DNA of 51,476 nucleotides from Rubrobacter aplysinae (lineage in GTDB: Bacteria; Actinomycetota; Rubrobacteria; Rubrobacterales; Rubrobacteraceae): assembly GCF_001029505.1 (NCBI RefSeq), contig NZ_LEKH01000019.1:1-51476 (forward strand). Reading direction: 5' to 3'. The translations under genes and the position numbers were made by a program. The notes beneath the pieces were generated by a model, which was not told the origin of the DNA, did not search any database, and saw nothing but the letters and a program-made list of their open reading frames with translations. This document shows, piece by piece, positions 1 through 51,476 of this stretch. Positions within the stretch are counted from its first letter, which is position 1. Each line of letters starts with the position of its first letter.

Positions 1-89
1 AGGAAGGTGTCCACGTCGAGCATGAGCAGTCGGTTCCTTTCCCACGGGATCGGGTGGCAAGCCGACTCTAGGGCGTGGACACCTTCCAC
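1..89 (-). CDS. Possible 5' fragment of an unidentified gene running off the left edge
   Basis: A minus-strand frame opens at a GTG (89-87), directly after an in-frame TGA, and stays open to the window edge (29 codons). An AGGTGG-like ribosome-binding sequence lies about 10-15 bases upstream. The readable peptide includes PWERNRLLMLDVDTF, which looks protein-like but matches no family I recognise. The same DNA contains a perfect 14-bp inverted repeat, so it could instead be a structured non-coding element that happens to be open. No function is proposed. Confidence 0.3.
   Translation of the reverse strand, partial: MEGVHALESACHPIPWERNRLLMLDVDTF
2..87. repeat. Perfect 14-bp inverted repeat with nested inner arms
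   Basis: GGAAGGTGTCCACG at 2-15 is the exact reverse complement of 74-87. Inside it AGTCGG (28-33) pairs with CCGACT (62-67) and CCAC (42-45) with GTGG (54-57). All arms are collinear, so the segment can fold into one long interrupted hairpin. It may be the end of a mobile element, a structured RNA, or a terminator-like structure. It overlaps a possible coding fragment. Confidence 0.6.
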
Positions 90-550
90 TCAAATCTTCA
101 CCACCTAACTCACACCAAGCGTTTAAGTCAACACAGGCTAATCTGAACGATAGAATATACCTCAAAGATATACCCAAAACATTTATTCGGTATTTGAACT
201 ATATCTTTTCTGCGAAGAGAATCTTACATAAGGAAAGCAAGAAGAAAGCGGAGGTCGAGCCATATGGTGGCCTTCTTGCTTTTTTCTAACAGGGGATTCT
301 TATGGCTCGTAATCTACAAAGCTTTCAAAAGGGTGGGGCGCATCCGGCGGCTCTGGGTTATCTCGCGTGGCCGCATTTGTTTTTCACCAGGTGTGTAACG
401 CCTACAACCTCTACCGCCGACCCACTCTTGCACAAGCGTACTCGGTAGCATGCGGTCTGGGTTTTATAGGCAAGGCGGGGCCTACCATACCGTAGCCCGG
501 GCCCGAAAACGAATCTGAAAAGCCACTAAAAGTTCAGGGAGGTAGCAGGC
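90..550. other. 461-bp AT-richer intergenic region before the OsmC gene
   Basis: The first 150 bases are clearly AT-richer than the flanks, followed by a strong terminator-like hairpin at 234-285. Downstream is a 48-codon open frame (302-448) with an AGGGG sequence before its ATG, but its peptide resembles nothing known and I do not call it. The last 15 bases hold the AGGGAGGT ribosome-binding site of the gene at 551. No tRNA or conserved riboswitch was recognised. Confidence 0.5.
234..285 (+). terminator. Rho-independent terminator-like hairpin
   Basis: AAAGCAAGAAG (234-244) pairs perfectly over 11 bp with CTTCTTGCTTT (272-282) and runs into a T-tract (to 285). The 27-base loop contains further short complementarity. 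The T-tract orientation fits transcription on the plus strand, yet no gene on that strand ends just upstream. It may terminate a small RNA from the AT-rich DNA at 100-230, or a gene lost from this locus. Confidence 0.6.
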
Positions 551-1747
551 ATGGGCCAGGAAACTCACAACGTACTCGGTGGGGAGGGCCGACCCAGGTT
601 CTTTTCCGTTGGTAATGCCGAGACGTTAGGGATGGAGCCGCCACAGAATCGCCGTGGTGTGGCGCTGAGAACCTGGTCGAGGTCGCTCTCGGGCATGCAG
701 AAGGAGGCGCTGGTTGCCAACTCGGTGGATGGGAAGGTGTGGCGTCTCGTCAGTGATGAGGGTCCCTACCTGGACGGCTATGATGAGGCTCCGTTCCCAC
801 TATCTCACATGACCACCGGGATGGTGGCATCGTACATGAGCGAAGTCCTGGCACTCGCAGAGCAGCGCGATATTGCCTTGCGCGACCCGAAGCTAACCCT
901 CCACAACTATTACTCTATGGAAGGCTCGGCGCGCAAGGGCACCATGGTAGGCGGCGCCTTATCACCAAAGCTGGAGGTCGAGGCCGGGGCGGATGTTGGA
1001 CCGGATACTCTTCGGGAACTCGTGTCAGACGTGGTACAGGCCTCGCCGGTAAATGGCCTGCTACGGCACATCCACGAGAGCTTGTTTACCCTGACCGTGA
1101 ACGGAGGTCGAGTCGGTCCCGAGCGTGTCAACGCGCTTGATCAAGCCCCGCCGCCCGATCCTGGGGACAGGTTTTCAGAGGTCGAGACCGGTGAGGACGG
1201 GATCCCGGCACTCATCGAGCTCTTGTCGAATGCCGAGCAGGTTGAGGGAGAAGGGGGTGTGGGGTCCAGCTACGCTGATTCCCAGAGCCGCATCCTGCAC
1301 GTCCGCGGCGTCTGCACGGTCCGGGAGGACGGCGTCAAGGAGGTCGAGCAGCGCCTGCTACAGCCCCTCGGATCGACCTTCCGGTTCCTGTCCGACGAGG
1401 CACCGAGGTTCAGCGGTAAGGGACTCGCGCCCGACGCCTTAACCTACGTCTCGGCGGGTGTAGCCTTCTGCTTCATGACCCAGTTCGGGCGCTACGCCAA
1501 GATCACGAAAAAGACCCTCGACGATTACCGGCTCGTCCAGGATACCCACCTGTCCACCGGGGGCGCCTCGGACGGCACCGGGCAGCCCGGCACCGCGGAG
1601 CCGGTGGAGACCCACGTTTACCTGGAGACGCCGGAGGGTGAAGAGTTCGCCCGCAAGGCTCTCGATATGAGCGAGCAGACCTGCTTCCTGCATGCCCTGT
1701 GCCGTACGGAGCTAAAGACCACGGTAAAGATCGCGGCCCGGGTATGA
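551..1747 (+). CDS. Tandem-domain OsmC family protein
   Basis: 398-residue protein built like two fused OsmC modules, about twice the usual 140-190-residue length. The N-terminal half carries the OsmC-like stretch ASPVNGLLRHIHESLFTLTVNG (about 158-179). The C-terminal half has YVSAGVAFCFMTQFGRYAKI (about 297-316) and SEQTCFLHALC. OsmC/Ohr proteins are cytoplasmic thiol peroxidases that reduce organic hydroperoxides with two cysteines. Here both candidate cysteine sites lie in the C-terminal half, so the N-terminal module may be structural. AGGGAGGT precedes the ATG. It sits next to aromatic transport and hydroxylation genes, so a protective role during phenolic catabolism is plausible but inferred. 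Confidence 0.8.
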   Translation: MGQETHNVLGGEGRPRFFSVGNAETLGMEPPQNRRGVALRTWSRSLSGMQKEALVANSVDGKVWRLVSDEGPYLDGYDEAPFPLSHMTTGMVASYMSEVLALAEQRDIALRDPKLTLHNYYSMEGSARKGTMVGGALSPKLEVEAGADVGPDTLRELVSDVVQASPVNGLLRHIHESLFTLTVNGGRVGPERVNALDQAPPPDPGDRFSEVETGEDGIPALIELLSNAEQVEGEGGVGSSYADSQSRILHVRGVCTVREDGVKEVEQRLLQPLGSTFRFLSDEAPRFSGKGLAPDALTYVSAGVAFCFMTQFGRYAKITKKTLDDYRLVQDTHLSTGGASDGTGQPGTAEPVETHVYLETPEGEEFARKALDMSEQTCFLHALCRTELKTTVKIAARV

Positions 1748-1847
1748 GCCCCGAATACGAGACGGCTAAAGGGTGTTTGGAGCGTAGGGCGGTGGCGAAA
1801 GCCGTTCGGAAAGCTACCCGGATGGCTTTCTCCAGGAGGAGGATTTG

Positions 1848-3350
1848 ATGCAGGCTGAAGCTGATAATGCGGCCCGGTCTTACCCGGCCTACCGTACGCT
1901 CTGGATCTGGCTCCTGCTAGGGTGGATAGTGAGCTACGCGGACCGGACCATAACGGGGCCGGTCGTCACTTACATGATAGAGAACGACATCGCCCTGCTG
2001 CGAGGCGTAGAGAACCAGTTTGCCCTCGGAGGCTTGGTGGGCAGTATGTTTTTCGCGGGCTACATGCTCACCCAGTTTCCCGGCGGTTATCTCGGAGACA
2101 GGTTCGGCCACCGGACGATCATCGTTATAAGCATCTTCTGGGCCGCCATAGCCACACTGGTGAGCGGCGTGATGACGGCCCTGCTTGGCTTCGTGGCTTT
2201 GCGCGTGATCACCGGCCTCGGAGAGGGCACCTTCTACTCCAATGACCGCACCGTGATAACCCAGCAGAGCCCGTATGAAAAACGCAGCCTCGGGCTGGGT
2301 GTCGTAATAACCGGGCTCTCGATAGGCCTTACGCTCGCGCTCCTGCTCACCCCGCCCCTGATCCGGCTGGGCGAGCCCATATTCGGTGCGGACGGGGCCT
2401 GGCGTATGCCTTTCTTTGTCCTGGGTGCGGCGACCGTGGTAGTCGCTCTCGGCATACAAAGGTTCTTCAAGGGCCAGGGCGGTGATTTCGAGTTCAGGCC
2501 TACCTACGGTTCAGCTCTCAAAGGGCTTGCCGGGTACTCCGTCGTGCTATTCGCGGCGGTAATGGTGGTGTACGTGGTCTCTATCCAGGCGGGCCTGCCG
2601 GAATGGGGTACGGCTATCCTCGTGACCGTGCTAGCCTTGTTCCTGATCGCCTTCGTGTTTGGCAGCAAGGGCGGCGAGGTATCGCCAATTCTTCACAACA
2701 GAAACCTGATCCTCATATATCTCGCGGCCATAGCCTATCTGTGGCACCTGTGGTTCTTGGGTTTCTGGTCCGTCTCTATAATCTCAGACACCGGGGGCAC
2801 GACCTTCGTGACCGCCGGCCTCACGGCGGCTTTCAACGCCGGGGCCGGTATACTGGGATTCCCCGCCGGTGGCTGGCTCGCCGACTACGCCAAACGCAGA
2901 GGCTGGGGCCGCAAGGGCATGCTCGCCTCCTTCACCCTGATACTCGCCGTAATGACCGCCGGCTTCGGCTTTTATGTCGCGGCCGGCGGGCAGTCTCTGT
3001 TCGTCCTCAGCATTCTACTGTTCGTATCCAGCCTCTTTTTCTTCGCCCTGCAGCCGATCTCCCATGCTCTTACCGCGGACCTCGTCCCCACGGCGGCCCT
3101 CATGGGGGCGGCATTTGGGATGTGGAACCTGGTGGCCGAGATAGGGGCGGTCCTGTCTCCCGCCGTGAGCGGTGTGCTGCGCGGAGCCACCGGTGACTGG
3201 GTCGCGGCCGTAATGGTCGACGCCGGTATAGTCTTCGCCAGCTTCGTCCTGATACTCTTCGTTAGAGAGTCCGGGCCCCAAGAAACCTCATCTGCGCCCG
3301 AGGACTCGCCGAATGCGGCGAGCGCCCAGAGACAGGAGAACACCGTGTAA
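1848..3350 (+). CDS. MFS transporter, probable aromatic acid/4-hydroxybenzoate uptake
   Basis: 500-residue major facilitator with about 12 hydrophobic segments. It carries DRT in the first helix (a motif of the anion:cation symporter family) and GGYLGDRFGHR, the MFS motif A loop between helices 2 and 3. The C-terminus is polar. An in-frame TTG lies three bases before the chosen ATG at 1848. I prefer the ATG because CCAGGAGGAGGA ends 4-5 bases upstream of it. It lies upstream of pobA in the same direction, suggesting it imports 4-hydroxybenzoate, protocatechuate or a related acid. The substrate is inferred from context only. Confidence 0.85.
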   Translation: MQAEADNAARSYPAYRTLWIWLLLGWIVSYADRTITGPVVTYMIENDIALLRGVENQFALGGLVGSMFFAGYMLTQFPGGYLGDRFGHRTIIVISIFWAAIATLVSGVMTALLGFVALRVITGLGEGTFYSNDRTVITQQSPYEKRSLGLGVVITGLSIGLTLALLLTPPLIRLGEPIFGADGAWRMPFFVLGAATVVVALGIQRFFKGQGGDFEFRPTYGSALKGLAGYSVVLFAAVMVVYVVSIQAGLPEWGTAILVTVLALFLIAFVFGSKGGEVSPILHNRNLILIYLAAIAYLWHLWFLGFWSVSIISDTGGTTFVTAGLTAAFNAGAGILGFPAGGWLADYAKRRGWGRKGMLASFTLILAVMTAGFGFYVAAGGQSLFVLSILLFVSSLFFFALQPISHALTADLVPTAALMGAAFGMWNLVAEIGAVLSPAVSGVLRGATGDWVAAVMVDAGIVFASFVLILFVRESGPQETSSAPEDSPNAASAQRQENTV

Positions 3351-3451
3351 CAGTGTAATCCGCCAGAGGAAGTAAGCAAGCTGCCGGTCGAGATCCACCA
3401 CGAGACTCAACATCAGACCGGGCACGATGGCAGCGATAACAGCATTATTAG

Positions 3452-4759
<1,308 letters not shown>

Positions 4760-4896
4760 CTTCGGATAGGTACCATAGACAGAATAGCCGAAAGATATAT
4801 CCGACATCAGGCCCGGGGGCAGTCTTTACGATAGGCTAGCGGGATGGTTGCAGCAGCTCTTGCCGCGGCCAACGCGGTGGATGGAGGCTTCCCAGG

Positions 4897-6159
4897 GTGC
4901 GCGAGCCGAGAGTACCTGATAAAGAGGGACACGGGGCCTCGCCTCTCCGGCGTCTCCGAATCTTGTTCATCGTCGCCAGCGTCTTGCTCGTTGCCTCCAA
5001 CTTGCGGGCTTCGATCACCGCCGTGGGACCGCTGCTCGATACTATCCAGGAGGGCGTGGGTCTCTCGACCGGGGTGGCGGGTTTGCTCACCGCCGTCCCG
5101 CTGCTCGCCTTCGCCGCGTTGTCTCCGGTGGCGCCGGGGCTGTCCGGCAGGCTGGGTATCGAGCGTGTGCTATTCGGTGCCCTCTTGCTGCTGGCGGCCG
5201 GGATCTTGCTGAGATCCAGCACCTCCACCCACCCGCTCGTCGCCTTGTTCGGCGGCACGCTCGCCATCGGCCTCGCCATCGCGCTCGGTAACGTGCTCCT
5301 GCCAAGCCTCATAAAACGTGATTTCCCTGCCCGTACCGGACTTATGACGGGCCTTTACACCGCCACGATGAACACCGCCGCGGCCCTGGCCTCCGGAATC
5401 AGCGTGCCACTGGCGAGTGGCCTCGGGATCGGCTGGAGCGGCGCGCTCGCCCTGTGGACGTTACCCGTTCTCGCGGCCGCTCTCTTGTGGATACCCCGGC
5501 TGCGGGTGGGCCCCCGGAGGGGGGACACGCGACACCGCTCGCTGGCGCGCTCCGGCCTCTGGAGCTCGGCGCTGGCCTGGCAGGTAACGCTCTTTATGGG
5601 GCTGCAGTCGGTGGTTTTCTACGTCTCCATTACCTGGCTGCCGGCCATCCTGCGCGACGGGGGCCTGGCGGCTGCCCAGGCCGGGTGGATGGTCTCGATC
5701 ATGCAGCTCGTCGCCATACCAGCGGCGTTTTTCGCCCCGGTGCTCGCGGAGAGGGGCGCGTCGCAGCGGATGGTGATCGTCTGTGCATCCACCCTGAGTG
5801 GCGTGGGGATACTCGGGCTGCTCCTCTCCGCCGGCGGAGCCGGCGTGATCCTGTGTGTCATACTGCTCGGCCTCGGGCAGGGTGCCTGCATAAGCCTCGC
5901 GCTTACCCTGTTCGCGCTCCGGGCGCCCGACCCCGGACGCGCCGCCGAGCTCTCCAGCATGTCCCAGACCTTCGGATACCTGCTGGCCGCCGCCGGACCG
6001 CCCGCGTTCGGCCTCCTGCACGAAGCCAGCGGCTCCTGGAGCCTCCCGCTCCTCGCACTCCTGGCCGTTACCGTGGGCCTCGCCGCCTCCGGCCTTGGCG
6101 CAGGCCGGGACGCCCTCGTACCCTCGAGGAGCGCGGTGGGAGTACCCGAAGAAGGATAG
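4897..6159 (+). CDS. MFS transporter, CynX/NimT-like
   Basis: 420-residue membrane protein with about 12 hydrophobic segments. The N-terminal LRASITAVGPLL followed by GLSTGVAGLLTAVPLLAF is typical of the CynX/NimT (cyanate/nitroimidazole transporter-like) branch of MFS. The GTG start at 4897 has GGAGG about 15 bases upstream, rather far. The gene follows pobA by 137 bp and is convergent with lysR, with only 17 bp between stop codons and no clear terminator. A role in aromatic acid import or export is suggested by position, but the family also handles unrelated anions, so the substrate is open. Confidence 0.8.
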   Translation: MREPRVPDKEGHGASPLRRLRILFIVASVLLVASNLRASITAVGPLLDTIQEGVGLSTGVAGLLTAVPLLAFAALSPVAPGLSGRLGIERVLFGALLLLAAGILLRSSTSTHPLVALFGGTLAIGLAIALGNVLLPSLIKRDFPARTGLMTGLYTATMNTAAALASGISVPLASGLGIGWSGALALWTLPVLAAALLWIPRLRVGPRRGDTRHRSLARSGLWSSALAWQVTLFMGLQSVVFYVSITWLPAILRDGGLAAAQAGWMVSIMQLVAIPAAFFAPVLAERGASQRMVIVCASTLSGVGILGLLLSAGGAGVILCVILLGLGQGACISLALTLFALRAPDPGRAAELSSMSQTFGYLLAAAGPPAFGLLHEASGSWSLPLLALLAVTVGLAASGLGAGRDALVPSRSAVGVPEEG

Positions 6160-6176
6160 CCGTACCTCCGAGGGTG

Positions 6177-7055
6177 TCAGCCGTTGGTGGCGCAGAGTAG
6201 GAAGGACTCGACTACCGGGCCCTGATTCCCCCGGCGCCACACCATGCCGAGCTCTACCGTCGGCGATAGTCCGGCGACCGACCGGTACACCACGCCCGTG
6301 CGCCGGAAGTTCCTGAGCGAGGCCGGCACCAGTGAGACGCCGAGGTTCCCCGCCACGAGCCCGACTATGGTCTGCATCAGCCACACGTCCTTCTGTACGG
6401 CATCCGGGGTGAAGCCCGCCGCCTGACACGCCTGCGTAACCTGAGCGTAGAGGCCGGGCATCTGGTGCCGGGCCGGCATGATGAAAGGCTCGTCCGCCAC
6501 CTCCCGCAGATCCACACTCTCCCTCGGAGCAAGGGCGTGCGAGGCCGGGAGCGCGAGCACCAGCGGCTCGCGCGAGACACACGCTATATTCAGCGCCGCG
6601 TCCTCGAGTGGCAGGTACAGAAAGCCGATATCCGTCTGTCCGGCGTGCAGGCTGCTTACGATCTGATCCGGCCTCATCTCGCGCAGGAAAAGCTCCACGC
6701 CCGGATACCCGGAGCGGAAAACCTTGAGCAGCTCCGGCAATACCTCGTTAGAGGCCGACGGCACGAAACCGAGCGCGATCCTGCCGACCTCGCCGTTGCC
6801 CGCCCGGCGCACCGCGCGGGCCGTCTGCTCCACCTGTGACAGAATCCGCCGGCTCTCCTCCAGCAGTAGCCGCCCCGCATCCGTGAGCTGTACCCCGCGG
6901 CTGGTGCGGTCGAATACCCGCACCCCGAGCTCGGTCTCTAGCTGCTTGATCTGGCTGGAAAGGGGCGGCTGTGCGATGTGTAGCCTCTGTGCCGCCCGGG
7001 AGAAGCTCTGCTCCTCCGCGACGGCCACGAAATATCTCAAACGCCGGAGATTCAC
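6177..7055 (-). CDS. LysR-type transcriptional regulator of the pca operon
   Basis: 292 residues, the normal LTTR length. The winged helix-turn-helix is at residues 1-60 (FSRAAQRLHIAQPPLSSQIKQLE is the recognition region) and is followed by a type 2 periplasmic-binding-like effector domain. It is divergent from the pca operon, the usual arrangement for CatM/BenM/PcaQ-type activators that respond to pathway intermediates; the effector here is unknown. The GTG start has no Shine-Dalgarno sequence. Instead a TATAAT (7062-7067, minus strand) ends 6 bases before it, so the mRNA is probably leaderless. A T-N11-A palindrome overlaps that -10, consistent with autorepression. Confidence 0.88.
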   Translation of the reverse strand: MNLRRLRYFVAVAEEQSFSRAAQRLHIAQPPLSSQIKQLETELGVRVFDRTSRGVQLTDAGRLLLEESRRILSQVEQTARAVRRAGNGEVGRIALGFVPSASNEVLPELLKVFRSGYPGVELFLREMRPDQIVSSLHAGQTDIGFLYLPLEDAALNIACVSREPLVLALPASHALAPRESVDLREVADEPFIMPARHQMPGLYAQVTQACQAAGFTPDAVQKDVWLMQTIVGLVAGNLGVSLVPASLRNFRRTGVVYRSVAGLSPTVELGMVWRRGNQGPVVESFLLCATNG

Positions 7056-7061
7056 GGCCCG

Positions 7062-7079
7062 ATTATATCGTTAAAATAT
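7062..7079. promoter_or_regulatory. lysR -10 box overlapping a T-N11-A LysR-type operator
   Basis: On the minus strand TATAAT occupies 7067-7062, six bases before the lysR GTG. On either strand ATAT-N7-ATAT (7065-7079) forms the partial dyad with T-N11-A spacing expected of LysR-family sites, and it overlaps the -10. On the plus strand a TATACT at 7108-7113 is a candidate -10 for the pca operon without a good -35, as expected for an activator-dependent promoter. This is a reading of sequence only. Confidence 0.5.
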
Positions 7080-7176
7080 GCCCGGAAGATAAACATGGTA
7101 TTAGACATATACTAGAAACGCGGCGAAGATGTGTTGAAGCGGTACTACGGGATTTTAGCCGGTTTAAAAGGGAAAG

Positions 7177-8085
7177 GTGGAGTCATGGATCCAGAAGAGC
7201 CAGAGGTTGGTTGAGGTGGAGAGCCTCAGGGAAGCGGTGGCGGAGCTGGTCCACGACGGGGACGAGGTGGCTCTAGAGGGCTTCACGCACCTCATACCCA
7301 CGGCCGCCGCGCACGAGATCGTCCGCCAGGAGAAGAGGGATCTTACCCTGGTCAGGATGACGCCGGACATCATCTACGATCAGATGATCGGGGCGGGCTG
7401 CGCCGCGAAGCTAATCTTCTCCTGGGGCGGCAACCCCGGTGTGGGCTCTCTGCACCGTCTGCGCGACTCTGTAGAGCACGGTCACCCTCATCCCATAGAG
7501 TTAGAGGAGCACTCCCACGCCGGGATGGCCAACCGCTACGTCGCCGGGGCCTCGGGGCTGCCCTTTGCCGTGATGCGCGGCTACGTCGGCACGGACCTGC
7601 CGGAGGTTACGGGCACCATCTCCACCGTAACCTGCCCATTCACCGGTGAGGAGCTGGCCGCCGTACCCGCCCTGAACCCGGACGTGGCCGTGATCCACGC
7701 CCAGCAGGCGGACACGAAGGGCAACATAATGCTCTGGGGCATCACCGGCATCCAGCGCGAGGCTGCGCTCTCGGCGAAACGCGTGATCGCGACCGTCGAG
7801 GAGGTCGTCGAAGAGTTCGAGCCGAGGCCCTTCGGGGTCGTGCTGCCCTCGCCGGCGGTGGACGCTGTCGCCGTCGAGCCGGGCGGCGCCATTCCCTCGT
7901 ACGCGGCCGACTACTACGAGAGGGACAACACCTTCTACGAGGCCTGGGACGCGGTGGCCCGCGATAGGGAGACCTTCGGAGACTGGATGGAGCGTCACGT
8001 CCTCTCCACGGAGGGCTTCCCGGAGTACCTGCGGAGCGTCCAAGCAGAGGGATACCACGCAGGCGTAGAGGAGACGACGAGATGA
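7177..8085 (+). CDS. pcaI: 3-oxoadipate CoA-transferase, subunit A (CatI/glutaconate-type)
   Basis: 302-residue alpha subunit of a family I CoA-transferase moving CoA from succinyl-CoA to 3-oxoadipate, giving 3-oxoadipyl-CoA. The length and sequence style (VALEGFTHLIPTAAAHEI at about 30-47, KLIFSWGGNPGVGSLHRL) resemble the CatI/glutaconate CoA-transferase branch rather than the shorter classical PcaI of about 230 residues. I choose the GTG at 7177 because it continues the frame; GGGAAA lies just upstream. The nearby ATG at 7185 is out of frame. First gene of the pca operon, with ATGA overlap into subunit B. Confidence 0.85.
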   Translation: MESWIQKSQRLVEVESLREAVAELVHDGDEVALEGFTHLIPTAAAHEIVRQEKRDLTLVRMTPDIIYDQMIGAGCAAKLIFSWGGNPGVGSLHRLRDSVEHGHPHPIELEEHSHAGMANRYVAGASGLPFAVMRGYVGTDLPEVTGTISTVTCPFTGEELAAVPALNPDVAVIHAQQADTKGNIMLWGITGIQREAALSAKRVIATVEEVVEEFEPRPFGVVLPSPAVDAVAVEPGGAIPSYAADYYERDNTFYEAWDAVARDRETFGDWMERHVLSTEGFPEYLRSVQAEGYHAGVEETTR

Positions 8086-8924
8086 GCCAGCCCGCCGGAG
8101 ACAGGACCCGCACCGAACAGGCGGAGCAGACTAATCAAAACAGCTACTCGAACTACACCACGGACGAGATGATGACCATCGCGGCCTCCAGGTTGCTCGC
8201 CGACGGAGCCGTGTGCTTCGTCGGCATCGGGCTGCCTTCGGAGGCCGCGAACCTGGCGAGGGCGACCCACGCCCCGGAGTGTCACTTGATCTACGAGTCC
8301 GGCACCATCGGCGCCAAGCCGGAGGTCCTGCCTCTCTCCATAGGCGACGGAGCGTTGGCCGAGCACGCCGACTCGGTGGTCTCGGTACCCGAGATCTTCA
8401 ACTACTGGCTACAGGCCGGCCGGGTTGACGTGGGCTTTCTCGGGGCGGCCCAGATAGACCGCCACGCGAACATAAACACCACGGTGGTGGGTTCCTACGA
8501 AGATCCGAAGGTTCGCCTGCCCGGAGCCGGAGGAGCGCCGGAGATAGCGGCGTCCGCAAAAGAGGTCGTCGTGGTGCTCCGCCAGAAGTCCCGGGCCTTC
8601 GTCCAAGAACTGGACTTCGTAACCAGCGTAGGCTACGCGAAAGGCGGAGACTCCAGAGATCGCCTCGGCTACGTGGGCTCCGGACCGAAGACCGCGATCA
8701 CGGACCTCGGCGTCATGACCCCCGACCCCGAGACCAAAGAGCTCACCCTCACCGCCCTGCATCCCGGGGCCACGGCGGAGCAGGCGAAAGAGGCGACGGG
8801 CTGGGACCTCAAAGTGGCGGACGACGTGGCCCGGACCGACCCGCCAACAGAGAAAGAGCTCGCGGTGCTGCGCGACCTGCACACCCGCACCGAGGCCGCG
8901 AGAGAGCAGAGAAGGGAGGCCTGA
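8082..8924 (+). CDS. pcaJ: 3-oxoadipate CoA-transferase, subunit B (CatJ-type)
   Basis: 280-residue beta subunit that pairs with the preceding protein. It holds the catalytic glutamate in the YESGTIGA segment (about residues 68-75), where the covalent glutamyl-CoA forms in family I transferases. GIGLPSEAANLA and LPGAGGAPEIA are typical of the family. The first 25 or so residues are polar and low in complexity (many Q, T, N) and may be a linker. The start overlaps the stop of subunit A as ATGA, so the two subunits are probably made in equal amounts by coupled translation. Confidence 0.88.
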   Translation: MSQPAGDRTRTEQAEQTNQNSYSNYTTDEMMTIAASRLLADGAVCFVGIGLPSEAANLARATHAPECHLIYESGTIGAKPEVLPLSIGDGALAEHADSVVSVPEIFNYWLQAGRVDVGFLGAAQIDRHANINTTVVGSYEDPKVRLPGAGGAPEIAASAKEVVVVLRQKSRAFVQELDFVTSVGYAKGGDSRDRLGYVGSGPKTAITDLGVMTPDPETKELTLTALHPGATAEQAKEATGWDLKVADDVARTDPPTEKELAVLRDLHTRTEAAREQRREA

Positions 8925-8927
8925 GGC

Positions 8928-10217
<1,290 letters not shown>

Positions 10218-10228
10218 GGAGAGTGGGG

Positions 10229-10957
10229 ATGTCGCGTAAGGTAGATGAGATACACGGGGTAGAGGCTCCCGCGGATACGGGCGACGCTCCGCACCCGCCT
10301 TACTCGTACCCCGGCTACGAGTCCACCCGCCTGAGGGCGCCCAAGCGTACGCTTACCATAGCGCCGCGCACCCTGTCCGAGCTCACCGGCCCGGTCTACG
10401 GCCACGAGCGAATCGGCGCGCTCGACAACGACCTTACCCGCCAGTACGCCGGCGAGCCGCTCGGTGAGCGCATCATCGTCACGGGCAGGGTGCTCGACGG
10501 CGACGGCAGGCCCGTCAGGGACGGTCTTATAGAGCTGTGGCAGGCGAACGCCGCCGGGAGATACACCCACGCCGGGGACCGCCACCCGGCGCCGCTCGAC
10601 CCGAACTTCTCCGGCGCGGGCCGCTGCGTTACGGACTCCGAAGGGCGCTACCGCTTCGTAACGGTCAAGCCCGGAGCCTACCCGTGGGGCAACCACCCGA
10701 ACGCCTGGCGGCCGGCCCACATACACTTCTCGCTTTTCGGGCGATCTTTCAGGAGCCGGCTAGTGACCCAGATGTACTTCCCGGGGGACCCGCTCTTCCA
10801 TCAGGATCCCATATTCAACTCCATCCCAGACGAGCGGGGGCGGGAACGTTTGATCTCCTCTTTCGACCTCGGCATCACCGAGCCCGAATGGGCGCTCGGC
10901 TACAATTTCGACATCGTGCTCGAAGGCCGCGACGCGACCCCGATGGAGGACCATTAG
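10229..10957 (+). CDS. pcaH: Protocatechuate 3,4-dioxygenase beta subunit
   Basis: 242-residue iron-bearing subunit of the intradiol dioxygenase that opens protocatechuate to 3-carboxy-cis,cis-muconate. The four Fe(III) ligands are visible: Y112 (GRYTHAGD), Y151 (PGAYPWGNH), H164 and H166 (PAHIHFS). The frame is open upstream into pcaF, but the ATG at 10229 has GGGAGAGTGGGG before it and fits the family length. It lies 11 bp after pcaF and one base before pcaG, with which it forms the (alpha-beta)n enzyme. Confidence 0.93.
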   Translation: MSRKVDEIHGVEAPADTGDAPHPPYSYPGYESTRLRAPKRTLTIAPRTLSELTGPVYGHERIGALDNDLTRQYAGEPLGERIIVTGRVLDGDGRPVRDGLIELWQANAAGRYTHAGDRHPAPLDPNFSGAGRCVTDSEGRYRFVTVKPGAYPWGNHPNAWRPAHIHFSLFGRSFRSRLVTQMYFPGDPLFHQDPIFNSIPDERGRERLISSFDLGITEPEWALGYNFDIVLEGRDATPMEDH

Positions 10958-10958
10958 G

Positions 10959-11531
10959 ATGCCTGGCGTTACCCCCTCACAGACGGTGGGGCCTTTCTTC
11001 CACGACGCGCTGCTCGCGGAGGACCAGACGCGGCTAGTAGACGAAGAGTATCCCGGGGCGATCCGCCTGCACGGCACGGTCTACGACGGCGCCGGAGAGC
11101 CCGTGCCCGACGCGATGGTCGAGATCTGGCAGGCCGATTCACGGGGTCGGTATCCTCACTCCGACGCCCCTCTCAAAGCGTCTGAGGACTCAGAGAGCTT
11201 TACCGGCTTCGGGCGTTCCGGCACCGACTGGGAGGGCCGGTTCGGGTTCGTTACCGTGAAACCCGGGCGGGTGCCGGGGCCAAAGGGTACGGATCAGGCG
11301 CCGCACGTCCTGATGACGGTCTTCGCCAGAGGCCTCCTGAAAAGGGTGGTGACCAGGATCTACTTCCCGGACGAGGAGGCGTCGAACGCCGCCGACCCGG
11401 TCCTGCTCACGGTACAAGAGGACCTCCGATACACCCTCGTCGCGGAGCCCGGGGCCGGGGGATTGAGGTTCGACGTACGCCTCCAGGATGGACCCGGCGG
11501 CGAGCCCGAGACGGTGTTTTTCAGTGTCTGA
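10959..11531 (+). CDS. pcaG: Protocatechuate 3,4-dioxygenase alpha subunit
   Basis: 190-residue alpha subunit, the usual length. It begins PGVTPSQTVGPFFHDAL, the family N-terminus, and contains VEIWQADSRGRYPH and FVTVKPG. It keeps the intradiol dioxygenase fold, but the His-x-His iron ligands of the beta subunit are replaced (QAPHVLMTVFARG), as expected for the non-metal alpha chain that shapes the substrate pocket. A single base separates it from the pcaH stop, and its 3' end overlaps the proposed start of pcaB. Confidence 0.93.
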   Translation: MPGVTPSQTVGPFFHDALLAEDQTRLVDEEYPGAIRLHGTVYDGAGEPVPDAMVEIWQADSRGRYPHSDAPLKASEDSESFTGFGRSGTDWEGRFGFVTVKPGRVPGPKGTDQAPHVLMTVFARGLLKRVVTRIYFPDEEASNAADPVLLTVQEDLRYTLVAEPGAGGLRFDVRLQDGPGGEPETVFFSV

Positions 11532-12933
11532 TTCTCCCGGGACGGACGGAGCGTCGGGCGGGCTCTTCGGGCCCATCTTCGCGCCCGACGATCCTGATGG
11601 GGTTCAAGGGGAGACCGGAGACGAGGCCTGGCTACAGGCCATGCTCGACGCGGAGGCGGCTCTCGCGGCGGCCCAGGCGGGCGCGGGCCTCATATCCGAC
11701 GCCGACGCGGGGGCGATCCGCTCCCGCTGCAAGGCGGAGCTCTTCGACGCCGGGGAGCTCGGGAGAGAGGGCCGGGCCGCCGGCAACCCCGTGGTCCCGC
11801 TCGTAAAGAGGCTGACCGCCGAGGTGGATAAGGCGTCCGGCACGGCCTCCCGTCAGGTGCACCGGGGGGCGACCAGCCAGGACATCCTGGACACCGCCGC
11901 GATGCTCGTCGCGGCCCGGGCGCTGGCTCAGATCCTCCCAGAGATTGACGGCCTCGCCGCGGAGTGCGCCGCCCTGGCCGAAGATCACCGCGCGACCCTC
12001 ATGGCCGGCCGTACCCTAATGCAGCAGGCGCTCCCGGTCACCTTTGGCCTCAAGGCGGCGGGTTGGCTCGTCGCTTTGATAGAGGCTCGGCGAGGGCTGC
12101 ACCGCGTCCGGCGGGATAGGCTGGCCGTCCAGCTCGGGGGCGCGGCGGGCACGCTCGCCTCCCTCGGGGCGGCGGGACCTGCCGTGCTCTCCGGCTTTGC
12201 CACAGAGCTGGGGCTCGCCGAGCCCGTCGTGCCCTGGCACTCGAACCGGGTCAGGGTCGCGGACCTCGTCGGCGCGCTCGCTGCCTGCGCCGGGGCCGTA
12301 GAGAAGATCTCGGGCGACGTGATCCTGATGTCCCAGACCGAGGTGGGCGAGGTGGCCGAGCCCTCGGGCGGCGGCCGCGGCGGCTCCTCGACCCTGCCGC
12401 ACAAGCGCAACCCCATACTCTCGGTCACCGCCTCGGCGAGTGTGCGCAGGGCCAGGGCCGCCGCCCACACCCTCCAGTCCTCCATGGACCACGAGCACGA
12501 GCGCGCCGCCGGAGCCTGGCACGCCGAGTGGCAGGCGCTCTCCGAGGCGCTCTCCGCGACCGGTGGCTCGGTCGCGACGATGCGCGAGGCGACCGGCGGG
12601 CTTGAGGTCTACCCGGGCCGGATGCGCCGGAACCTCGACGCCACCGGCGGCCTCATAATGGCCGAGAACGTTAGTACCGCACTCACCGGAGAGCTTGGCC
12701 GGCTACAGGCCCATGAGCTGGTGCAGGCAGCTTGCGAGCGCGTGTCCCTGAACGGTACCGGGCTAGAGCAAGAGCTCCTGTCCGAGCCCGAGATAAGCCG
12801 GGCGATCTCCGAGGAAGAGCTGGATTCCGCGCTAGATCCCGGGAGCTATCTCGGCTCCGCGCAGACGTTCGTGGACCGGGCTCTGGCCCTCTACAACGAG
12901 GAGGTTAGAGAGATGAGAGACCAAGATGGCTAA
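11524..12933 (+). CDS. pcaB: 3-carboxy-cis,cis-muconate cycloisomerase
   Basis: Fumarase/aspartase superfamily enzyme lactonising 3-carboxymuconate to 4-carboxymuconolactone. The superfamily signature GGSSTLPHKRNP is at about residues 290-301, and GATSQDILDTA supplies another conserved active-site stretch. Start choice: the frame is open back to an ATG at 11488 inside pcaG. I prefer the GTG at 11524, which overlaps the pcaG stop by 8 bp and gives 469 residues, close to the family norm of about 450. No strong ribosome-binding site is visible for either start, which points to coupling with pcaG. The product feeds PcaC. Confidence 0.9.
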   Translation: MSDSPGTDGASGGLFGPIFAPDDPDGVQGETGDEAWLQAMLDAEAALAAAQAGAGLISDADAGAIRSRCKAELFDAGELGREGRAAGNPVVPLVKRLTAEVDKASGTASRQVHRGATSQDILDTAAMLVAARALAQILPEIDGLAAECAALAEDHRATLMAGRTLMQQALPVTFGLKAAGWLVALIEARRGLHRVRRDRLAVQLGGAAGTLASLGAAGPAVLSGFATELGLAEPVVPWHSNRVRVADLVGALAACAGAVEKISGDVILMSQTEVGEVAEPSGGGRGGSSTLPHKRNPILSVTASASVRRARAAAHTLQSSMDHEHERAAGAWHAEWQALSEALSATGGSVATMREATGGLEVYPGRMRRNLDATGGLIMAENVSTALTGELGRLQAHELVQAACERVSLNGTGLEQELLSEPEISRAISEEELDSALDPGSYLGSAQTFVDRALALYNEEVREMRDQDG

Positions 12934-13732
12934 CCCTGCGAAGCTCTATCACGAGCTCGAAGGCCCTGAGGATGCCCCACTGCTGGTGATGGCAAACTCC
13001 CTGGGCACGGACCTGCGCATGTGGGACGAGCAGGCCCCGGAGCTCCGGCTGCGCTTCAGGCTGCTCCGCTACAATCACCGGGGCCATGAGGGCTCCGAGG
13101 AGCCTCCCGGACCGTACTCCATAGCAGACCTCGGAGAGGACATACTGGCGCTCGTGGATGAGCTCGGCGTGGAGCACTTCTCCTTTGTCGGGCTCTCCAT
13201 CGGCGGCATGGTCGGTATGTGGCTCGCGAGTGAGGTCCCCGAGAGGGTAGAGCGCCTCGCGCTCTGCTGCACCACGGCCCGGATGTCCTCTAAAGAGCCC
13301 TGGGACGAGCGAGCCGCAAACGTGCGGTGGGCCGGCACGGCGTCCATCGCGGCAACCGTCGTGGAGCGCTGGTTTACCCCGGCCTTCCGCGAGGCCGCGC
13401 CGGAGACGGTGCAGCGGGCCGAGGACATGGTCCGGCGCACCCCGGACGAGGGCTACGCGGCCTGCTGCGAGGCGATCCGCGACATGGACCTGAGCGGCCG
13501 CCTCGGCTCTATTACCGCCCCGGCGCTTGTAGTCGCGGGCGAGGAGGATCAGGCCACACCGCCGGATCACGCCGCGCTTATCCGGGACTCCATCCCTGAC
13601 TCCGGGATGACGGTGGTCCAGGACGCGGCCCACCTCGCAAACGTTGAGCGTCCGGAGACCGTAACCTCCCTGCTGCTCGACCATCTCGACCACCTAGATC
13701 ACCCCGATCCCGTTACGAAGGCCTCTCCTTGA
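12926..13732 (+). CDS. pcaD: 3-oxoadipate enol-lactonase
   Basis: 268-residue alpha/beta hydrolase hydrolysing 3-oxoadipate enol-lactone to 3-oxoadipate. The nucleophile is S91 in GLSIGG, the acid is probably the aspartate in VVAGEEDQATPP, and the histidine is in DAAHLANVERP near residue 236. These are the typical PcaD surroundings. The start overlaps the pcaB stop by 8 bp (ATGGCTAA). The C-terminus ends in a short repetitive DHLDHLDHPD tail encoded by a 9-bp tandem repeat at 13676-13702. PcaC is a separate gene here, not fused to PcaD as in some actinobacterial PcaL proteins. Confidence 0.92.
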   Translation: MANPAKLYHELEGPEDAPLLVMANSLGTDLRMWDEQAPELRLRFRLLRYNHRGHEGSEEPPGPYSIADLGEDILALVDELGVEHFSFVGLSIGGMVGMWLASEVPERVERLALCCTTARMSSKEPWDERAANVRWAGTASIAATVVERWFTPAFREAAPETVQRAEDMVRRTPDEGYAACCEAIRDMDLSGRLGSITAPALVVAGEEDQATPPDHAALIRDSIPDSGMTVVQDAAHLANVERPETVTSLLLDHLDHLDHPDPVTKASP

Positions 13733-14100
13733 GCCGGGAAAGCCGCCGCGACGAAGGGATGAGGGTCCGGCGCGAGGTGCTCGGCGACGGGCACGTGGAC
13801 CGGGCTATAGAGCGCACCACCCCCCTGACGGAGGATTTCCAGGACTTCATTACGCGCTACGCGTGGGGTGAGATCTGGACCCGCCCGGGTTTGGACCGGA
13901 AAACCCGGAGCGCCATAACGATGACCGCGCTCATAGCACTCGGCCACCACGACGAGCTCGCGATGCACGTCAGGGCCGCCTTGCGCAACGGGCTCACCCC
14001 GGAGGAGATAAAAGAGGTGATCCTGCAGAGCGCGATCTACTGCGGAGTGCCCGCGGCGAACTCGGCCTTCGCCGTCGCCCAGGGCGTGCTCGAGGAGTAA
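13729..14100 (+). CDS. pcaC: 4-carboxymuconolactone decarboxylase
   Basis: 123-residue all-helical enzyme decarboxylating 4-carboxymuconolactone to 3-oxoadipate enol-lactone. It has the family stretches FQDFITRYAWGEIWTRPGL (about 37-55), MTALIALGHHDELAMHVRAAL and EEIKEVILQSAIYCGVPAAN. The TTG start shares TTGA with the pcaD stop, giving a 4-bp overlap; this start type recurs throughout the window. The length matches stand-alone PcaC proteins. Confidence 0.93.
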   Translation: MSRESRRDEGMRVRREVLGDGHVDRAIERTTPLTEDFQDFITRYAWGEIWTRPGLDRKTRSAITMTALIALGHHDELAMHVRAALRNGLTPEEIKEVILQSAIYCGVPAANSAFAVAQGVLEE

Positions 14101-14180
14101 GCCCGGTAAGTCCGCCGCGTACCAGGAACGGCTTTGTGGGATCATGCCAGATGTACACAACCGTATGGGGAGAAATCCAG

Positions 14181-14483
14181 ATGCACAAGCTGACCGTGCT
14201 CTACCATCATCCGGAGGACCCGGAGGCCTTCGACCAATACTACGAGACCACCCATGTTCCCATAGCCGAGAACATACCGGACGTAAAGCACTTCGAGTCC
14301 GGCCGGCTGCTGGCCACGCCCGACGGTGAGGAGCCCCAGTATCACCGGATCGCGGAACTCTGGTTCGAGAGCGCGGACCAGCTTCAGGAAAGCATGGGCT
14401 CCCCGGAAGGCCTGGCCGCGACCGGCGACATAGCCAACTTCGCCACCAGGGGCGTAACCTCGTTCATCTCGGAGGTGGAATAG
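14181..14483 (+). CDS. EthD family protein at the end of the pca operon
   Basis: 100-residue protein with the EthD pattern: LTVLYHHPEDPEAFDQYYETTHVPIAENIP, a short dimeric alpha-beta barrel with an HxP element. An upstream in-frame ATG exists at 14136, but the ATG at 14181 has GGGGAGAA at good spacing and gives the family-sized product. EthD proteins often accompany catabolic operons without an assigned reaction. Their fold is related to that of muconolactone isomerases, so a ligand-binding or lactone-handling role is possible but speculative. It lies 80 bp after pcaC in the same direction. Confidence 0.8.
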   Translation: MHKLTVLYHHPEDPEAFDQYYETTHVPIAENIPDVKHFESGRLLATPDGEEPQYHRIAELWFESADQLQESMGSPEGLAATGDIANFATRGVTSFISEVE

Positions 14484-14568
14484 CCGCGCTCGCCCCCGCG
14501 AGCCGCAGATGGACCGGGCGCGTGGTGGCGTCTCCGTGTCTGATCGAGGATCGCAGGCGCCGGTACAC

Positions 14569-14619
14569 TCGGGAAGGCTGCTCCCGAACAAGATCAACCG
14601 ATGTAACGGCGTAACGCCG
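14569..14619. other. Two small hairpins downstream of the pca operon
   Basis: TCGGGA (14569-14574) pairs with TCCCGA (14582-14587), and CGGCG (14607-14611) pairs with CGCCG (14615-14619). Neither is followed by a T-run, so they are weak candidates for transcript ends between the plus-strand operon and the minus-strand gene at 14636-14863. Confidence 0.3.
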
Positions 14620-14635
14620 ATGCGCTCTATAAATC

Positions 14636-14863
14636 CTACTCCTCGTCGCGTGGCGCGAGCCGGATATATCTGCGCGCGGCCTCCCTGAGCGCCCGCATGT
14701 CCCGGGCTTCGAAGGCCAGGCGCATCCTACGGATGGCCTCCTGCTCGGCCGGGGTGTCGCCGCCGTGGCTGTCAGGGTCGCGCCGGAGCTCGACGTACTC
14801 GAACGTCCGTTGCAGCCAGGAGACGGCCAGAGACTCGTCCCAGAGGTTCCGGTGGTCTGACAC
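14636..14863 (-). CDS. Small hypothetical protein
   Basis: 75-residue charged protein with no membrane segment or signal peptide. The C-terminal half, AEQEAIRRMRLAFEARDMRALREAARRYIRLAP, is likely two amphipathic helices. The GTG start at 14863 has only a weak AGG upstream. A longer overlapping minus-strand frame exists, but its Arg/Ser-rich composition looks like a shadow. I recognise no family. It ends 152 bp past the EthD stop and is convergent with it. Coding status is likely, not certain. Confidence 0.5.
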   Translation of the reverse strand: MSDHRNLWDESLAVSWLQRTFEYVELRRDPDSHGGDTPAEQEAIRRMRLAFEARDMRALREAARRYIRLAPRDEE

Positions 14864-14919
14864 GAACCTATCATAACCCCATCATATCTGGACCGTGACC
14901 CCGGAACTCAAGGGTAATC

Positions 14920-15996
14920 TTACTCCGTCTCGGGCGTCCCGCTTCTCTCCCGGAAGAAACTCTGCGGGCTGGCGTAGTCGCCCTCTTCGTATAGCCGGGC
15001 GTTCTCTTTTCCGATGTACCTGTAATGCCAGGGCTCCCAGCTGTAGCCGGTGTGCTCCTCGGCCTCCCGCGGATACGAGAGCACGAAGCCATAGGACGCC
15101 GCGTTGTGATGCAGCCACTCCGAGGCCGCCGTCTCCCCGAAGTGCTGTATGAGACGGTAGTTCGTGTCGGAGTTGGAAACGTCTATGACGGTGCCGAGCT
15201 GATGCTCGCTGTGACCCGGCGGGGCGCTGAAGTTCTTTGCCCGCTCACCGTAGATCGCGGTCAGCCTCCCGTAAGAGACCACCTGCGCCTCGTAGGACCT
15301 ATAGGCCGAGGAGACCAGAAGCTCGATACCGTCTTTGCGGGCGGCCCCGATCATCCGCGAGGCGGCACGCGCTGCCGGCTCCCGGAGCTTCATGCTGCCG
15401 CCACCGAGGGTCGGGACGTTGCGCGGGTGCAGTAAGACGAGCTTGTCCGGCTCGTAGCCGGGGGGCAGGCCGTTGTGACGGTCCACGACCACCAGTAGCT
15501 CGTCGGGGCTCCCGGCTGGTGAGGCATCCGCGGCATCCGAGGCATCCGTAGCGTCCGCGACTTTATCTCCCTCGCCGGTCTCTGCCCCCTCCCGGTTAGA
15601 GCCCTGCCTATCCGGGAGAGCCGTTCCGCCGGAGCCGCTATTCCGGGCCCAGTAGGGCTCGTAGACCTCTCGTATCGCCTCCCACTCTGAGGATTGTTCC
15701 GGTACAGTGGCTGGGAGGTCCTTATCCGGACCGCTATCCCGGGATGACTCTATGTTGCCGAGGGAGCTTGGAATCTCTGCGGCGCAGCCCGCTCCCGATA
15801 CTAGCAAGCATCCCGCGAATGCCAGCGTACAGACGGCTCTGACCGGACGCGAGAGTAGACCTCGCCGGGCATTCTCGTCTATGTTAAGCGGGGGTGTGAT
15901 CTCTACTCTCCCTGGGTATACGAGTCGAGCGCCGACTACACTGGATGCCCACACAAAAATACTAACATCGTATTTGGGTGGTGGAAAAACCGGCAC
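14920..15996 (-). CDS. VanY-like D-alanyl-D-alanine carboxypeptidase, probable lipoprotein
   Basis: LAS-family metallopeptidase expected to trim D-Ala from peptidoglycan stem peptides outside the membrane. Zinc and catalytic motifs are GHSEHQLGTVIDV (SxHxxGxxxD) and EPWHYRYIG near the C-terminus; SSAYRSYEAQ is also typical. The N-terminus has a hydrophobic stretch ending VSGAGC, an approximate lipobox, so the mature protein may be lipid-anchored. A low-complexity Asp/Ala segment (DASDAADASPA) encoded by 9-bp repeats at 15521-15556 forms a linker. The start is uncertain: the GTG at 15996 has a weak ribosome-binding site and puts about 50 residues before the lipobox. Confidence 0.8.
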   Translation of the reverse strand: MPVFPPPKYDVSIFVWASSVVGARLVYPGRVEITPPLNIDENARRGLLSRPVRAVCTLAFAGCLLVSGAGCAAEIPSSLGNIESSRDSGPDKDLPATVPEQSSEWEAIREVYEPYWARNSGSGGTALPDRQGSNREGAETGEGDKVADATDASDAADASPAGSPDELLVVVDRHNGLPPGYEPDKLVLLHPRNVPTLGGGSMKLREPAARAASRMIGAARKDGIELLVSSAYRSYEAQVVSYGRLTAIYGERAKNFSAPPGHSEHQLGTVIDVSNSDTNYRLIQHFGETAASEWLHHNAASYGFVLSYPREAEEHTGYSWEPWHYRYIGKENARLYEEGDYASPQSFFRERSGTPETE

Positions 15997-16309
15997 CCTA
16001 CTGAGACCCTACTGAGTGTCTAGCACGGGGCTATGGCTCACCTTGGACCATGTCTACGAGGGTCTCCGGTGCGGCCGGTACGCCACCGGCCTGGACATAC
16101 CCCGGTACGTGATACACGTTTGCCTCGATAAAACTTCCCCCCGAACAGGTCCGGATTTCCTAATATTCTCTTGGCTGCATCAGAACACCCCCGCGTGTTT
16201 CCGCATACAACCGCCGGTTGCCGGGCGGGCTACAGTGCTCTCGACGGACGGTGAAGCGGGAGACCTTCTGGAGATGAGCGGAACACCATGAAGCCCACGA
16301 ACCCCACGA
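15997..16309. other. Divergent intergenic region
   Basis: 313 bp between the minus-strand peptidase and the plus-strand RNA-ligase-like gene. It begins with an 11-bp direct repeat, ACCCTACTGAG twice in a row (15995-16016). A TAATAT around 16160 could be a -10 box. A 10-codon frame (ATG 16288 to TAA 16320) overlaps the next gene's start. No conserved RNA was recognised. Confidence 0.4.
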
Positions 16310-16828
16310 ATGTCCACTAACCCCACGGCCAGCCCCCTGATACTCACGGCGAAGTTCGACGAGGTCTCGCAGGCCCGTCTGGACGGGCTGCGTGAGCGGT
16401 ACTTTCCGCCGGAGCGAAATATGATCCCGGCCCACCTCTCGCTCTTCAATCAGCTACCGGCAGGGATGACGGGCCTCATCCCCGACCTGGAGGAGGCCTG
16501 TGCGCTCCGGGGGAGGGTCGAGGGCCGGTTCGACGGGCTGAAATTCCTCGGAAAAGGGGTTGCCTATACTCTGGACGCCCCCCGGCTGGTCGAGCTCAGG
16601 AAGAAGCTGGCCCGCGAGTGGGAGCCCTGGCTGGCGCCCCAGGACCGCCAGAAGCTCTCGCCGCACGTAACCATCCAGAACAAGGTGGATCCGCAGACCG
16701 CCAGGGACCTCCACGCCCGCCTCACCGCCACCTTCGAGCCCTTCGAGACGGTCATAGAAGGCGTATCGCTCTGGCGGTACCTGGGTGGGCCCTGGGAGCC
16801 CGTGCGGGACCTCTACTTTAGCGGGTAA
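16310..16828 (+). CDS. 2'-5' RNA ligase/cyclic phosphodiesterase family protein
   Basis: 172-residue 2H phosphoesterase superfamily protein. The two HxT/S motifs are AHLSLF (about residues 42-47) and PHVTIQ (about 119-124), in the order and spacing of LigT/ThpR proteins. Such proteins hydrolyse 2',3'-cyclic phosphates or join tRNA halves in vitro; the in vivo substrate is usually unknown. The ATG at 16310 lacks a clear ribosome-binding site and is overlapped by a 10-codon frame that could couple its translation. It stands alone and is convergent with the gene at 16879. Confidence 0.8.
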   Translation: MSTNPTASPLILTAKFDEVSQARLDGLRERYFPPERNMIPAHLSLFNQLPAGMTGLIPDLEEACALRGRVEGRFDGLKFLGKGVAYTLDAPRLVELRKKLAREWEPWLAPQDRQKLSPHVTIQNKVDPQTARDLHARLTATFEPFETVIEGVSLWRYLGGPWEPVRDLYFSG

Positions 16829-16878
16829 CCCGCGGTAGGCCCCTGGACCTGTTTATTCAACCTACGTGATTATGTAGG

Positions 16879-17262
16879 TTATGTAGACCGCTCCTCGCGG
16901 TACTCCTCTATATCCTGGTAGAGCGTATCCGGGAAGGTGAGCTCGTTGTAGACGTTGCAGGAGTCCGGGTCGTCCGGGGTGGGGCAGATCTCGAAGTCTT
17001 GCTCTTTTTGCCACTGCAGGATACGCTCCCGGCGCGGCGGGTTGTATCCTTTGTCCTCGACCTGCTGCACCATCGCGCGGGCTTCGCGCTCGCTCTCGTC
17101 GTCGTCCCGGGCGAGCAGCTTTACCAGCTCCTCGTTGTCCACGAAGTAGCGGGCGACCATCGCGAAGGTCAGCCTGCCGTAATGCCCTATGTCCTCGCCG
17201 TTCTCCAGCGCCTCCAGCATGCGCTCCATCATCGGGCTCTGCCTGAGATCCTCTACCGGCAT
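16879..17262 (-). CDS. Conserved-looking hypothetical protein
   Basis: 127-residue acidic, mostly helical protein. It has MMERMLEALENGEDIGHYGRLTFAMVARYF near the N-terminus and EICPTPDDPDSCNVYNELTFPDTLYQDI near the C-terminus, with only two cysteines and no membrane segment. The ATG has an excellent ribosome-binding site (AAGGAGGAG), better than most genes here, which suggests real and possibly strong expression. I do not recognise the family and propose no function. Confidence 0.75.
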   Translation of the reverse strand: MPVEDLRQSPMMERMLEALENGEDIGHYGRLTFAMVARYFVDNEELVKLLARDDDESEREARAMVQQVEDKGYNPPRRERILQWQKEQDFEICPTPDDPDSCNVYNELTFPDTLYQDIEEYREERST

Positions 17263-17304
17263 AACTCCTCCTTTATCAGCGCCTCTAACGCCTCTGACAT
17301 CTCC

Positions 17305-17322
17305 AAAGCTCCGAAAAGCTTT
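17305..17322. other. Short hairpin between two hypothetical genes
   Basis: AAAGCT (17305-17310) pairs with AGCTTT (17317-17322) around a 6-base loop. It lies in the 174-bp gap between the minus-strand genes at 17437 and 17262. A T-rich run follows some bases later on the plus strand only, so its role is unclear. Confidence 0.25.
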
Positions 17323-17436
17323 GTACTCTGTAACTTTTTGCGAATCTCCCAGAGCCTAACCGTCTCCCGGCAGATGAATGTAAAGGCTGACACGCAATAC
17401 GGCCCGTCCGGGAAGCGCCGCCCCTCTTCTACCCCT

Positions 17437-18015
17437 CTACTCTGCGAGCCTCGCGTCCAGGGACCGGAGGAGCGTCCTGCGGGCCCTGTGGCGGCGCTCG
17501 TACTCGCGCACCCGCTCGACCTCCTCGTCTGAAAGGCCCTTTACCTTGCTCTGTATGTCTCCAACCGAGAGCTCATCGTAATCGGCGAGCGGCGGGGCAA
17601 GCGACTCTTCCCTGGCCTCTTTGGCAGAGCCCGTGTTCTCCACGAACTGCCGGCCTTCTCTGGAGGCTTCGCGCTTACGCTGGTCCGTCCTCTCGGCCTC
17701 TTTGATGCTCATCTTCTCCCAGGCCTCTTTCGGCAGGTAGCGTTTGGTCTCGCCGGTCCAGGAGTCTCGGGCCTCGACCTCGCCGTCCTTTGTCTGCCAC
17801 TCCTCGTTGCTCCACTCGGTGAGGCTGCGCTGCTCCTCGTCCTTGCCGCCCCGGTAACCGCCGCCGTGCTTCTCGTACTCCTGCTTGAGCAGCTGGGCCT
17901 TGCGGGCCGACCACTGGCCCGGCTCGCCGCCCTTGTCGGAGGCTTTGATCTCCTCTTTGAGGCGGTCCCGCAGCTCCGGGTGCGTGTACTTTTCGGAGTA
18001 GCTCTGGCTCGACAT
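17437..18015 (-). CDS. DUF5872-like protein with C-terminal helical domain
   Basis: 192-residue very polar cytoplasmic protein. The N-terminal two thirds carry GGEPGQWSARKAQLLKQEYEKHGGGYRG (about 29-56), a W-rich middle (SLTEWSNEEWQTKDG) and RYLPKEAWEKMSIKE. I associate these with the DUF5872 family from memory. The C-terminal 50 residues (YDELSVGDIQSKVKGLSDEEVERVREYERRHRARRTLL) form a separate helical motif seen at the end of other actinobacterial proteins. The ATG is preceded by GGGAG. Function unknown; the charge suggests nucleic-acid or stress-related roles, which is speculation. Confidence 0.75.
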   Translation of the reverse strand: MSSQSYSEKYTHPELRDRLKEEIKASDKGGEPGQWSARKAQLLKQEYEKHGGGYRGGKDEEQRSLTEWSNEEWQTKDGEVEARDSWTGETKRYLPKEAWEKMSIKEAERTDQRKREASREGRQFVENTGSAKEAREESLAPPLADYDELSVGDIQSKVKGLSDEEVERVREYERRHRARRTLLRSLDARLAE

Positions 18016-18097
18016 TGCTCTCTTCTCCCGTCTCTTCCGCCTTCGTATAGATCGTGTTCAACCTGCGTCCGTCTAAACCATCCCGGTTCCGGCCCTG

Positions 18098-18940
18098 TTA
18101 CACCTCGTGTGCCCCGCCCACGGCGTCTCCTAAAGCCTCCAGCGCCACCGGACCGGCGAGGAAAGCCTCTGCCGGGGCCCCGTAACCCAGGCGGCGGCCT
18201 TCGGAGAGAGAGAACTCCTCCAAATCCCGACCCATCTCCCCAACGCCGCCGAACTGGAACCCGAGCTGGCTTTCGTATGCCCCGCAGGCCCGGAGCTTGT
18301 CCTCCAGCTCATTCCGCATTACGACGCCCGTCTCGGAGACCTCCGGGGGCGTGGGTACCCGCGGCGTCGCCTCCGGGGCGCGCAGGGCGTAGGGAGTGTC
18401 CCGGTAGTAGAGCGTGCGGGGGGCCTGGCTCTGTAGTATCCGTCCCGTTTCAGCCAGAGCGCCCAGAGCCCGGATCACCTGCAAGTGATCCACGTGCCCC
18501 CCGAGACCCTGGGGCGCGAAGACCAGCTCCGGCTCGGTATCCCGTATCAGTGCGGCGAGGCTCTCCCCGGCCGCCAGGTGGGCCTCATCGCCGGGGAGAA
18601 CCCCGGAGAAGAGCTCCTCCGCGCTCTCGTAGCCCCGGTGGGGGGCCTCCGGGTGCGCGAGGTGTACGGGATCCGCCCCGAGCTCCCGGCACGCCGCCGC
18701 ATCCTCGGCGCGTCTGAGCTCCATGTAGTCCACCGTCTCTGGTATCCCCTTGTCCGTCTGGCACGCGAGGGCGAAGCCGCCGGGCTCCGGCACGCTCGCG
18801 GCAAAGACCGTGGCGAGCGTAACGCGCCAGCCGAGCCGGGAGAGCCGGGCCGCCGTGCCGCCGCAGGAGAAGGCCACGTCGTCCAGGTGGGGCGAGACGA
18901 ACAGCGCGGCCGGAGACCTGTTACGCGCGTTGTTATTCAC
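18098..18940 (-). CDS. PIG-L family N-acetylglucosaminyl-type deacetylase
   Basis: 280-residue LmbE-like zinc hydrolase. The motif PHLDDVAFSCGG (about 17-28; His and Asp-Asp ligands) and the second motif GGHVDHLQVIRA near residue 150 are intact. The family removes acetyl groups from N-acetylglucosaminyl conjugates, as MshB does in mycothiol synthesis and BshB in bacillithiol synthesis. It is the last gene of the minus-strand cyclitol/YcaO operon, 19 bp after the glycosyltransferase. The likely role is deacetylating the GT4 product (inference). The GTG start has no clear ribosome-binding site. Confidence 0.85.
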   Translation of the reverse strand: MNNNARNRSPAALFVSPHLDDVAFSCGGTAARLSRLGWRVTLATVFAASVPEPGGFALACQTDKGIPETVDYMELRRAEDAAACRELGADPVHLAHPEAPHRGYESAEELFSGVLPGDEAHLAAGESLAALIRDTEPELVFAPQGLGGHVDHLQVIRALGALAETGRILQSQAPRTLYYRDTPYALRAPEATPRVPTPPEVSETGVVMRNELEDKLRACGAYESQLGFQFGGVGEMGRDLEEFSLSEGRRLGYGAPAEAFLAGPVALEALGDAVGGAHEV

Positions 18941-18959
18941 GCTAGAAGAGATAGAGACG

Positions 18960-20192
18960 CTAGAGGAGATGCGGGGCCTCCCGGAACCGGCAGGTCTCCA
19001 CGGTATCGTCCAGGGTCCAGCCCGTGTCCGGCGGGGTGCCGACGAGCAAACGGTAGACTTCCTGTATACGCTCCGCTATAGCGGGCCAGGCGTAGACGTT
19101 CCGGGCCTCGGCGAGCGCGTTCTCCGCCAGGCGCCGCCGCAGTCCCGGATCGTCCAGCACCCGGCCTATAGATGAGGCCAGGGCCTCGTGGTCGCCGGGC
19201 TCGACGAGCAGCGCGTCCTCTCCGTCTGTCAGGCAGTCCACCACCCCGACGGCCCTCGTCGAGACTATCGGGAGGCCCGTGGCCATCGCCTCCAGGATGG
19301 TGTTCGAGAACCCCTCGGCGTGGGTGGGCGAGACGAAGACCTCGGCTTTCCTGTAGACCTCCGGCGTCTCGTCGTAGGGGGTGTATCCGGCAAACTCCAC
19401 CCGCCCGGACAGGCCGAGATCCGAGGCCAGGTCCTTCGCGCTCTCCACGTCCGGCCCGATACCGCTGACCACGAGCCCGAAGTCGTTCCTACCCTCTTCC
19501 GAGAGCAGAGACATTGCCCGGAGGAGATCCAGAATCCCTTTCCGGGCGTCCACCCGGCCGTGATACAGCAGGGTGGGGCTCTCTGGTACACGGCCCACTA
19601 CTCTCTCGTCCGCGGGGTGGAACCTGCGAGTGTCCACCGCGCCGGGGATTACCATGAAGGAGTCCGGCGGGACGCCGTGGTTCTCGTGTACCTCTTCGGC
19701 GAAGGAGCGGGAGCCTATGAGAAGCGCCCCGGCGTGGCCCAGCACCGCCTGCATGGCCCTGGCGTGGGTGCCGCAGCAGCTACCGACCCAGTGTCCGTCG
19801 CCGCCCTGGATGGAGACCACGTTCGGCACTCCCGTCTCGGCGGAGGCCTCCAGCGCGGCCAGGCCCGTGGGGTAGCCGTACTGGGCGTGAATGATGTCGA
19901 AAGGCTCCCGCTCGTGCTCGGCCGTTATAGTCTGGACCATGTTTCGGATGTCGCGCTCGAAGTCCCCGCCCTCGCGCTCGCCGACGGCTTCTAGCCCGAT
20001 CACCCGCACCCCCGGTACCTCCGGCGGCGGCCCGCCGCCGTACACGCCCCGGCCTTCCGGGCCGTCGCGGTACTGGCTGACCAGCGTAACGTCGTGGCCC
20101 TGCTCCACGAGCTCGCGCAGCAGGTTGGCGGCGTACACGCTCATGCCCGACACGGCGGGGAAAAACCGCCGCGACACAAAGCAAACTCTCAT
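18960..20192 (-). CDS. GT4-family glycosyltransferase (MshA-like architecture)
   Basis: 410-residue GT-B glycosyltransferase. The N-terminus MRVCFVSRRFFPAVSGMSVYAANLLREL is the acceptor-side Rossmann domain. The C-terminal half has LLYHGRVDARKGILDLL and the GT4 donor-binding E-x7-E stretch HAEGFSNTILEAMATGLPIV. It transfers a sugar from a nucleotide donor with retention. The pairing with a PIG-L deacetylase and an inositol phosphate synthase in one operon recalls MshA, which glycosylates inositol-1-phosphate with UDP-GlcNAc. The acceptor here is unproven. Start overlaps the TIM-barrel gene stop as ATGA. Confidence 0.88.
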   Translation of the reverse strand: MRVCFVSRRFFPAVSGMSVYAANLLRELVEQGHDVTLVSQYRDGPEGRGVYGGGPPPEVPGVRVIGLEAVGEREGGDFERDIRNMVQTITAEHEREPFDIIHAQYGYPTGLAALEASAETGVPNVVSIQGGDGHWVGSCCGTHARAMQAVLGHAGALLIGSRSFAEEVHENHGVPPDSFMVIPGAVDTRRFHPADERVVGRVPESPTLLYHGRVDARKGILDLLRAMSLLSEEGRNDFGLVVSGIGPDVESAKDLASDLGLSGRVEFAGYTPYDETPEVYRKAEVFVSPTHAEGFSNTILEAMATGLPIVSTRAVGVVDCLTDGEDALLVEPGDHEALASSIGRVLDDPGLRRRLAENALAEARNVYAWPAIAERIQEVYRLLVGTPPDTGWTLDDTVETCRFREAPHLL

Positions 20193-21127
20193 CGGAACTC
20201 CAGACCTCCACTCCCGTACTCCACTCTCGTCTCCGCCTCCCTGAGCGCGGCGAGCGACCCCGGTATCTCCTCGTGCGCCCGGTGCGACTCGCGGGAGAGC
20301 TCCACGCAGACCAGCCGCCCGAAGCCGACCTTCCTGAGCGCGCCGAGCACCGCCGGGACGTCCATATCACCCTCTCCGAAGGGCCGGTGCTCGTGTACCC
20401 CGCGCGGCATATCTTCTATAGATACGGTGCCAAGGCTCCCGGCGAACTCCCGCACCGCCTCTTCTGGTTCACGCTCTCCGGTCACCAGGCAGTGTCCGGT
20501 ATCGAGCGCCAGCGAAAGGCTCTCTGAAACCCCTCCTGAAAGCTTCTCTATCTCTCCGGCGAGGCGCGCGTAACCGTCCGGGGTCTCGACTAGCATCCCG
20601 GGCTCTGGCTCGAAGGCCGCGGTTACCCCGAGCTCCGAGGCCCTCTCCAGCACCAGGCCGACGCCCTCCGCCAGCCGCCGCCACGCCTCGCCGGGGTCGT
20701 CGCCGGGCCACGGCACTCCGGACCAGAAAGAGACGGCCTCGGCGCCGGTCGCCGCCCCGACTTCGAGGGCCCGGTACAGAAAGTCCAGCCGGAGGCCGCG
20801 GGCGTCCGGGTCCGGGGTCACGAGGGTCGGCTCGTGCTTGCGGCGCGGGTCCAGCAGGAAGCGGGCCCCGGTCTCTACTACCACCCCGAGGCCGAGCCGG
20901 GAGAGCCGGGAGGAGAGCCGGTCTGCGCGCCGGACGAGGCCCGGGGCGAACGGGTCGAGGTGATGGTGGTCCAGGGTGAGGGCGACGCCGTCGTAGCCGG
21001 ACCCGGAGATGAGGTCCAGAGCATCTTCTAGCCGGTGGTTCTGGGCCCCGTTGGTGTTGTAGGCATATCGCAGGCCCGGTGGACTCTCCTGGCTCGATGA
21101 GCTCGATGGTGGCCCCGATAGGCTCAA
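20189..21127 (-). CDS. Xylose isomerase-like TIM barrel protein (sugar/cyclitol isomerase-epimerase)
   Basis: 312-residue AP-endonuclease-2 family barrel. Likely metal ligands are in FEPEP, DTGH, HRPFGEGDMD and VELSRES, in the expected order. Family members isomerise or epimerise sugars and inososes (for example IolE, IolI). The frame is open far upstream, but the extension reads as Arg/Gly/Pro-rich shadow of ycaO. I therefore start at the TTG (21127-21125), which shares TTGA with the ycaO stop and has GAGGAG upstream. The protein begins with a short Ser-rich tail before LRYAYNTNGAQNH. Confidence 0.85.
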   Translation of the reverse strand: MSLSGPPSSSSSQESPPGLRYAYNTNGAQNHRLEDALDLISGSGYDGVALTLDHHHLDPFAPGLVRRADRLSSRLSRLGLGVVVETGARFLLDPRRKHEPTLVTPDPDARGLRLDFLYRALEVGAATGAEAVSFWSGVPWPGDDPGEAWRRLAEGVGLVLERASELGVTAAFEPEPGMLVETPDGYARLAGEIEKLSGGVSESLSLALDTGHCLVTGEREPEEAVREFAGSLGTVSIEDMPRGVHEHRPFGEGDMDVPAVLGALRKVGFGRLVCVELSRESHRAHEEIPGSLAALREAETRVEYGSGGLEFR

Positions 21128-22653
21128 CAGATCCCACGCTCCTCGGCGGCGAGCGCGGCGACGTGGCGGCCCGGCTCCCGGTACAGCGGATACAGGTTCC
21201 CGACGGTGCGCTCCACCGCCTCGTAATCTAGCCAGGCCGGGCCGAGCTCGGCCTCCGCCTGCGGCGGGAGCAGTATACGGTGGGCTCCGGGACGCCCGCC
21301 GGGGCCGCCGGTTATCACGAGGTCGCTGCCACGGTCGAGGAGCCGGCGGAGGTTTCGCGGCCCGATGCGGCCGTAGCTCAGGGTCTCTACCTCGAGCCCC
21401 GGGACGAGCGCCTTGACGGCCCGGGCCCCGCCGTCCTCCGGTGAGAGGTCCAGATACAGCACCTCCAGCCCGGCCTTCGAGAGCCGGTCCACGACCACCT
21501 CCAGCAGCCGCTCCCGGTAGTCCGGCGCCTCCTCGTCCATCCCGAGCGTCGGGACGCCGGAGAGCGCCGTGCGGGAACGGACCGTGAGCACCGGGTCTGA
21601 GATGAGATCCCTCAACTCTCCGTAAGAGCGAGAGAGCCAGTCGAGCGTCGCCTCCAGCGAGCGGTCCTCCTCGCTGCCTAGTGGCTGCCCGCGGAACCTC
21701 TCGACGTATCCGGGCGGGGAGATGGCGTGTATCGGGGAGAGCGGACCGTGGTTGAAGGGTTTTCTGGCCCGGGCCGCGCAGAACTCCGCCAGGCATTTGC
21801 GCAGCGCGATCTCCCGGTCCGGGTGGGCCGCTTCGCCGCAGGCCGTGACCGTGAGCGGATGCACACCGCCTCCCGGCTCTCCGGGCTCCCGGTCCTCGCC
21901 GACTGCGTAGAAGTTCGCTATCCCGAGGTCGGTCTCCGCGAGCTTTACGGTAACGTCCACGCCGCCGCCGGCGATCATCCTTAGGAGCTCCCGCGCCTGA
22001 CGGTCTTCGACGCCGTCGAGATCCACCGCGATACCCTGGTCCAGCGCCCGGTATGAGACGCTGTTGCCGTCGCGTTGGACGAGCTCCAGCAGGGCGTGGG
22101 AGAGGGCGTGGGCGAAGGTCGGACCGGCCCCGAGGCCGTTCGTGATCGGGGTGGTCAGGCACTCTTCGGGGGGCGGGCTACCGCCGAGGTCCGCGAACCG
22201 GCTCGCCGCGAGCTCTACCGGGACCAGCACCTCCTCGCCGCCGGGATGGCGGCGGGCCGGGACCCACTCGAGCTCGGTCTGCGGCGTATAGTCGCTGCCG
22301 GCGGGCAGGCAGGCCTCACGGGGGTCCAGGACCCCGCGCGGGCCGCGCTCGGAGACGAGTTCCTCGTAGGAGCCGCGCGTCCGGGGCAGGGTGGAGAAGG
22401 TGCGCCAGGCGTTCACGGACTCGAACATCTCGCCGTGGGCGCTGGTGCGGGCTGCTCCACGCGTGGTCCCGTAGCCTATGCCGTTCGTGAAGGGACCGCT
22501 CTCGGGCCACAGCGCCGCAGACCACACCGGGACGCCGAGGTGGTCGAGGCCCGAGATCTCGAACTCCGCCTCCGCGCCGGGGGGGAGGGACCGGCGGTAC
22601 GGTGCTACCGTCTGTTCTCCGGGTAAGTTCCCGGCCTCACTCAAATCGCTCAA
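21124..22653 (-). CDS. YcaO domain protein
   Basis: 509-residue YcaO ATP-dependent enzyme. Diagnostic elements are S71-x3-E75-x2-E78 (SAHGEMFE), TNGLGAG (about 171-177), then ALLELVQRD (about 187-195, with Gln where many have Glu) and ALRKCLAEF further on. YcaO enzymes phosphorylate an amide oxygen so that a nucleophile (thiol, amine, sulfide) can attack, making azolines, amidines or thioamides. No TfuA, E1-like partner or precursor peptide gene is nearby, and the C-terminus lacks the PxPxP tail of azoline-forming YcaOs. A small-molecule substrate is therefore inferred. The TTG start shares TTGA with the upstream stop; GGAGGTG lies 8 bp before it. Confidence 0.9.
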   Translation of the reverse strand: MSDLSEAGNLPGEQTVAPYRRSLPPGAEAEFEISGLDHLGVPVWSAALWPESGPFTNGIGYGTTRGAARTSAHGEMFESVNAWRTFSTLPRTRGSYEELVSERGPRGVLDPREACLPAGSDYTPQTELEWVPARRHPGGEEVLVPVELAASRFADLGGSPPPEECLTTPITNGLGAGPTFAHALSHALLELVQRDGNSVSYRALDQGIAVDLDGVEDRQARELLRMIAGGGVDVTVKLAETDLGIANFYAVGEDREPGEPGGGVHPLTVTACGEAAHPDREIALRKCLAEFCAARARKPFNHGPLSPIHAISPPGYVERFRGQPLGSEEDRSLEATLDWLSRSYGELRDLISDPVLTVRSRTALSGVPTLGMDEEAPDYRERLLEVVVDRLSKAGLEVLYLDLSPEDGGARAVKALVPGLEVETLSYGRIGPRNLRRLLDRGSDLVITGGPGGRPGAHRILLPPQAEAELGPAWLDYEAVERTVGNLYPLYREPGRHVAALAAEERGIC

Positions 22654-23561
22654 AGCGGCAACACCTCCACGAAAGGTCTCCTCTCTAGCTGGGCGTCTAG
22701 CAGCGCGAGCACCTCCCGCTCGCCGACGTTCGTACACTGCTCGAACGGGGTAAAGGTCTCGTCGAACCCTAGACCGGAGAAGACCTCCCTGTAGCGGTGC
22801 GCCTCGTCCGGGGTGAGCGGTATGCGCCGGACGAACGCCTTGTGGGTCGAGATGCCGTCGGCGGTCCTACCCTCCGGGTCCGATCCGGCTAGCTCCAGCT
22901 TCACGGCGTCTCCTATATATAGCCTGCGGTTACCGGGGTCGTGGAGGACCGAGTGGCCGGCGAAGTGGCCGCCGGTATTTATGAGGCGGAGGCCGCCGGG
23001 GAGGTCGAGCGCGGCGTCGAAGGGCAGGGTTACCCCGAAGGCCCTGGCCCAGCCGAGGTCCTCGCGGTGTATGGCGACCTCGCAGCCGAAACGCTCGGCA
23101 AGCCGCCACAACGCGCCGTAGGTGTGGGGATGAGACGCCGAGGCGTACGCCACGCCGCCCAGGGACTCGATGTGATCGAGAGCCCCGTCGTCGTACAGGG
23201 CAGAGGCCTCGAATGCCACGTTTCCCTCCAGCCGGACGAGCACGTACCCCGAAGGTGAGATGCCGAGCGGCGTATCCAGACTGTACCTCCAGACGCCGGG
23301 CCTCACCTCACTCCAACTGCAGCGGGACCTCTCCGCCGCCTCCCCGGCGTCCAGAAACTCGAAGCCCCGCTCGGGGAGCACGTGGCGGAAGTCCTCGCAC
23401 AGGGGACAAGTGGCCGGGCGCTCGAAGCGTTTCTGCCAGAAGCCGCAGTTGGTGCAGACGTAGGCCTGTAACTCCGCCTCCCGCGGCCAGTCGGCCGGTA
23501 TGCGGGAGCCGTGGGGCGTGCCGCGGGGGCCGGCGTGAGGCTGCGATCCGGGCTCCGTCAC
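22650..23561 (-). CDS. Zinc-knuckle plus metallo-beta-lactamase fold protein
   Basis: 303 residues in two parts. Residues 34-60 form a rubredoxin-like/zinc-ribbon knuckle with C36, C39, C52 and C55 (YVCTNCGFWQKRF, TCPLC). The rest is a metallo-beta-lactamase fold with ASHPHTYGALWRL, GGHFAGHSVLH and IGDAVKL. The first metal motif keeps His-x-His but lacks the usual following Asp-His, so only one metal may bind. The pairing recalls flavodiiron-linked rubredoxins or sulfur-handling MBL proteins (persulfide dioxygenases, glyoxalase II), but the function is unknown. The start overlaps the dehydrogenase stop (GTGA), and the stop overlaps ycaO (TTGA). Confidence 0.82.
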   Translation of the reverse strand: MTEPGSQPHAGPRGTPHGSRIPADWPREAELQAYVCTNCGFWQKRFERPATCPLCEDFRHVLPERGFEFLDAGEAAERSRCSWSEVRPGVWRYSLDTPLGISPSGYVLVRLEGNVAFEASALYDDGALDHIESLGGVAYASASHPHTYGALWRLAERFGCEVAIHREDLGWARAFGVTLPFDAALDLPGGLRLINTGGHFAGHSVLHDPGNRRLYIGDAVKLELAGSDPEGRTADGISTHKAFVRRIPLTPDEAHRYREVFSGLGFDETFTPFEQCTNVGEREVLALLDAQLERRPFVEVLPL

Positions 23562-24655
23562 GCTGTCTCTCCTTTTGTCTTCTCTTTTGTCTTCTCTTTT
23601 GTCTTCTGTATTTTCTTCTGGCTAGAACTCTCCGGGCTACCGGATGGTATGGCTGAAGCCGCCTCCTCCAGGAGCCTCATGGTGTGGAGGTCCCGCTCCG
23701 GCCCGTGGTCGGGCTCCCGGCCCTCGAGTATGGTGCGGGAGAAGGACTCGATCTGGCCGGTGAACGGCGAGAGGTTCTCTTCGGAGGGTATCTCCACCCG
23801 CTCGCGTGACCCGTCGGATGCCCGGACGAGCTCCAGGGTGCCGCCGGGCTCCTGGCCCAGGGTGTCCGTGGTGACGGCGAGCGCGCGGGTGCCGGACACT
23901 TCGAGCGTGCGCCTCGGGTAGACCTCCGGCGTGCTGTAGGAGACGTGCTGCAGGAACAGGACGCCGCTGCCGGTGTTTCCCACCAGCGCCGCGCCGTCCT
24001 CCACCGGATAGTCGAAGACCCGGCGCTGCAGGCGGGCGCTCACCGACTCCAGACTCTCGTCCAGGAGATACTGGACGAGGTCGAGACCATGCGGGGCGAG
24101 ATCCGTGAGGGCACCGCCGCCGGCGCGGCCCGGATCCGCCCGCCAGTTGTCCTCGGACCACTCCGGGGGCAGCCAGCAGGCGTAATGTATGCGTACCGAG
24201 CAGACCGTGCCCAGCGCCCCCTCCGAGACGAGCCTCCGCAGCCTGCGGTGCGCCGCATGGAACCGCTGGTCGAAGGCGGTCGAGAGGACCACGCCCGCCC
24301 GCCGGCAGGCGGCGGCCATCGCCTCCGCGTCCGGTAGCGCCGGTGCCAGCGGCTTCTCGCACAGGACGTGCTTGCCCGCGGCGGCGGCGGCCTCCACAAT
24401 CTCCCGGTGCAGGTGGTTCGGCGTGGCGACGTACACCGCGTCCAGCCCGGGCCCGGACAGGAACTCCCCGAGGTCCGTGTGCCGGCTCGCCTGTGGCGCA
24501 AGCTTTCCGGTCGCGGACAGGGCCCCGGGCGAGGGGTCGAGGAGCGCGACCGGGTCCGCGTTCCGGGCCTCCGTGACGGCCGGCGCGACGAAGTCTCTGG
24601 CGACCCAGCCGCAGCCCGCGATGCCCCAGCCCAGGGTCTGCGTTGAGCCGGCCAC
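23558..24655 (-). CDS. Gfo/Idh/MocA family NAD(P)-dependent oxidoreductase
   Basis: 365-residue sugar/cyclitol dehydrogenase. The N-terminal Rossmann motif is GWGIAGCGWVARDF (about 9-22). CEKPLAP supplies the conserved Lys that contacts cofactor and substrate, and DLAPHGLDLVQYLL holds the catalytic-region His. In this operon it could oxidise myo-inositol or a derivative to an inosose (inference). The C-terminal 25 residues are a Lys/Thr/Glu low-complexity tail (QKTKEKTKEKTKGET) encoded by a perfect 12-bp x 3 repeat at 23572-23607. The GTG start directly follows the preceding TAG, with GGAGGGG at 6-bp spacing. Confidence 0.88.
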   Translation of the reverse strand: MAGSTQTLGWGIAGCGWVARDFVAPAVTEARNADPVALLDPSPGALSATGKLAPQASRHTDLGEFLSGPGLDAVYVATPNHLHREIVEAAAAAGKHVLCEKPLAPALPDAEAMAAACRRAGVVLSTAFDQRFHAAHRRLRRLVSEGALGTVCSVRIHYACWLPPEWSEDNWRADPGRAGGGALTDLAPHGLDLVQYLLDESLESVSARLQRRVFDYPVEDGAALVGNTGSGVLFLQHVSYSTPEVYPRRTLEVSGTRALAVTTDTLGQEPGGTLELVRASDGSRERVEIPSEENLSPFTGQIESFSRTILEGREPDHGPERDLHTMRLLEEAASAIPSGSPESSSQKKIQKTKEKTKEKTKGETA

Positions 24656-25879
24656 CTACATCCCCTCCGGTAGATCCAGGAGAACCCGGTGGCGGACGAG
24701 CCGGTCTATCTCGGGCGAGGCCCCGACTCCCTCTTCCGCGCCCTCCCTGAGAACTGTCTCGCTGGGGGAGATCCGCTCCGGGAGGTAGCCGGACCGCGGC
24801 GCATACTCCTCTTCGTAGTGCCCTGACGGCCACCCCAGCACGTGGGACCCCTCGCCCAGGTCCTTGTAGAGCGGGTTCAGACGGAGCGGCGTGCCGGGTG
24901 GCGGGAGCAGGAGATCCGGCGCCCGCCGCGGACGCGAGCTGGATCTGGAGCCGGACCTAACGAGGCTCACCGCCTCGCTCCGGGAGAGCTCCCCGGCTTC
25001 TCGCGGCGTGGGGTCTCGCCCGGCCACAGCGGCTTCCGTGAGCTCTGCGTCGTCGTAGAGCGTGGATCCCGGGAAGAGCTCCAGGTGCCGGGCGACGCCC
25101 GCCGGCTCTCCGGATGAGAAGTTTTCTACCGCCGCATTGTGTGAATGTCCTATTACAATGGTTCCGTCGTCTCCGGCGATCCGGCCGAGCTCGGCCGCCA
25201 CGTGAGGCTTATCCGGCAAAAAGTAGAAGGCGTCCTGGCACAGCGCGAGGTCCGCCGAGCCATCCTCCACGGGGAAGCGGCGGGAGGCGTCGAAGCACAC
25301 CAGCTTCGCCTCCGGCACCAGGTAGCGGCGGGCGAGCCACAGCTTGGCGAAGACCACGTCTCCGGCGGTGGCCTCGATCCCGCGCCGGGAGAGCTCGCGG
25401 GTGTAATGTCCGATGCCGCAGGCCAGCTCGAACGAGCTCTGCGGGGCGTCCCAGCCGGTCTGTATGAGACACAGGCCGGCGAGGTAGACGGGGTCCGAGA
25501 GCCTGTAGGAGAAGTAGTCGGCCACCGGGCCGAAGCCCAGATAATGCATTACCTCTCTGGCCGGACCGCCGGCGTCCGCCACTGATACGGCGGCCCGCAC
25601 GCTTTGAGGGGAGGGCGGGGAGGTGGGGGCCCAGTCGTCCTGATCTCGTAAGAGCCCGGCGAGCGCCGCGTCATGATCTCCCCGGTCGAGTGCGGCGTTG
25701 ACGCGTTCCAGAAGCTCTTTGCGGCCCGCGCGCAGGTACGGTATCTCCTCGACCACGGGCCAACGCTCGCCGCCGGAGCCATCCGTGAGGAAAGGGCCTC
25801 GGCGGTAGAGGGGCCGTCCGGTCTCCGGGCTGGAGAGTGACGCGTCGGCCCAGGTGGGGATAAATACGGGATTACCCAA
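24656..25879 (-). CDS. Class I SAM-dependent methyltransferase with N-terminal Trm112-like region
   Basis: 407 residues. The N-terminal 65 or so residues (FIPTWADASLSSPETGRPLYRRGPFL, WPVVEEIPYLRAGRKELLE) resemble the short 'PVVEGIPYLR' leader of some methyltransferases but without zinc cysteines. Motif I is FELACGIGHYTRELSRRG, followed by ALCQDAFYFLP, typical of small-molecule O/N/C-methyltransferases. The frame is open upstream through the previous gene. I start at the TTG at 25879, 2 bp after the preceding TAA, with AGGCAGGG upstream. It could methylate a hydroxyl or amine of the cyclitol product (inference). Confidence 0.78.
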   Translation of the reverse strand: MGNPVFIPTWADASLSSPETGRPLYRRGPFLTDGSGGERWPVVEEIPYLRAGRKELLERVNAALDRGDHDAALAGLLRDQDDWAPTSPPSPQSVRAAVSVADAGGPAREVMHYLGFGPVADYFSYRLSDPVYLAGLCLIQTGWDAPQSSFELACGIGHYTRELSRRGIEATAGDVVFAKLWLARRYLVPEAKLVCFDASRRFPVEDGSADLALCQDAFYFLPDKPHVAAELGRIAGDDGTIVIGHSHNAAVENFSSGEPAGVARHLELFPGSTLYDDAELTEAAVAGRDPTPREAGELSRSEAVSLVRSGSRSSSRPRRAPDLLLPPPGTPLRLNPLYKDLGEGSHVLGWPSGHYEEEYAPRSGYLPERISPSETVLREGAEEGVGASPEIDRLVRHRVLLDLPEGM

Positions 25880-25881
25880 CC

Positions 25882-26838
25882 TTATCGTAGCCCTGCCTGT
25901 GAGAGTACGGCGTCCTGGAACTCGTTCAGGGGCCCCGGGTGGACGAGGTCCATCTCGCCGAGCGCCTGATCCAGGGTGAAGCCCGCCTGTCTTTCGTGGT
26001 TTTGCATCTGGAGCACCCGGTCGAGAACGTCCGCCGCGTGGAACGCCCGGCCCTCGGGGCTGTCGGCGTCCCGGGTAGTCTCCAGGCACGCCTCCGTCTC
26101 TTCTCGGAGCGTCTGCGGCAGCTCCGCAAGCGCGGACTCGCGGAACCTCCCCGCCACCCGCTCCAGATACCCGCCGAGCAGCTCCTCACCGGTAAAGCCC
26201 GAGTCCGGGAGCCCGGCGTTGTGCAGGTGATGGGCGAGGCCGGCCAGAAACACGGGGGCCGGGTCCGCCTCGAAGAAGCCGGAGAGTATTACCCCGTACA
26301 CCGCGACCGTGGCGCAGTGCTCGGCGTGGGACTCCGGGGGCTCCAGGATCAGGCGCGGCCTGCCGGGCCTCGTTGCTCCGGCCCGGGGCTGACGCGCCAG
26401 GGCGGCGGCGAATCCCGGGGCCTGTCCTGTACTGTGGTGCCCGGGGGCCGGGGCTCCGGGGACCGCCACAGCGGCCCGTAGCTCACCCAGCAGGGGCTCT
26501 GGTATGGGGGAGGAGACGGCGTCGAATCCAGAGAGGAGCACCTCCCGCGCCTCCTGCGACGAGAGGCCGCCCGTGGCGAGCACGGATCCGTCCACCGCGC
26601 CGAGCCGGGCGGAGCATAGCGCCGAGGCGGTCGCGTGGAGGGCCGTATCCCTGGTGTCCAGGGCCTCGGAGCCGCCACGGGGGCTGCTTAGCGCGGCCCA
26701 CGAGCTCCGAAAGTGGGCGTCGGCGACGCTGCCTTCGAGCCGGGCGGCCCGGACCCTTTTGAGGTCCCCGATCTCGGAGAGGAGGGAGAGGTACGGTGGT
26801 ATCCCGGCCGCCACGGACTCTGCTGAGGTTCTCTTCAC
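25882..26838 (-). CDS. HD-superfamily-like protein of unknown function
   Basis: 318 residues. The central segment SHAEHCATVAVYGVILSGFFEADPAPVFLAGLAHHLHNAGL (about 170-211) has the helical layout of HD phosphohydrolases, but the hallmark His-Asp is replaced by His-His. The N-terminal half (about 1-120) is helical and Ala-rich, and a Pro/Ala linker follows. HD proteins cleave phosphate esters; some HD-fold members are oxygenases, myo-inositol oxygenase being the notable inositol-acting case. Whether this is a distant MIOX-like or phosphohydrolase enzyme cannot be told from sequence alone. GTG start, 10 bp after the inositol phosphate synthase stop. Confidence 0.7.
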   Translation of the reverse strand: MKRTSAESVAAGIPPYLSLLSEIGDLKRVRAARLEGSVADAHFRSSWAALSSPRGGSEALDTRDTALHATASALCSARLGAVDGSVLATGGLSSQEAREVLLSGFDAVSSPIPEPLLGELRAAVAVPGAPAPGHHSTGQAPGFAAALARQPRAGATRPGRPRLILEPPESHAEHCATVAVYGVILSGFFEADPAPVFLAGLAHHLHNAGLPDSGFTGEELLGGYLERVAGRFRESALAELPQTLREETEACLETTRDADSPEGRAFHAADVLDRVLQMQNHERQAGFTLDQALGEMDLVHPGPLNEFQDAVLSQAGLR

Positions 26839-26848
26839 GTCCGGGAAC

Positions 26849-28174
26849 CTACGCGCTGGCGGAGTCTACCCGGCCCGCGGAGGCGGCGCCGTTGGAGATC
26901 CAGTCAAATAGCCGCTGCTCCTGGCGGTAGAAGTCGTGGTCCGGGGAGTCGCCGTCCCGCACGGTCATCGGGGCCTTGAAGAAATGTCCGAACTGCTCCT
27001 GGACCCCGCCGGAGCCCCGCCTGCGGGCGAGGTCGGATAGCCTGGCGAGCTCTATTACGAGGGGGGCCGCCAGCACCGAGTCTCCGCAGAGGAAGTTGAC
27101 CTTGAGCTGCATCTGCTTGCCCAGAAAACCCGAGACGTCCACGTTGTCCCAGGCCTCCTTGTTGTCGCCGCGCGGCGGGTAGTAGTGGATCGAGACTATG
27201 TGGTTCTCGACCTCGTAGCCGAGCATGTGATCCAGCACAGACCCCTTGGTCGCGTTCTTGGAGGCCAGGGAGTCCGGGTCGTCCAGGATGTGCCCGTCGC
27301 CGTTTCCGAGCATGTTGGTCGAGTACCAGCCCTCGACGTGCAGCGCGCGCGAGCGCAGCGCCGGGGCGAGCACGGTCTTTAGCATGGTCTGGCCGGTCTT
27401 GCCGTCCTTGCCCGAGACCGGGACGTTCCTGAGCTCTGAGAGGCGTTTTATCGCGGGCACGTCGGCGGCGACGCTGGGGGTGAAGTTCACGTACGGCGCG
27501 CCCTCGCTGATCGCGGCGTAGGCGTAGAGCATCGCCGGACCTATCTCCGGCGCGTCGGCGTCCAGGCCGCTCTCGAAAGCGTCTATGGTGGAGAGGACCG
27601 GCGCGGATATGTCCGCCACCCTCTCCGTCGAGGCCAGGTTTACCAGCACCACCGAGTCCAGGCCGTTACGCTCCTTGAAGTCCCGGAGGTCGGCGCGGAT
27701 CGCCTCTACCTTCGCCCGGTGGCCGTCGGCGGCGACCACGTTCGAGCCGGCGGCGTTGCGGCAGAACTCGCTGTCGAAGGCGGCTGGCCAGGGCGTAACT
27801 CCCCCGAGCCTCTCCCGGATGGCCTCTAGCTGCCGGTAGTCCAGAACCCCGGCCCTCTCCGCCGCGGTTGCGAGATCGTCGCCCGAGAGATCCCAACCCC
27901 CGAAGACCAGATCCTCGTAAAGAGCCATCTCCTCCGTACCTTTGAGAGGCCGCGCCTCTCCGCCCTCGTCTCGTACGCTGGCCTCCGCCAGCGGCAGGCC
28001 CTCCGTCCCGGCGAGCCCGGCCTTCATGAGCTCCGTCCCGGCGACCGCCGTCGAGGCGACCGCCCCTCCGAGACCCACAACGGCCACGCCCAGCCCGCTC
28101 TTGTAGCGGCCCCCGCCGCTCTCCTCGCCGTTCCTTTCGCTGCTTTTTCCGCCGTTTGGCTGCCTCTGCTGCAA
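26849..28174 (-). CDS. ino1: Inositol-3-phosphate synthase, long type
   Basis: 441-residue NAD-dependent enzyme cyclising glucose-6-phosphate to inositol-3-phosphate. It has the dinucleotide motif GVAVVGLGGAVAST near the N-terminus, PYVNFTPS, GKDGKTGQTMLKTVLAPAL (phosphate/NAD-binding core) and the catalytic-lysine region KVNFLCGDS. It is longer than the roughly 360-residue mycobacterial type and resembles the long bacterial class. Start: a GTG at 28189 extends the frame by 5 codons but has no ribosome-binding site. The TTG at 28174 has GAGGAG at 7-bp spacing. First gene of the minus-strand operon, so it probably sets the scaffold. Confidence 0.9.
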   Translation of the reverse strand: MQQRQPNGGKSSERNGEESGGGRYKSGLGVAVVGLGGAVASTAVAGTELMKAGLAGTEGLPLAEASVRDEGGEARPLKGTEEMALYEDLVFGGWDLSGDDLATAAERAGVLDYRQLEAIRERLGGVTPWPAAFDSEFCRNAAGSNVVAADGHRAKVEAIRADLRDFKERNGLDSVVLVNLASTERVADISAPVLSTIDAFESGLDADAPEIGPAMLYAYAAISEGAPYVNFTPSVAADVPAIKRLSELRNVPVSGKDGKTGQTMLKTVLAPALRSRALHVEGWYSTNMLGNGDGHILDDPDSLASKNATKGSVLDHMLGYEVENHIVSIHYYPPRGDNKEAWDNVDVSGFLGKQMQLKVNFLCGDSVLAAPLVIELARLSDLARRRGSGGVQEQFGHFFKAPMTVRDGDSPDHDFYRQEQRLFDWISNGAASAGRVDSASA

Positions 28175-28210
28175 TTGATGGCTCCTCACCCGGGATCTGT
28201 ATCCCGGCTC

Positions 28211-28240
28211 CGGTACTTTTCGGTACTTTTCGGTACTTTC
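28211..28240. repeat. Three 10-bp direct repeats in the divergent promoter
   Basis: CGGTACTTTT occurs at 28211-28220 and 28221-28230, and with a final C at 28231-28240. The repeats lie 22-66 bp upstream of the possible ino1 starts. A 10-bp period places each copy on the same face of the helix, the layout of a cooperative operator, but it could also be slippage. Confidence 0.6.
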
Positions 28241-28608
28241 TCAGCCGAAGCTCTCGGCCGACGCCAGACTCTCTGGCTCCTGTCAAAGCGTTCCTGATTT
28301 CCCAACATCCCTCAACGGTACGAGCGAGCCGTAGTGTATCCGCCTCCTACGGCCTCGCTGTGTTAGCTAACATAGTTCCGGCCTTCTCCCGGCACGCCCT
28401 CGCGCTGAGAAACGCCCATGAAGATCCCGTGAGATATGCACCTTGAAGCCGGCGCGAAACTCGCACTGTCATAGCCATTACGGCCGCCCCGGCAGACCCG
28501 GTTACCCTGCGTCTGCCGGTTTTGATGTTCTCGAGGTTCTCGAGGTTCTTGATGCCGGAGGATCTCGTAGGTCCCACTCGTAGAACTCGTAGATTCCAAG
28601 GGGGTACG
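28241..28608. promoter_or_regulatory. Divergent control region with 9-bp tandem repeats
   Basis: Separates the minus-strand cyclitol operon from the plus-strand epimerases. It contains GTTCTCGAG twice in tandem plus a third diverged copy (28527-28553), and ACTCGTAGA twice (28576-28593). The plus-strand frame is open across these repeats back to 28522, but AAGGGGG just before the TTG at 28609 marks that as the start, so the repeats fall in the leader. No clear -10/-35 pair was identified. Confidence 0.45.
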
Positions 28609-29625
28609 TTGACGGATGCTCTGCCGGACCGAGGTTCCGGCTCCGCGGGGAGGGTGATGATTACGGGGGCCACGGGCTACGTGGGCTCGGCGGTCGCTGC
28701 CGCCCTGGACCGTGCCGGATACGAGGTCTGTGGCCTGGCCCGCTCGCGGGCCTCGGCGCAAGAGCTGCGGGGCAGGGGCTACGCGGCGTATCCCGGAGAT
28801 ATGAAGCGGCCCGGGGACCTCTCGCGGGCCATACTGGAGTCCGGTGCCGGCGCCGTCGTCCACGCCGCCACGACCGGAGACTCAGAAGCCGAAGAGGCCG
28901 ACAGGAACGCGGTCGAGGACGCTCTGCGGGCGCTGCGGGGCACGGGACGGACCTTCGTATACACCAGCGGCGGCTGGGTCATGGGCGAGACGCCGGGCTC
29001 GCCGCAGGACCCGCTCGCGGACGAGGAAACCCCGCCGGAGCCCGCGCCTTCCCTGCACTGGCGTCCGGCGGTCGAGCGATGGGTACTGGAGGCCGCTGCG
29101 AGCCACGGGGTGAGCACCTTCGTGGTCCGGCCCGCGCTGGTATACGGCGGGGGCGGGGGAGTGGTCGCGGAGCTCGTGCAGTCCGCCCGGGAGCGCGGCT
29201 CGGCACGGTACGTGGTGGGAGACGCGCCGGGCTCGGGCCCCCTGTGGACGCTGGTCCACAGGGGGCCCGACCTCGGCGACCTCTACGCCCGTATCCTGGC
29301 TCGCGCCGAGCCTGATGGGACCGGCGGGTCTCTCGGGACCCTCGTGGTCGCCGCCGGCACGAGCCCCGTGCCGGTGCGTGAGATCGCCGCCGAGGCAAGC
29401 CTGCTATACGGTTCGGGAGATCCCCCACAGCCCCTACCCCTCTCCGAGGCGCGCCGCGAGCTTGGCGTCTACGCGGACTCCCTGGTCCTCAGCCAGCGGC
29501 TCTCGGGCGCCCGCGCCCGCCGACTCTTCTGTTGGGAGCCCTCCGGCCCTCCGGTCCTCGAGGAGCTTGCCACCGGCTCCTACGCCCCTCCGGGCTCCTC
29601 AGAGGGTAACGGCGGTGTCAGATGA
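28609..29625 (+). CDS. Atypical SDR/NAD-dependent epimerase family protein
   Basis: 338 residues. A Rossmann motif VMITGATGYVGSAVAAAL lies near residue 18, and VYTSGGWVMGET stands where extended SDRs have the catalytic Ser/Thr. The Tyr-x3-Lys site is missing: the aligned region reads LHWRPAVERWV. It therefore probably belongs to the atypical SDRs and may bind NAD(P) without classical epimerase chemistry. The TTG start has AAGGGGG 4-5 bp upstream. The stop overlaps the next SDR gene as ATGA, so the two may act together. Confidence 0.78.
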   Translation: MTDALPDRGSGSAGRVMITGATGYVGSAVAAALDRAGYEVCGLARSRASAQELRGRGYAAYPGDMKRPGDLSRAILESGAGAVVHAATTGDSEAEEADRNAVEDALRALRGTGRTFVYTSGGWVMGETPGSPQDPLADEETPPEPAPSLHWRPAVERWVLEAAASHGVSTFVVRPALVYGGGGGVVAELVQSARERGSARYVVGDAPGSGPLWTLVHRGPDLGDLYARILARAEPDGTGGSLGTLVVAAGTSPVPVREIAAEASLLYGSGDPPQPLPLSEARRELGVYADSLVLSQRLSGARARRLFCWEPSGPPVLEELATGSYAPPGSSEGNGGVR

Positions 29626-30704
29626 GGCTCCTGGTGCTCGGCGGCACCGGGTTTCTCGGCTATCACGCGGTCACCGCCGCCATAAGCGAAGGTCACGAGG
29701 TGTCGGTCTTTACCAGGGGAGGCGAGGCCCCGGCCGACGGAGTAGAGATGCTCTACGGCGACCGCCACGGCGACCTCTCTGCCCTGCGAGATAGGGAATG
29801 TAGGGAATGGGACGCCGTGCTCGACACCTTCTCCGACCCGGAAGCCGTCGCCGAGACCGCCCGGCTTTTCTCCGGCTCCGCCGGGGCTTACGGCTTCGTC
29901 TCCGGCATTACCAACTATCACCCGCACGGCCCGCGGGTAGTGGACGAGGAGTCCCCTTTGAGGGTATCCGGCGACGCCCCGTCCGAGGACCCGCTCCAGG
30001 AGAGGGGCCTGGCAAAGCTCGGGTGCGAGAGCGCGGTGCTCCGGGAGTTCTCCGGAGAGACCTTTATCGTACGGCCGGGGATAATGGTCGGCCCCCGGGA
30101 CCCGACCGACCGCTTTAGCTGGTGGCCCGCGAGGTTTGCCCGGGCGTTTGGGCTGTCGGGACTTGCGGGGACCGGGGCTGGGCCCGCTAACGTACACGAG
30201 GTGCTCGCGCCCGGGGACCCGAACCGTCCCGTACAGTTTACCGACGCCCGGGATCTCGCCCTGTGGATGGTCCGGATGCTCGCCTCCGGGACGGGGGGAA
30301 TCTACAACGCCGTCGGGCCGGGCCGCCGCGAGCCCATCTCCGAGGTCCTGGATACCTGCCGCCGGGCCGCGGCCGAGCTGGCAGAGTCTGAATCTGCTGT
30401 CCCGGCGGCCACCGCCTATCCGCGTCCGACCTGGGTGGATGAGACCTTTCTGGCGCACCATCTCGAAGACGTTACAGAGGAGAAGCGCCCCCTATGGTTT
30501 CCGGAGCCCCAGATACCGTTCGACGAGGTCGACTCCTCCCGCGCCATAGACGCCGGCCTGTGCTTCAGACCCACCGTAGAGACCGCCCGCGACACCTTGA
30601 GATGGCTCGGACCCCGCGCCCAGGACCCCTCGAACCTCGCGGCCGGCCTGACTTACCATCGTGAGCGCGATCTCCTCCGAGCGTGGCACGGAGTCGGGCC
30701 GTGA
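29622..30704 (+). CDS. Second NAD-dependent epimerase/dehydratase family protein
   Basis: 360 residues. The N-terminus LLVLGGTGFLGYHAV is a clear nucleotide-binding motif, and FTRG at about 30 follows strand 2. FVSGITNYHP occupies the active Ser region. Where relatives have Tyr-Gly-x2-Lys it reads ERGLAKLGCES, keeping Lys but not Tyr. The C-terminal half contains RPGIMVGPRDPTDR and VQFTDARDLALWMV, typical of this family. ATGA overlap with the preceding SDR. Substrate unknown; probably a nucleotide sugar or cyclitol derivative. Confidence 0.8.
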   Translation: MRLLVLGGTGFLGYHAVTAAISEGHEVSVFTRGGEAPADGVEMLYGDRHGDLSALRDRECREWDAVLDTFSDPEAVAETARLFSGSAGAYGFVSGITNYHPHGPRVVDEESPLRVSGDAPSEDPLQERGLAKLGCESAVLREFSGETFIVRPGIMVGPRDPTDRFSWWPARFARAFGLSGLAGTGAGPANVHEVLAPGDPNRPVQFTDARDLALWMVRMLASGTGGIYNAVGPGRREPISEVLDTCRRAAAELAESESAVPAATAYPRPTWVDETFLAHHLEDVTEEKRPLWFPEPQIPFDEVDSSRAIDAGLCFRPTVETARDTLRWLGPRAQDPSNLAAGLTYHRERDLLRAWHGVGP

Positions 30705-30816
30705 TCCAGGTCTCGCCGGCAAAACACACAAGACACACAAGAACCCGCCCCGATAATACGAGACACTGGTCCAGCACGAAATCAACGCATAATACAGTAC
30801 AGGCTGGGGCTATCTT
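30705..30816. promoter_or_regulatory. Probable promoter of the GalE-like gene
   Basis: 112-bp gap. It contains CACACAAGA twice in tandem (30725-30742) and a GCATAATAC (30787-30795) whose CATAAT is a plausible -10 about 20 bp before the TTG start. A GATAATAC lies at 30752-30759. No TTGACA-like -35 is evident. Confidence 0.35.
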
Positions 30817-31710
30817 TTGATACTGGTCACCGGTGGGGCGGGGTTCATCGGGTCTCGACTGGTATCCGCGTTAGTGGCGGATGGTCTGGAGGTTGCGGTG
30901 CTGGACGATTTGTCCGGCGGTAGTGCCGCAAGCCTGCCTGCTGGGGTCCGGTTTCTGGAGGCGGACGTGGCGGACCCCGGGGTAATCGGCGAGATTGAGC
31001 GCCTCTCTCCGTGGGCCGTGGTACACGCCGCCGCCCAGATCAGCGTCCCCGCCTCCGTGGCAGACCCCGGGCGCGACCGGGCGGTAAACGTCGAAGGTAC
31101 GGAGAACGTGATCTCGGGTGCCATAGCGGCCGGTTCCGGGAGGTTCGTGTTCCTCTCTTCCGGTGGCGCCGTATATGGAGAAGCCGATGGCGCGACGGAG
31201 CTCACGCTGCCGGACCCCACGAGCTACTACGGGGCGCACAAGTACCTCGCCGAGCGGTACGTCGGTCTCAGCGGTCTCTCGTTCGCCATAGCCCGGCTCG
31301 CGAACGTTTACGGAGCGGGACAACGCTCCGACCTCGAAGGCGGGGTAGTATCCATATTCTTGGAACGTCTGCTGTGCGGCTCCCCGGTAACCATCTACGG
31401 CACGGGCCTACAGTCCCGGGACTTCGTGTACGTGGGCGACGTTGTAGACGCACTCCTCACCATGCTCGGGAGCCGCTCAGAAGGAACCTGGAACGTCGGC
31501 ACCGGAGCCTCGACCACCCTCCTCGGCCTCCTGCAAAGCCTCCAGGACGAGCTCGGTACCGGGATCTCGCCTCACCACGCCCCGCCTCGCCCCGGAGACG
31601 TGCGGGGATCCCGCCTGCATGTAGACCGTATCCTGGAAGACCTCAGCTGGAAACCCCGCCACAGCCTGCCCGAGGGACTCAGGGAGACCATCCGGGAATC
31701 CAGGAGGTAA
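30817..31710 (+). CDS. galE: GalE-like UDP-sugar 4-epimerase
   Basis: 297-residue extended SDR. It has ILVTGGAGFIGSRLV at the N-terminus, FLSSGGAVYG with the catalytic Ser, and a complete SYYGAHKYLAERY (Tyr-x3-Lys). RLANVYGAGQ and QSRDFVYVGDVVDAL are standard. It probably interconverts UDP-glucose and UDP-galactose or their N-acetyl forms. It is shorter than E. coli GalE (338) but normal for actinobacterial homologues. It lies 112 bp after the atypical SDR pair with its own likely promoter and could supply the donor sugar for the GT4 gene (inference). TTG start. Confidence 0.85.
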   Translation: MILVTGGAGFIGSRLVSALVADGLEVAVLDDLSGGSAASLPAGVRFLEADVADPGVIGEIERLSPWAVVHAAAQISVPASVADPGRDRAVNVEGTENVISGAIAAGSGRFVFLSSGGAVYGEADGATELTLPDPTSYYGAHKYLAERYVGLSGLSFAIARLANVYGAGQRSDLEGGVVSIFLERLLCGSPVTIYGTGLQSRDFVYVGDVVDALLTMLGSRSEGTWNVGTGASTTLLGLLQSLQDELGTGISPHHAPPRPGDVRGSRLHVDRILEDLSWKPRHSLPEGLRETIRESRR

Positions 31711-31865
31711 TAACGCATAATACTAAAAAGCTGTACGGAAGTGGTGCCTGGATCGTCTGGGGGATAGTATGATCTGGAGCATAGTCTTATAATTACGGGT
31801 GGTGTCTTGATTATCTCACTGGTACATACCGGCACATCCGGAGCATCCGAAGTAGGGGAGTGATC
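31711..31865 (+). promoter_or_regulatory. Promoter region of the SPFH gene pair
   Basis: A consensus TATAAT lies at 31788-31793, about 70 bp upstream of the SPFH start, without a recognisable -35. A second candidate, GCATAATAC (31715-31723), lies just past the galE stop. AGGGGAG before the ATG is the ribosome-binding site. Confidence 0.4.
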
Positions 31866-33635
31866 ATGTCCGAGGTGCGTAGGCGGGCGCAGGATGCGGT
31901 GGAGGAGTTGACGCAGGATGGTGAAATAGAGGAGTTCAGTGTAAACGAGTCTGACTTTCTGTCCGTCAGGGAGCGCGGCGGGGCGGCCGGTACCCGGATA
32001 GAGCAGAGCCCGGCGAAGCTGTCCGAGGCGTCTGAGATCGCGAACCGGAGCTTCCCGGAGCGGGGTCCCTCGGGACAGTTTACCAACGTGGTGTACCCGG
32101 TGGTGATACCCGAGCGCCAGTCTCTTTTCTGGAGGGTGTTGCCCATAGGGCTGCTCGTCGTGTTCGTCGTGGTCGGCGTCCTGTCGGTCGGGCTCGGTGC
32201 CGTACCCGGGGTTGGAGGGTTGGCCCTGGCGGTTGCCGGGCCTCATCTATGGCTTCTCTTCGCCCTTCTGGCGCTGTTCTCGTGGTGGAGGCAGAGCGTG
32301 GTAATGGTGCCTGACGGATGTCAGGCTCTGATCACGCGCTTCGGCAGGCTTGAGGATACCGTGGGTGCGGGACGTATCTTACTGTTTAACCCCTGGAAGC
32401 AGGTTGGCTACATAGTAAACACCGTCCGGGAGTACCCCTACAACGCGCCGATCCGGGAGGCCCCGACCTCCGGCAGGGTCAACGCTTCCGTGGATCTTTT
32501 TCTCCAGTTCCGCATCGAGCAGCCTGCGGAGTTCGTGTTCACCCTTGGTGGGGTCAAGGGCTTCTCCGACAAGCTGGAGAACGCCATAAGCGAGGTTACC
32601 CGGGCTCTCATCTACGAGCAGCGCGCCGAGGATATCTACGATCTCGTTGGTGAGGATACGGACAACTTCATGGGGTCTCTCAACGACCAGTTCCTGCCCG
32701 CCGTGCGGTTCACGAACGCGAACATCACCCACGCCGAGCCTTCGAGCAAGGAGTATAGGATAGACCTCGCCTCCCCGGAGATGGTCCGGGTCGCAAAGGA
32801 GGCGTACACGTATCAGTACGAGCTCAGGCTCCGCAAGGAGCAGGACGAGGGTGAGCTGAACAAGGAGCTCGCCGAGCTCCGCAAGACGCTCTCCGAGATA
32901 ACCGCCGATATAGCCGCTTACCAGGCTCAGATGGACACCGCCCGCGAGCGGGAGACCAACGGCGCGGAGGCCCGGGCCCGTCAGCGGCTGGTCGAGGCCG
33001 AGAGTGAGGCGAACGCGAACGCGGCTCTGCTAGAGGCCCAGGCCCTGGACATCCGGGCCGTATCCAGCGCCGGCGCGCCGGAGATACTGGAGTACCGTTT
33101 CCAGCGCGAGGTGCTCGACAAGCTGGAGTCAGTCGCACAGCGGCTGCCCCGGGTGGTCCAGCTAGGCGAACAGGGCGGCGACGGCAACGTGGACTTCCTG
33201 GAGATAGCTCGGCGCATGATCGGCACCCGCGAGGAGCCGCTGTACTCCGAGGAGGACATGGAAGGCCTGCGCAGGAGAATCGAGGAGATCCAAACCCGTA
33301 TCGAGGAGCGCCAGCAGGAGATACAAAGCCTCTCAACCGCTCACGCCGATGACGCCGATGAAGCTCCCCAAGAAGACGATGCCGGAGGCGGAGATGAGGA
33401 TAGGGTAGAGGAGATCCGACGCTCCGTCACCGACGAAGCCGTAAAGGAACGTGTAGAGCGAATCGGCGACGACAAAAATCATACCCATAATACAAGTAAT
33501 GCAGACGGTACTGGCACCGACAGCACTGAAAGCACTAACAGACCTAACGGGCCTGAGAAACCCGAGGATTCCAGAGGTAACTCTAGTAGTTCCGGTAGTG
33601 GATCCAACAACTCCGTCGACGGTGGGGAGGACTAG
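31866..33635 (+). CDS. Membrane-anchored SPFH/Band 7 protein A
   Basis: 589 residues. A soluble N-terminal region (1-90) ends in VVYPVVIPERQ. Two hydrophobic segments follow (about 91-111 and 117-140), then the SPFH domain (VVMVPDGCQALITRFGRLEDTVGAGRILLFNPW onward, to about 320), and a long charged coiled coil (320-430, rich in Glu, Arg, Ala). The tail is low-complexity Asn/Ser/Gly/Asp. SPFH proteins oligomerise into membrane cages (flotillin, HflKC, prohibitin). I choose the ATG at 31866, not the GTG 6 bp earlier, because AGGGGAG is 6 bp upstream. It is followed without a gap by a second SPFH gene. Confidence 0.83.
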   Translation: MSEVRRRAQDAVEELTQDGEIEEFSVNESDFLSVRERGGAAGTRIEQSPAKLSEASEIANRSFPERGPSGQFTNVVYPVVIPERQSLFWRVLPIGLLVVFVVVGVLSVGLGAVPGVGGLALAVAGPHLWLLFALLALFSWWRQSVVMVPDGCQALITRFGRLEDTVGAGRILLFNPWKQVGYIVNTVREYPYNAPIREAPTSGRVNASVDLFLQFRIEQPAEFVFTLGGVKGFSDKLENAISEVTRALIYEQRAEDIYDLVGEDTDNFMGSLNDQFLPAVRFTNANITHAEPSSKEYRIDLASPEMVRVAKEAYTYQYELRLRKEQDEGELNKELAELRKTLSEITADIAAYQAQMDTARERETNGAEARARQRLVEAESEANANAALLEAQALDIRAVSSAGAPEILEYRFQREVLDKLESVAQRLPRVVQLGEQGGDGNVDFLEIARRMIGTREEPLYSEEDMEGLRRRIEEIQTRIEERQQEIQSLSTAHADDADEAPQEDDAGGGDEDRVEEIRRSVTDEAVKERVERIGDDKNHTHNTSNADGTGTDSTESTNRPNGPEKPEDSRGNSSSSGSGSNNSVDGGED

Positions 33636-34982
33636 ATGTCAGACTCCGGTGGTTCTGTTGGTACCCGGGACTTCTCGAAAATAAAGGAGGAGGTTGCGTC
33701 GTGGTCCGGGGTGAGGCGGTATCTGAGGGGTGGTGATGAGGGGTACATAGTCCCGGTTGTGATACCGAAGGACCGCGGTCGGTATGGATGGCTGCTGCCA
33801 CTCGGGTTCTCGCTTTATCTCTTTGGCGCCGCTCTGTTTGTCGGTGTTATTGCCCTCTCGGGGCTTGCGGCCAGCGCCGGGGTTCTTCTGCTTGCGATAT
33901 CCGCCCTGTGGCTGTGGCGGGGGTCGATAGTCGAGATCGAGCAGGGCACCAGTGGGGTTCTTTCGAGATACGGGGCGATAGTGGGTACGCTTGAGCCCGG
34001 GCGTCACTATCTGTGGAGGCCGTGGGACAAGGTCGAGGCGGTGGTTGACACGGCGACCGAGATTCCGTATCTGGCCCCGGTCGCCGTGTGCCCGACGAGA
34101 GAGAACGTGCCGCTAAAATCGATAGAGTTCTTCCTCAAGTTCCGTATAACGGACCCGGTAGCTTTCGTGCGCAGCATCGGAGCCTCTAACTTCGACATGG
34201 TGCTCTCAAGCGCCGTTCAGGATGCCATAAGGCGCCGTAGCCGGCGGGTAGAGACCGAGCGCGCGTACGACCTGCGCGGCAGCGACGTAGGAGATATGCA
34301 GGAGTATCTGAACCGTCAGCTGGAGAGCTACGGTGTAAGGATACTCGGCGCGAACATCCCGGATGTTCAGCTGCCGGACCAGTACCAGCAACACCTCGCA
34401 ACGCGGGAGCGCGTCGCCAAGGAGCTTGCCGCCTACGAGCGTGAGTGGGAGCTTACCCGAAAGCGCCGGATAGACCGGGTGCTAATGGAGATAGAGCGCT
34501 CGAAAAAGGAACGGGACGCCCGGCTGATAGAGGTAAACGAGGCAAGGAACAAGGCCCGTCAGGACGTCGCCAGGATGCTCGAGGAGCGTGAGACGGAGGC
34601 GCAGCGTGTCAGGCTTGAGATAGAGACCAGGGGGAGATCCTCGCTCACGGAGGCTGAAAACGAGGCCCGGGAGCTCAAGTATCTCGGCCAATCCCACCGG
34701 GATAACCGGGCTATTGTGCAGTACGAGCTCGCCCTGCGGAGAGTGGAGGTCGGCGAGAAGCTACTGCGTGGAGCCCCGAGGCCCGTGGTCGTCCGCGGAG
34801 AGGGGAGTGAGCAGTCCGCTCTGTCCACCATGATCATGGCCCGTCTGATACCAGAGCTGTCAGGTGATTTAGGTGGCGGTGCTGAGGAGCCCAACGGACA
34901 CCCTCGTCAAGGTAAAGGAGATCCTAGGAGCCGCGCCGGGGATGCCCTGGACTCGGTAACAGGTGTAGAGAGAGGAGACTAG
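33636..34982 (+). CDS. Membrane-anchored SPFH/Band 7 protein B
   Basis: 448 residues with the same architecture as its neighbour. A short N-terminus with YIVPVVIPKDRG shares the PVVIP element; two hydrophobic segments follow at about 51-73 and 76-95. The SPFH domain begins SIVEIEQGTSGVLSRYGAIVGTLEPGRHYLW, and a highly charged coiled coil (about 255-340) follows. The ATG abuts the TAG of gene A, with GGAGG inside the end of that gene. The paired layout, like HflK/HflC, suggests a hetero-oligomer. No protease or NfeD-type partner gene is adjacent. Confidence 0.83.
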   Translation: MSDSGGSVGTRDFSKIKEEVASWSGVRRYLRGGDEGYIVPVVIPKDRGRYGWLLPLGFSLYLFGAALFVGVIALSGLAASAGVLLLAISALWLWRGSIVEIEQGTSGVLSRYGAIVGTLEPGRHYLWRPWDKVEAVVDTATEIPYLAPVAVCPTRENVPLKSIEFFLKFRITDPVAFVRSIGASNFDMVLSSAVQDAIRRRSRRVETERAYDLRGSDVGDMQEYLNRQLESYGVRILGANIPDVQLPDQYQQHLATRERVAKELAAYEREWELTRKRRIDRVLMEIERSKKERDARLIEVNEARNKARQDVARMLEERETEAQRVRLEIETRGRSSLTEAENEARELKYLGQSHRDNRAIVQYELALRRVEVGEKLLRGAPRPVVVRGEGSEQSALSTMIMARLIPELSGDLGGGAEEPNGHPRQGKGDPRSRAGDALDSVTGVERGD

Positions 34983-35393
34983 ACGAAACTAGATGAAGCA
35001 GGGTATATAACGCTGATAACGAATATCCGTCGGATTTACCGCCGGTATTCTTCCCTCATGGCGTAATCGTAATGACCCCATCGGGGCCGCCGATGCTATT
35101 CTAAGCACCCTGCATTGCATCGTCTATTATCTTGCGATGGTCAAAGGTAAGCTCTGTCTCTTTTACGAGCCTTACACTCCTTGGTTGAGACATCTCTCTT
35201 CTTCTAAGATCCTGGTCAGGGTCGGAACTATATTTCCGCATCTTACACACTACCTATACACTACCTCTTTATCCCTGATACTCTTCGACACTTGAGGGTT
35301 GATGCCGGGTGATGCATAATACTTCTGTAATCTACTGTAGTCACCATATCATATAGCTTATATATAGCTTATATAGAAGAGAGAAATACAGGT
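34983..35393. other. AT-richer intergenic region with repeats and a small ORF
   Basis: 411 bp marking the start of a visibly lower-GC stretch. It holds a 46-codon minus-strand frame (35101-35241), a hairpin just past its stop (CATCGG 35079-35084 with CCGATG 35090-35095), a GCATAATAC at 35314-35322, and an AT-rich direct repeat (ATATAGCTTAT repeated, about 35351-35375) just before the next gene. No tRNA or integrase attachment site was recognised. Confidence 0.5.
35101..35241 (-). CDS. Possible 46-residue small protein or gene remnant
   Basis: ATG at 35241-35239, TAG at 35103-35101. The peptide is strongly charged, starting MRKYSSDPDQDLRRREMSQ and ending LTFDHRKIIDDAMQGA. It reads like genuine coding sequence, but there is no good ribosome-binding site. 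A 6-bp-stem hairpin follows the stop. It may be a small protein or the 3' end of a decayed gene. No family recognised. Confidence 0.35.
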   Translation of the reverse strand: MRKYSSDPDQDLRRREMSQPRSVRLVKETELTFDHRKIIDDAMQGA

Positions 35394-36008
35394 TTGAGAG
35401 TACTTGCAGTTAGCGACAGGGTGGAGCCGTTACTCCAGGGTCCTGGTCTAGAATCTGTTACTAATGGGGTAGAGGCAGTCCTTTCCTGTGGGGACCTCCC
35501 TTTCGATTACCTGGAGTACCTCGTAACCTTTATCGGAGTTCCTCTCTTCTATGTCCGGGGGAATCACGATCCCAGGGACGATACCGGAAAGCACCCGGGG
35601 GGCTGCATACCCATCGGTGGCCGGGTCGAGGATTTCGGGGGCTTCTCTATAGCTGGGCTGTCCGGCTGTATGTGGTACTCGGGAGGCTCCAATCAGTACA
35701 CGGAACGTCAGATGTCTCGTGCCAGCCGGTCAATCTCTCGCAGGCTAAGGATCAGTCGCTCTTTTGGTAAGGGTCTCCCTACCGTATTCGTGAGCCATGC
35801 TGCCCCCAGAGGCATCGGGGATGCCGGGGACCTGTGTCACAGGGGTTTCGGGGCTTTCCTAGATCTCACACGGAGGCACAACCCGGAGCTGTGGGTCCAC
35901 GGCCACGTCCACCTCTACGGCAGACATGATAACGATGATTCGCATGACCTTAACTTAGGCTCAACGCGCGTCGTCAACGCTTACGGATACCGCCTGCTTG
36001 ATCTTTAG
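35394..36008 (+). CDS. Metallophosphoesterase
   Basis: 204-residue calcineurin-like phosphoesterase. The ordered metal motifs are present: LAVSDRVE (Asp present, but the usual D-x-H histidine is replaced), CGDLP, GNHDP, VSHAAP and HGHVH. Loss of the first His is a departure from the consensus and may alter metal site 1. A TTG start follows AT-rich DNA with a weak AGG; the next in-frame options would cut into the first motif. Stand-alone proteins of this type cleave phosphodi- or monoesters; the substrate is unknown. It begins the lower-GC stretch. Confidence 0.82.
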   Translation: MRVLAVSDRVEPLLQGPGLESVTNGVEAVLSCGDLPFDYLEYLVTFIGVPLFYVRGNHDPRDDTGKHPGGCIPIGGRVEDFGGFSIAGLSGCMWYSGGSNQYTERQMSRASRSISRRLRISRSFGKGLPTVFVSHAAPRGIGDAGDLCHRGFGAFLDLTRRHNPELWVHGHVHLYGRHDNDDSHDLNLGSTRVVNAYGYRLLDL

Positions 36009-36063
36009 TCTATAGTTCCTCTTGCGGCGTTTCTCCCGAGGCTGTAAATTCACCTCTTACTAG

Positions 36064-36573
36064 ATGAGAGACGTATACCCCAGTGAATCCCACGATGCCG
36101 CCAAGAAGGCATTCTCCAGGGCCCGTAGGGAGGCCATCCTCCGTCATGCCTGGGCCCGGGCTAGACACGGTCTCCACCGTATCAGCCTGGAACCCTTTGA
36201 AGATGCGAGATCTAGTGTCGCCCTATCCGGGATTATAGAGAAGGTTCCTCTCGGCATGAGAAAGGTCTCGCTCTCGGACATACGTGGCAGTGTCTCCCGG
36301 AGCCGGGACTTCGATGATAGATTTCTCCCTCTTAACAACGGGCTCCGCGAAAGGTGGGAGGCGGTCTATAAAGCCTTCCAACACTCCTCTCACCTCGGTA
36401 CCCCGGTTCCTCCCATAAGCCTTTATATGGTAGAGGACAGGTACTTTGTCAGGGACGGTAACCACCGTGTGTCCGTCGCTCTCTTCAGGGGATCAAGCAC
36501 TATCGAGGCGGATATTACCCTGCTCCATCCTACTCAGACCAACCCCCGCACTTCCGGCCCCCGCCTTGCGTGA
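36064..36573 (+). CDS. ParB-like N-terminal domain protein
   Basis: 169 residues. The C-terminal third has PPISLYMVEDRYFVRDGNHRVSVALFRG, the ParB/sulfiredoxin-fold signature with the GNHR box. The N-terminal part is basic and helical (KKAFSRARREAILRHAWARAR). It lacks the DNA-binding helix-turn-helix of chromosome-partitioning ParB, so it is not a ParB proper. Such short proteins are scattered in bacteria with unknown roles; a CTPase or nuclease-like activity can only be guessed. No ribosome-binding site precedes the ATG, but TAAATT ends about 12 bases upstream, so a leaderless mRNA is possible. Confidence 0.72.
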   Translation: MRDVYPSESHDAAKKAFSRARREAILRHAWARARHGLHRISLEPFEDARSSVALSGIIEKVPLGMRKVSLSDIRGSVSRSRDFDDRFLPLNNGLRERWEAVYKAFQHSSHLGTPVPPISLYMVEDRYFVRDGNHRVSVALFRGSSTIEADITLLHPTQTNPRTSGPRLA

Positions 36574-36634
36574 AACTTGTAGAGTAAAATCCCACGATGT
36601 CAGTACGGTGTAAGAGACAGCAGGAGTAAAAATC

Positions 36635-36967
36635 GTGCCCGAGTATGGCTCCGCTAAAGAGTACTTCGACCATATCTCCCAGGAAGTGACCCCTGATCAG
36701 GCAAAGAGCCTTAACGGTCTCTTCAAGTTCAATATCAAGGATGCCGGCGATTGGATATTCGAGTTTACCGAGTCGGGTGATGTCGGAGAGCTTTCACCCG
36801 CCGATGATGTCCACCCGGACTGCACGATAACCTCTTCTGAGAAAGACTGGCTCGACATAGTCTCAGGCCGTACGAAGCCAATGAGTGCCTTTGTCACTGG
36901 CAAACTCAAGGTCCAGGGTGCTACGAACAAAGCCATGAAACTCCAGCAGATCCTCGGAGCCCAGTAG
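36635..36967 (+). CDS. SCP2 sterol-binding domain protein
   Basis: 110 residues covering a complete SCP2 domain: SLNGLFKFNIKDAGDWIFEF, DCTITSSEKDWLDIVSGRTKPMSAFVTGKLKVQG (the FxxGKLKxxG core) and KLQQIL. The family binds lipids in a hydrophobic tunnel. GTG start with AGGAG at 8-bp spacing. It lies 61 bp after the ParB-like gene and is convergent with the GST gene. Confidence 0.88.
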   Translation: MPEYGSAKEYFDHISQEVTPDQAKSLNGLFKFNIKDAGDWIFEFTESGDVGELSPADDVHPDCTITSSEKDWLDIVSGRTKPMSAFVTGKLKVQGATNKAMKLQQILGAQ

Positions 36968-37020
36968 GACGTATAATACTTCTCTCTTTCCTAGTATATG
37001 GCGATGTCAGGCTTATCAGC

Positions 37021-37719
37021 TTACTCAGACTCAGGAATCTTATTAGAGAACAGTATCCTTCGTGTCTCTTCATCAATCTCGCTAGTGGGCTTCCGCCACT
37101 CTTTCCCAAGATCTAGGCCTCTAGATACCGCTTCCCGGTTTTTGATGTTTTCGTACCATCTCCCGAGGCTCGGATAGTTCTCTAGGTCTTGTCCCTGGTT
37201 ATCATGGGGTATTATCCAGGGGAGTATTGCTATGTCTGCTATAGAGTATCTTCTCGCAAAGAACTCGTTGTTTTCAAGATGACGGTCCATCACCCCATAT
37301 ATCCTTGCGGCCTCGTTTGTATATCTCTCATAGGCGTATTCGATCCGCTCCGGTGCGTACTGTCTGAAGTGGTGAGCTTGTCCCAGCATGGGGCCTACAG
37401 AGCCCATCTGGAACATTAGCCACTGGTTTACCACATGCCTTTCCTCTTTGAAATCGCCGTATAGCGTGCCGTACTTCTCTGCTAGGTAGATCAGTATCGC
37501 TCCAGACTCGAACAGCGCGGTATCTTTCCCTCCGAAACCGTCATGGTCCACCAGTGCGGGCATCTTGTTGTTGGGACTAATCTCTAGAAACTCTTTCTTG
37601 AACTGATCTCCCGCAGCTATATCCACGGGAACGGCATCGTAATCCGCCCCGACCTCCTCCAGCATAATAGATACCTTCCAGCCATTCGGTGTCGGCCAGT
37701 AGTAGAGATCCATCCCCAT
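37021..37719 (-). CDS. Glutathione S-transferase family protein
   Basis: 232 residues, thioredoxin-fold N-terminus plus helical C-terminal domain. MDLYYWPTPNGWKVSIMLEEVG and NNKMPALVDHDG(F) with ALFESGAILIYLAEKYG match the YfcG/YghU-like class that uses Asn/Thr near the N-terminus (TPNG) rather than Tyr or Ser. The frame opens 13 codons earlier, but AGGTGAAG just before the ATG at 37719 makes that the better start. Many actinobacteria lack glutathione, so the true thiol cofactor, if any, is uncertain. Confidence 0.87.
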   Translation of the reverse strand: MGMDLYYWPTPNGWKVSIMLEEVGADYDAVPVDIAAGDQFKKEFLEISPNNKMPALVDHDGFGGKDTALFESGAILIYLAEKYGTLYGDFKEERHVVNQWLMFQMGSVGPMLGQAHHFRQYAPERIEYAYERYTNEAARIYGVMDRHLENNEFFARRYSIADIAILPWIIPHDNQGQDLENYPSLGRWYENIKNREAVSRGLDLGKEWRKPTSEIDEETRRILFSNKIPESE

Positions 37720-37781
37720 AACTTCTTCACCTTTCCTATTCGTCTCCCAGTGTGTCATGCCGCCTGGCAGTTTCTTACCTC

Positions 37782-37888
37782 ACTTTCTACCAGATAGATT
37801 CTAAAATAACCCACTCCACCCTTGCCTTTACAAATTACTTATGAGAATGTACCTTCCCGAAAGTAATTGCTGGATTATCGTAGAAAGT
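37782..37888. repeat. Nested inverted repeats upstream of the recombinase gene
   Basis: ACTTTCTAC (37782-37790) is the reverse complement of GTAGAAAGT (37880-37888). Between them AATTACTT (37833-37840) is the reverse complement of AAGTAATT (37861-37868). All lie in the AT-rich gap between the GST and recombinase genes, ending 10 bp before the recombinase GTG. They could be recombinase binding arms, an attachment-like site or an operator. Confidence 0.5.
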
Positions 37889-37898
37889 AGGTTCCTTA

Positions 37899-38966
37899 GT
37901 GAACAGCGATGTGAGGTACGAGGTGATCAGCGAGTCCAATCAAGAACAACGTTACCAGATAGATCATAAGGGCAATCAAGGACTTTCTAGTACCTCTCTA
38001 GTAGGTTCTACAAGATTCCCAGAGGACTCACATCCGGTCTTTATATATCTATCTTCCTTGTCTCACGGTTCGAGAAGGACTATGAAGAGCTCACTGGACA
38101 TGGTAGCGGGGTTCTTGTCTGGAGGGTTATCCGATGCTCTCACGTTGGACTGGAGTAGGATGAGGTATCAGCATATGGCAGCAGTCAGGTCAGCCGTATC
38201 AGAGGTTTACGCCCCTTCCACGGCTAACAAGATAATATCCTCGGTAAAGGGTGTCCTCAGAGAGTGCGTAAGGCTGGATTATCTCTCACCGGAAGACCTC
38301 TCAAGAGCATGTGACGTCTCTGCCGTGAAAGGAACCAGAGAGCCAAAAGGACGCGCGCTTTCACAGGATGAGTTGAGCCGTGTGTTCCTTGCTTGCTCCT
38401 CAGATGACAACAGTACGAGAGGAACAAGGGACTATGCGATACTCGCGGTAATGTACAGCTCTGGCTTACGTAGAAGCGAGGTAGCGGCACTAGAGATTCG
38501 GGACTATGTCGGATCTTTAGGCGGGAATGGAGAACCTGATAGCTACGCTTACTTATCCGTGAGGTCCGGCAAGGGAAATGCAGACCGCACTTGTCCCATA
38601 AACTCGTCCGCAAGAGACTCGCTGGATCTCTGGCTGTCTATTTTGTATCCCCGAGGATCCGATAAAGAATCCTCGGGATCACCCCTCTTTAGACCTATAT
38701 CGAAGTCAGAGAAGGTAATGGAGCGCGGGATGACTGATCAAGGAGTATTATACATATTGCAGAGGAGGGCTCGAGAGGCCGGTGTGGCGGCTTTTACGCC
38801 GCACGATCTCAGGAGGACTTTTATTGGGGATCTCTTGGACCGGGGGGCGGATATATCTACCGTTCAGCAGTTGGCCGGGCACGCCAACGTACAGACAACG
38901 GCCCGCTATGACAGGAGAGGTGAGCAGGCCAAGCGGAAGGCCGCTTCTCTGCTGGATCTCCCTTAG
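37899..38966 (+). CDS. Tyrosine recombinase/integrase
   Basis: 355 residues. An N-terminal SAM-like core-binding domain (about 45-140) precedes the catalytic domain. The active set is visible: Arg in SSGLRRSEVAAL, Lys in GKGNADRTCP, His-x2-Arg in TPHDLRRTF, His in LAGHANVQTTARYDRRG, whose Tyr is the nucleophile. About 50 extra polar residues precede the core compared with XerC/XerD (about 300). The gene is clearly lower in GC than the core genes, suggesting acquisition. It may be an integrase of a decayed element or a Xer-like host protein; no phage or transfer genes accompany it. GTG start, weak ribosome-binding site. Confidence 0.85.
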   Translation: MNSDVRYEVISESNQEQRYQIDHKGNQGLSSTSLVGSTRFPEDSHPVFIYLSSLSHGSRRTMKSSLDMVAGFLSGGLSDALTLDWSRMRYQHMAAVRSAVSEVYAPSTANKIISSVKGVLRECVRLDYLSPEDLSRACDVSAVKGTREPKGRALSQDELSRVFLACSSDDNSTRGTRDYAILAVMYSSGLRRSEVAALEIRDYVGSLGGNGEPDSYAYLSVRSGKGNADRTCPINSSARDSLDLWLSILYPRGSDKESSGSPLFRPISKSEKVMERGMTDQGVLYILQRRAREAGVAAFTPHDLRRTFIGDLLDRGADISTVQQLAGHANVQTTARYDRRGEQAKRKAASLLDLP

Positions 38967-39019
38967 GGTCTTGGGGTAGTAGAGGTGCGTGAAGAGTTGC
39001 AACGGTTACAATTCATGTC

Positions 39020-39565
39020 CTACTCGTCGTAGGGTACCAGGCTTACCACGTGATACTCAGGGAGCAGTGATCTCCCGTCCAGGTAAGAGAGCTCTATAAC
39101 GAATGCAACCGCGGCGACCTCGCCGCCTGCGGACTCCACGAGCCTGCACATCGCCCTAGCGGTCCCCCCGGTGGCGAGGAGGTCGTCTACCACCAGAACC
39201 CTCTCTCCTGTATACACAGAATCCCCGTGTATCTCTAGTGAGTCCGAGCCATACTCAAGGTCATAGCTTTGGGATATGGTCTCTCTAGGGAGCTTGTTGG
39301 GCTTTCTGGCGAGCACTATACCCTTACGCTCCTTGTAGGCCAGAGCGGTGCCGAACACAAAGCCCCGGGCCTCGGCACACAGTACCTTGGAGTATGAGAC
39401 GTCTTCGACTGACTCGGAGATGAGGTCAACCGTGTCGTTCATGACGCCGGCGCTCTCTATAAGCGGGGTTATGTCCTTGTAGGAAACACCTTTTGTGGGA
39501 TAGTCCGGGACCTCCCTTATATACTCCTTGACCTTCTCTAGTCTGGACAACAGGCCTAGCCCCAC
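39020..39565 (-). CDS. apt: Adenine phosphoribosyltransferase
   Basis: 181-residue purine salvage enzyme making AMP from adenine and PRPP. The PRPP loop is VLVVDDLLATGGTA; VPDYPTKGVSYKDITPLI, EARGFVFG and ARKPNKLP complete the Apt pattern. The start could be the GTG at 39565 or a TTG at 39550, which would remove five residues and give a more typical N-terminus. Neither has a strong ribosome-binding site. Convergent with the recombinase gene, 53 bp between stops. Confidence 0.92.
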   Translation of the reverse strand: MGLGLLSRLEKVKEYIREVPDYPTKGVSYKDITPLIESAGVMNDTVDLISESVEDVSYSKVLCAEARGFVFGTALAYKERKGIVLARKPNKLPRETISQSYDLEYGSDSLEIHGDSVYTGERVLVVDDLLATGGTARAMCRLVESAGGEVAAVAFVIELSYLDGRSLLPEYHVVSLVPYDE

Positions 39566-39638
39566 TTCCTGACCATCTAAAGATCTACAAATTCCCTACC
39601 GGGTCCTTACCGATTTTCTCACCTTCTTGCTGAGAAAA

Positions 39639-40616
39639 TTACTGCGAATTTCCCTCGAGAGACTCTATAGAGCCGGACATTATAAGCTCCTTCAGCCGGG
39701 AGTCTACCGACGCCAGGTAACGCGCACTCTCCATCGCTTTGGCTGTTCTCTGGGTGTCGCCGCTCCTGAGCTCCGGGTTGAGAACCTGCTTGAACATCGC
39801 AACCTCACGCTCTACGGCTGCCACTATACCCCTCAAGTGGCGGGGCTGTATACCATACCGCGACATCTCGACTGCCATCCTCGCTATCTCGAGATCCCGG
39901 GATTCCAGGCTAACCCGGTTACCGCTGCTGCCCCTCCCTATTACTCCGACCGAGACAAGCTCCTCTATAAACCCGGAGTCAGCGCCTAGGAGCTCACAAA
40001 ACTCCTTCTTCGTGTAGACCCGTGACTCGTCTGAATCGTCTGATTCCTGAGACTGTATCTCCGGGTACCCTGAGGGGTCGCCCGCCCCTCCCGAACTACC
40101 CGTGTCGCCGTTATGTATTATGCCACTATCAATCCGCTGTTTTATAACCTCGAGCGGGAGGTACTCCCGCTCCTGGAGGCCGAGTATGAGCCTGAGGAGT
40201 CGGAGATCCTGGTCCGTAAAGAGCCGGTAACCCCCGCTGGTACGTTCTAGCTGCAGGAGACGCCTGCGTTCGAGGTAACGCACCTTGCTGACGGATAGGG
40301 AGGGAAAATCCTCGCGAAGCTCGGAGACGACCTCACCGATCGTGTATCTCGTGTGAGGGTCGCCAGAGTAAACACCAGCAGGGCCACCGAAGGGTGAAGG
40401 TCTCACATCCTCTGCAGCCCCGCCAGTGGCCCCCTCAGTAGCCTCTTCAGTGACTTCAGTGCGTTCGACGGCGGATCCGCCAGTGGATATATTCGGGGTT
40501 TCGTTTGAAGGCTCTGGCTCGGTAGAGGGGCTTCCGGTGGGTGGACGGACCGAAGAGGACTCGGAACCCTCGGAGCCATCAAAGTTTTTCCTCTCGGACC
40601 TATCGACCCTATCCAA
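39639..40616 (-). CDS. ftsR: FtsR-like MerR family transcriptional regulator
   Basis: 325 residues. The first 85 or so are a Ser/Glu/Thr-rich disordered region. The MerR winged helix is RYTIGEVVSELREDFPSLSVSKVRYLERRRLLQLERTSGGYRLFTDQDLRLL (about 90-140). The C-terminal domain, YTKKEFCELLGADSGFIEELVSVGVIG and GIQPRHLRGIVAAVEREVAMFKQ, is characteristic of the actinobacterial FtsR family. In Corynebacterium FtsR activates ftsZ, and it is encoded near garA in Corynebacterium and Mycobacterium, as here. TTG start with GGTGAG upstream. No effector-binding cysteines are apparent. Confidence 0.85.
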   Translation of the reverse strand: MDRVDRSERKNFDGSEGSESSSVRPPTGSPSTEPEPSNETPNISTGGSAVERTEVTEEATEGATGGAAEDVRPSPFGGPAGVYSGDPHTRYTIGEVVSELREDFPSLSVSKVRYLERRRLLQLERTSGGYRLFTDQDLRLLRLILGLQEREYLPLEVIKQRIDSGIIHNGDTGSSGGAGDPSGYPEIQSQESDDSDESRVYTKKEFCELLGADSGFIEELVSVGVIGRGSSGNRVSLESRDLEIARMAVEMSRYGIQPRHLRGIVAAVEREVAMFKQVLNPELRSGDTQRTAKAMESARYLASVDSRLKELIMSGSIESLEGNSQ

Positions 40617-40686
40617 AGTCTCTCACCCCCTGGTGCGCTGGTGTTTTGAGCGCTCCATAATTTTCATGGTTTCACGAGTTCCCGCT

Positions 40687-41136
40687 TCAAGTAAACACGA
40701 ACTTGAAACGGTATTTACCGATCTGTATCTCGTCCCCGTTTCTCAGGTAGACACTATCGACGCGGACGCGGTTGACGTAGGTTCCGTTCAGGCTGCCGGC
40801 GTCCAGTATCTTGAACCCCCGCTCCTCCTGGGCTATGCGAGAGTGTTCCCGGGAGACGGTAACGTCGTCGAGGACTATGTCACTAACGTGGCCTCTGCCG
40901 ATGGATATACTGTCATGCCCGACGTCGTGCATCCTGCGCCCGGCGGTCCCCTCTACCTGGTCGAGCTCTATCAGGGCGGCCGTGTCAGAGGTGTCCTCCG
41001 CACCTTCGGGATCCTCATCAAAGAACCCCGGGGAGTAGGAGACTGTGGATTGAGTGGGGTTTAGGCGAGCCCCGCACTCACCGCAGAACTTCATCCCCTC
41101 CCCGAGGTTAGCGCCGCATTCGGGGCACCTGGTCAA
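40687..41136 (-). CDS. garA: GarA-like zinc-ribbon plus FHA domain protein
   Basis: 149 residues. An N-terminal zinc ribbon has C4, C7, C18 and C21 (CPEC...CGEC), followed by an acidic linker and an FHA domain (about 60-149) with the phosphothreonine-binding set SIGRG, SREHSR and GSLNGTYVNR. GarA in Mycobacterium lacks the zinc ribbon and regulates 2-oxoglutarate metabolism when phosphorylated by PknB/PknG. The linker has Thr residues (EDTSDTAAL), but I cannot show they are phosphosites. I choose the TTG at 41136, not the GTG at 41148, because it has GGAGGGG upstream and shares TTGA with the rsiG stop. Confidence 0.85.
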   Translation of the reverse strand: MTRCPECGANLGEGMKFCGECGARLNPTQSTVSYSPGFFDEDPEGAEDTSDTAALIELDQVEGTAGRRMHDVGHDSISIGRGHVSDIVLDDVTVSREHSRIAQEERGFKILDAGSLNGTYVNRVRVDSVYLRNGDEIQIGKYRFKFVFT

Positions 41137-41519
41137 GGCCCCCTCCACTCTTCTCTCCCGCTTTTACCCCGGTCGCCGGGATCGTCGGTGTCTCCGACTC
41201 CGCCACCTCCGTACTCAGCAGTCTCGTCAGGAGCTCCGGGAGAATCGGAAGATCCGGGAGCTCGGGGGTCATCGAGGTCGGCATCGCCGACACCGTCAAT
41301 CAGGGCCTGGGCGAGCTCGCCAGCCGAGACGGAAGACTTTCCCCGGCGGACGAGCTCGGCTCTGAGGAGGTCTATCCTACCCTGGAGAACCCGCCGCCGG
41401 TAGCTCACCTCGGCCTCTTTTATGACGAGCGACTGGAGATGGTCCTTGAGCTCTTCCTCAGAGGAGACTGTCAGGTCCGGAAAGTCCTCCCACTCAAAAG
41501 GTGATTCTGTCTCTCCCAT
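41133..41519 (-). CDS. rsiG: RsiG, c-di-GMP-binding anti-sigma factor (single-motif type)
   Basis: 128 residues. A helical segment carries an exact E-x3-S-x2-R-x3-Q-x3-D motif (E35, S39, R42, Q46, D50), the c-di-GMP-binding signature of RsiG. Streptomyces RsiG has two copies on two helices. Published work on Rubrobacter RsiG describes one copy, with a homodimer holding the ligand and the sigma factor WhiG. This protein has one copy and so fits the Rubrobacter type. The second half (about 85-128) is disordered, rich in Gly, Asp and Pro. WhiG is not in this window. Coupled to the FHA gene by TTGA. Confidence 0.88.
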   Translation of the reverse strand: MGETESPFEWEDFPDLTVSSEEELKDHLQSLVIKEAEVSYRRRVLQGRIDLLRAELVRRGKSSVSAGELAQALIDGVGDADLDDPRAPGSSDSPGAPDETAEYGGGGVGDTDDPGDRGKSGREEWRGP

Positions 41520-41604
41520 CCTATAATTATAACCTTACCTCAACCTCAAGTACACACTAAAGCAATACGGGTAGAGCCGCCCGTACCAGGTAATCTCAGG
41601 GGTC

Positions 41605-44226
41605 TCAAGAGCCGGTGTCGGGGGGCGTATCTTGTATCAAGGAGCCGACGAGATCGGCGTGCTCGTCGGCCATCTTGTCGGCCACGCTTTCGGGGTTCCC
41701 GCTGTTACCGGTGTGCTCGGCGTAGACGTAGAAGAGCGGGTTGTCCGGGTCGGGAAGCATGAGCACCCACCCATCGTCCAGGTTAAGCTTTATGCCGTCT
41801 GTGAGTATCACATCCGGGTCCCCGCCGAACCTCTCGGCGAGGCCGCGCATAACCCGGCCCTTCTCGGTCCACGGACATTCTAGCTCCCGGTACACCACGC
41901 CACCGAAGGGCTCGCTGATCTCTGTTCTGAGGTGAGACAGACCACCTTGCCCGAATAGCTCCAGGGCTTTTCCTATCGTCATGAAGCAGTCCGGGGCCGG
42001 GAGGAAATCGGGGAATATGTAGCGGCCGTCACCGGTCCCAGCGAGGGTCGCCCCCTCCTCGGAGGCCTTGAGGGACACGTTGCCGAGGCCGGTACGGCTC
42101 TCGAGGAGCTCGCCGCCGCCAAGGAGGTCGGCGTACCTGCTCGTCAGGTTTAGTGGAAGGACGGCCCTTGGGGGAGCCAGGGTGTGCATGACGCAGGCAA
42201 GCATAACGCCCGGGGGTACGAGCTCGCCCCGGTCGTCTACGAACTGCAGATCCTCTCCTGTGGGGCCCACAACGCAGCCGAAGGCCGCCCCGACACTCGG
42301 GACTATACGCCCTACCCTATCCAGCCTCTCCCGGGCCTCCGGAGCCAGACAAGTGTCTTTAGTATCTTGCGTATGTTGCGTACCGTAAACACCCTGGCCG
42401 GCGTGGCCTGAGGCACCGGTGATGCCACCTGCGCCGGGCCCGGGCACCCTGGCAACGTTGGCGTTCGAGAACCCGGAGAGCACGACGGCGTTGACCCCGA
42501 GACGTGAGAAGACCCGGCTCGCCACGAGGTTCGCGACCCCTTCCGAGAAGTCCACGACTATGGTGATACCGGAGGTACCGCTGCGGTCGAGGGCACGCTC
42601 CAGACGCTCGACATACTGCTCCACTGCGCGTCCGGGGTAGATCACCTCTCCTATGTCATCCGCGTAGGCGCGGCGGTACTCTTCCCGGACGTACACCTTC
42701 TCTACCGAGCGCTGGTCGGCCTCTGTCATCGGTGTCGCGTCGGAGGAGAAGAAGAGTATCTCCACGTCATCCCGGTCGTAGCCGGAGCGGACGTGAACCC
42801 CGGCCGAGGCCTTGCCGGCGAGAACGTCGTGACGCACGACTCCCGCGTGAGCGGCGCGCAGGTCCCGGACGCTGATGCCGGTGCCGTTGATCGCGCTCAC
42901 GAGCGCGCGCTTTGAGACCTGGGCCTGAAGAGAATCGTCTCTGCCGACCGTGACTATAGCACCCGGATCGAGCGTGGTGCCGAGCGAGGAGGCTAGCCGG
43001 ATCACGAACTCCGGCGTGACGTCCACGTTGAACTTACCTGAGACCACCCCACCCTTGAACAGGGTACGCAGCCCCATACTCTCGTAGATCAGACTCTGCG
43101 TGACGTTTGCCCCGCTCTCGACCGTCTTGTGCGGGTACACCTTTACCTCGGGCGATACGGTTGCTCCTTCGCCGACTATTACATCGTCGCCGAGCGCGCT
43201 CCGCTCCAGTAGCCGGGCCCTGGGCTGTATGTAGGACGAGCGTCCCACGAGCGTGTCGATTAGCTCCGCGCCGTCCCCGATATACGAGCCGTCCGCGATC
43301 ACGCTGCGCTCTACCGAGGCTCCGGCGGAGACGACTGTATTTGCCTCTATCACGGAGTACGGCCCGAGGTAGGCCCCCTCCTCTATCCTGGAGTTATCCC
43401 CTATAACCACCGGCCCCGAGAGGGCCTCCTCGTCCACCTGCACCCGCTGGCCCACGTAGATGCTCTCCTTCAGCCTGGTGCCGGGAGGCCGGACGCCGCC
43501 AACCTTGCCGTCGAGCACGTCGCGCTGGGCGGCGGAGTACTGCTCTAGGGTGCCGATGTCCTCCCAGTAATCCCCGGTGATGTATCCATACATCGGCCTA
43601 CCGTCCTCCAGGAGCCTCGGGAAGAGATCCGCCGAGAAATCATACTCTCCCCTGTCGGGTATCTCGGCCAGCACCGAGGATTCGAGCAGGTATATACCAG
43701 TATTCACGGTGTCCGAGAATACCTGGCCCCACGCGGGCTTCTCCAGAAAGCGCGAGATGCGCCCGTCCTCCTCGGTTATCACTATGCCGAAGTCCAGCGG
43801 GTTCTCGACGCTCTTGAGGACCATCGTGGCCTCCGAGCCCCTCTCGTCGTGGAACCTGAGAAGCTCCGTAAGGTCCGAGTCTGTAAGCGCGTCGCCACTG
43901 ATGACCAGGAACCTCTCATCCTCGTCTCCGAGGCTCTTGATCTCTTCCTCCGCCATCTTCACGGAGCCCGCCGTGCCGGCCGGCACGTCCTCGACGGAGT
44001 AGCGCATGTTCACGCCCCACTCGGAGCCGTCCCCGAAGTAGTCCCGGATCTCATCCGGCATAAACTGCAGGGTCACGACGATATCCTCGAAGCCGTGACG
44101 CTTGAGGAGATTTACGATGTGCTCCATGCACGGGACGCCGACTATCGGGATCATCGGCTTCGGCTGATTGCTCGTGAGCGGCCTGAGCCTCGTACCCTGC
44201 CCGCCCGCCATTATTACGGCCTTCAA
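41605..44226 (-). CDS. Nucleotidyltransferase/phosphomannomutase-like fusion protein
   Basis: 873 residues in three parts. An N-terminal NTP-transferase has KAVIMAGGQGTRLRPLTSNQPKPMIPI (about 1-230). Hexapeptide left-handed beta-helix repeats occupy about 250-380, and a phosphohexomutase-like region starts near 395. The mutase TASHNP loop appears as VRSGYD (a Ser remains), and the metal DxDxDR box as GPTGED, so this half is probably inactive or altered. Such fusions occur in cyanobacteria and actinobacteria and are annotated as mannose-1-phosphate guanylyltransferases. An ATG at 44232 abuts GGAGGT too closely. The TTG at 44226 has 6-bp spacing and gives the canonical N-terminus MKAVIMAGG. Confidence 0.85.
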   Translation of the reverse strand: MKAVIMAGGQGTRLRPLTSNQPKPMIPIVGVPCMEHIVNLLKRHGFEDIVVTLQFMPDEIRDYFGDGSEWGVNMRYSVEDVPAGTAGSVKMAEEEIKSLGDEDERFLVISGDALTDSDLTELLRFHDERGSEATMVLKSVENPLDFGIVITEEDGRISRFLEKPAWGQVFSDTVNTGIYLLESSVLAEIPDRGEYDFSADLFPRLLEDGRPMYGYITGDYWEDIGTLEQYSAAQRDVLDGKVGGVRPPGTRLKESIYVGQRVQVDEEALSGPVVIGDNSRIEEGAYLGPYSVIEANTVVSAGASVERSVIADGSYIGDGAELIDTLVGRSSYIQPRARLLERSALGDDVIVGEGATVSPEVKVYPHKTVESGANVTQSLIYESMGLRTLFKGGVVSGKFNVDVTPEFVIRLASSLGTTLDPGAIVTVGRDDSLQAQVSKRALVSAINGTGISVRDLRAAHAGVVRHDVLAGKASAGVHVRSGYDRDDVEILFFSSDATPMTEADQRSVEKVYVREEYRRAYADDIGEVIYPGRAVEQYVERLERALDRSGTSGITIVVDFSEGVANLVASRVFSRLGVNAVVLSGFSNANVARVPGPGAGGITGASGHAGQGVYGTQHTQDTKDTCLAPEARERLDRVGRIVPSVGAAFGCVVGPTGEDLQFVDDRGELVPPGVMLACVMHTLAPPRAVLPLNLTSRYADLLGGGELLESRTGLGNVSLKASEEGATLAGTGDGRYIFPDFLPAPDCFMTIGKALELFGQGGLSHLRTEISEPFGGVVYRELECPWTEKGRVMRGLAERFGGDPDVILTDGIKLNLDDGWVLMLPDPDNPLFYVYAEHTGNSGNPESVADKMADEHADLVGSLIQDTPPDTGS

Positions 44227-44451
44227 GGACATACCTCCGTTGAGACTCTTGAGACTCTTACAGGGAGTGGAGAGCGTGACCTACTGCCGGGTCTACCTCC
44301 CCCGGACGGTACGTCTAGCCTCCTCCATACTCTCCCCGCCCCGAACGTCTTACCCGGACACGCGGTATCTAAATCCAGAGCCCTAGCCCCGGAACTCCTC
44401 CGTCCTACAAGAAGTTGTGGGGGTTACTGGCTGCTTTACAGGCTACTATTG
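44227..44451. other. Intergenic region between the fusion gene and der
   Basis: The only sizeable break in the minus-strand core-gene block, so it probably holds the promoter for the nucleotidyltransferase fusion and any terminator for the der operon. TTGAGACTC is tandemly repeated at 44240-44257, ending just upstream of the ribosome-binding site. No clear -10/-35 pair or T-tract hairpin was found. Confidence 0.35.
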
Positions 44452-45786
44452 TCACCCCTTGCGTCCGCTGCGGCTGCTCATCGCCTTGATCCTGATGGTA
44501 CACCCAAAAAGATCGTACCGTTTGCGGAGCGAGTTCTCGATGTACCTCATGTAACCGTCCGAAAGGTCCTCCGGCCTGTTGGCAAATATTGCGAACCTCG
44601 GCGGGGCCTGTCCGGTCTGTGTGGCGTACCGGATCTTCACGCCTTTCGGCGGCGTCGTCCTAGAGACCAGCTCGTTTACGAACTCCGCCAGCTCGTGCGT
44701 GCTAATCTTAGTATTATACGATTTATATAGGCTTTGGGAGAGCTCCGGGATCCTTTCGACGCCGACTCCAGTAAGGGCGGAGACGGAGAGGAACGGGGGC
44801 TTGAGGTCGGTGAGCCGGGCGGAGAGGGTCTGCTCCACCCAGTCGAGGCGGTCGGGGTCGGCGAGGTCTCTTTTGTTCACCAGGATGCCGCAGGAGCGGC
44901 CGGCCTCGGCGATCATGCTCGCTATTCGCAGGTCTCCGTTTACGAGGCCCTCGACGGCATCCACGAGGAGCAGGGAGACGTGGGAGCGTCGGATAGCCTC
45001 TTCGGTGCGCAGGTAGGAGTAGTAGGGCAGGCCGTCGGCTTTGCGGGCGTCCCGGCCCACACCTGCGGTGTCGAGCAGCAGGTAGCGTCCGTCCTGCCCC
45101 ATATCGAGCTCGCCTGCCACGGAGTCCGTGGTGGTTCCGGCCAGCTCCGAGACCACGGCCCGCTCGGAGCCCAGGAGCCGGTTGAGGAGCGTGCTCTTGC
45201 CGACGTTCGGCCTGCCGACTATCGCAATGCGCGGGATGTCTTCGGCCTCGTCCGGGGTTTCCGGCTCCGGGAGGGCGGCGACCAGCACGTCCAGTAGGTC
45301 GCCGAAGCCGAGCCCGTGGCTCGCGGAGATCGCGTACGGCTCGCCTTCGCCTAAAGAGTAGAACTCGTAGCGCGCGCTGTCGTCGGCGGGGTTGTCCAGC
45401 TTGTTCACGGCGAGCAGTACCGTGCCGCTCACCCCGCGGAGCTCGCGGGATATGGCGGCGTCGGCCTCGGTCACACCGAGCCTTGAATCTGCGAGGTGCA
45501 GGATCACGTCAGCCTCTCGGGCGGCGGCCCGGGCCTGCGTGGTGACCAGGCTGGAGAGGCTCGGGGCCCCGCCGCGGGAGCCCGGCTCTATGCCACCGGT
45601 GTCCACCAGGGTAAACTCGCGTCCGGACCACTCCGCCCGGCGGTATCCCCGGTCCCGGGTGGTGCCCGGCTCGTCGGCGACCACCGCCTGACGGCGGCCG
45701 ATCACCCGGTTTATGAAGGAGCTCTTGCCGACGTTCGGCGCGCCTACCACTGCGACCACCGGCAGCCCCGGCTCCCGGGCCTCCAC
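44452..45786 (-). CDS. der: Ribosome biogenesis GTPase Der (EngA)
   Basis: 444-residue GTPase with two tandem G domains and a C-terminal KH-like domain, required for 50S subunit assembly. First domain: GAPNVGKSSFINR, EPGTTRD, DTGG, NKLD. Second: GRPNVGKSTLLNR, AGTTTDS, DTAGVGRD, NKRDLAD. The KH-like tail includes RYATQTGQAPPRFAIFANRP. All motifs are intact. The GTG start overlaps the plsC stop by one base (TAGTG). The conserved neighbourhood cmk-plsC-der is common in actinobacteria and firmicutes. Confidence 0.96.
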   Translation of the reverse strand: MEAREPGLPVVAVVGAPNVGKSSFINRVIGRRQAVVADEPGTTRDRGYRRAEWSGREFTLVDTGGIEPGSRGGAPSLSSLVTTQARAAAREADVILHLADSRLGVTEADAAISRELRGVSGTVLLAVNKLDNPADDSARYEFYSLGEGEPYAISASHGLGFGDLLDVLVAALPEPETPDEAEDIPRIAIVGRPNVGKSTLLNRLLGSERAVVSELAGTTTDSVAGELDMGQDGRYLLLDTAGVGRDARKADGLPYYSYLRTEEAIRRSHVSLLLVDAVEGLVNGDLRIASMIAEAGRSCGILVNKRDLADPDRLDWVEQTLSARLTDLKPPFLSVSALTGVGVERIPELSQSLYKSYNTKISTHELAEFVNELVSRTTPPKGVKIRYATQTGQAPPRFAIFANRPEDLSDGYMRYIENSLRKRYDLFGCTIRIKAMSSRSGRKG

Positions 45787-46433
45787 TATACGGCCCCGCC
45801 GCTTGGGGCCTTGGGTAGGTCATAGATATCGCTTATCAGGCTCTCGGCCGCCGCTGCGTATGATCTCCGCCCGCCTTCCCGGATGACGCGGGGCTCGCCG
45901 AGGTGTATCTCAAGGCGCTCGCCTCTTAGCCTCTGCAGGAGGTTTGGGACCGGCCCGACGTAGACCGGAAGAACCGGCGCCCCGCTGCGGGAAGCGAGCA
46001 TTATGGCCCCGCTTTTCGGGGCTTCCCGGTCTGTCCTGGTCTCCCTCCTGCGGGTGCCCTCGGGGAAGATGCCCAGCGCGGCGCCGAGATCCAGATAGCG
46101 CAGAGCGGCCCGCAGCGCTGCGCGGCCTCCCCCCTGACGGTCTACCGGGAAGCTGCCTATGAGGTAGAAGAGCCCGGCGAACGGGAAGACGAACAGCTCC
46201 TTCTTTCCCATCCACTGGATCCTGCGCGGCACCGCCATGCAAACGTATACGGGATCCAGATACCGCCGGTGGTTGGAGGCGATTATCAGGGGGCCGGTGC
46301 GGGGAACGTGCTCCTCGCCGTGAACCCTGAGACCGAGCAACAGTCCGGCCACGGCGACGACCACCCTCCTGAAAAGTCCATACCTGCGGGAGATCCCGAT
46401 AGAGACCTTCTGTGGAGCCTCGGGGGCACTCAA
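45786..46433 (-). CDS. plsC: 1-acyl-sn-glycerol-3-phosphate acyltransferase
   Basis: 215-residue membrane-associated acyltransferase making phosphatidic acid. Motif NHRRYLDP (H-x4-D) at about 53-60 and FPEGTRRRETRTD at about 121-133 are the catalytic and glycerophosphate-binding elements. A hydrophobic N-terminal segment (VVVAVAGLLLGLRV) anchors it. The TTG start shares TTGA with the cmk stop; GGTGGAG lies just upstream. Typical length for single-domain PlsC. Confidence 0.92.
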   Translation of the reverse strand: MSAPEAPQKVSIGISRRYGLFRRVVVAVAGLLLGLRVHGEEHVPRTGPLIIASNHRRYLDPVYVCMAVPRRIQWMGKKELFVFPFAGLFYLIGSFPVDRQGGGRAALRAALRYLDLGAALGIFPEGTRRRETRTDREAPKSGAIMLASRSGAPVLPVYVGPVPNLLQRLRGERLEIHLGEPRVIREGGRRSYAAAAESLISDIYDLPKAPSGGAV

Positions 46434-47218
46434 GCTCCACCAACCCCCTGATGCTCTCCCCTGTTCGACGCCCGGCCCTGGACGTCGGCGGCGAGCCCGG
46501 TTATCCGCTCTACGACCTGATCCAAAGCCAGGGAGGTGGTATCCAGGATCACGGCGTCCCGGGCAGGTTTTAGAGGCGAAGCCTCGCGCTCACTGTCCTG
46601 GCGGTCCCGGGTCTGTATCGCCCGCCGTATCCGCTCTATCTCCTCTTCACGGCCGGTCTGGGCCGCCCGGCGGCGGGCTCTCTCCTCGGCGGAGGCGGAC
46701 AGGAATATCTTGAGATCCGCCTCCGGCAAGACCACCGTGCCTATGTCCCGGCCTTCTACGACCCCCCCGCCATATCTGGAGGCCCCCGACGCGGCCTGTC
46801 GCTGCACCTCGCCCAGCACCTCCCGCACCTCCGGGTGCATGGAGACGCTGGAGGCCGCGGCCGATACCTCCGGGGTCCTGAGATCCGGCTCGGGTATCCG
46901 GGCTCCGTCCGCGCTGACACCTTCTCCGTCCAGCTCCAGGCGTGCCGCGCAACCGGCGAGACCGGGCCCGTCCGTAACATCCACACCGTCCCGCAAGGCT
47001 ACGAGCGCGACGGCCCGGTACAGGCCTCCGGTGTTGAGGTTCGTGGCCTCGAGCCGGGAGGCGACCTCGCGGGCGACGGAGCTCTTACCGCTCCCGGCGG
47101 GACCGTCTATGGCTATTATGAGGCTCGTGGCGTCTTCGGGTTCCGGTTTCATCCCGGGCAGTATATCCGATACCCGGACCCGGATACCGCCCCGGCGGGT
47201 CTGAGCCGGGTCCGACAA
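46430..47218 (-). CDS. cmk: Cytidylate kinase
   Basis: 262-residue (d)CMP kinase. The P-loop GPAGSGKSSVAR is at about 39-50, NTGGLYRAVAL follows, and EGRDIGTVVLPEADLKIFLSASAEERARRR carries the CMP-binding and lid regions. About 30 extra N-terminal residues precede the kinase compared with E. coli (227). The TTG at 47218 has GGGAGG at 8-bp spacing, whereas the internal ATG (MKPEPED) does not. It is 2 bp past the aroA stop. Confidence 0.94.
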   Translation of the reverse strand: MSDPAQTRRGGIRVRVSDILPGMKPEPEDATSLIIAIDGPAGSGKSSVAREVASRLEATNLNTGGLYRAVALVALRDGVDVTDGPGLAGCAARLELDGEGVSADGARIPEPDLRTPEVSAAASSVSMHPEVREVLGEVQRQAASGASRYGGGVVEGRDIGTVVLPEADLKIFLSASAEERARRRAAQTGREEEIERIRRAIQTRDRQDSEREASPLKPARDAVILDTTSLALDQVVERITGLAADVQGRASNRGEHQGVGGA

Positions 47219-47220
47219 GC

Positions 47221-48594
47221 CTACAGCCTCCCGAGACGCTCGAAGTAGTCGGGGAATGTCTTGGTGACGCAGTCGGGGTCCAGGATCGTCACACCCTCCA
47301 CCATCAGCCCCACCAGAGAGAACGCCATCGCGATACGGTGATCGCCGTAGGTCTCGATCCTTGCCGAGGAGAGCTTCTTTTTGGGTATTATGCGTAAAGA
47401 ATCCTGAGTTTCCGTTGCCTCGACGCCGAGGCGGCGGAGCTCTGTGGCGACGGCGGCTATGCGGTCGGTCTCCTGATGGCGGGTGTGGGCGATTCCGGTG
47501 ATGGTGGTCGGGTCGGCGGCGAACGGGGCGATGGCGGCGAGGGTGATGAAGGTGTCGGAGATATCGTTCATGTCCACCTCGACCCCCCGGAAGAGTTCGG
47601 GTCCTCGCACCTCGGTTTCCGCGTTCCTAACCTCTACCGAGCAGCCCATGCTCCTTAGGACCTCGACGAACCGGAGATCCCCCTGGGAGCAGCCCTGGCC
47701 GAGGCCGGGCACGGTGACGCGGCCCCCGGTCAGGGCTGCGGCGGCGAAGAAGTACGAGGCGGCCGAGGCGTCGGGCTCGACGTGGTAGTCCCGGGCCTCG
47801 TATACGGCGGGCCGGACGAGATACCGCCCCGGGCTTTCGGAGACCTCTACGCCGAACTGCCGCATCACGCCCGTCGTGATGCCGACGTAGGGCCGGCTGA
47901 CGAGCTCACCGGAGAGGTTCAGTGTTACCGGGGCGTCCGCGGCGGGCGCGGCCATCAGGAGGCCGCTCAGGAACTGGCTACTCCTTGAGACCTCGACCGT
48001 CGTCTCACCCCCCGCGATGCCGCCCCCACGCACCAGGAGCGGGAATTGGCCCTCCTCGCCGGCGTACTCGACCGATATACCGAGCCCGCGCATGGAGTGT
48101 ACGAGGTCGGCCACGGGACGCTCGCGCATGCGCCGGACCCCGTCGATCCGGTACGCCCCCCCGCCAAGGGCGAGCACCGGGGGCAGGAACCGGGCGGCCG
48201 TGCCGGCGTTGCCCACGCAAACGTCGCAGACCTCGGTATCGCCCCCGGGCACCGCGCCGCCGCCACCCCGGACCTCTACCGTCCCCTCGCGGGAGTCCGC
48301 CCGGACCCGGAACCCGAGCCTGACGAGGGCGTCCATCAGCCAGTACGAGTCCTCCGAGAAGAGGGAGTTTCGGATCACGGAGTCCCCGGCAGCGAGCGCG
48401 GCCACCACCAGGGCCCGGTTGGTGACGCTCTTCGAGCCCGGCACCGACACGTTGGCGTACACCGGCCTCCCGAGAGGCGTTATCTCCATCTCTTCCGGAA
48501 ACTCTCCCCGCACCCCGGCGAGCGTAAAGTCCTCGCCCGGCACACCGGAGACGTAGCTCTCGTGCCTCTCGTATCTCCCGCCATCTCCGCTCAA
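47221..48594 (-). CDS. aroA: 3-phosphoshikimate 1-carboxyvinyltransferase (EPSP synthase)
   Basis: 457-residue shikimate-pathway enzyme joining PEP to shikimate-3-phosphate. GSKSVTNRALVVAALAAGDS binds phosphate near the N-terminus, and VGNAGTAARFL is the second signature. DMNDISDTFITLAAIAPF contains the catalytic Asp, and GDHRIAMAFSLVGL is near the C-terminus. The TTG start shares TTGA with the rluB stop, with AGAGG upstream. An internal ATG (MEITPLG, residue 36) would also give a complete domain, so the first 35 residues are uncertain. Confidence 0.95.
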   Translation of the reverse strand: MSGDGGRYERHESYVSGVPGEDFTLAGVRGEFPEEMEITPLGRPVYANVSVPGSKSVTNRALVVAALAAGDSVIRNSLFSEDSYWLMDALVRLGFRVRADSREGTVEVRGGGGAVPGGDTEVCDVCVGNAGTAARFLPPVLALGGGAYRIDGVRRMRERPVADLVHSMRGLGISVEYAGEEGQFPLLVRGGGIAGGETTVEVSRSSQFLSGLLMAAPAADAPVTLNLSGELVSRPYVGITTGVMRQFGVEVSESPGRYLVRPAVYEARDYHVEPDASAASYFFAAAALTGGRVTVPGLGQGCSQGDLRFVEVLRSMGCSVEVRNAETEVRGPELFRGVEVDMNDISDTFITLAAIAPFAADPTTITGIAHTRHQETDRIAAVATELRRLGVEATETQDSLRIIPKKKLSSARIETYGDHRIAMAFSLVGLMVEGVTILDPDCVTKTFPDYFERLGRL

Positions 48595-49292
48595 GGCAGC
48601 CTCTCCAGCTCGTCCTGGTACAGGCTCCGGTACTCTCCGGCCTCCAATTCACCTACGGCAACCGGACCGACCCGGATCCGGTGCAGCCCGACGACCTCCA
48701 GGCCGACCGCCGCGCAGGCCCGGCGTATTATGCGATTACGGCCCTCGTGGATGGTCAGCCGGAAGCTGGTCGAGAGGCCGGAGGTCTCGACGTCCCGCAG
48801 CCCGGGCGGGGACATCGGGCCGTCGTCGAGGTCCGGGCCGGCGGCGAGGGCATCGAGGGCACCTTCCGGGGCGTTGCCGGAGACGGTCACGAGGTACTCC
48901 TTCTCCACCTCCCGGGAAGGGTGGGTGATGCGGTGGGCCAGCGCACCGTCGTTGGTGAACAGGAGGAGGCCCGTGGTCTCGGCGTCGAGCCTGCCGACCG
49001 GCACGAGGCCCGGTACCCGCGGCATCAGCCGGGTCACCGTGGGGCGGCTCTTGCCCGGCTCATCTTGCAGGGTCGTCAGGTAGCCGGAGGGCTTGTTGAG
49101 GGCCAGATATGCGTGCTCGACGGGTAGCTCGACCGGCTCCCCGTCCAGCTCGACCGTGTCGTCGGAGCCGGCTCCGTCGCCAATCGTCGCGACGCGGCCG
49201 TTTACCCGCACCCGGCCGGTCTGGATCATCTCCTCGGCCTTGCGTCGGGAGGGGGCCGAGCCGCTGCGCGACAGGTAGCGTTGCAGCCGCAC
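48591..49292 (-). CDS. rluB: rRNA pseudouridine synthase, RluB/RsuA family
   Basis: 233 residues. The N-terminal S4 RNA-binding domain is MRLQRYLSRSGSAPSRRKAEEMIQTGRVRVNG. The catalytic domain has LNKPSGYLTT and GRLDAETTGLLLFTND, where the Asp is the nucleophile; EGRNRIIRRACAAVGL is also typical. It isomerises a uridine in 23S (RluB) or 16S (RsuA) rRNA; the position next to scpAB favours RluB. The GTG start overlaps the scpB stop by one base. Confidence 0.93.
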   Translation of the reverse strand: MRLQRYLSRSGSAPSRRKAEEMIQTGRVRVNGRVATIGDGAGSDDTVELDGEPVELPVEHAYLALNKPSGYLTTLQDEPGKSRPTVTRLMPRVPGLVPVGRLDAETTGLLLFTNDGALAHRITHPSREVEKEYLVTVSGNAPEGALDALAAGPDLDDGPMSPPGLRDVETSGLSTSFRLTIHEGRNRIIRRACAAVGLEVVGLHRIRVGPVAVGELEAGEYRSLYQDELERLP

Positions 49293-49966
49293 TACCCGTC
49301 CTCGCTCTCGGAGCTTTCGGTATTTTCGGGGGTCTGTGTGGAATTCGGAGTCTCGGGGGGACCGGCTACTTTCTCGCGCACCCGGTCTAGCTCTTCGCCG
49401 TCCACCAGGCTCTCAAGAGCCGGGAAGTCATCCCGGGAGGCGGCGCCGGCGGCGACCAGGAACCGCTCCGTCACCTCTAGAGTGGCCGGGGAACCGGGCG
49501 CGGCGGTGTCCTGGCCCGACTCGGCCAGCAGGCCCCGGTCCATAAGGCTCCGCACCACGGCGTCGGAGTTTACCCCGCGCGAGGCCGAGACCGCCGCCCG
49601 CGTCAACGGCCCGAAGTACAGCACCGTGGCGAGCACCTCTGTCGCCGCCCCCGAGAGCGGGGCCGGGCGGGACTCGCCGCGCAGCCGCTCGACGGCCTCG
49701 GCGCAGGCCGGGTTGGTCGCGAGCTGGTAGCCCCCGGCGACGCGGCGGAGCACGATACCGGAATCAGCCGGCGAGTAACGCCGCTCCAGGGCCGGGATCT
49801 CGGCCTCGACCTCCTCGACAGAGAGGAGCGTCGCGGCGGCCAGGGTCCCGGCGGAGAGCGGTCGGGCGCTGGCCAAAAGGACCGCCTCGATGAGCGCCCC
49901 GGCACCCGGCGGGTGCGACGGGTGCGGCGTATGCGCATCCTGTGGACCTTGCGGACTCTGGCTCAA
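49292..49966 (-). CDS. scpB: Segregation and condensation protein B
   Basis: 224-residue kleisin-partner subunit of the SMC-ScpAB condensin. It has tandem winged helices: ALIEAVLLASARPLSAGTLAAA at about 25-46, then GYQLATNPACAEAVERL and FGPLTRAAVSASRGVNSDAVVRSLMDRGLLAE. The first 25 residues are Pro/His-rich. The TTG start shares TTGA with the scpA stop. Function is inferred from the family; SMC itself is outside the window. Confidence 0.93.
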   Translation of the reverse strand: MSQSPQGPQDAHTPHPSHPPGAGALIEAVLLASARPLSAGTLAAATLLSVEEVEAEIPALERRYSPADSGIVLRRVAGGYQLATNPACAEAVERLRGESRPAPLSGAATEVLATVLYFGPLTRAAVSASRGVNSDAVVRSLMDRGLLAESGQDTAAPGSPATLEVTERFLVAAGAASRDDFPALESLVDGEELDRVREKVAGPPETPNSTQTPENTESSESEDG

Positions 49967-50895
49967 GCCTGCTTCTCCTGCGACTCTGGCTGCTCTCGTG
50001 GCTCTCGTTGCTCTCTCTGCTCTCTCTGCTCTCTCTGCTCTCTCCGCTGCGGCGGCTCCAGGATGAGCGGGCCCATCGGCTCTGACTGGGAGAGTCTTAC
50101 GTTGCCCTCCGAGGCCAGGGAGAGCGCGGCGGCGAAGGTCACCGCGGCGCGCAGGCGGTCCATCCCCCGGGTCAGCTCCTCGAAAGAGAGCGAGCCGGAG
50201 GAGCGGGAGAGGGAGACCCGGATCACATCCGCCAGCTCCTGCAGCGTGACGGTGATGGGCCCGAGATGCCGGGTCGGGGGCTCCTTGAGGCGTGCAGAAG
50301 CCCGGCCCAGCGCCCGGGCCAGCCGCGAAGGCCGTATCTCGAGCTGTCCAGGACGAGGCGGGGCCTCGTGGGCGGAAGGGTAGTGGCCGGCGTTGTCCGC
50401 CAGTCGGCCGGAGAGTCTCTCGGCGGCGCGTTTCACCTTCAGGTAGCCCGCCAGCCGATCGGCGAGCTCCTCCGGTGAGATCTCCTCCTCGGCCTCCTCG
50501 GGGTCGGGCTCCGCCGCCGGGGCCAGCGTCCGGCTCTTGAGCAAGACCAGCGAGGTCGCCGAGTCCACGAAGTCCGTATCCCGCTCCAGCGCCCGCTGTA
50601 TCGCCTCCTCCGGACCCTGAAAGTTCTGGAGCGCGCGCGGCCCGGTTTTCTCCCCCGTATCCTGTACCTCTTGTGGTTCTTGTAGCCCCCCCGCGTCGGC
50701 GGGATGGGCGGCCCGGTAGAGACCCACGAGCTCGTGCAGCGGGATCTCGAAGATCTCAAGCTCGTCGCGCAGGATCAGGGCCAGCAGCCATTCGTAGGGG
50801 CCGGAGTACACCTCGAGCTCGACAGTGAACTCCGAGAGCGCCCGTGAGGTCTGTGAGGTCTGCGAGGCGCCCCGCCCGCCGGGTACGCTACTCAA
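49963..50895 (-). CDS. scpA: Segregation and condensation protein A (kleisin)
   Basis: 310 residues. FTVELEVYSGPYEWLLALILRDELEIFEIPLHEL is the ScpA N-terminus. DFVDSATSLVLLKSRTLAP and the C-terminal winged helix (ITVTLQELADVIRVSLSRSSGSLSFEELTRG) complete the kleisin. The usual LLxLI motif is slightly diverged. The frame is open far upstream, but the extension is a shadow of ald. The TTG at 50895 shares TTGA with the ald stop and has GAGGAG 5 bp before it. The C-terminal tail is QRE repeats from a 9-bp tandem repeat at 50012-50047. Confidence 0.92.
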   Translation of the reverse strand: MSSVPGGRGASQTSQTSRALSEFTVELEVYSGPYEWLLALILRDELEIFEIPLHELVGLYRAAHPADAGGLQEPQEVQDTGEKTGPRALQNFQGPEEAIQRALERDTDFVDSATSLVLLKSRTLAPAAEPDPEEAEEEISPEELADRLAGYLKVKRAAERLSGRLADNAGHYPSAHEAPPRPGQLEIRPSRLARALGRASARLKEPPTRHLGPITVTLQELADVIRVSLSRSSGSLSFEELTRGMDRLRAAVTFAAALSLASEGNVRLSQSEPMGPLILEPPQRREQREQREQREQREPREQPESQEKQA

Positions 50896-51476
50896 CGGAT
50901 CTCCTCGTGCAGCGGCAACAGAGAGGTGAGAGGCTGGTGCTCCACGCCATACTCTCGGGCCAGCGTGGGGCCAACTATCCTCCCCTCGGCAACCGCCACG
51001 CCGTGCCGCAGGGCCGGGTCCGCGTTCAGCGCATCCACCAGGCCGACGCCGGCAACCCTCTTCACGTAAGGCAGCAGCGCGTTGGATAGCGCCCGGGTAG
51101 AGGTGACGGGAACGGCGGCGGGCACGTTCTTCACGCAGTAATGGATGACCCCGGACTCGACGAAGGTCGGGTCCGCGAGCGTCGTGGGCCGGGAGGTCTC
51201 GAAACATCCGCCCTGATCCACGTCCACGTCCACTATAACGCTGCCCCACTTCATCTCCCGGACCGTCTCGCGGTCCACCAGGTGCGGGGTCCTGGAGCCC
51301 ACGACCAGCACGGCGCCTATCACGAGATCGGCCCGCAGGACCGCGTCCCGGATGGAGAGCCGGCTCGCAGCCAGCGTGGTTATCCCGCCCCCCGGAAGCT
51401 CCTCCTCGAAACGCCGCAGCCTATCGAGGTCGCGGTCGAGGACGACGACCTCCGCGCCGAGGCCACTGGCAGCCCG
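50892..51476 (-). CDS. ald: Alanine dehydrogenase, 3' part (truncated by window edge)
   Basis: The last 194 codons are present; the 5' part lies beyond the right edge. The visible part begins in the NAD-binding Rossmann fold (ASGLGAEVVVLDRDLDRLRRFEE) and continues through GAVLVVGSRTPHLV, SVIVDVDVDQGGCFETS and HYCVKNVPAAVPVTSTRALSNALLPY, all typical of Ald. The enzyme interconverts L-alanine and pyruvate with NAD and ammonia. The stop shares TTGA with scpA, so scpA translation may depend on ald. Confidence 0.92.
   Translation of the reverse strand, partial: RAASGLGAEVVVLDRDLDRLRRFEEELPGGGITTLAASRLSIRDAVLRADLVIGAVLVVGSRTPHLVDRETVREMKWGSVIVDVDVDQGGCFETSRPTTLADPTFVESGVIHYCVKNVPAAVPVTSTRALSNALLPYVKRVAGVGLVDALNADPALRHGVAVAEGRIVGPTLAREYGVEHQPLTSLLPLHEEIR

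Follow-up and report, generated by a model that had tools for sequence, protein, structure and literature searches.

A conserved nine-gene operon that places a YcaO enzyme among cyclitol and amino-sugar enzyme families in Rubrobacter aplysinae and other bacteria

Most characterised YcaO enzymes act on peptides, while one of them, YcfA of Erwinia, reportedly serves as a small-molecule YcaO in 6-thioguanine biosynthesis. Among pathways that use cyclitols, the front end of mycothiol synthesis consists of a myo-inositol-3-phosphate synthase (MIPS), a GT4 glycosyltransferase and a PIG-L deacetylase, and mycosporine-like amino acids are made by a DDGS or EEVS cyclase, an O-methyltransferase, an ATP-grasp enzyme and an NRPS or D-Ala ligase. 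The closest published parallel to the locus described here is a different gene set, the ebo operon (eboABCDEF), which is uncharacterised, occurs in several phyla, and has been proposed to make a cyclitol-derived protective metabolite (PMC5133447).

Our locus lies in a 51,476-nucleotide stretch of Rubrobacter aplysinae DNA, which we call the window. In common with ebo it has a sugar phosphate cyclase, a xylose-isomerase-like TIM barrel and a phosphate hydrolase, MIPS normally occupying the place of ebo's EboD cyclase; ebo, however, has a UbiA prenyltransferase and a metallo-dependent hydrolase and is without YcaO, GT4, PIG-L, Gfo/Idh and methyltransferase (PMC5133447), and neither EboD cyclase, EboC UbiA nor EboB hydrolase is found among the nine genes of our operon. 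With the mycothiol pathway (Ino1, MshA, MshB, MshC, MshD) the operon shares the MIPS, GT4 and PIG-L families, yet it has no MshC or MshD, its GT4 and PIG-L score below the equivalog cut-offs, and it carries extra enzymes including YcaO. The likeness to mycosporine-like pathways consists of a cyclase, a methyltransferase and a putative ATP-dependent carbonyl substitution, and a variant in Armatimonadota has a DHQS-superfamily cyclase; here, though, MIPS stands for DDGS and YcaO for ATP-grasp/NRPS, GT4 and PIG-L are added, and no ATP-grasp, NRPS or D-Ala ligase gene is among the nine. YcfA would share with our YcaO a non-peptide substrate, as we propose below, but the YcfA substrate is a purine and the neighbours of YcfA are unrelated to those of the operon. 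The initial annotation of this DNA knew of no pathway with such a gene set, and the open-licence literature (YcaO with inositol, cyclitol, mycosporine, PIG-L or Geodermatophilus) likewise yielded no description of it; with respect to that literature, we provisionally consider the gene set to be new.

The open reading frames of the window include nine packed genes on the minus strand. The first is MIPS (Ino1 family; 26849..28189; PF07994 at 234.9 bits, with PF01658), followed by an HD_3 or YfbR-HDDC2-like protein, likely a monophosphatase (HD; 25882..26838; PF13023 and predicted structure), a class I SAM-dependent methyltransferase (MT; 24656..25879; PF08241), a Gfo/Idh/MocA dehydrogenase that is a candidate cyclitol dehydrogenase (GFO; 23558..24655; PF01408, PF22725), a zinc-knuckle and metallo-beta-lactamase-fold protein (MBL; 22650..23561), the YcaO enzyme (21124..22653; PF02624 at 187 bits), a xylose-isomerase-like TIM barrel, candidate inosose isomerase or dehydratase (TIM; 20189..21127; PF01261, IolE/IolI/ulaE superfamily), the GT4 glycosyltransferase (18960..20192) and, as the last gene, the PIG-L family deacetylase (18098..18940; PF02585). 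Pfam, with scores above cut-off, and NCBIfam agree on eight of these families, and predicted structure supplies the ninth, MBL. YcaO and MT most likely start at TTG codons (22653 and 25879, respectively) rather than at the longest ORF starts, because the TTG starts better fit the tight packing. Across the conserved operon loci the median spacing between genes is −2.5 to −10 nt. Both the nine families on this strand and their packing into a single operon, as first noted, are thus upheld, the latter also by the recurrence of order and strand elsewhere.

A YcaO profile run against 84,980 species genomes found 80 loci, to which three plasmid loci were added, giving 83 loci outside the window. All nine genes, in identical order and on the same strand, are present at 56 of these, and five more, all from Bacteroidota, are missing only MT, a degree of conservation that greatly exceeds what had been anticipated. 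The homologues are therefore not scattered without synteny, the outcome that had been named in advance as counting against the operon. Its members belong to Actinomycetota, Alphaproteobacteria, a Polyangiaceae (Myxococcota) MAG and Bacteroidota, with a modified form in Armatimonadota. The suggested search for co-occurrence of the nine families thus finds synteny across phyla, but not in the Chloroflexi, where the same scan found no operon-bearing member and a single match, a solo YcaO beside an ABC importer. YcaO is patchily distributed among the relatives of R. aplysinae, being present in 9 of the 148 searched, every one of them Rubrobacteraceae. Four of these nine carry the complete nine-gene set besides the window, and a fifth Rubrobacteraceae relative has, on a short contig, INO-HD-GFO-MBL-YcaO-TIM without MT. 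Pairwise identity matrices for eight of the proteins across 44 loci correlate with r of 0.87-0.96. Plasmid copies of the operon occur in Methylobacterium aquaticum (strain 22A, plasmid pMaq22A_1p), Hymenobacter volaticus and Roseomonas haemaphysalidis, and a plasmid record of M. bullatum holds at least YcaO and HD; of 72,556 plasmid records, searches with YcaO and with HD each match four, and the four are the same. Record titles name Geodermatophilus, Rubrobacter, Skermanella, Belnapia, Hymenobacter and Sphingomonas among the member genera, as well as lichen and other environmental MAGs. Our best reading of the operon is a dedicated, horizontally mobile small-molecule pathway.

The copies vary around a constant core of HD, GFO, YcaO, GT4 and PIG-L. 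MT is missing from Bacteroidota loci, MBL from those of Methylobacterium and some Acetobacteraceae, and MIPS from Goekera and one Acetobacteraceae isolate, while Actinomycetospora has its TIM and GT4 genes on the same contig as the remainder of the operon, at a distance of about 20 kb. In the Armatimonadota MAG (L030), a DHQS-like sugar phosphate cyclase (5604-6827; PRK06203, 548.9 bits) fills the MIPS slot and overlaps the HD gene. This MAG has a separate, true AroB elsewhere (384.8 bits), and a search of it found neither MIPS nor TIM. Replacement of MIPS by such a cyclase, seen in one MAG, suggests that the pathway starts from a cyclitol. Because DHQS-superfamily cyclases yield free cyclitols, the conserved HD protein would have no inositol phosphate to cleave in L030, which counts against the pathway proposed below; HD may act on another phosphate. 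A second YcaO is encoded in L030 at 13101-14570.

We propose that the operon makes a cyclitol-derived, glucosamine-type small molecule, and that its YcaO acts on a small molecule; we put the probability of this general claim, as distinct from each step, at roughly 0.6. The idea of a cyclitol-type pathway was already present in the initial annotation, and it gains from the operon unit, the dedicated MIPS and the cyclase swap, while two of its parts, the MshA/MshB identity and the membership of neighbouring epimerases, are given up below. The conserved unit, the families of its genes, their intact catalytic motifs, the swap and the absence of RiPP partners are direct observations. What we infer from the enzyme families is the order of the steps, their substrates, the nucleophile of the YcaO reaction, and the identity and role of the product.

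The first step would be the formation of inositol-3-phosphate by MIPS, which by sequence is bona fide: both Pfam domains are above cut-off, and it resembles solved MIPS, with a profile match to the Bacteroides-type enzyme 7nwr at 5e-117. A second MIPS is encoded elsewhere in the window's genome, which argues that the operon copy is a dedicated one; Hymenobacter also has a second copy. The YfbR-like HD protein would then cleave off the phosphate. Its predicted structure has the YfbR/HDDC2 fold: the best-ranked matches reach Z 10-11.6, at an rmsd of 2.3-5.0 over 129-153 residues. The metal motif H...HD...D is altered, the HD pair having become HH in alignment to 2cqz, invariantly in 25 members, such that the positions of the first His, second His and final Asp are retained and the canonical metal Asp is lost. 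No HD-oxygenase was among the structural matches listed, an absence that is not decisive. GFO, with its EKP and DLAPHG motifs conserved in the aligned members, may oxidise the ring to a keto-cyclitol; its nearest solved relatives are sugar oxidoreductases, not inositol dehydrogenases. The TIM barrel, which resembles ulaE, IolE and IolI and has invariant acidic and His residues, could catalyse isomerisation or dehydration towards an enolone, and MT, where present, would cap a hydroxyl. With ATP as phosphate donor, YcaO would activate a carbonyl or amide oxygen of the small molecule by phosphorylation, allowing N or S to take its place; the more specific outcome first suggested for this step, perhaps a thioamide or amidine, gained no support. 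GT4 would add GlcNAc, which PIG-L would deacetylate to GlcN. We assign to MBL an accessory role, perhaps as a hydrolase or a sulfur or metal carrier. Its MBL domain is below the Pfam cut-off, but the AlphaFold model (mean pLDDT 91) has a clear MBL fold by Foldseek, and four cysteines of the N-terminal knuckle, CxxC...CxxC, are invariant. From the model and the invariant residues the metal site is reduced and probably mono-metal; a structure search for a sharper function returned only the generic fold.

GT4 and PIG-L had at first been assigned to the MshA/MshB type, and together with MIPS they match the mycothiol front end. This raises the possibility that the product is a low-molecular-weight thiol akin to mycothiol or bacillithiol, in which MIPS, GT4 and PIG-L make GlcN-inositol and YcaO and the others install sulfur, replacing the MshC ligase. 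Such a route would agree with the alignment of the GT4 donor half to both MshA and BshA, and with MshC having no match above cut-off in the window's genome or the other Rubrobacteraceae genomes searched; sub-threshold MshC matches also occur in all 14 control genomes and are presumably cysteinyl-tRNA synthetase. However, although the PIG-L zinc motifs HxDD and HVDH are conserved in the aligned members, both proteins are far below the NCBIfam equivalog cut-offs for MshA and MshB (102 against 462 for GT4, 23 against 224 for PIG-L), and the acceptor half of GT4 is distinct and does not align to MshA. We also know of no role for GFO, TIM or MT in known thiol pathways. On the Hymenobacter plasmid a separate bshB1 gene adjoins the operon, so the operon is not simply that organism's bacillithiol route. 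We have accordingly dropped the MshA/MshB assignment and rejected mycothiol itself as the product, MshC not being above cut-off and MshA and MshB being sub-threshold. The broader thiol reading we regard as doubtful.

The YcaO protein clearly belongs to its superfamily: its ATP-binding residues are kept, and the motifs GE..E, E..QRD and K..E....R are conserved in 79 members. It could in principle modify a peptide or ribosomal protein, in the manner of RiPP or uL16-type enzymes and of characterised YcaOs generally, with the other genes a separate pathway travelling along. The E. coli YcaO thioamidates uL16 (PMC13063428), and MJ1094, the nearest solved relative of ours, comes from a species in which McrA bears thioglycine although TfuA is absent (PMC5589413). 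Against such a substrate, Pfam finds no RRE-bearing partner domain in the nine proteins, the window's genome has no TfuA, the S12/uL16-type model NF040716 gives 18.8 bits against a cut-off of 700, and the spacing within the operon leaves no space for a precursor gene; in addition, the YcaO distance matrix tracks those of the sugar enzymes. On these grounds a peptide substrate is unlikely, and a RiPP or ribosomal target with the remaining genes as passengers seems to us highly improbable.

Solo YcaOs provide a further clue. They adjoin carbohydrate ABC importer genes in four lineages, namely Rubrobacteraceae, a haloarchaeal MAG, a Chloroflexota MAG and a Rhodospirillales MAG (L016 9540-14193; L045 9641-16015; L049 657-4059; L083 3955-8552), and they nest inside the tree of operon YcaOs. 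TIM, MIPS and GT4 are absent from the three solo-YcaO genomes searched. This arrangement, in four cases and given that sugar importers are common, suggests that the YcaO substrate is a small carbohydrate-like molecule, and argues against a peptide. If our small-molecule proposal is true, then YcaO enzymes, nearly always studied on peptides, are also widespread in the metabolism of carbohydrates, and an undescribed cyclitol compound is made or used by bacteria of several phyla, dozens of species in all. Because the operon keeps a strict order of nine genes, occurs on plasmids and is present in a Methylobacterium laboratory strain, its product should be directly discoverable.

Ecologically, the product may protect against UV or desiccation. 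Four unrelated lineages, Rubrobacter marinus, Roseomonas haemaphysalidis, Sphingomonas RIT328 and Actinomycetospora, have a gene of the spore-photoproduct-lyase family close to the operon (L011 16363-17478; L133 17777-19898; L100 14223-15263; L129 2-640); TIGR03886 scores above cut-off for the two of these genes that were tested. By contrast, just 11 of the 148 relatives encode a member of this family at any place in the genome. This proximity was observed post hoc, however, and within Rubrobacteraceae the presence of the gene and that of the operon do not go together, the window's genome itself having no such gene; we therefore treat UV protection as no more than a lead. UVA-absorbing compounds, methylobamine among them, are known from Methylobacterium (cited in PMC9664959, PMC12573535), and we could not connect them with the operon. 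On a more specific reading the product would be a photoprotectant of a new class, a mycosporine-like cyclohexenone or imine derived from inositol and linked to glucosamine, with YcaO in the ATP-grasp/NRPS role. It would be a shared public good, made by carriers of the operon and taken up by some other organisms with an importer and a lone YcaO. Chemistry leading from inositol through inosose and enolone to a methyl ether would fit, as would the cyclase swap, the exposed, sunlit habitats of member genera and the nearby lyase-family genes, but as a whole we consider this reading unlikely.

The initial annotation also counted three sugar epimerase-like genes across a divergent promoter as part of the system. 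Three NAD-dependent epimerase-like genes (28522-31710) do lie divergent from the operon across a 333-bp gap, but they are not conserved neighbours across loci, the first having relatives close to the operon in just two other Rubrobacteraceae, and we have excluded all three from the operon. No sigma-70-like promoter was found in the gap, which says little for this phylum. Other neighbours bear on the possibility that the operon tailors a surface glycan or glycolipid, its cyclitol-sugar being passed to a membrane glycosyltransferase and then exported. In alphaproteobacterial loci an MdoH-like GT2 gene, encoding a membrane glycosyltransferase, does follow PIG-L or lie close by (for example L133 16227-17789). 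MdoH is confined to the Alphaproteobacteria, however, and the conserved unit has no lipid carrier, flippase or ligase gene, which makes this account decidedly unlikely.

Two further gene groups were seen in the window. At 7177-13732, a CoA transferase pair, a thiolase, a lyase and an alpha/beta hydrolase lie beside a LysR gene and resemble a protocatechuate/beta-ketoadipate degradation cluster, and at 31860-34982 two SPFH/Band 7 membrane proteins are encoded by adjacent genes.
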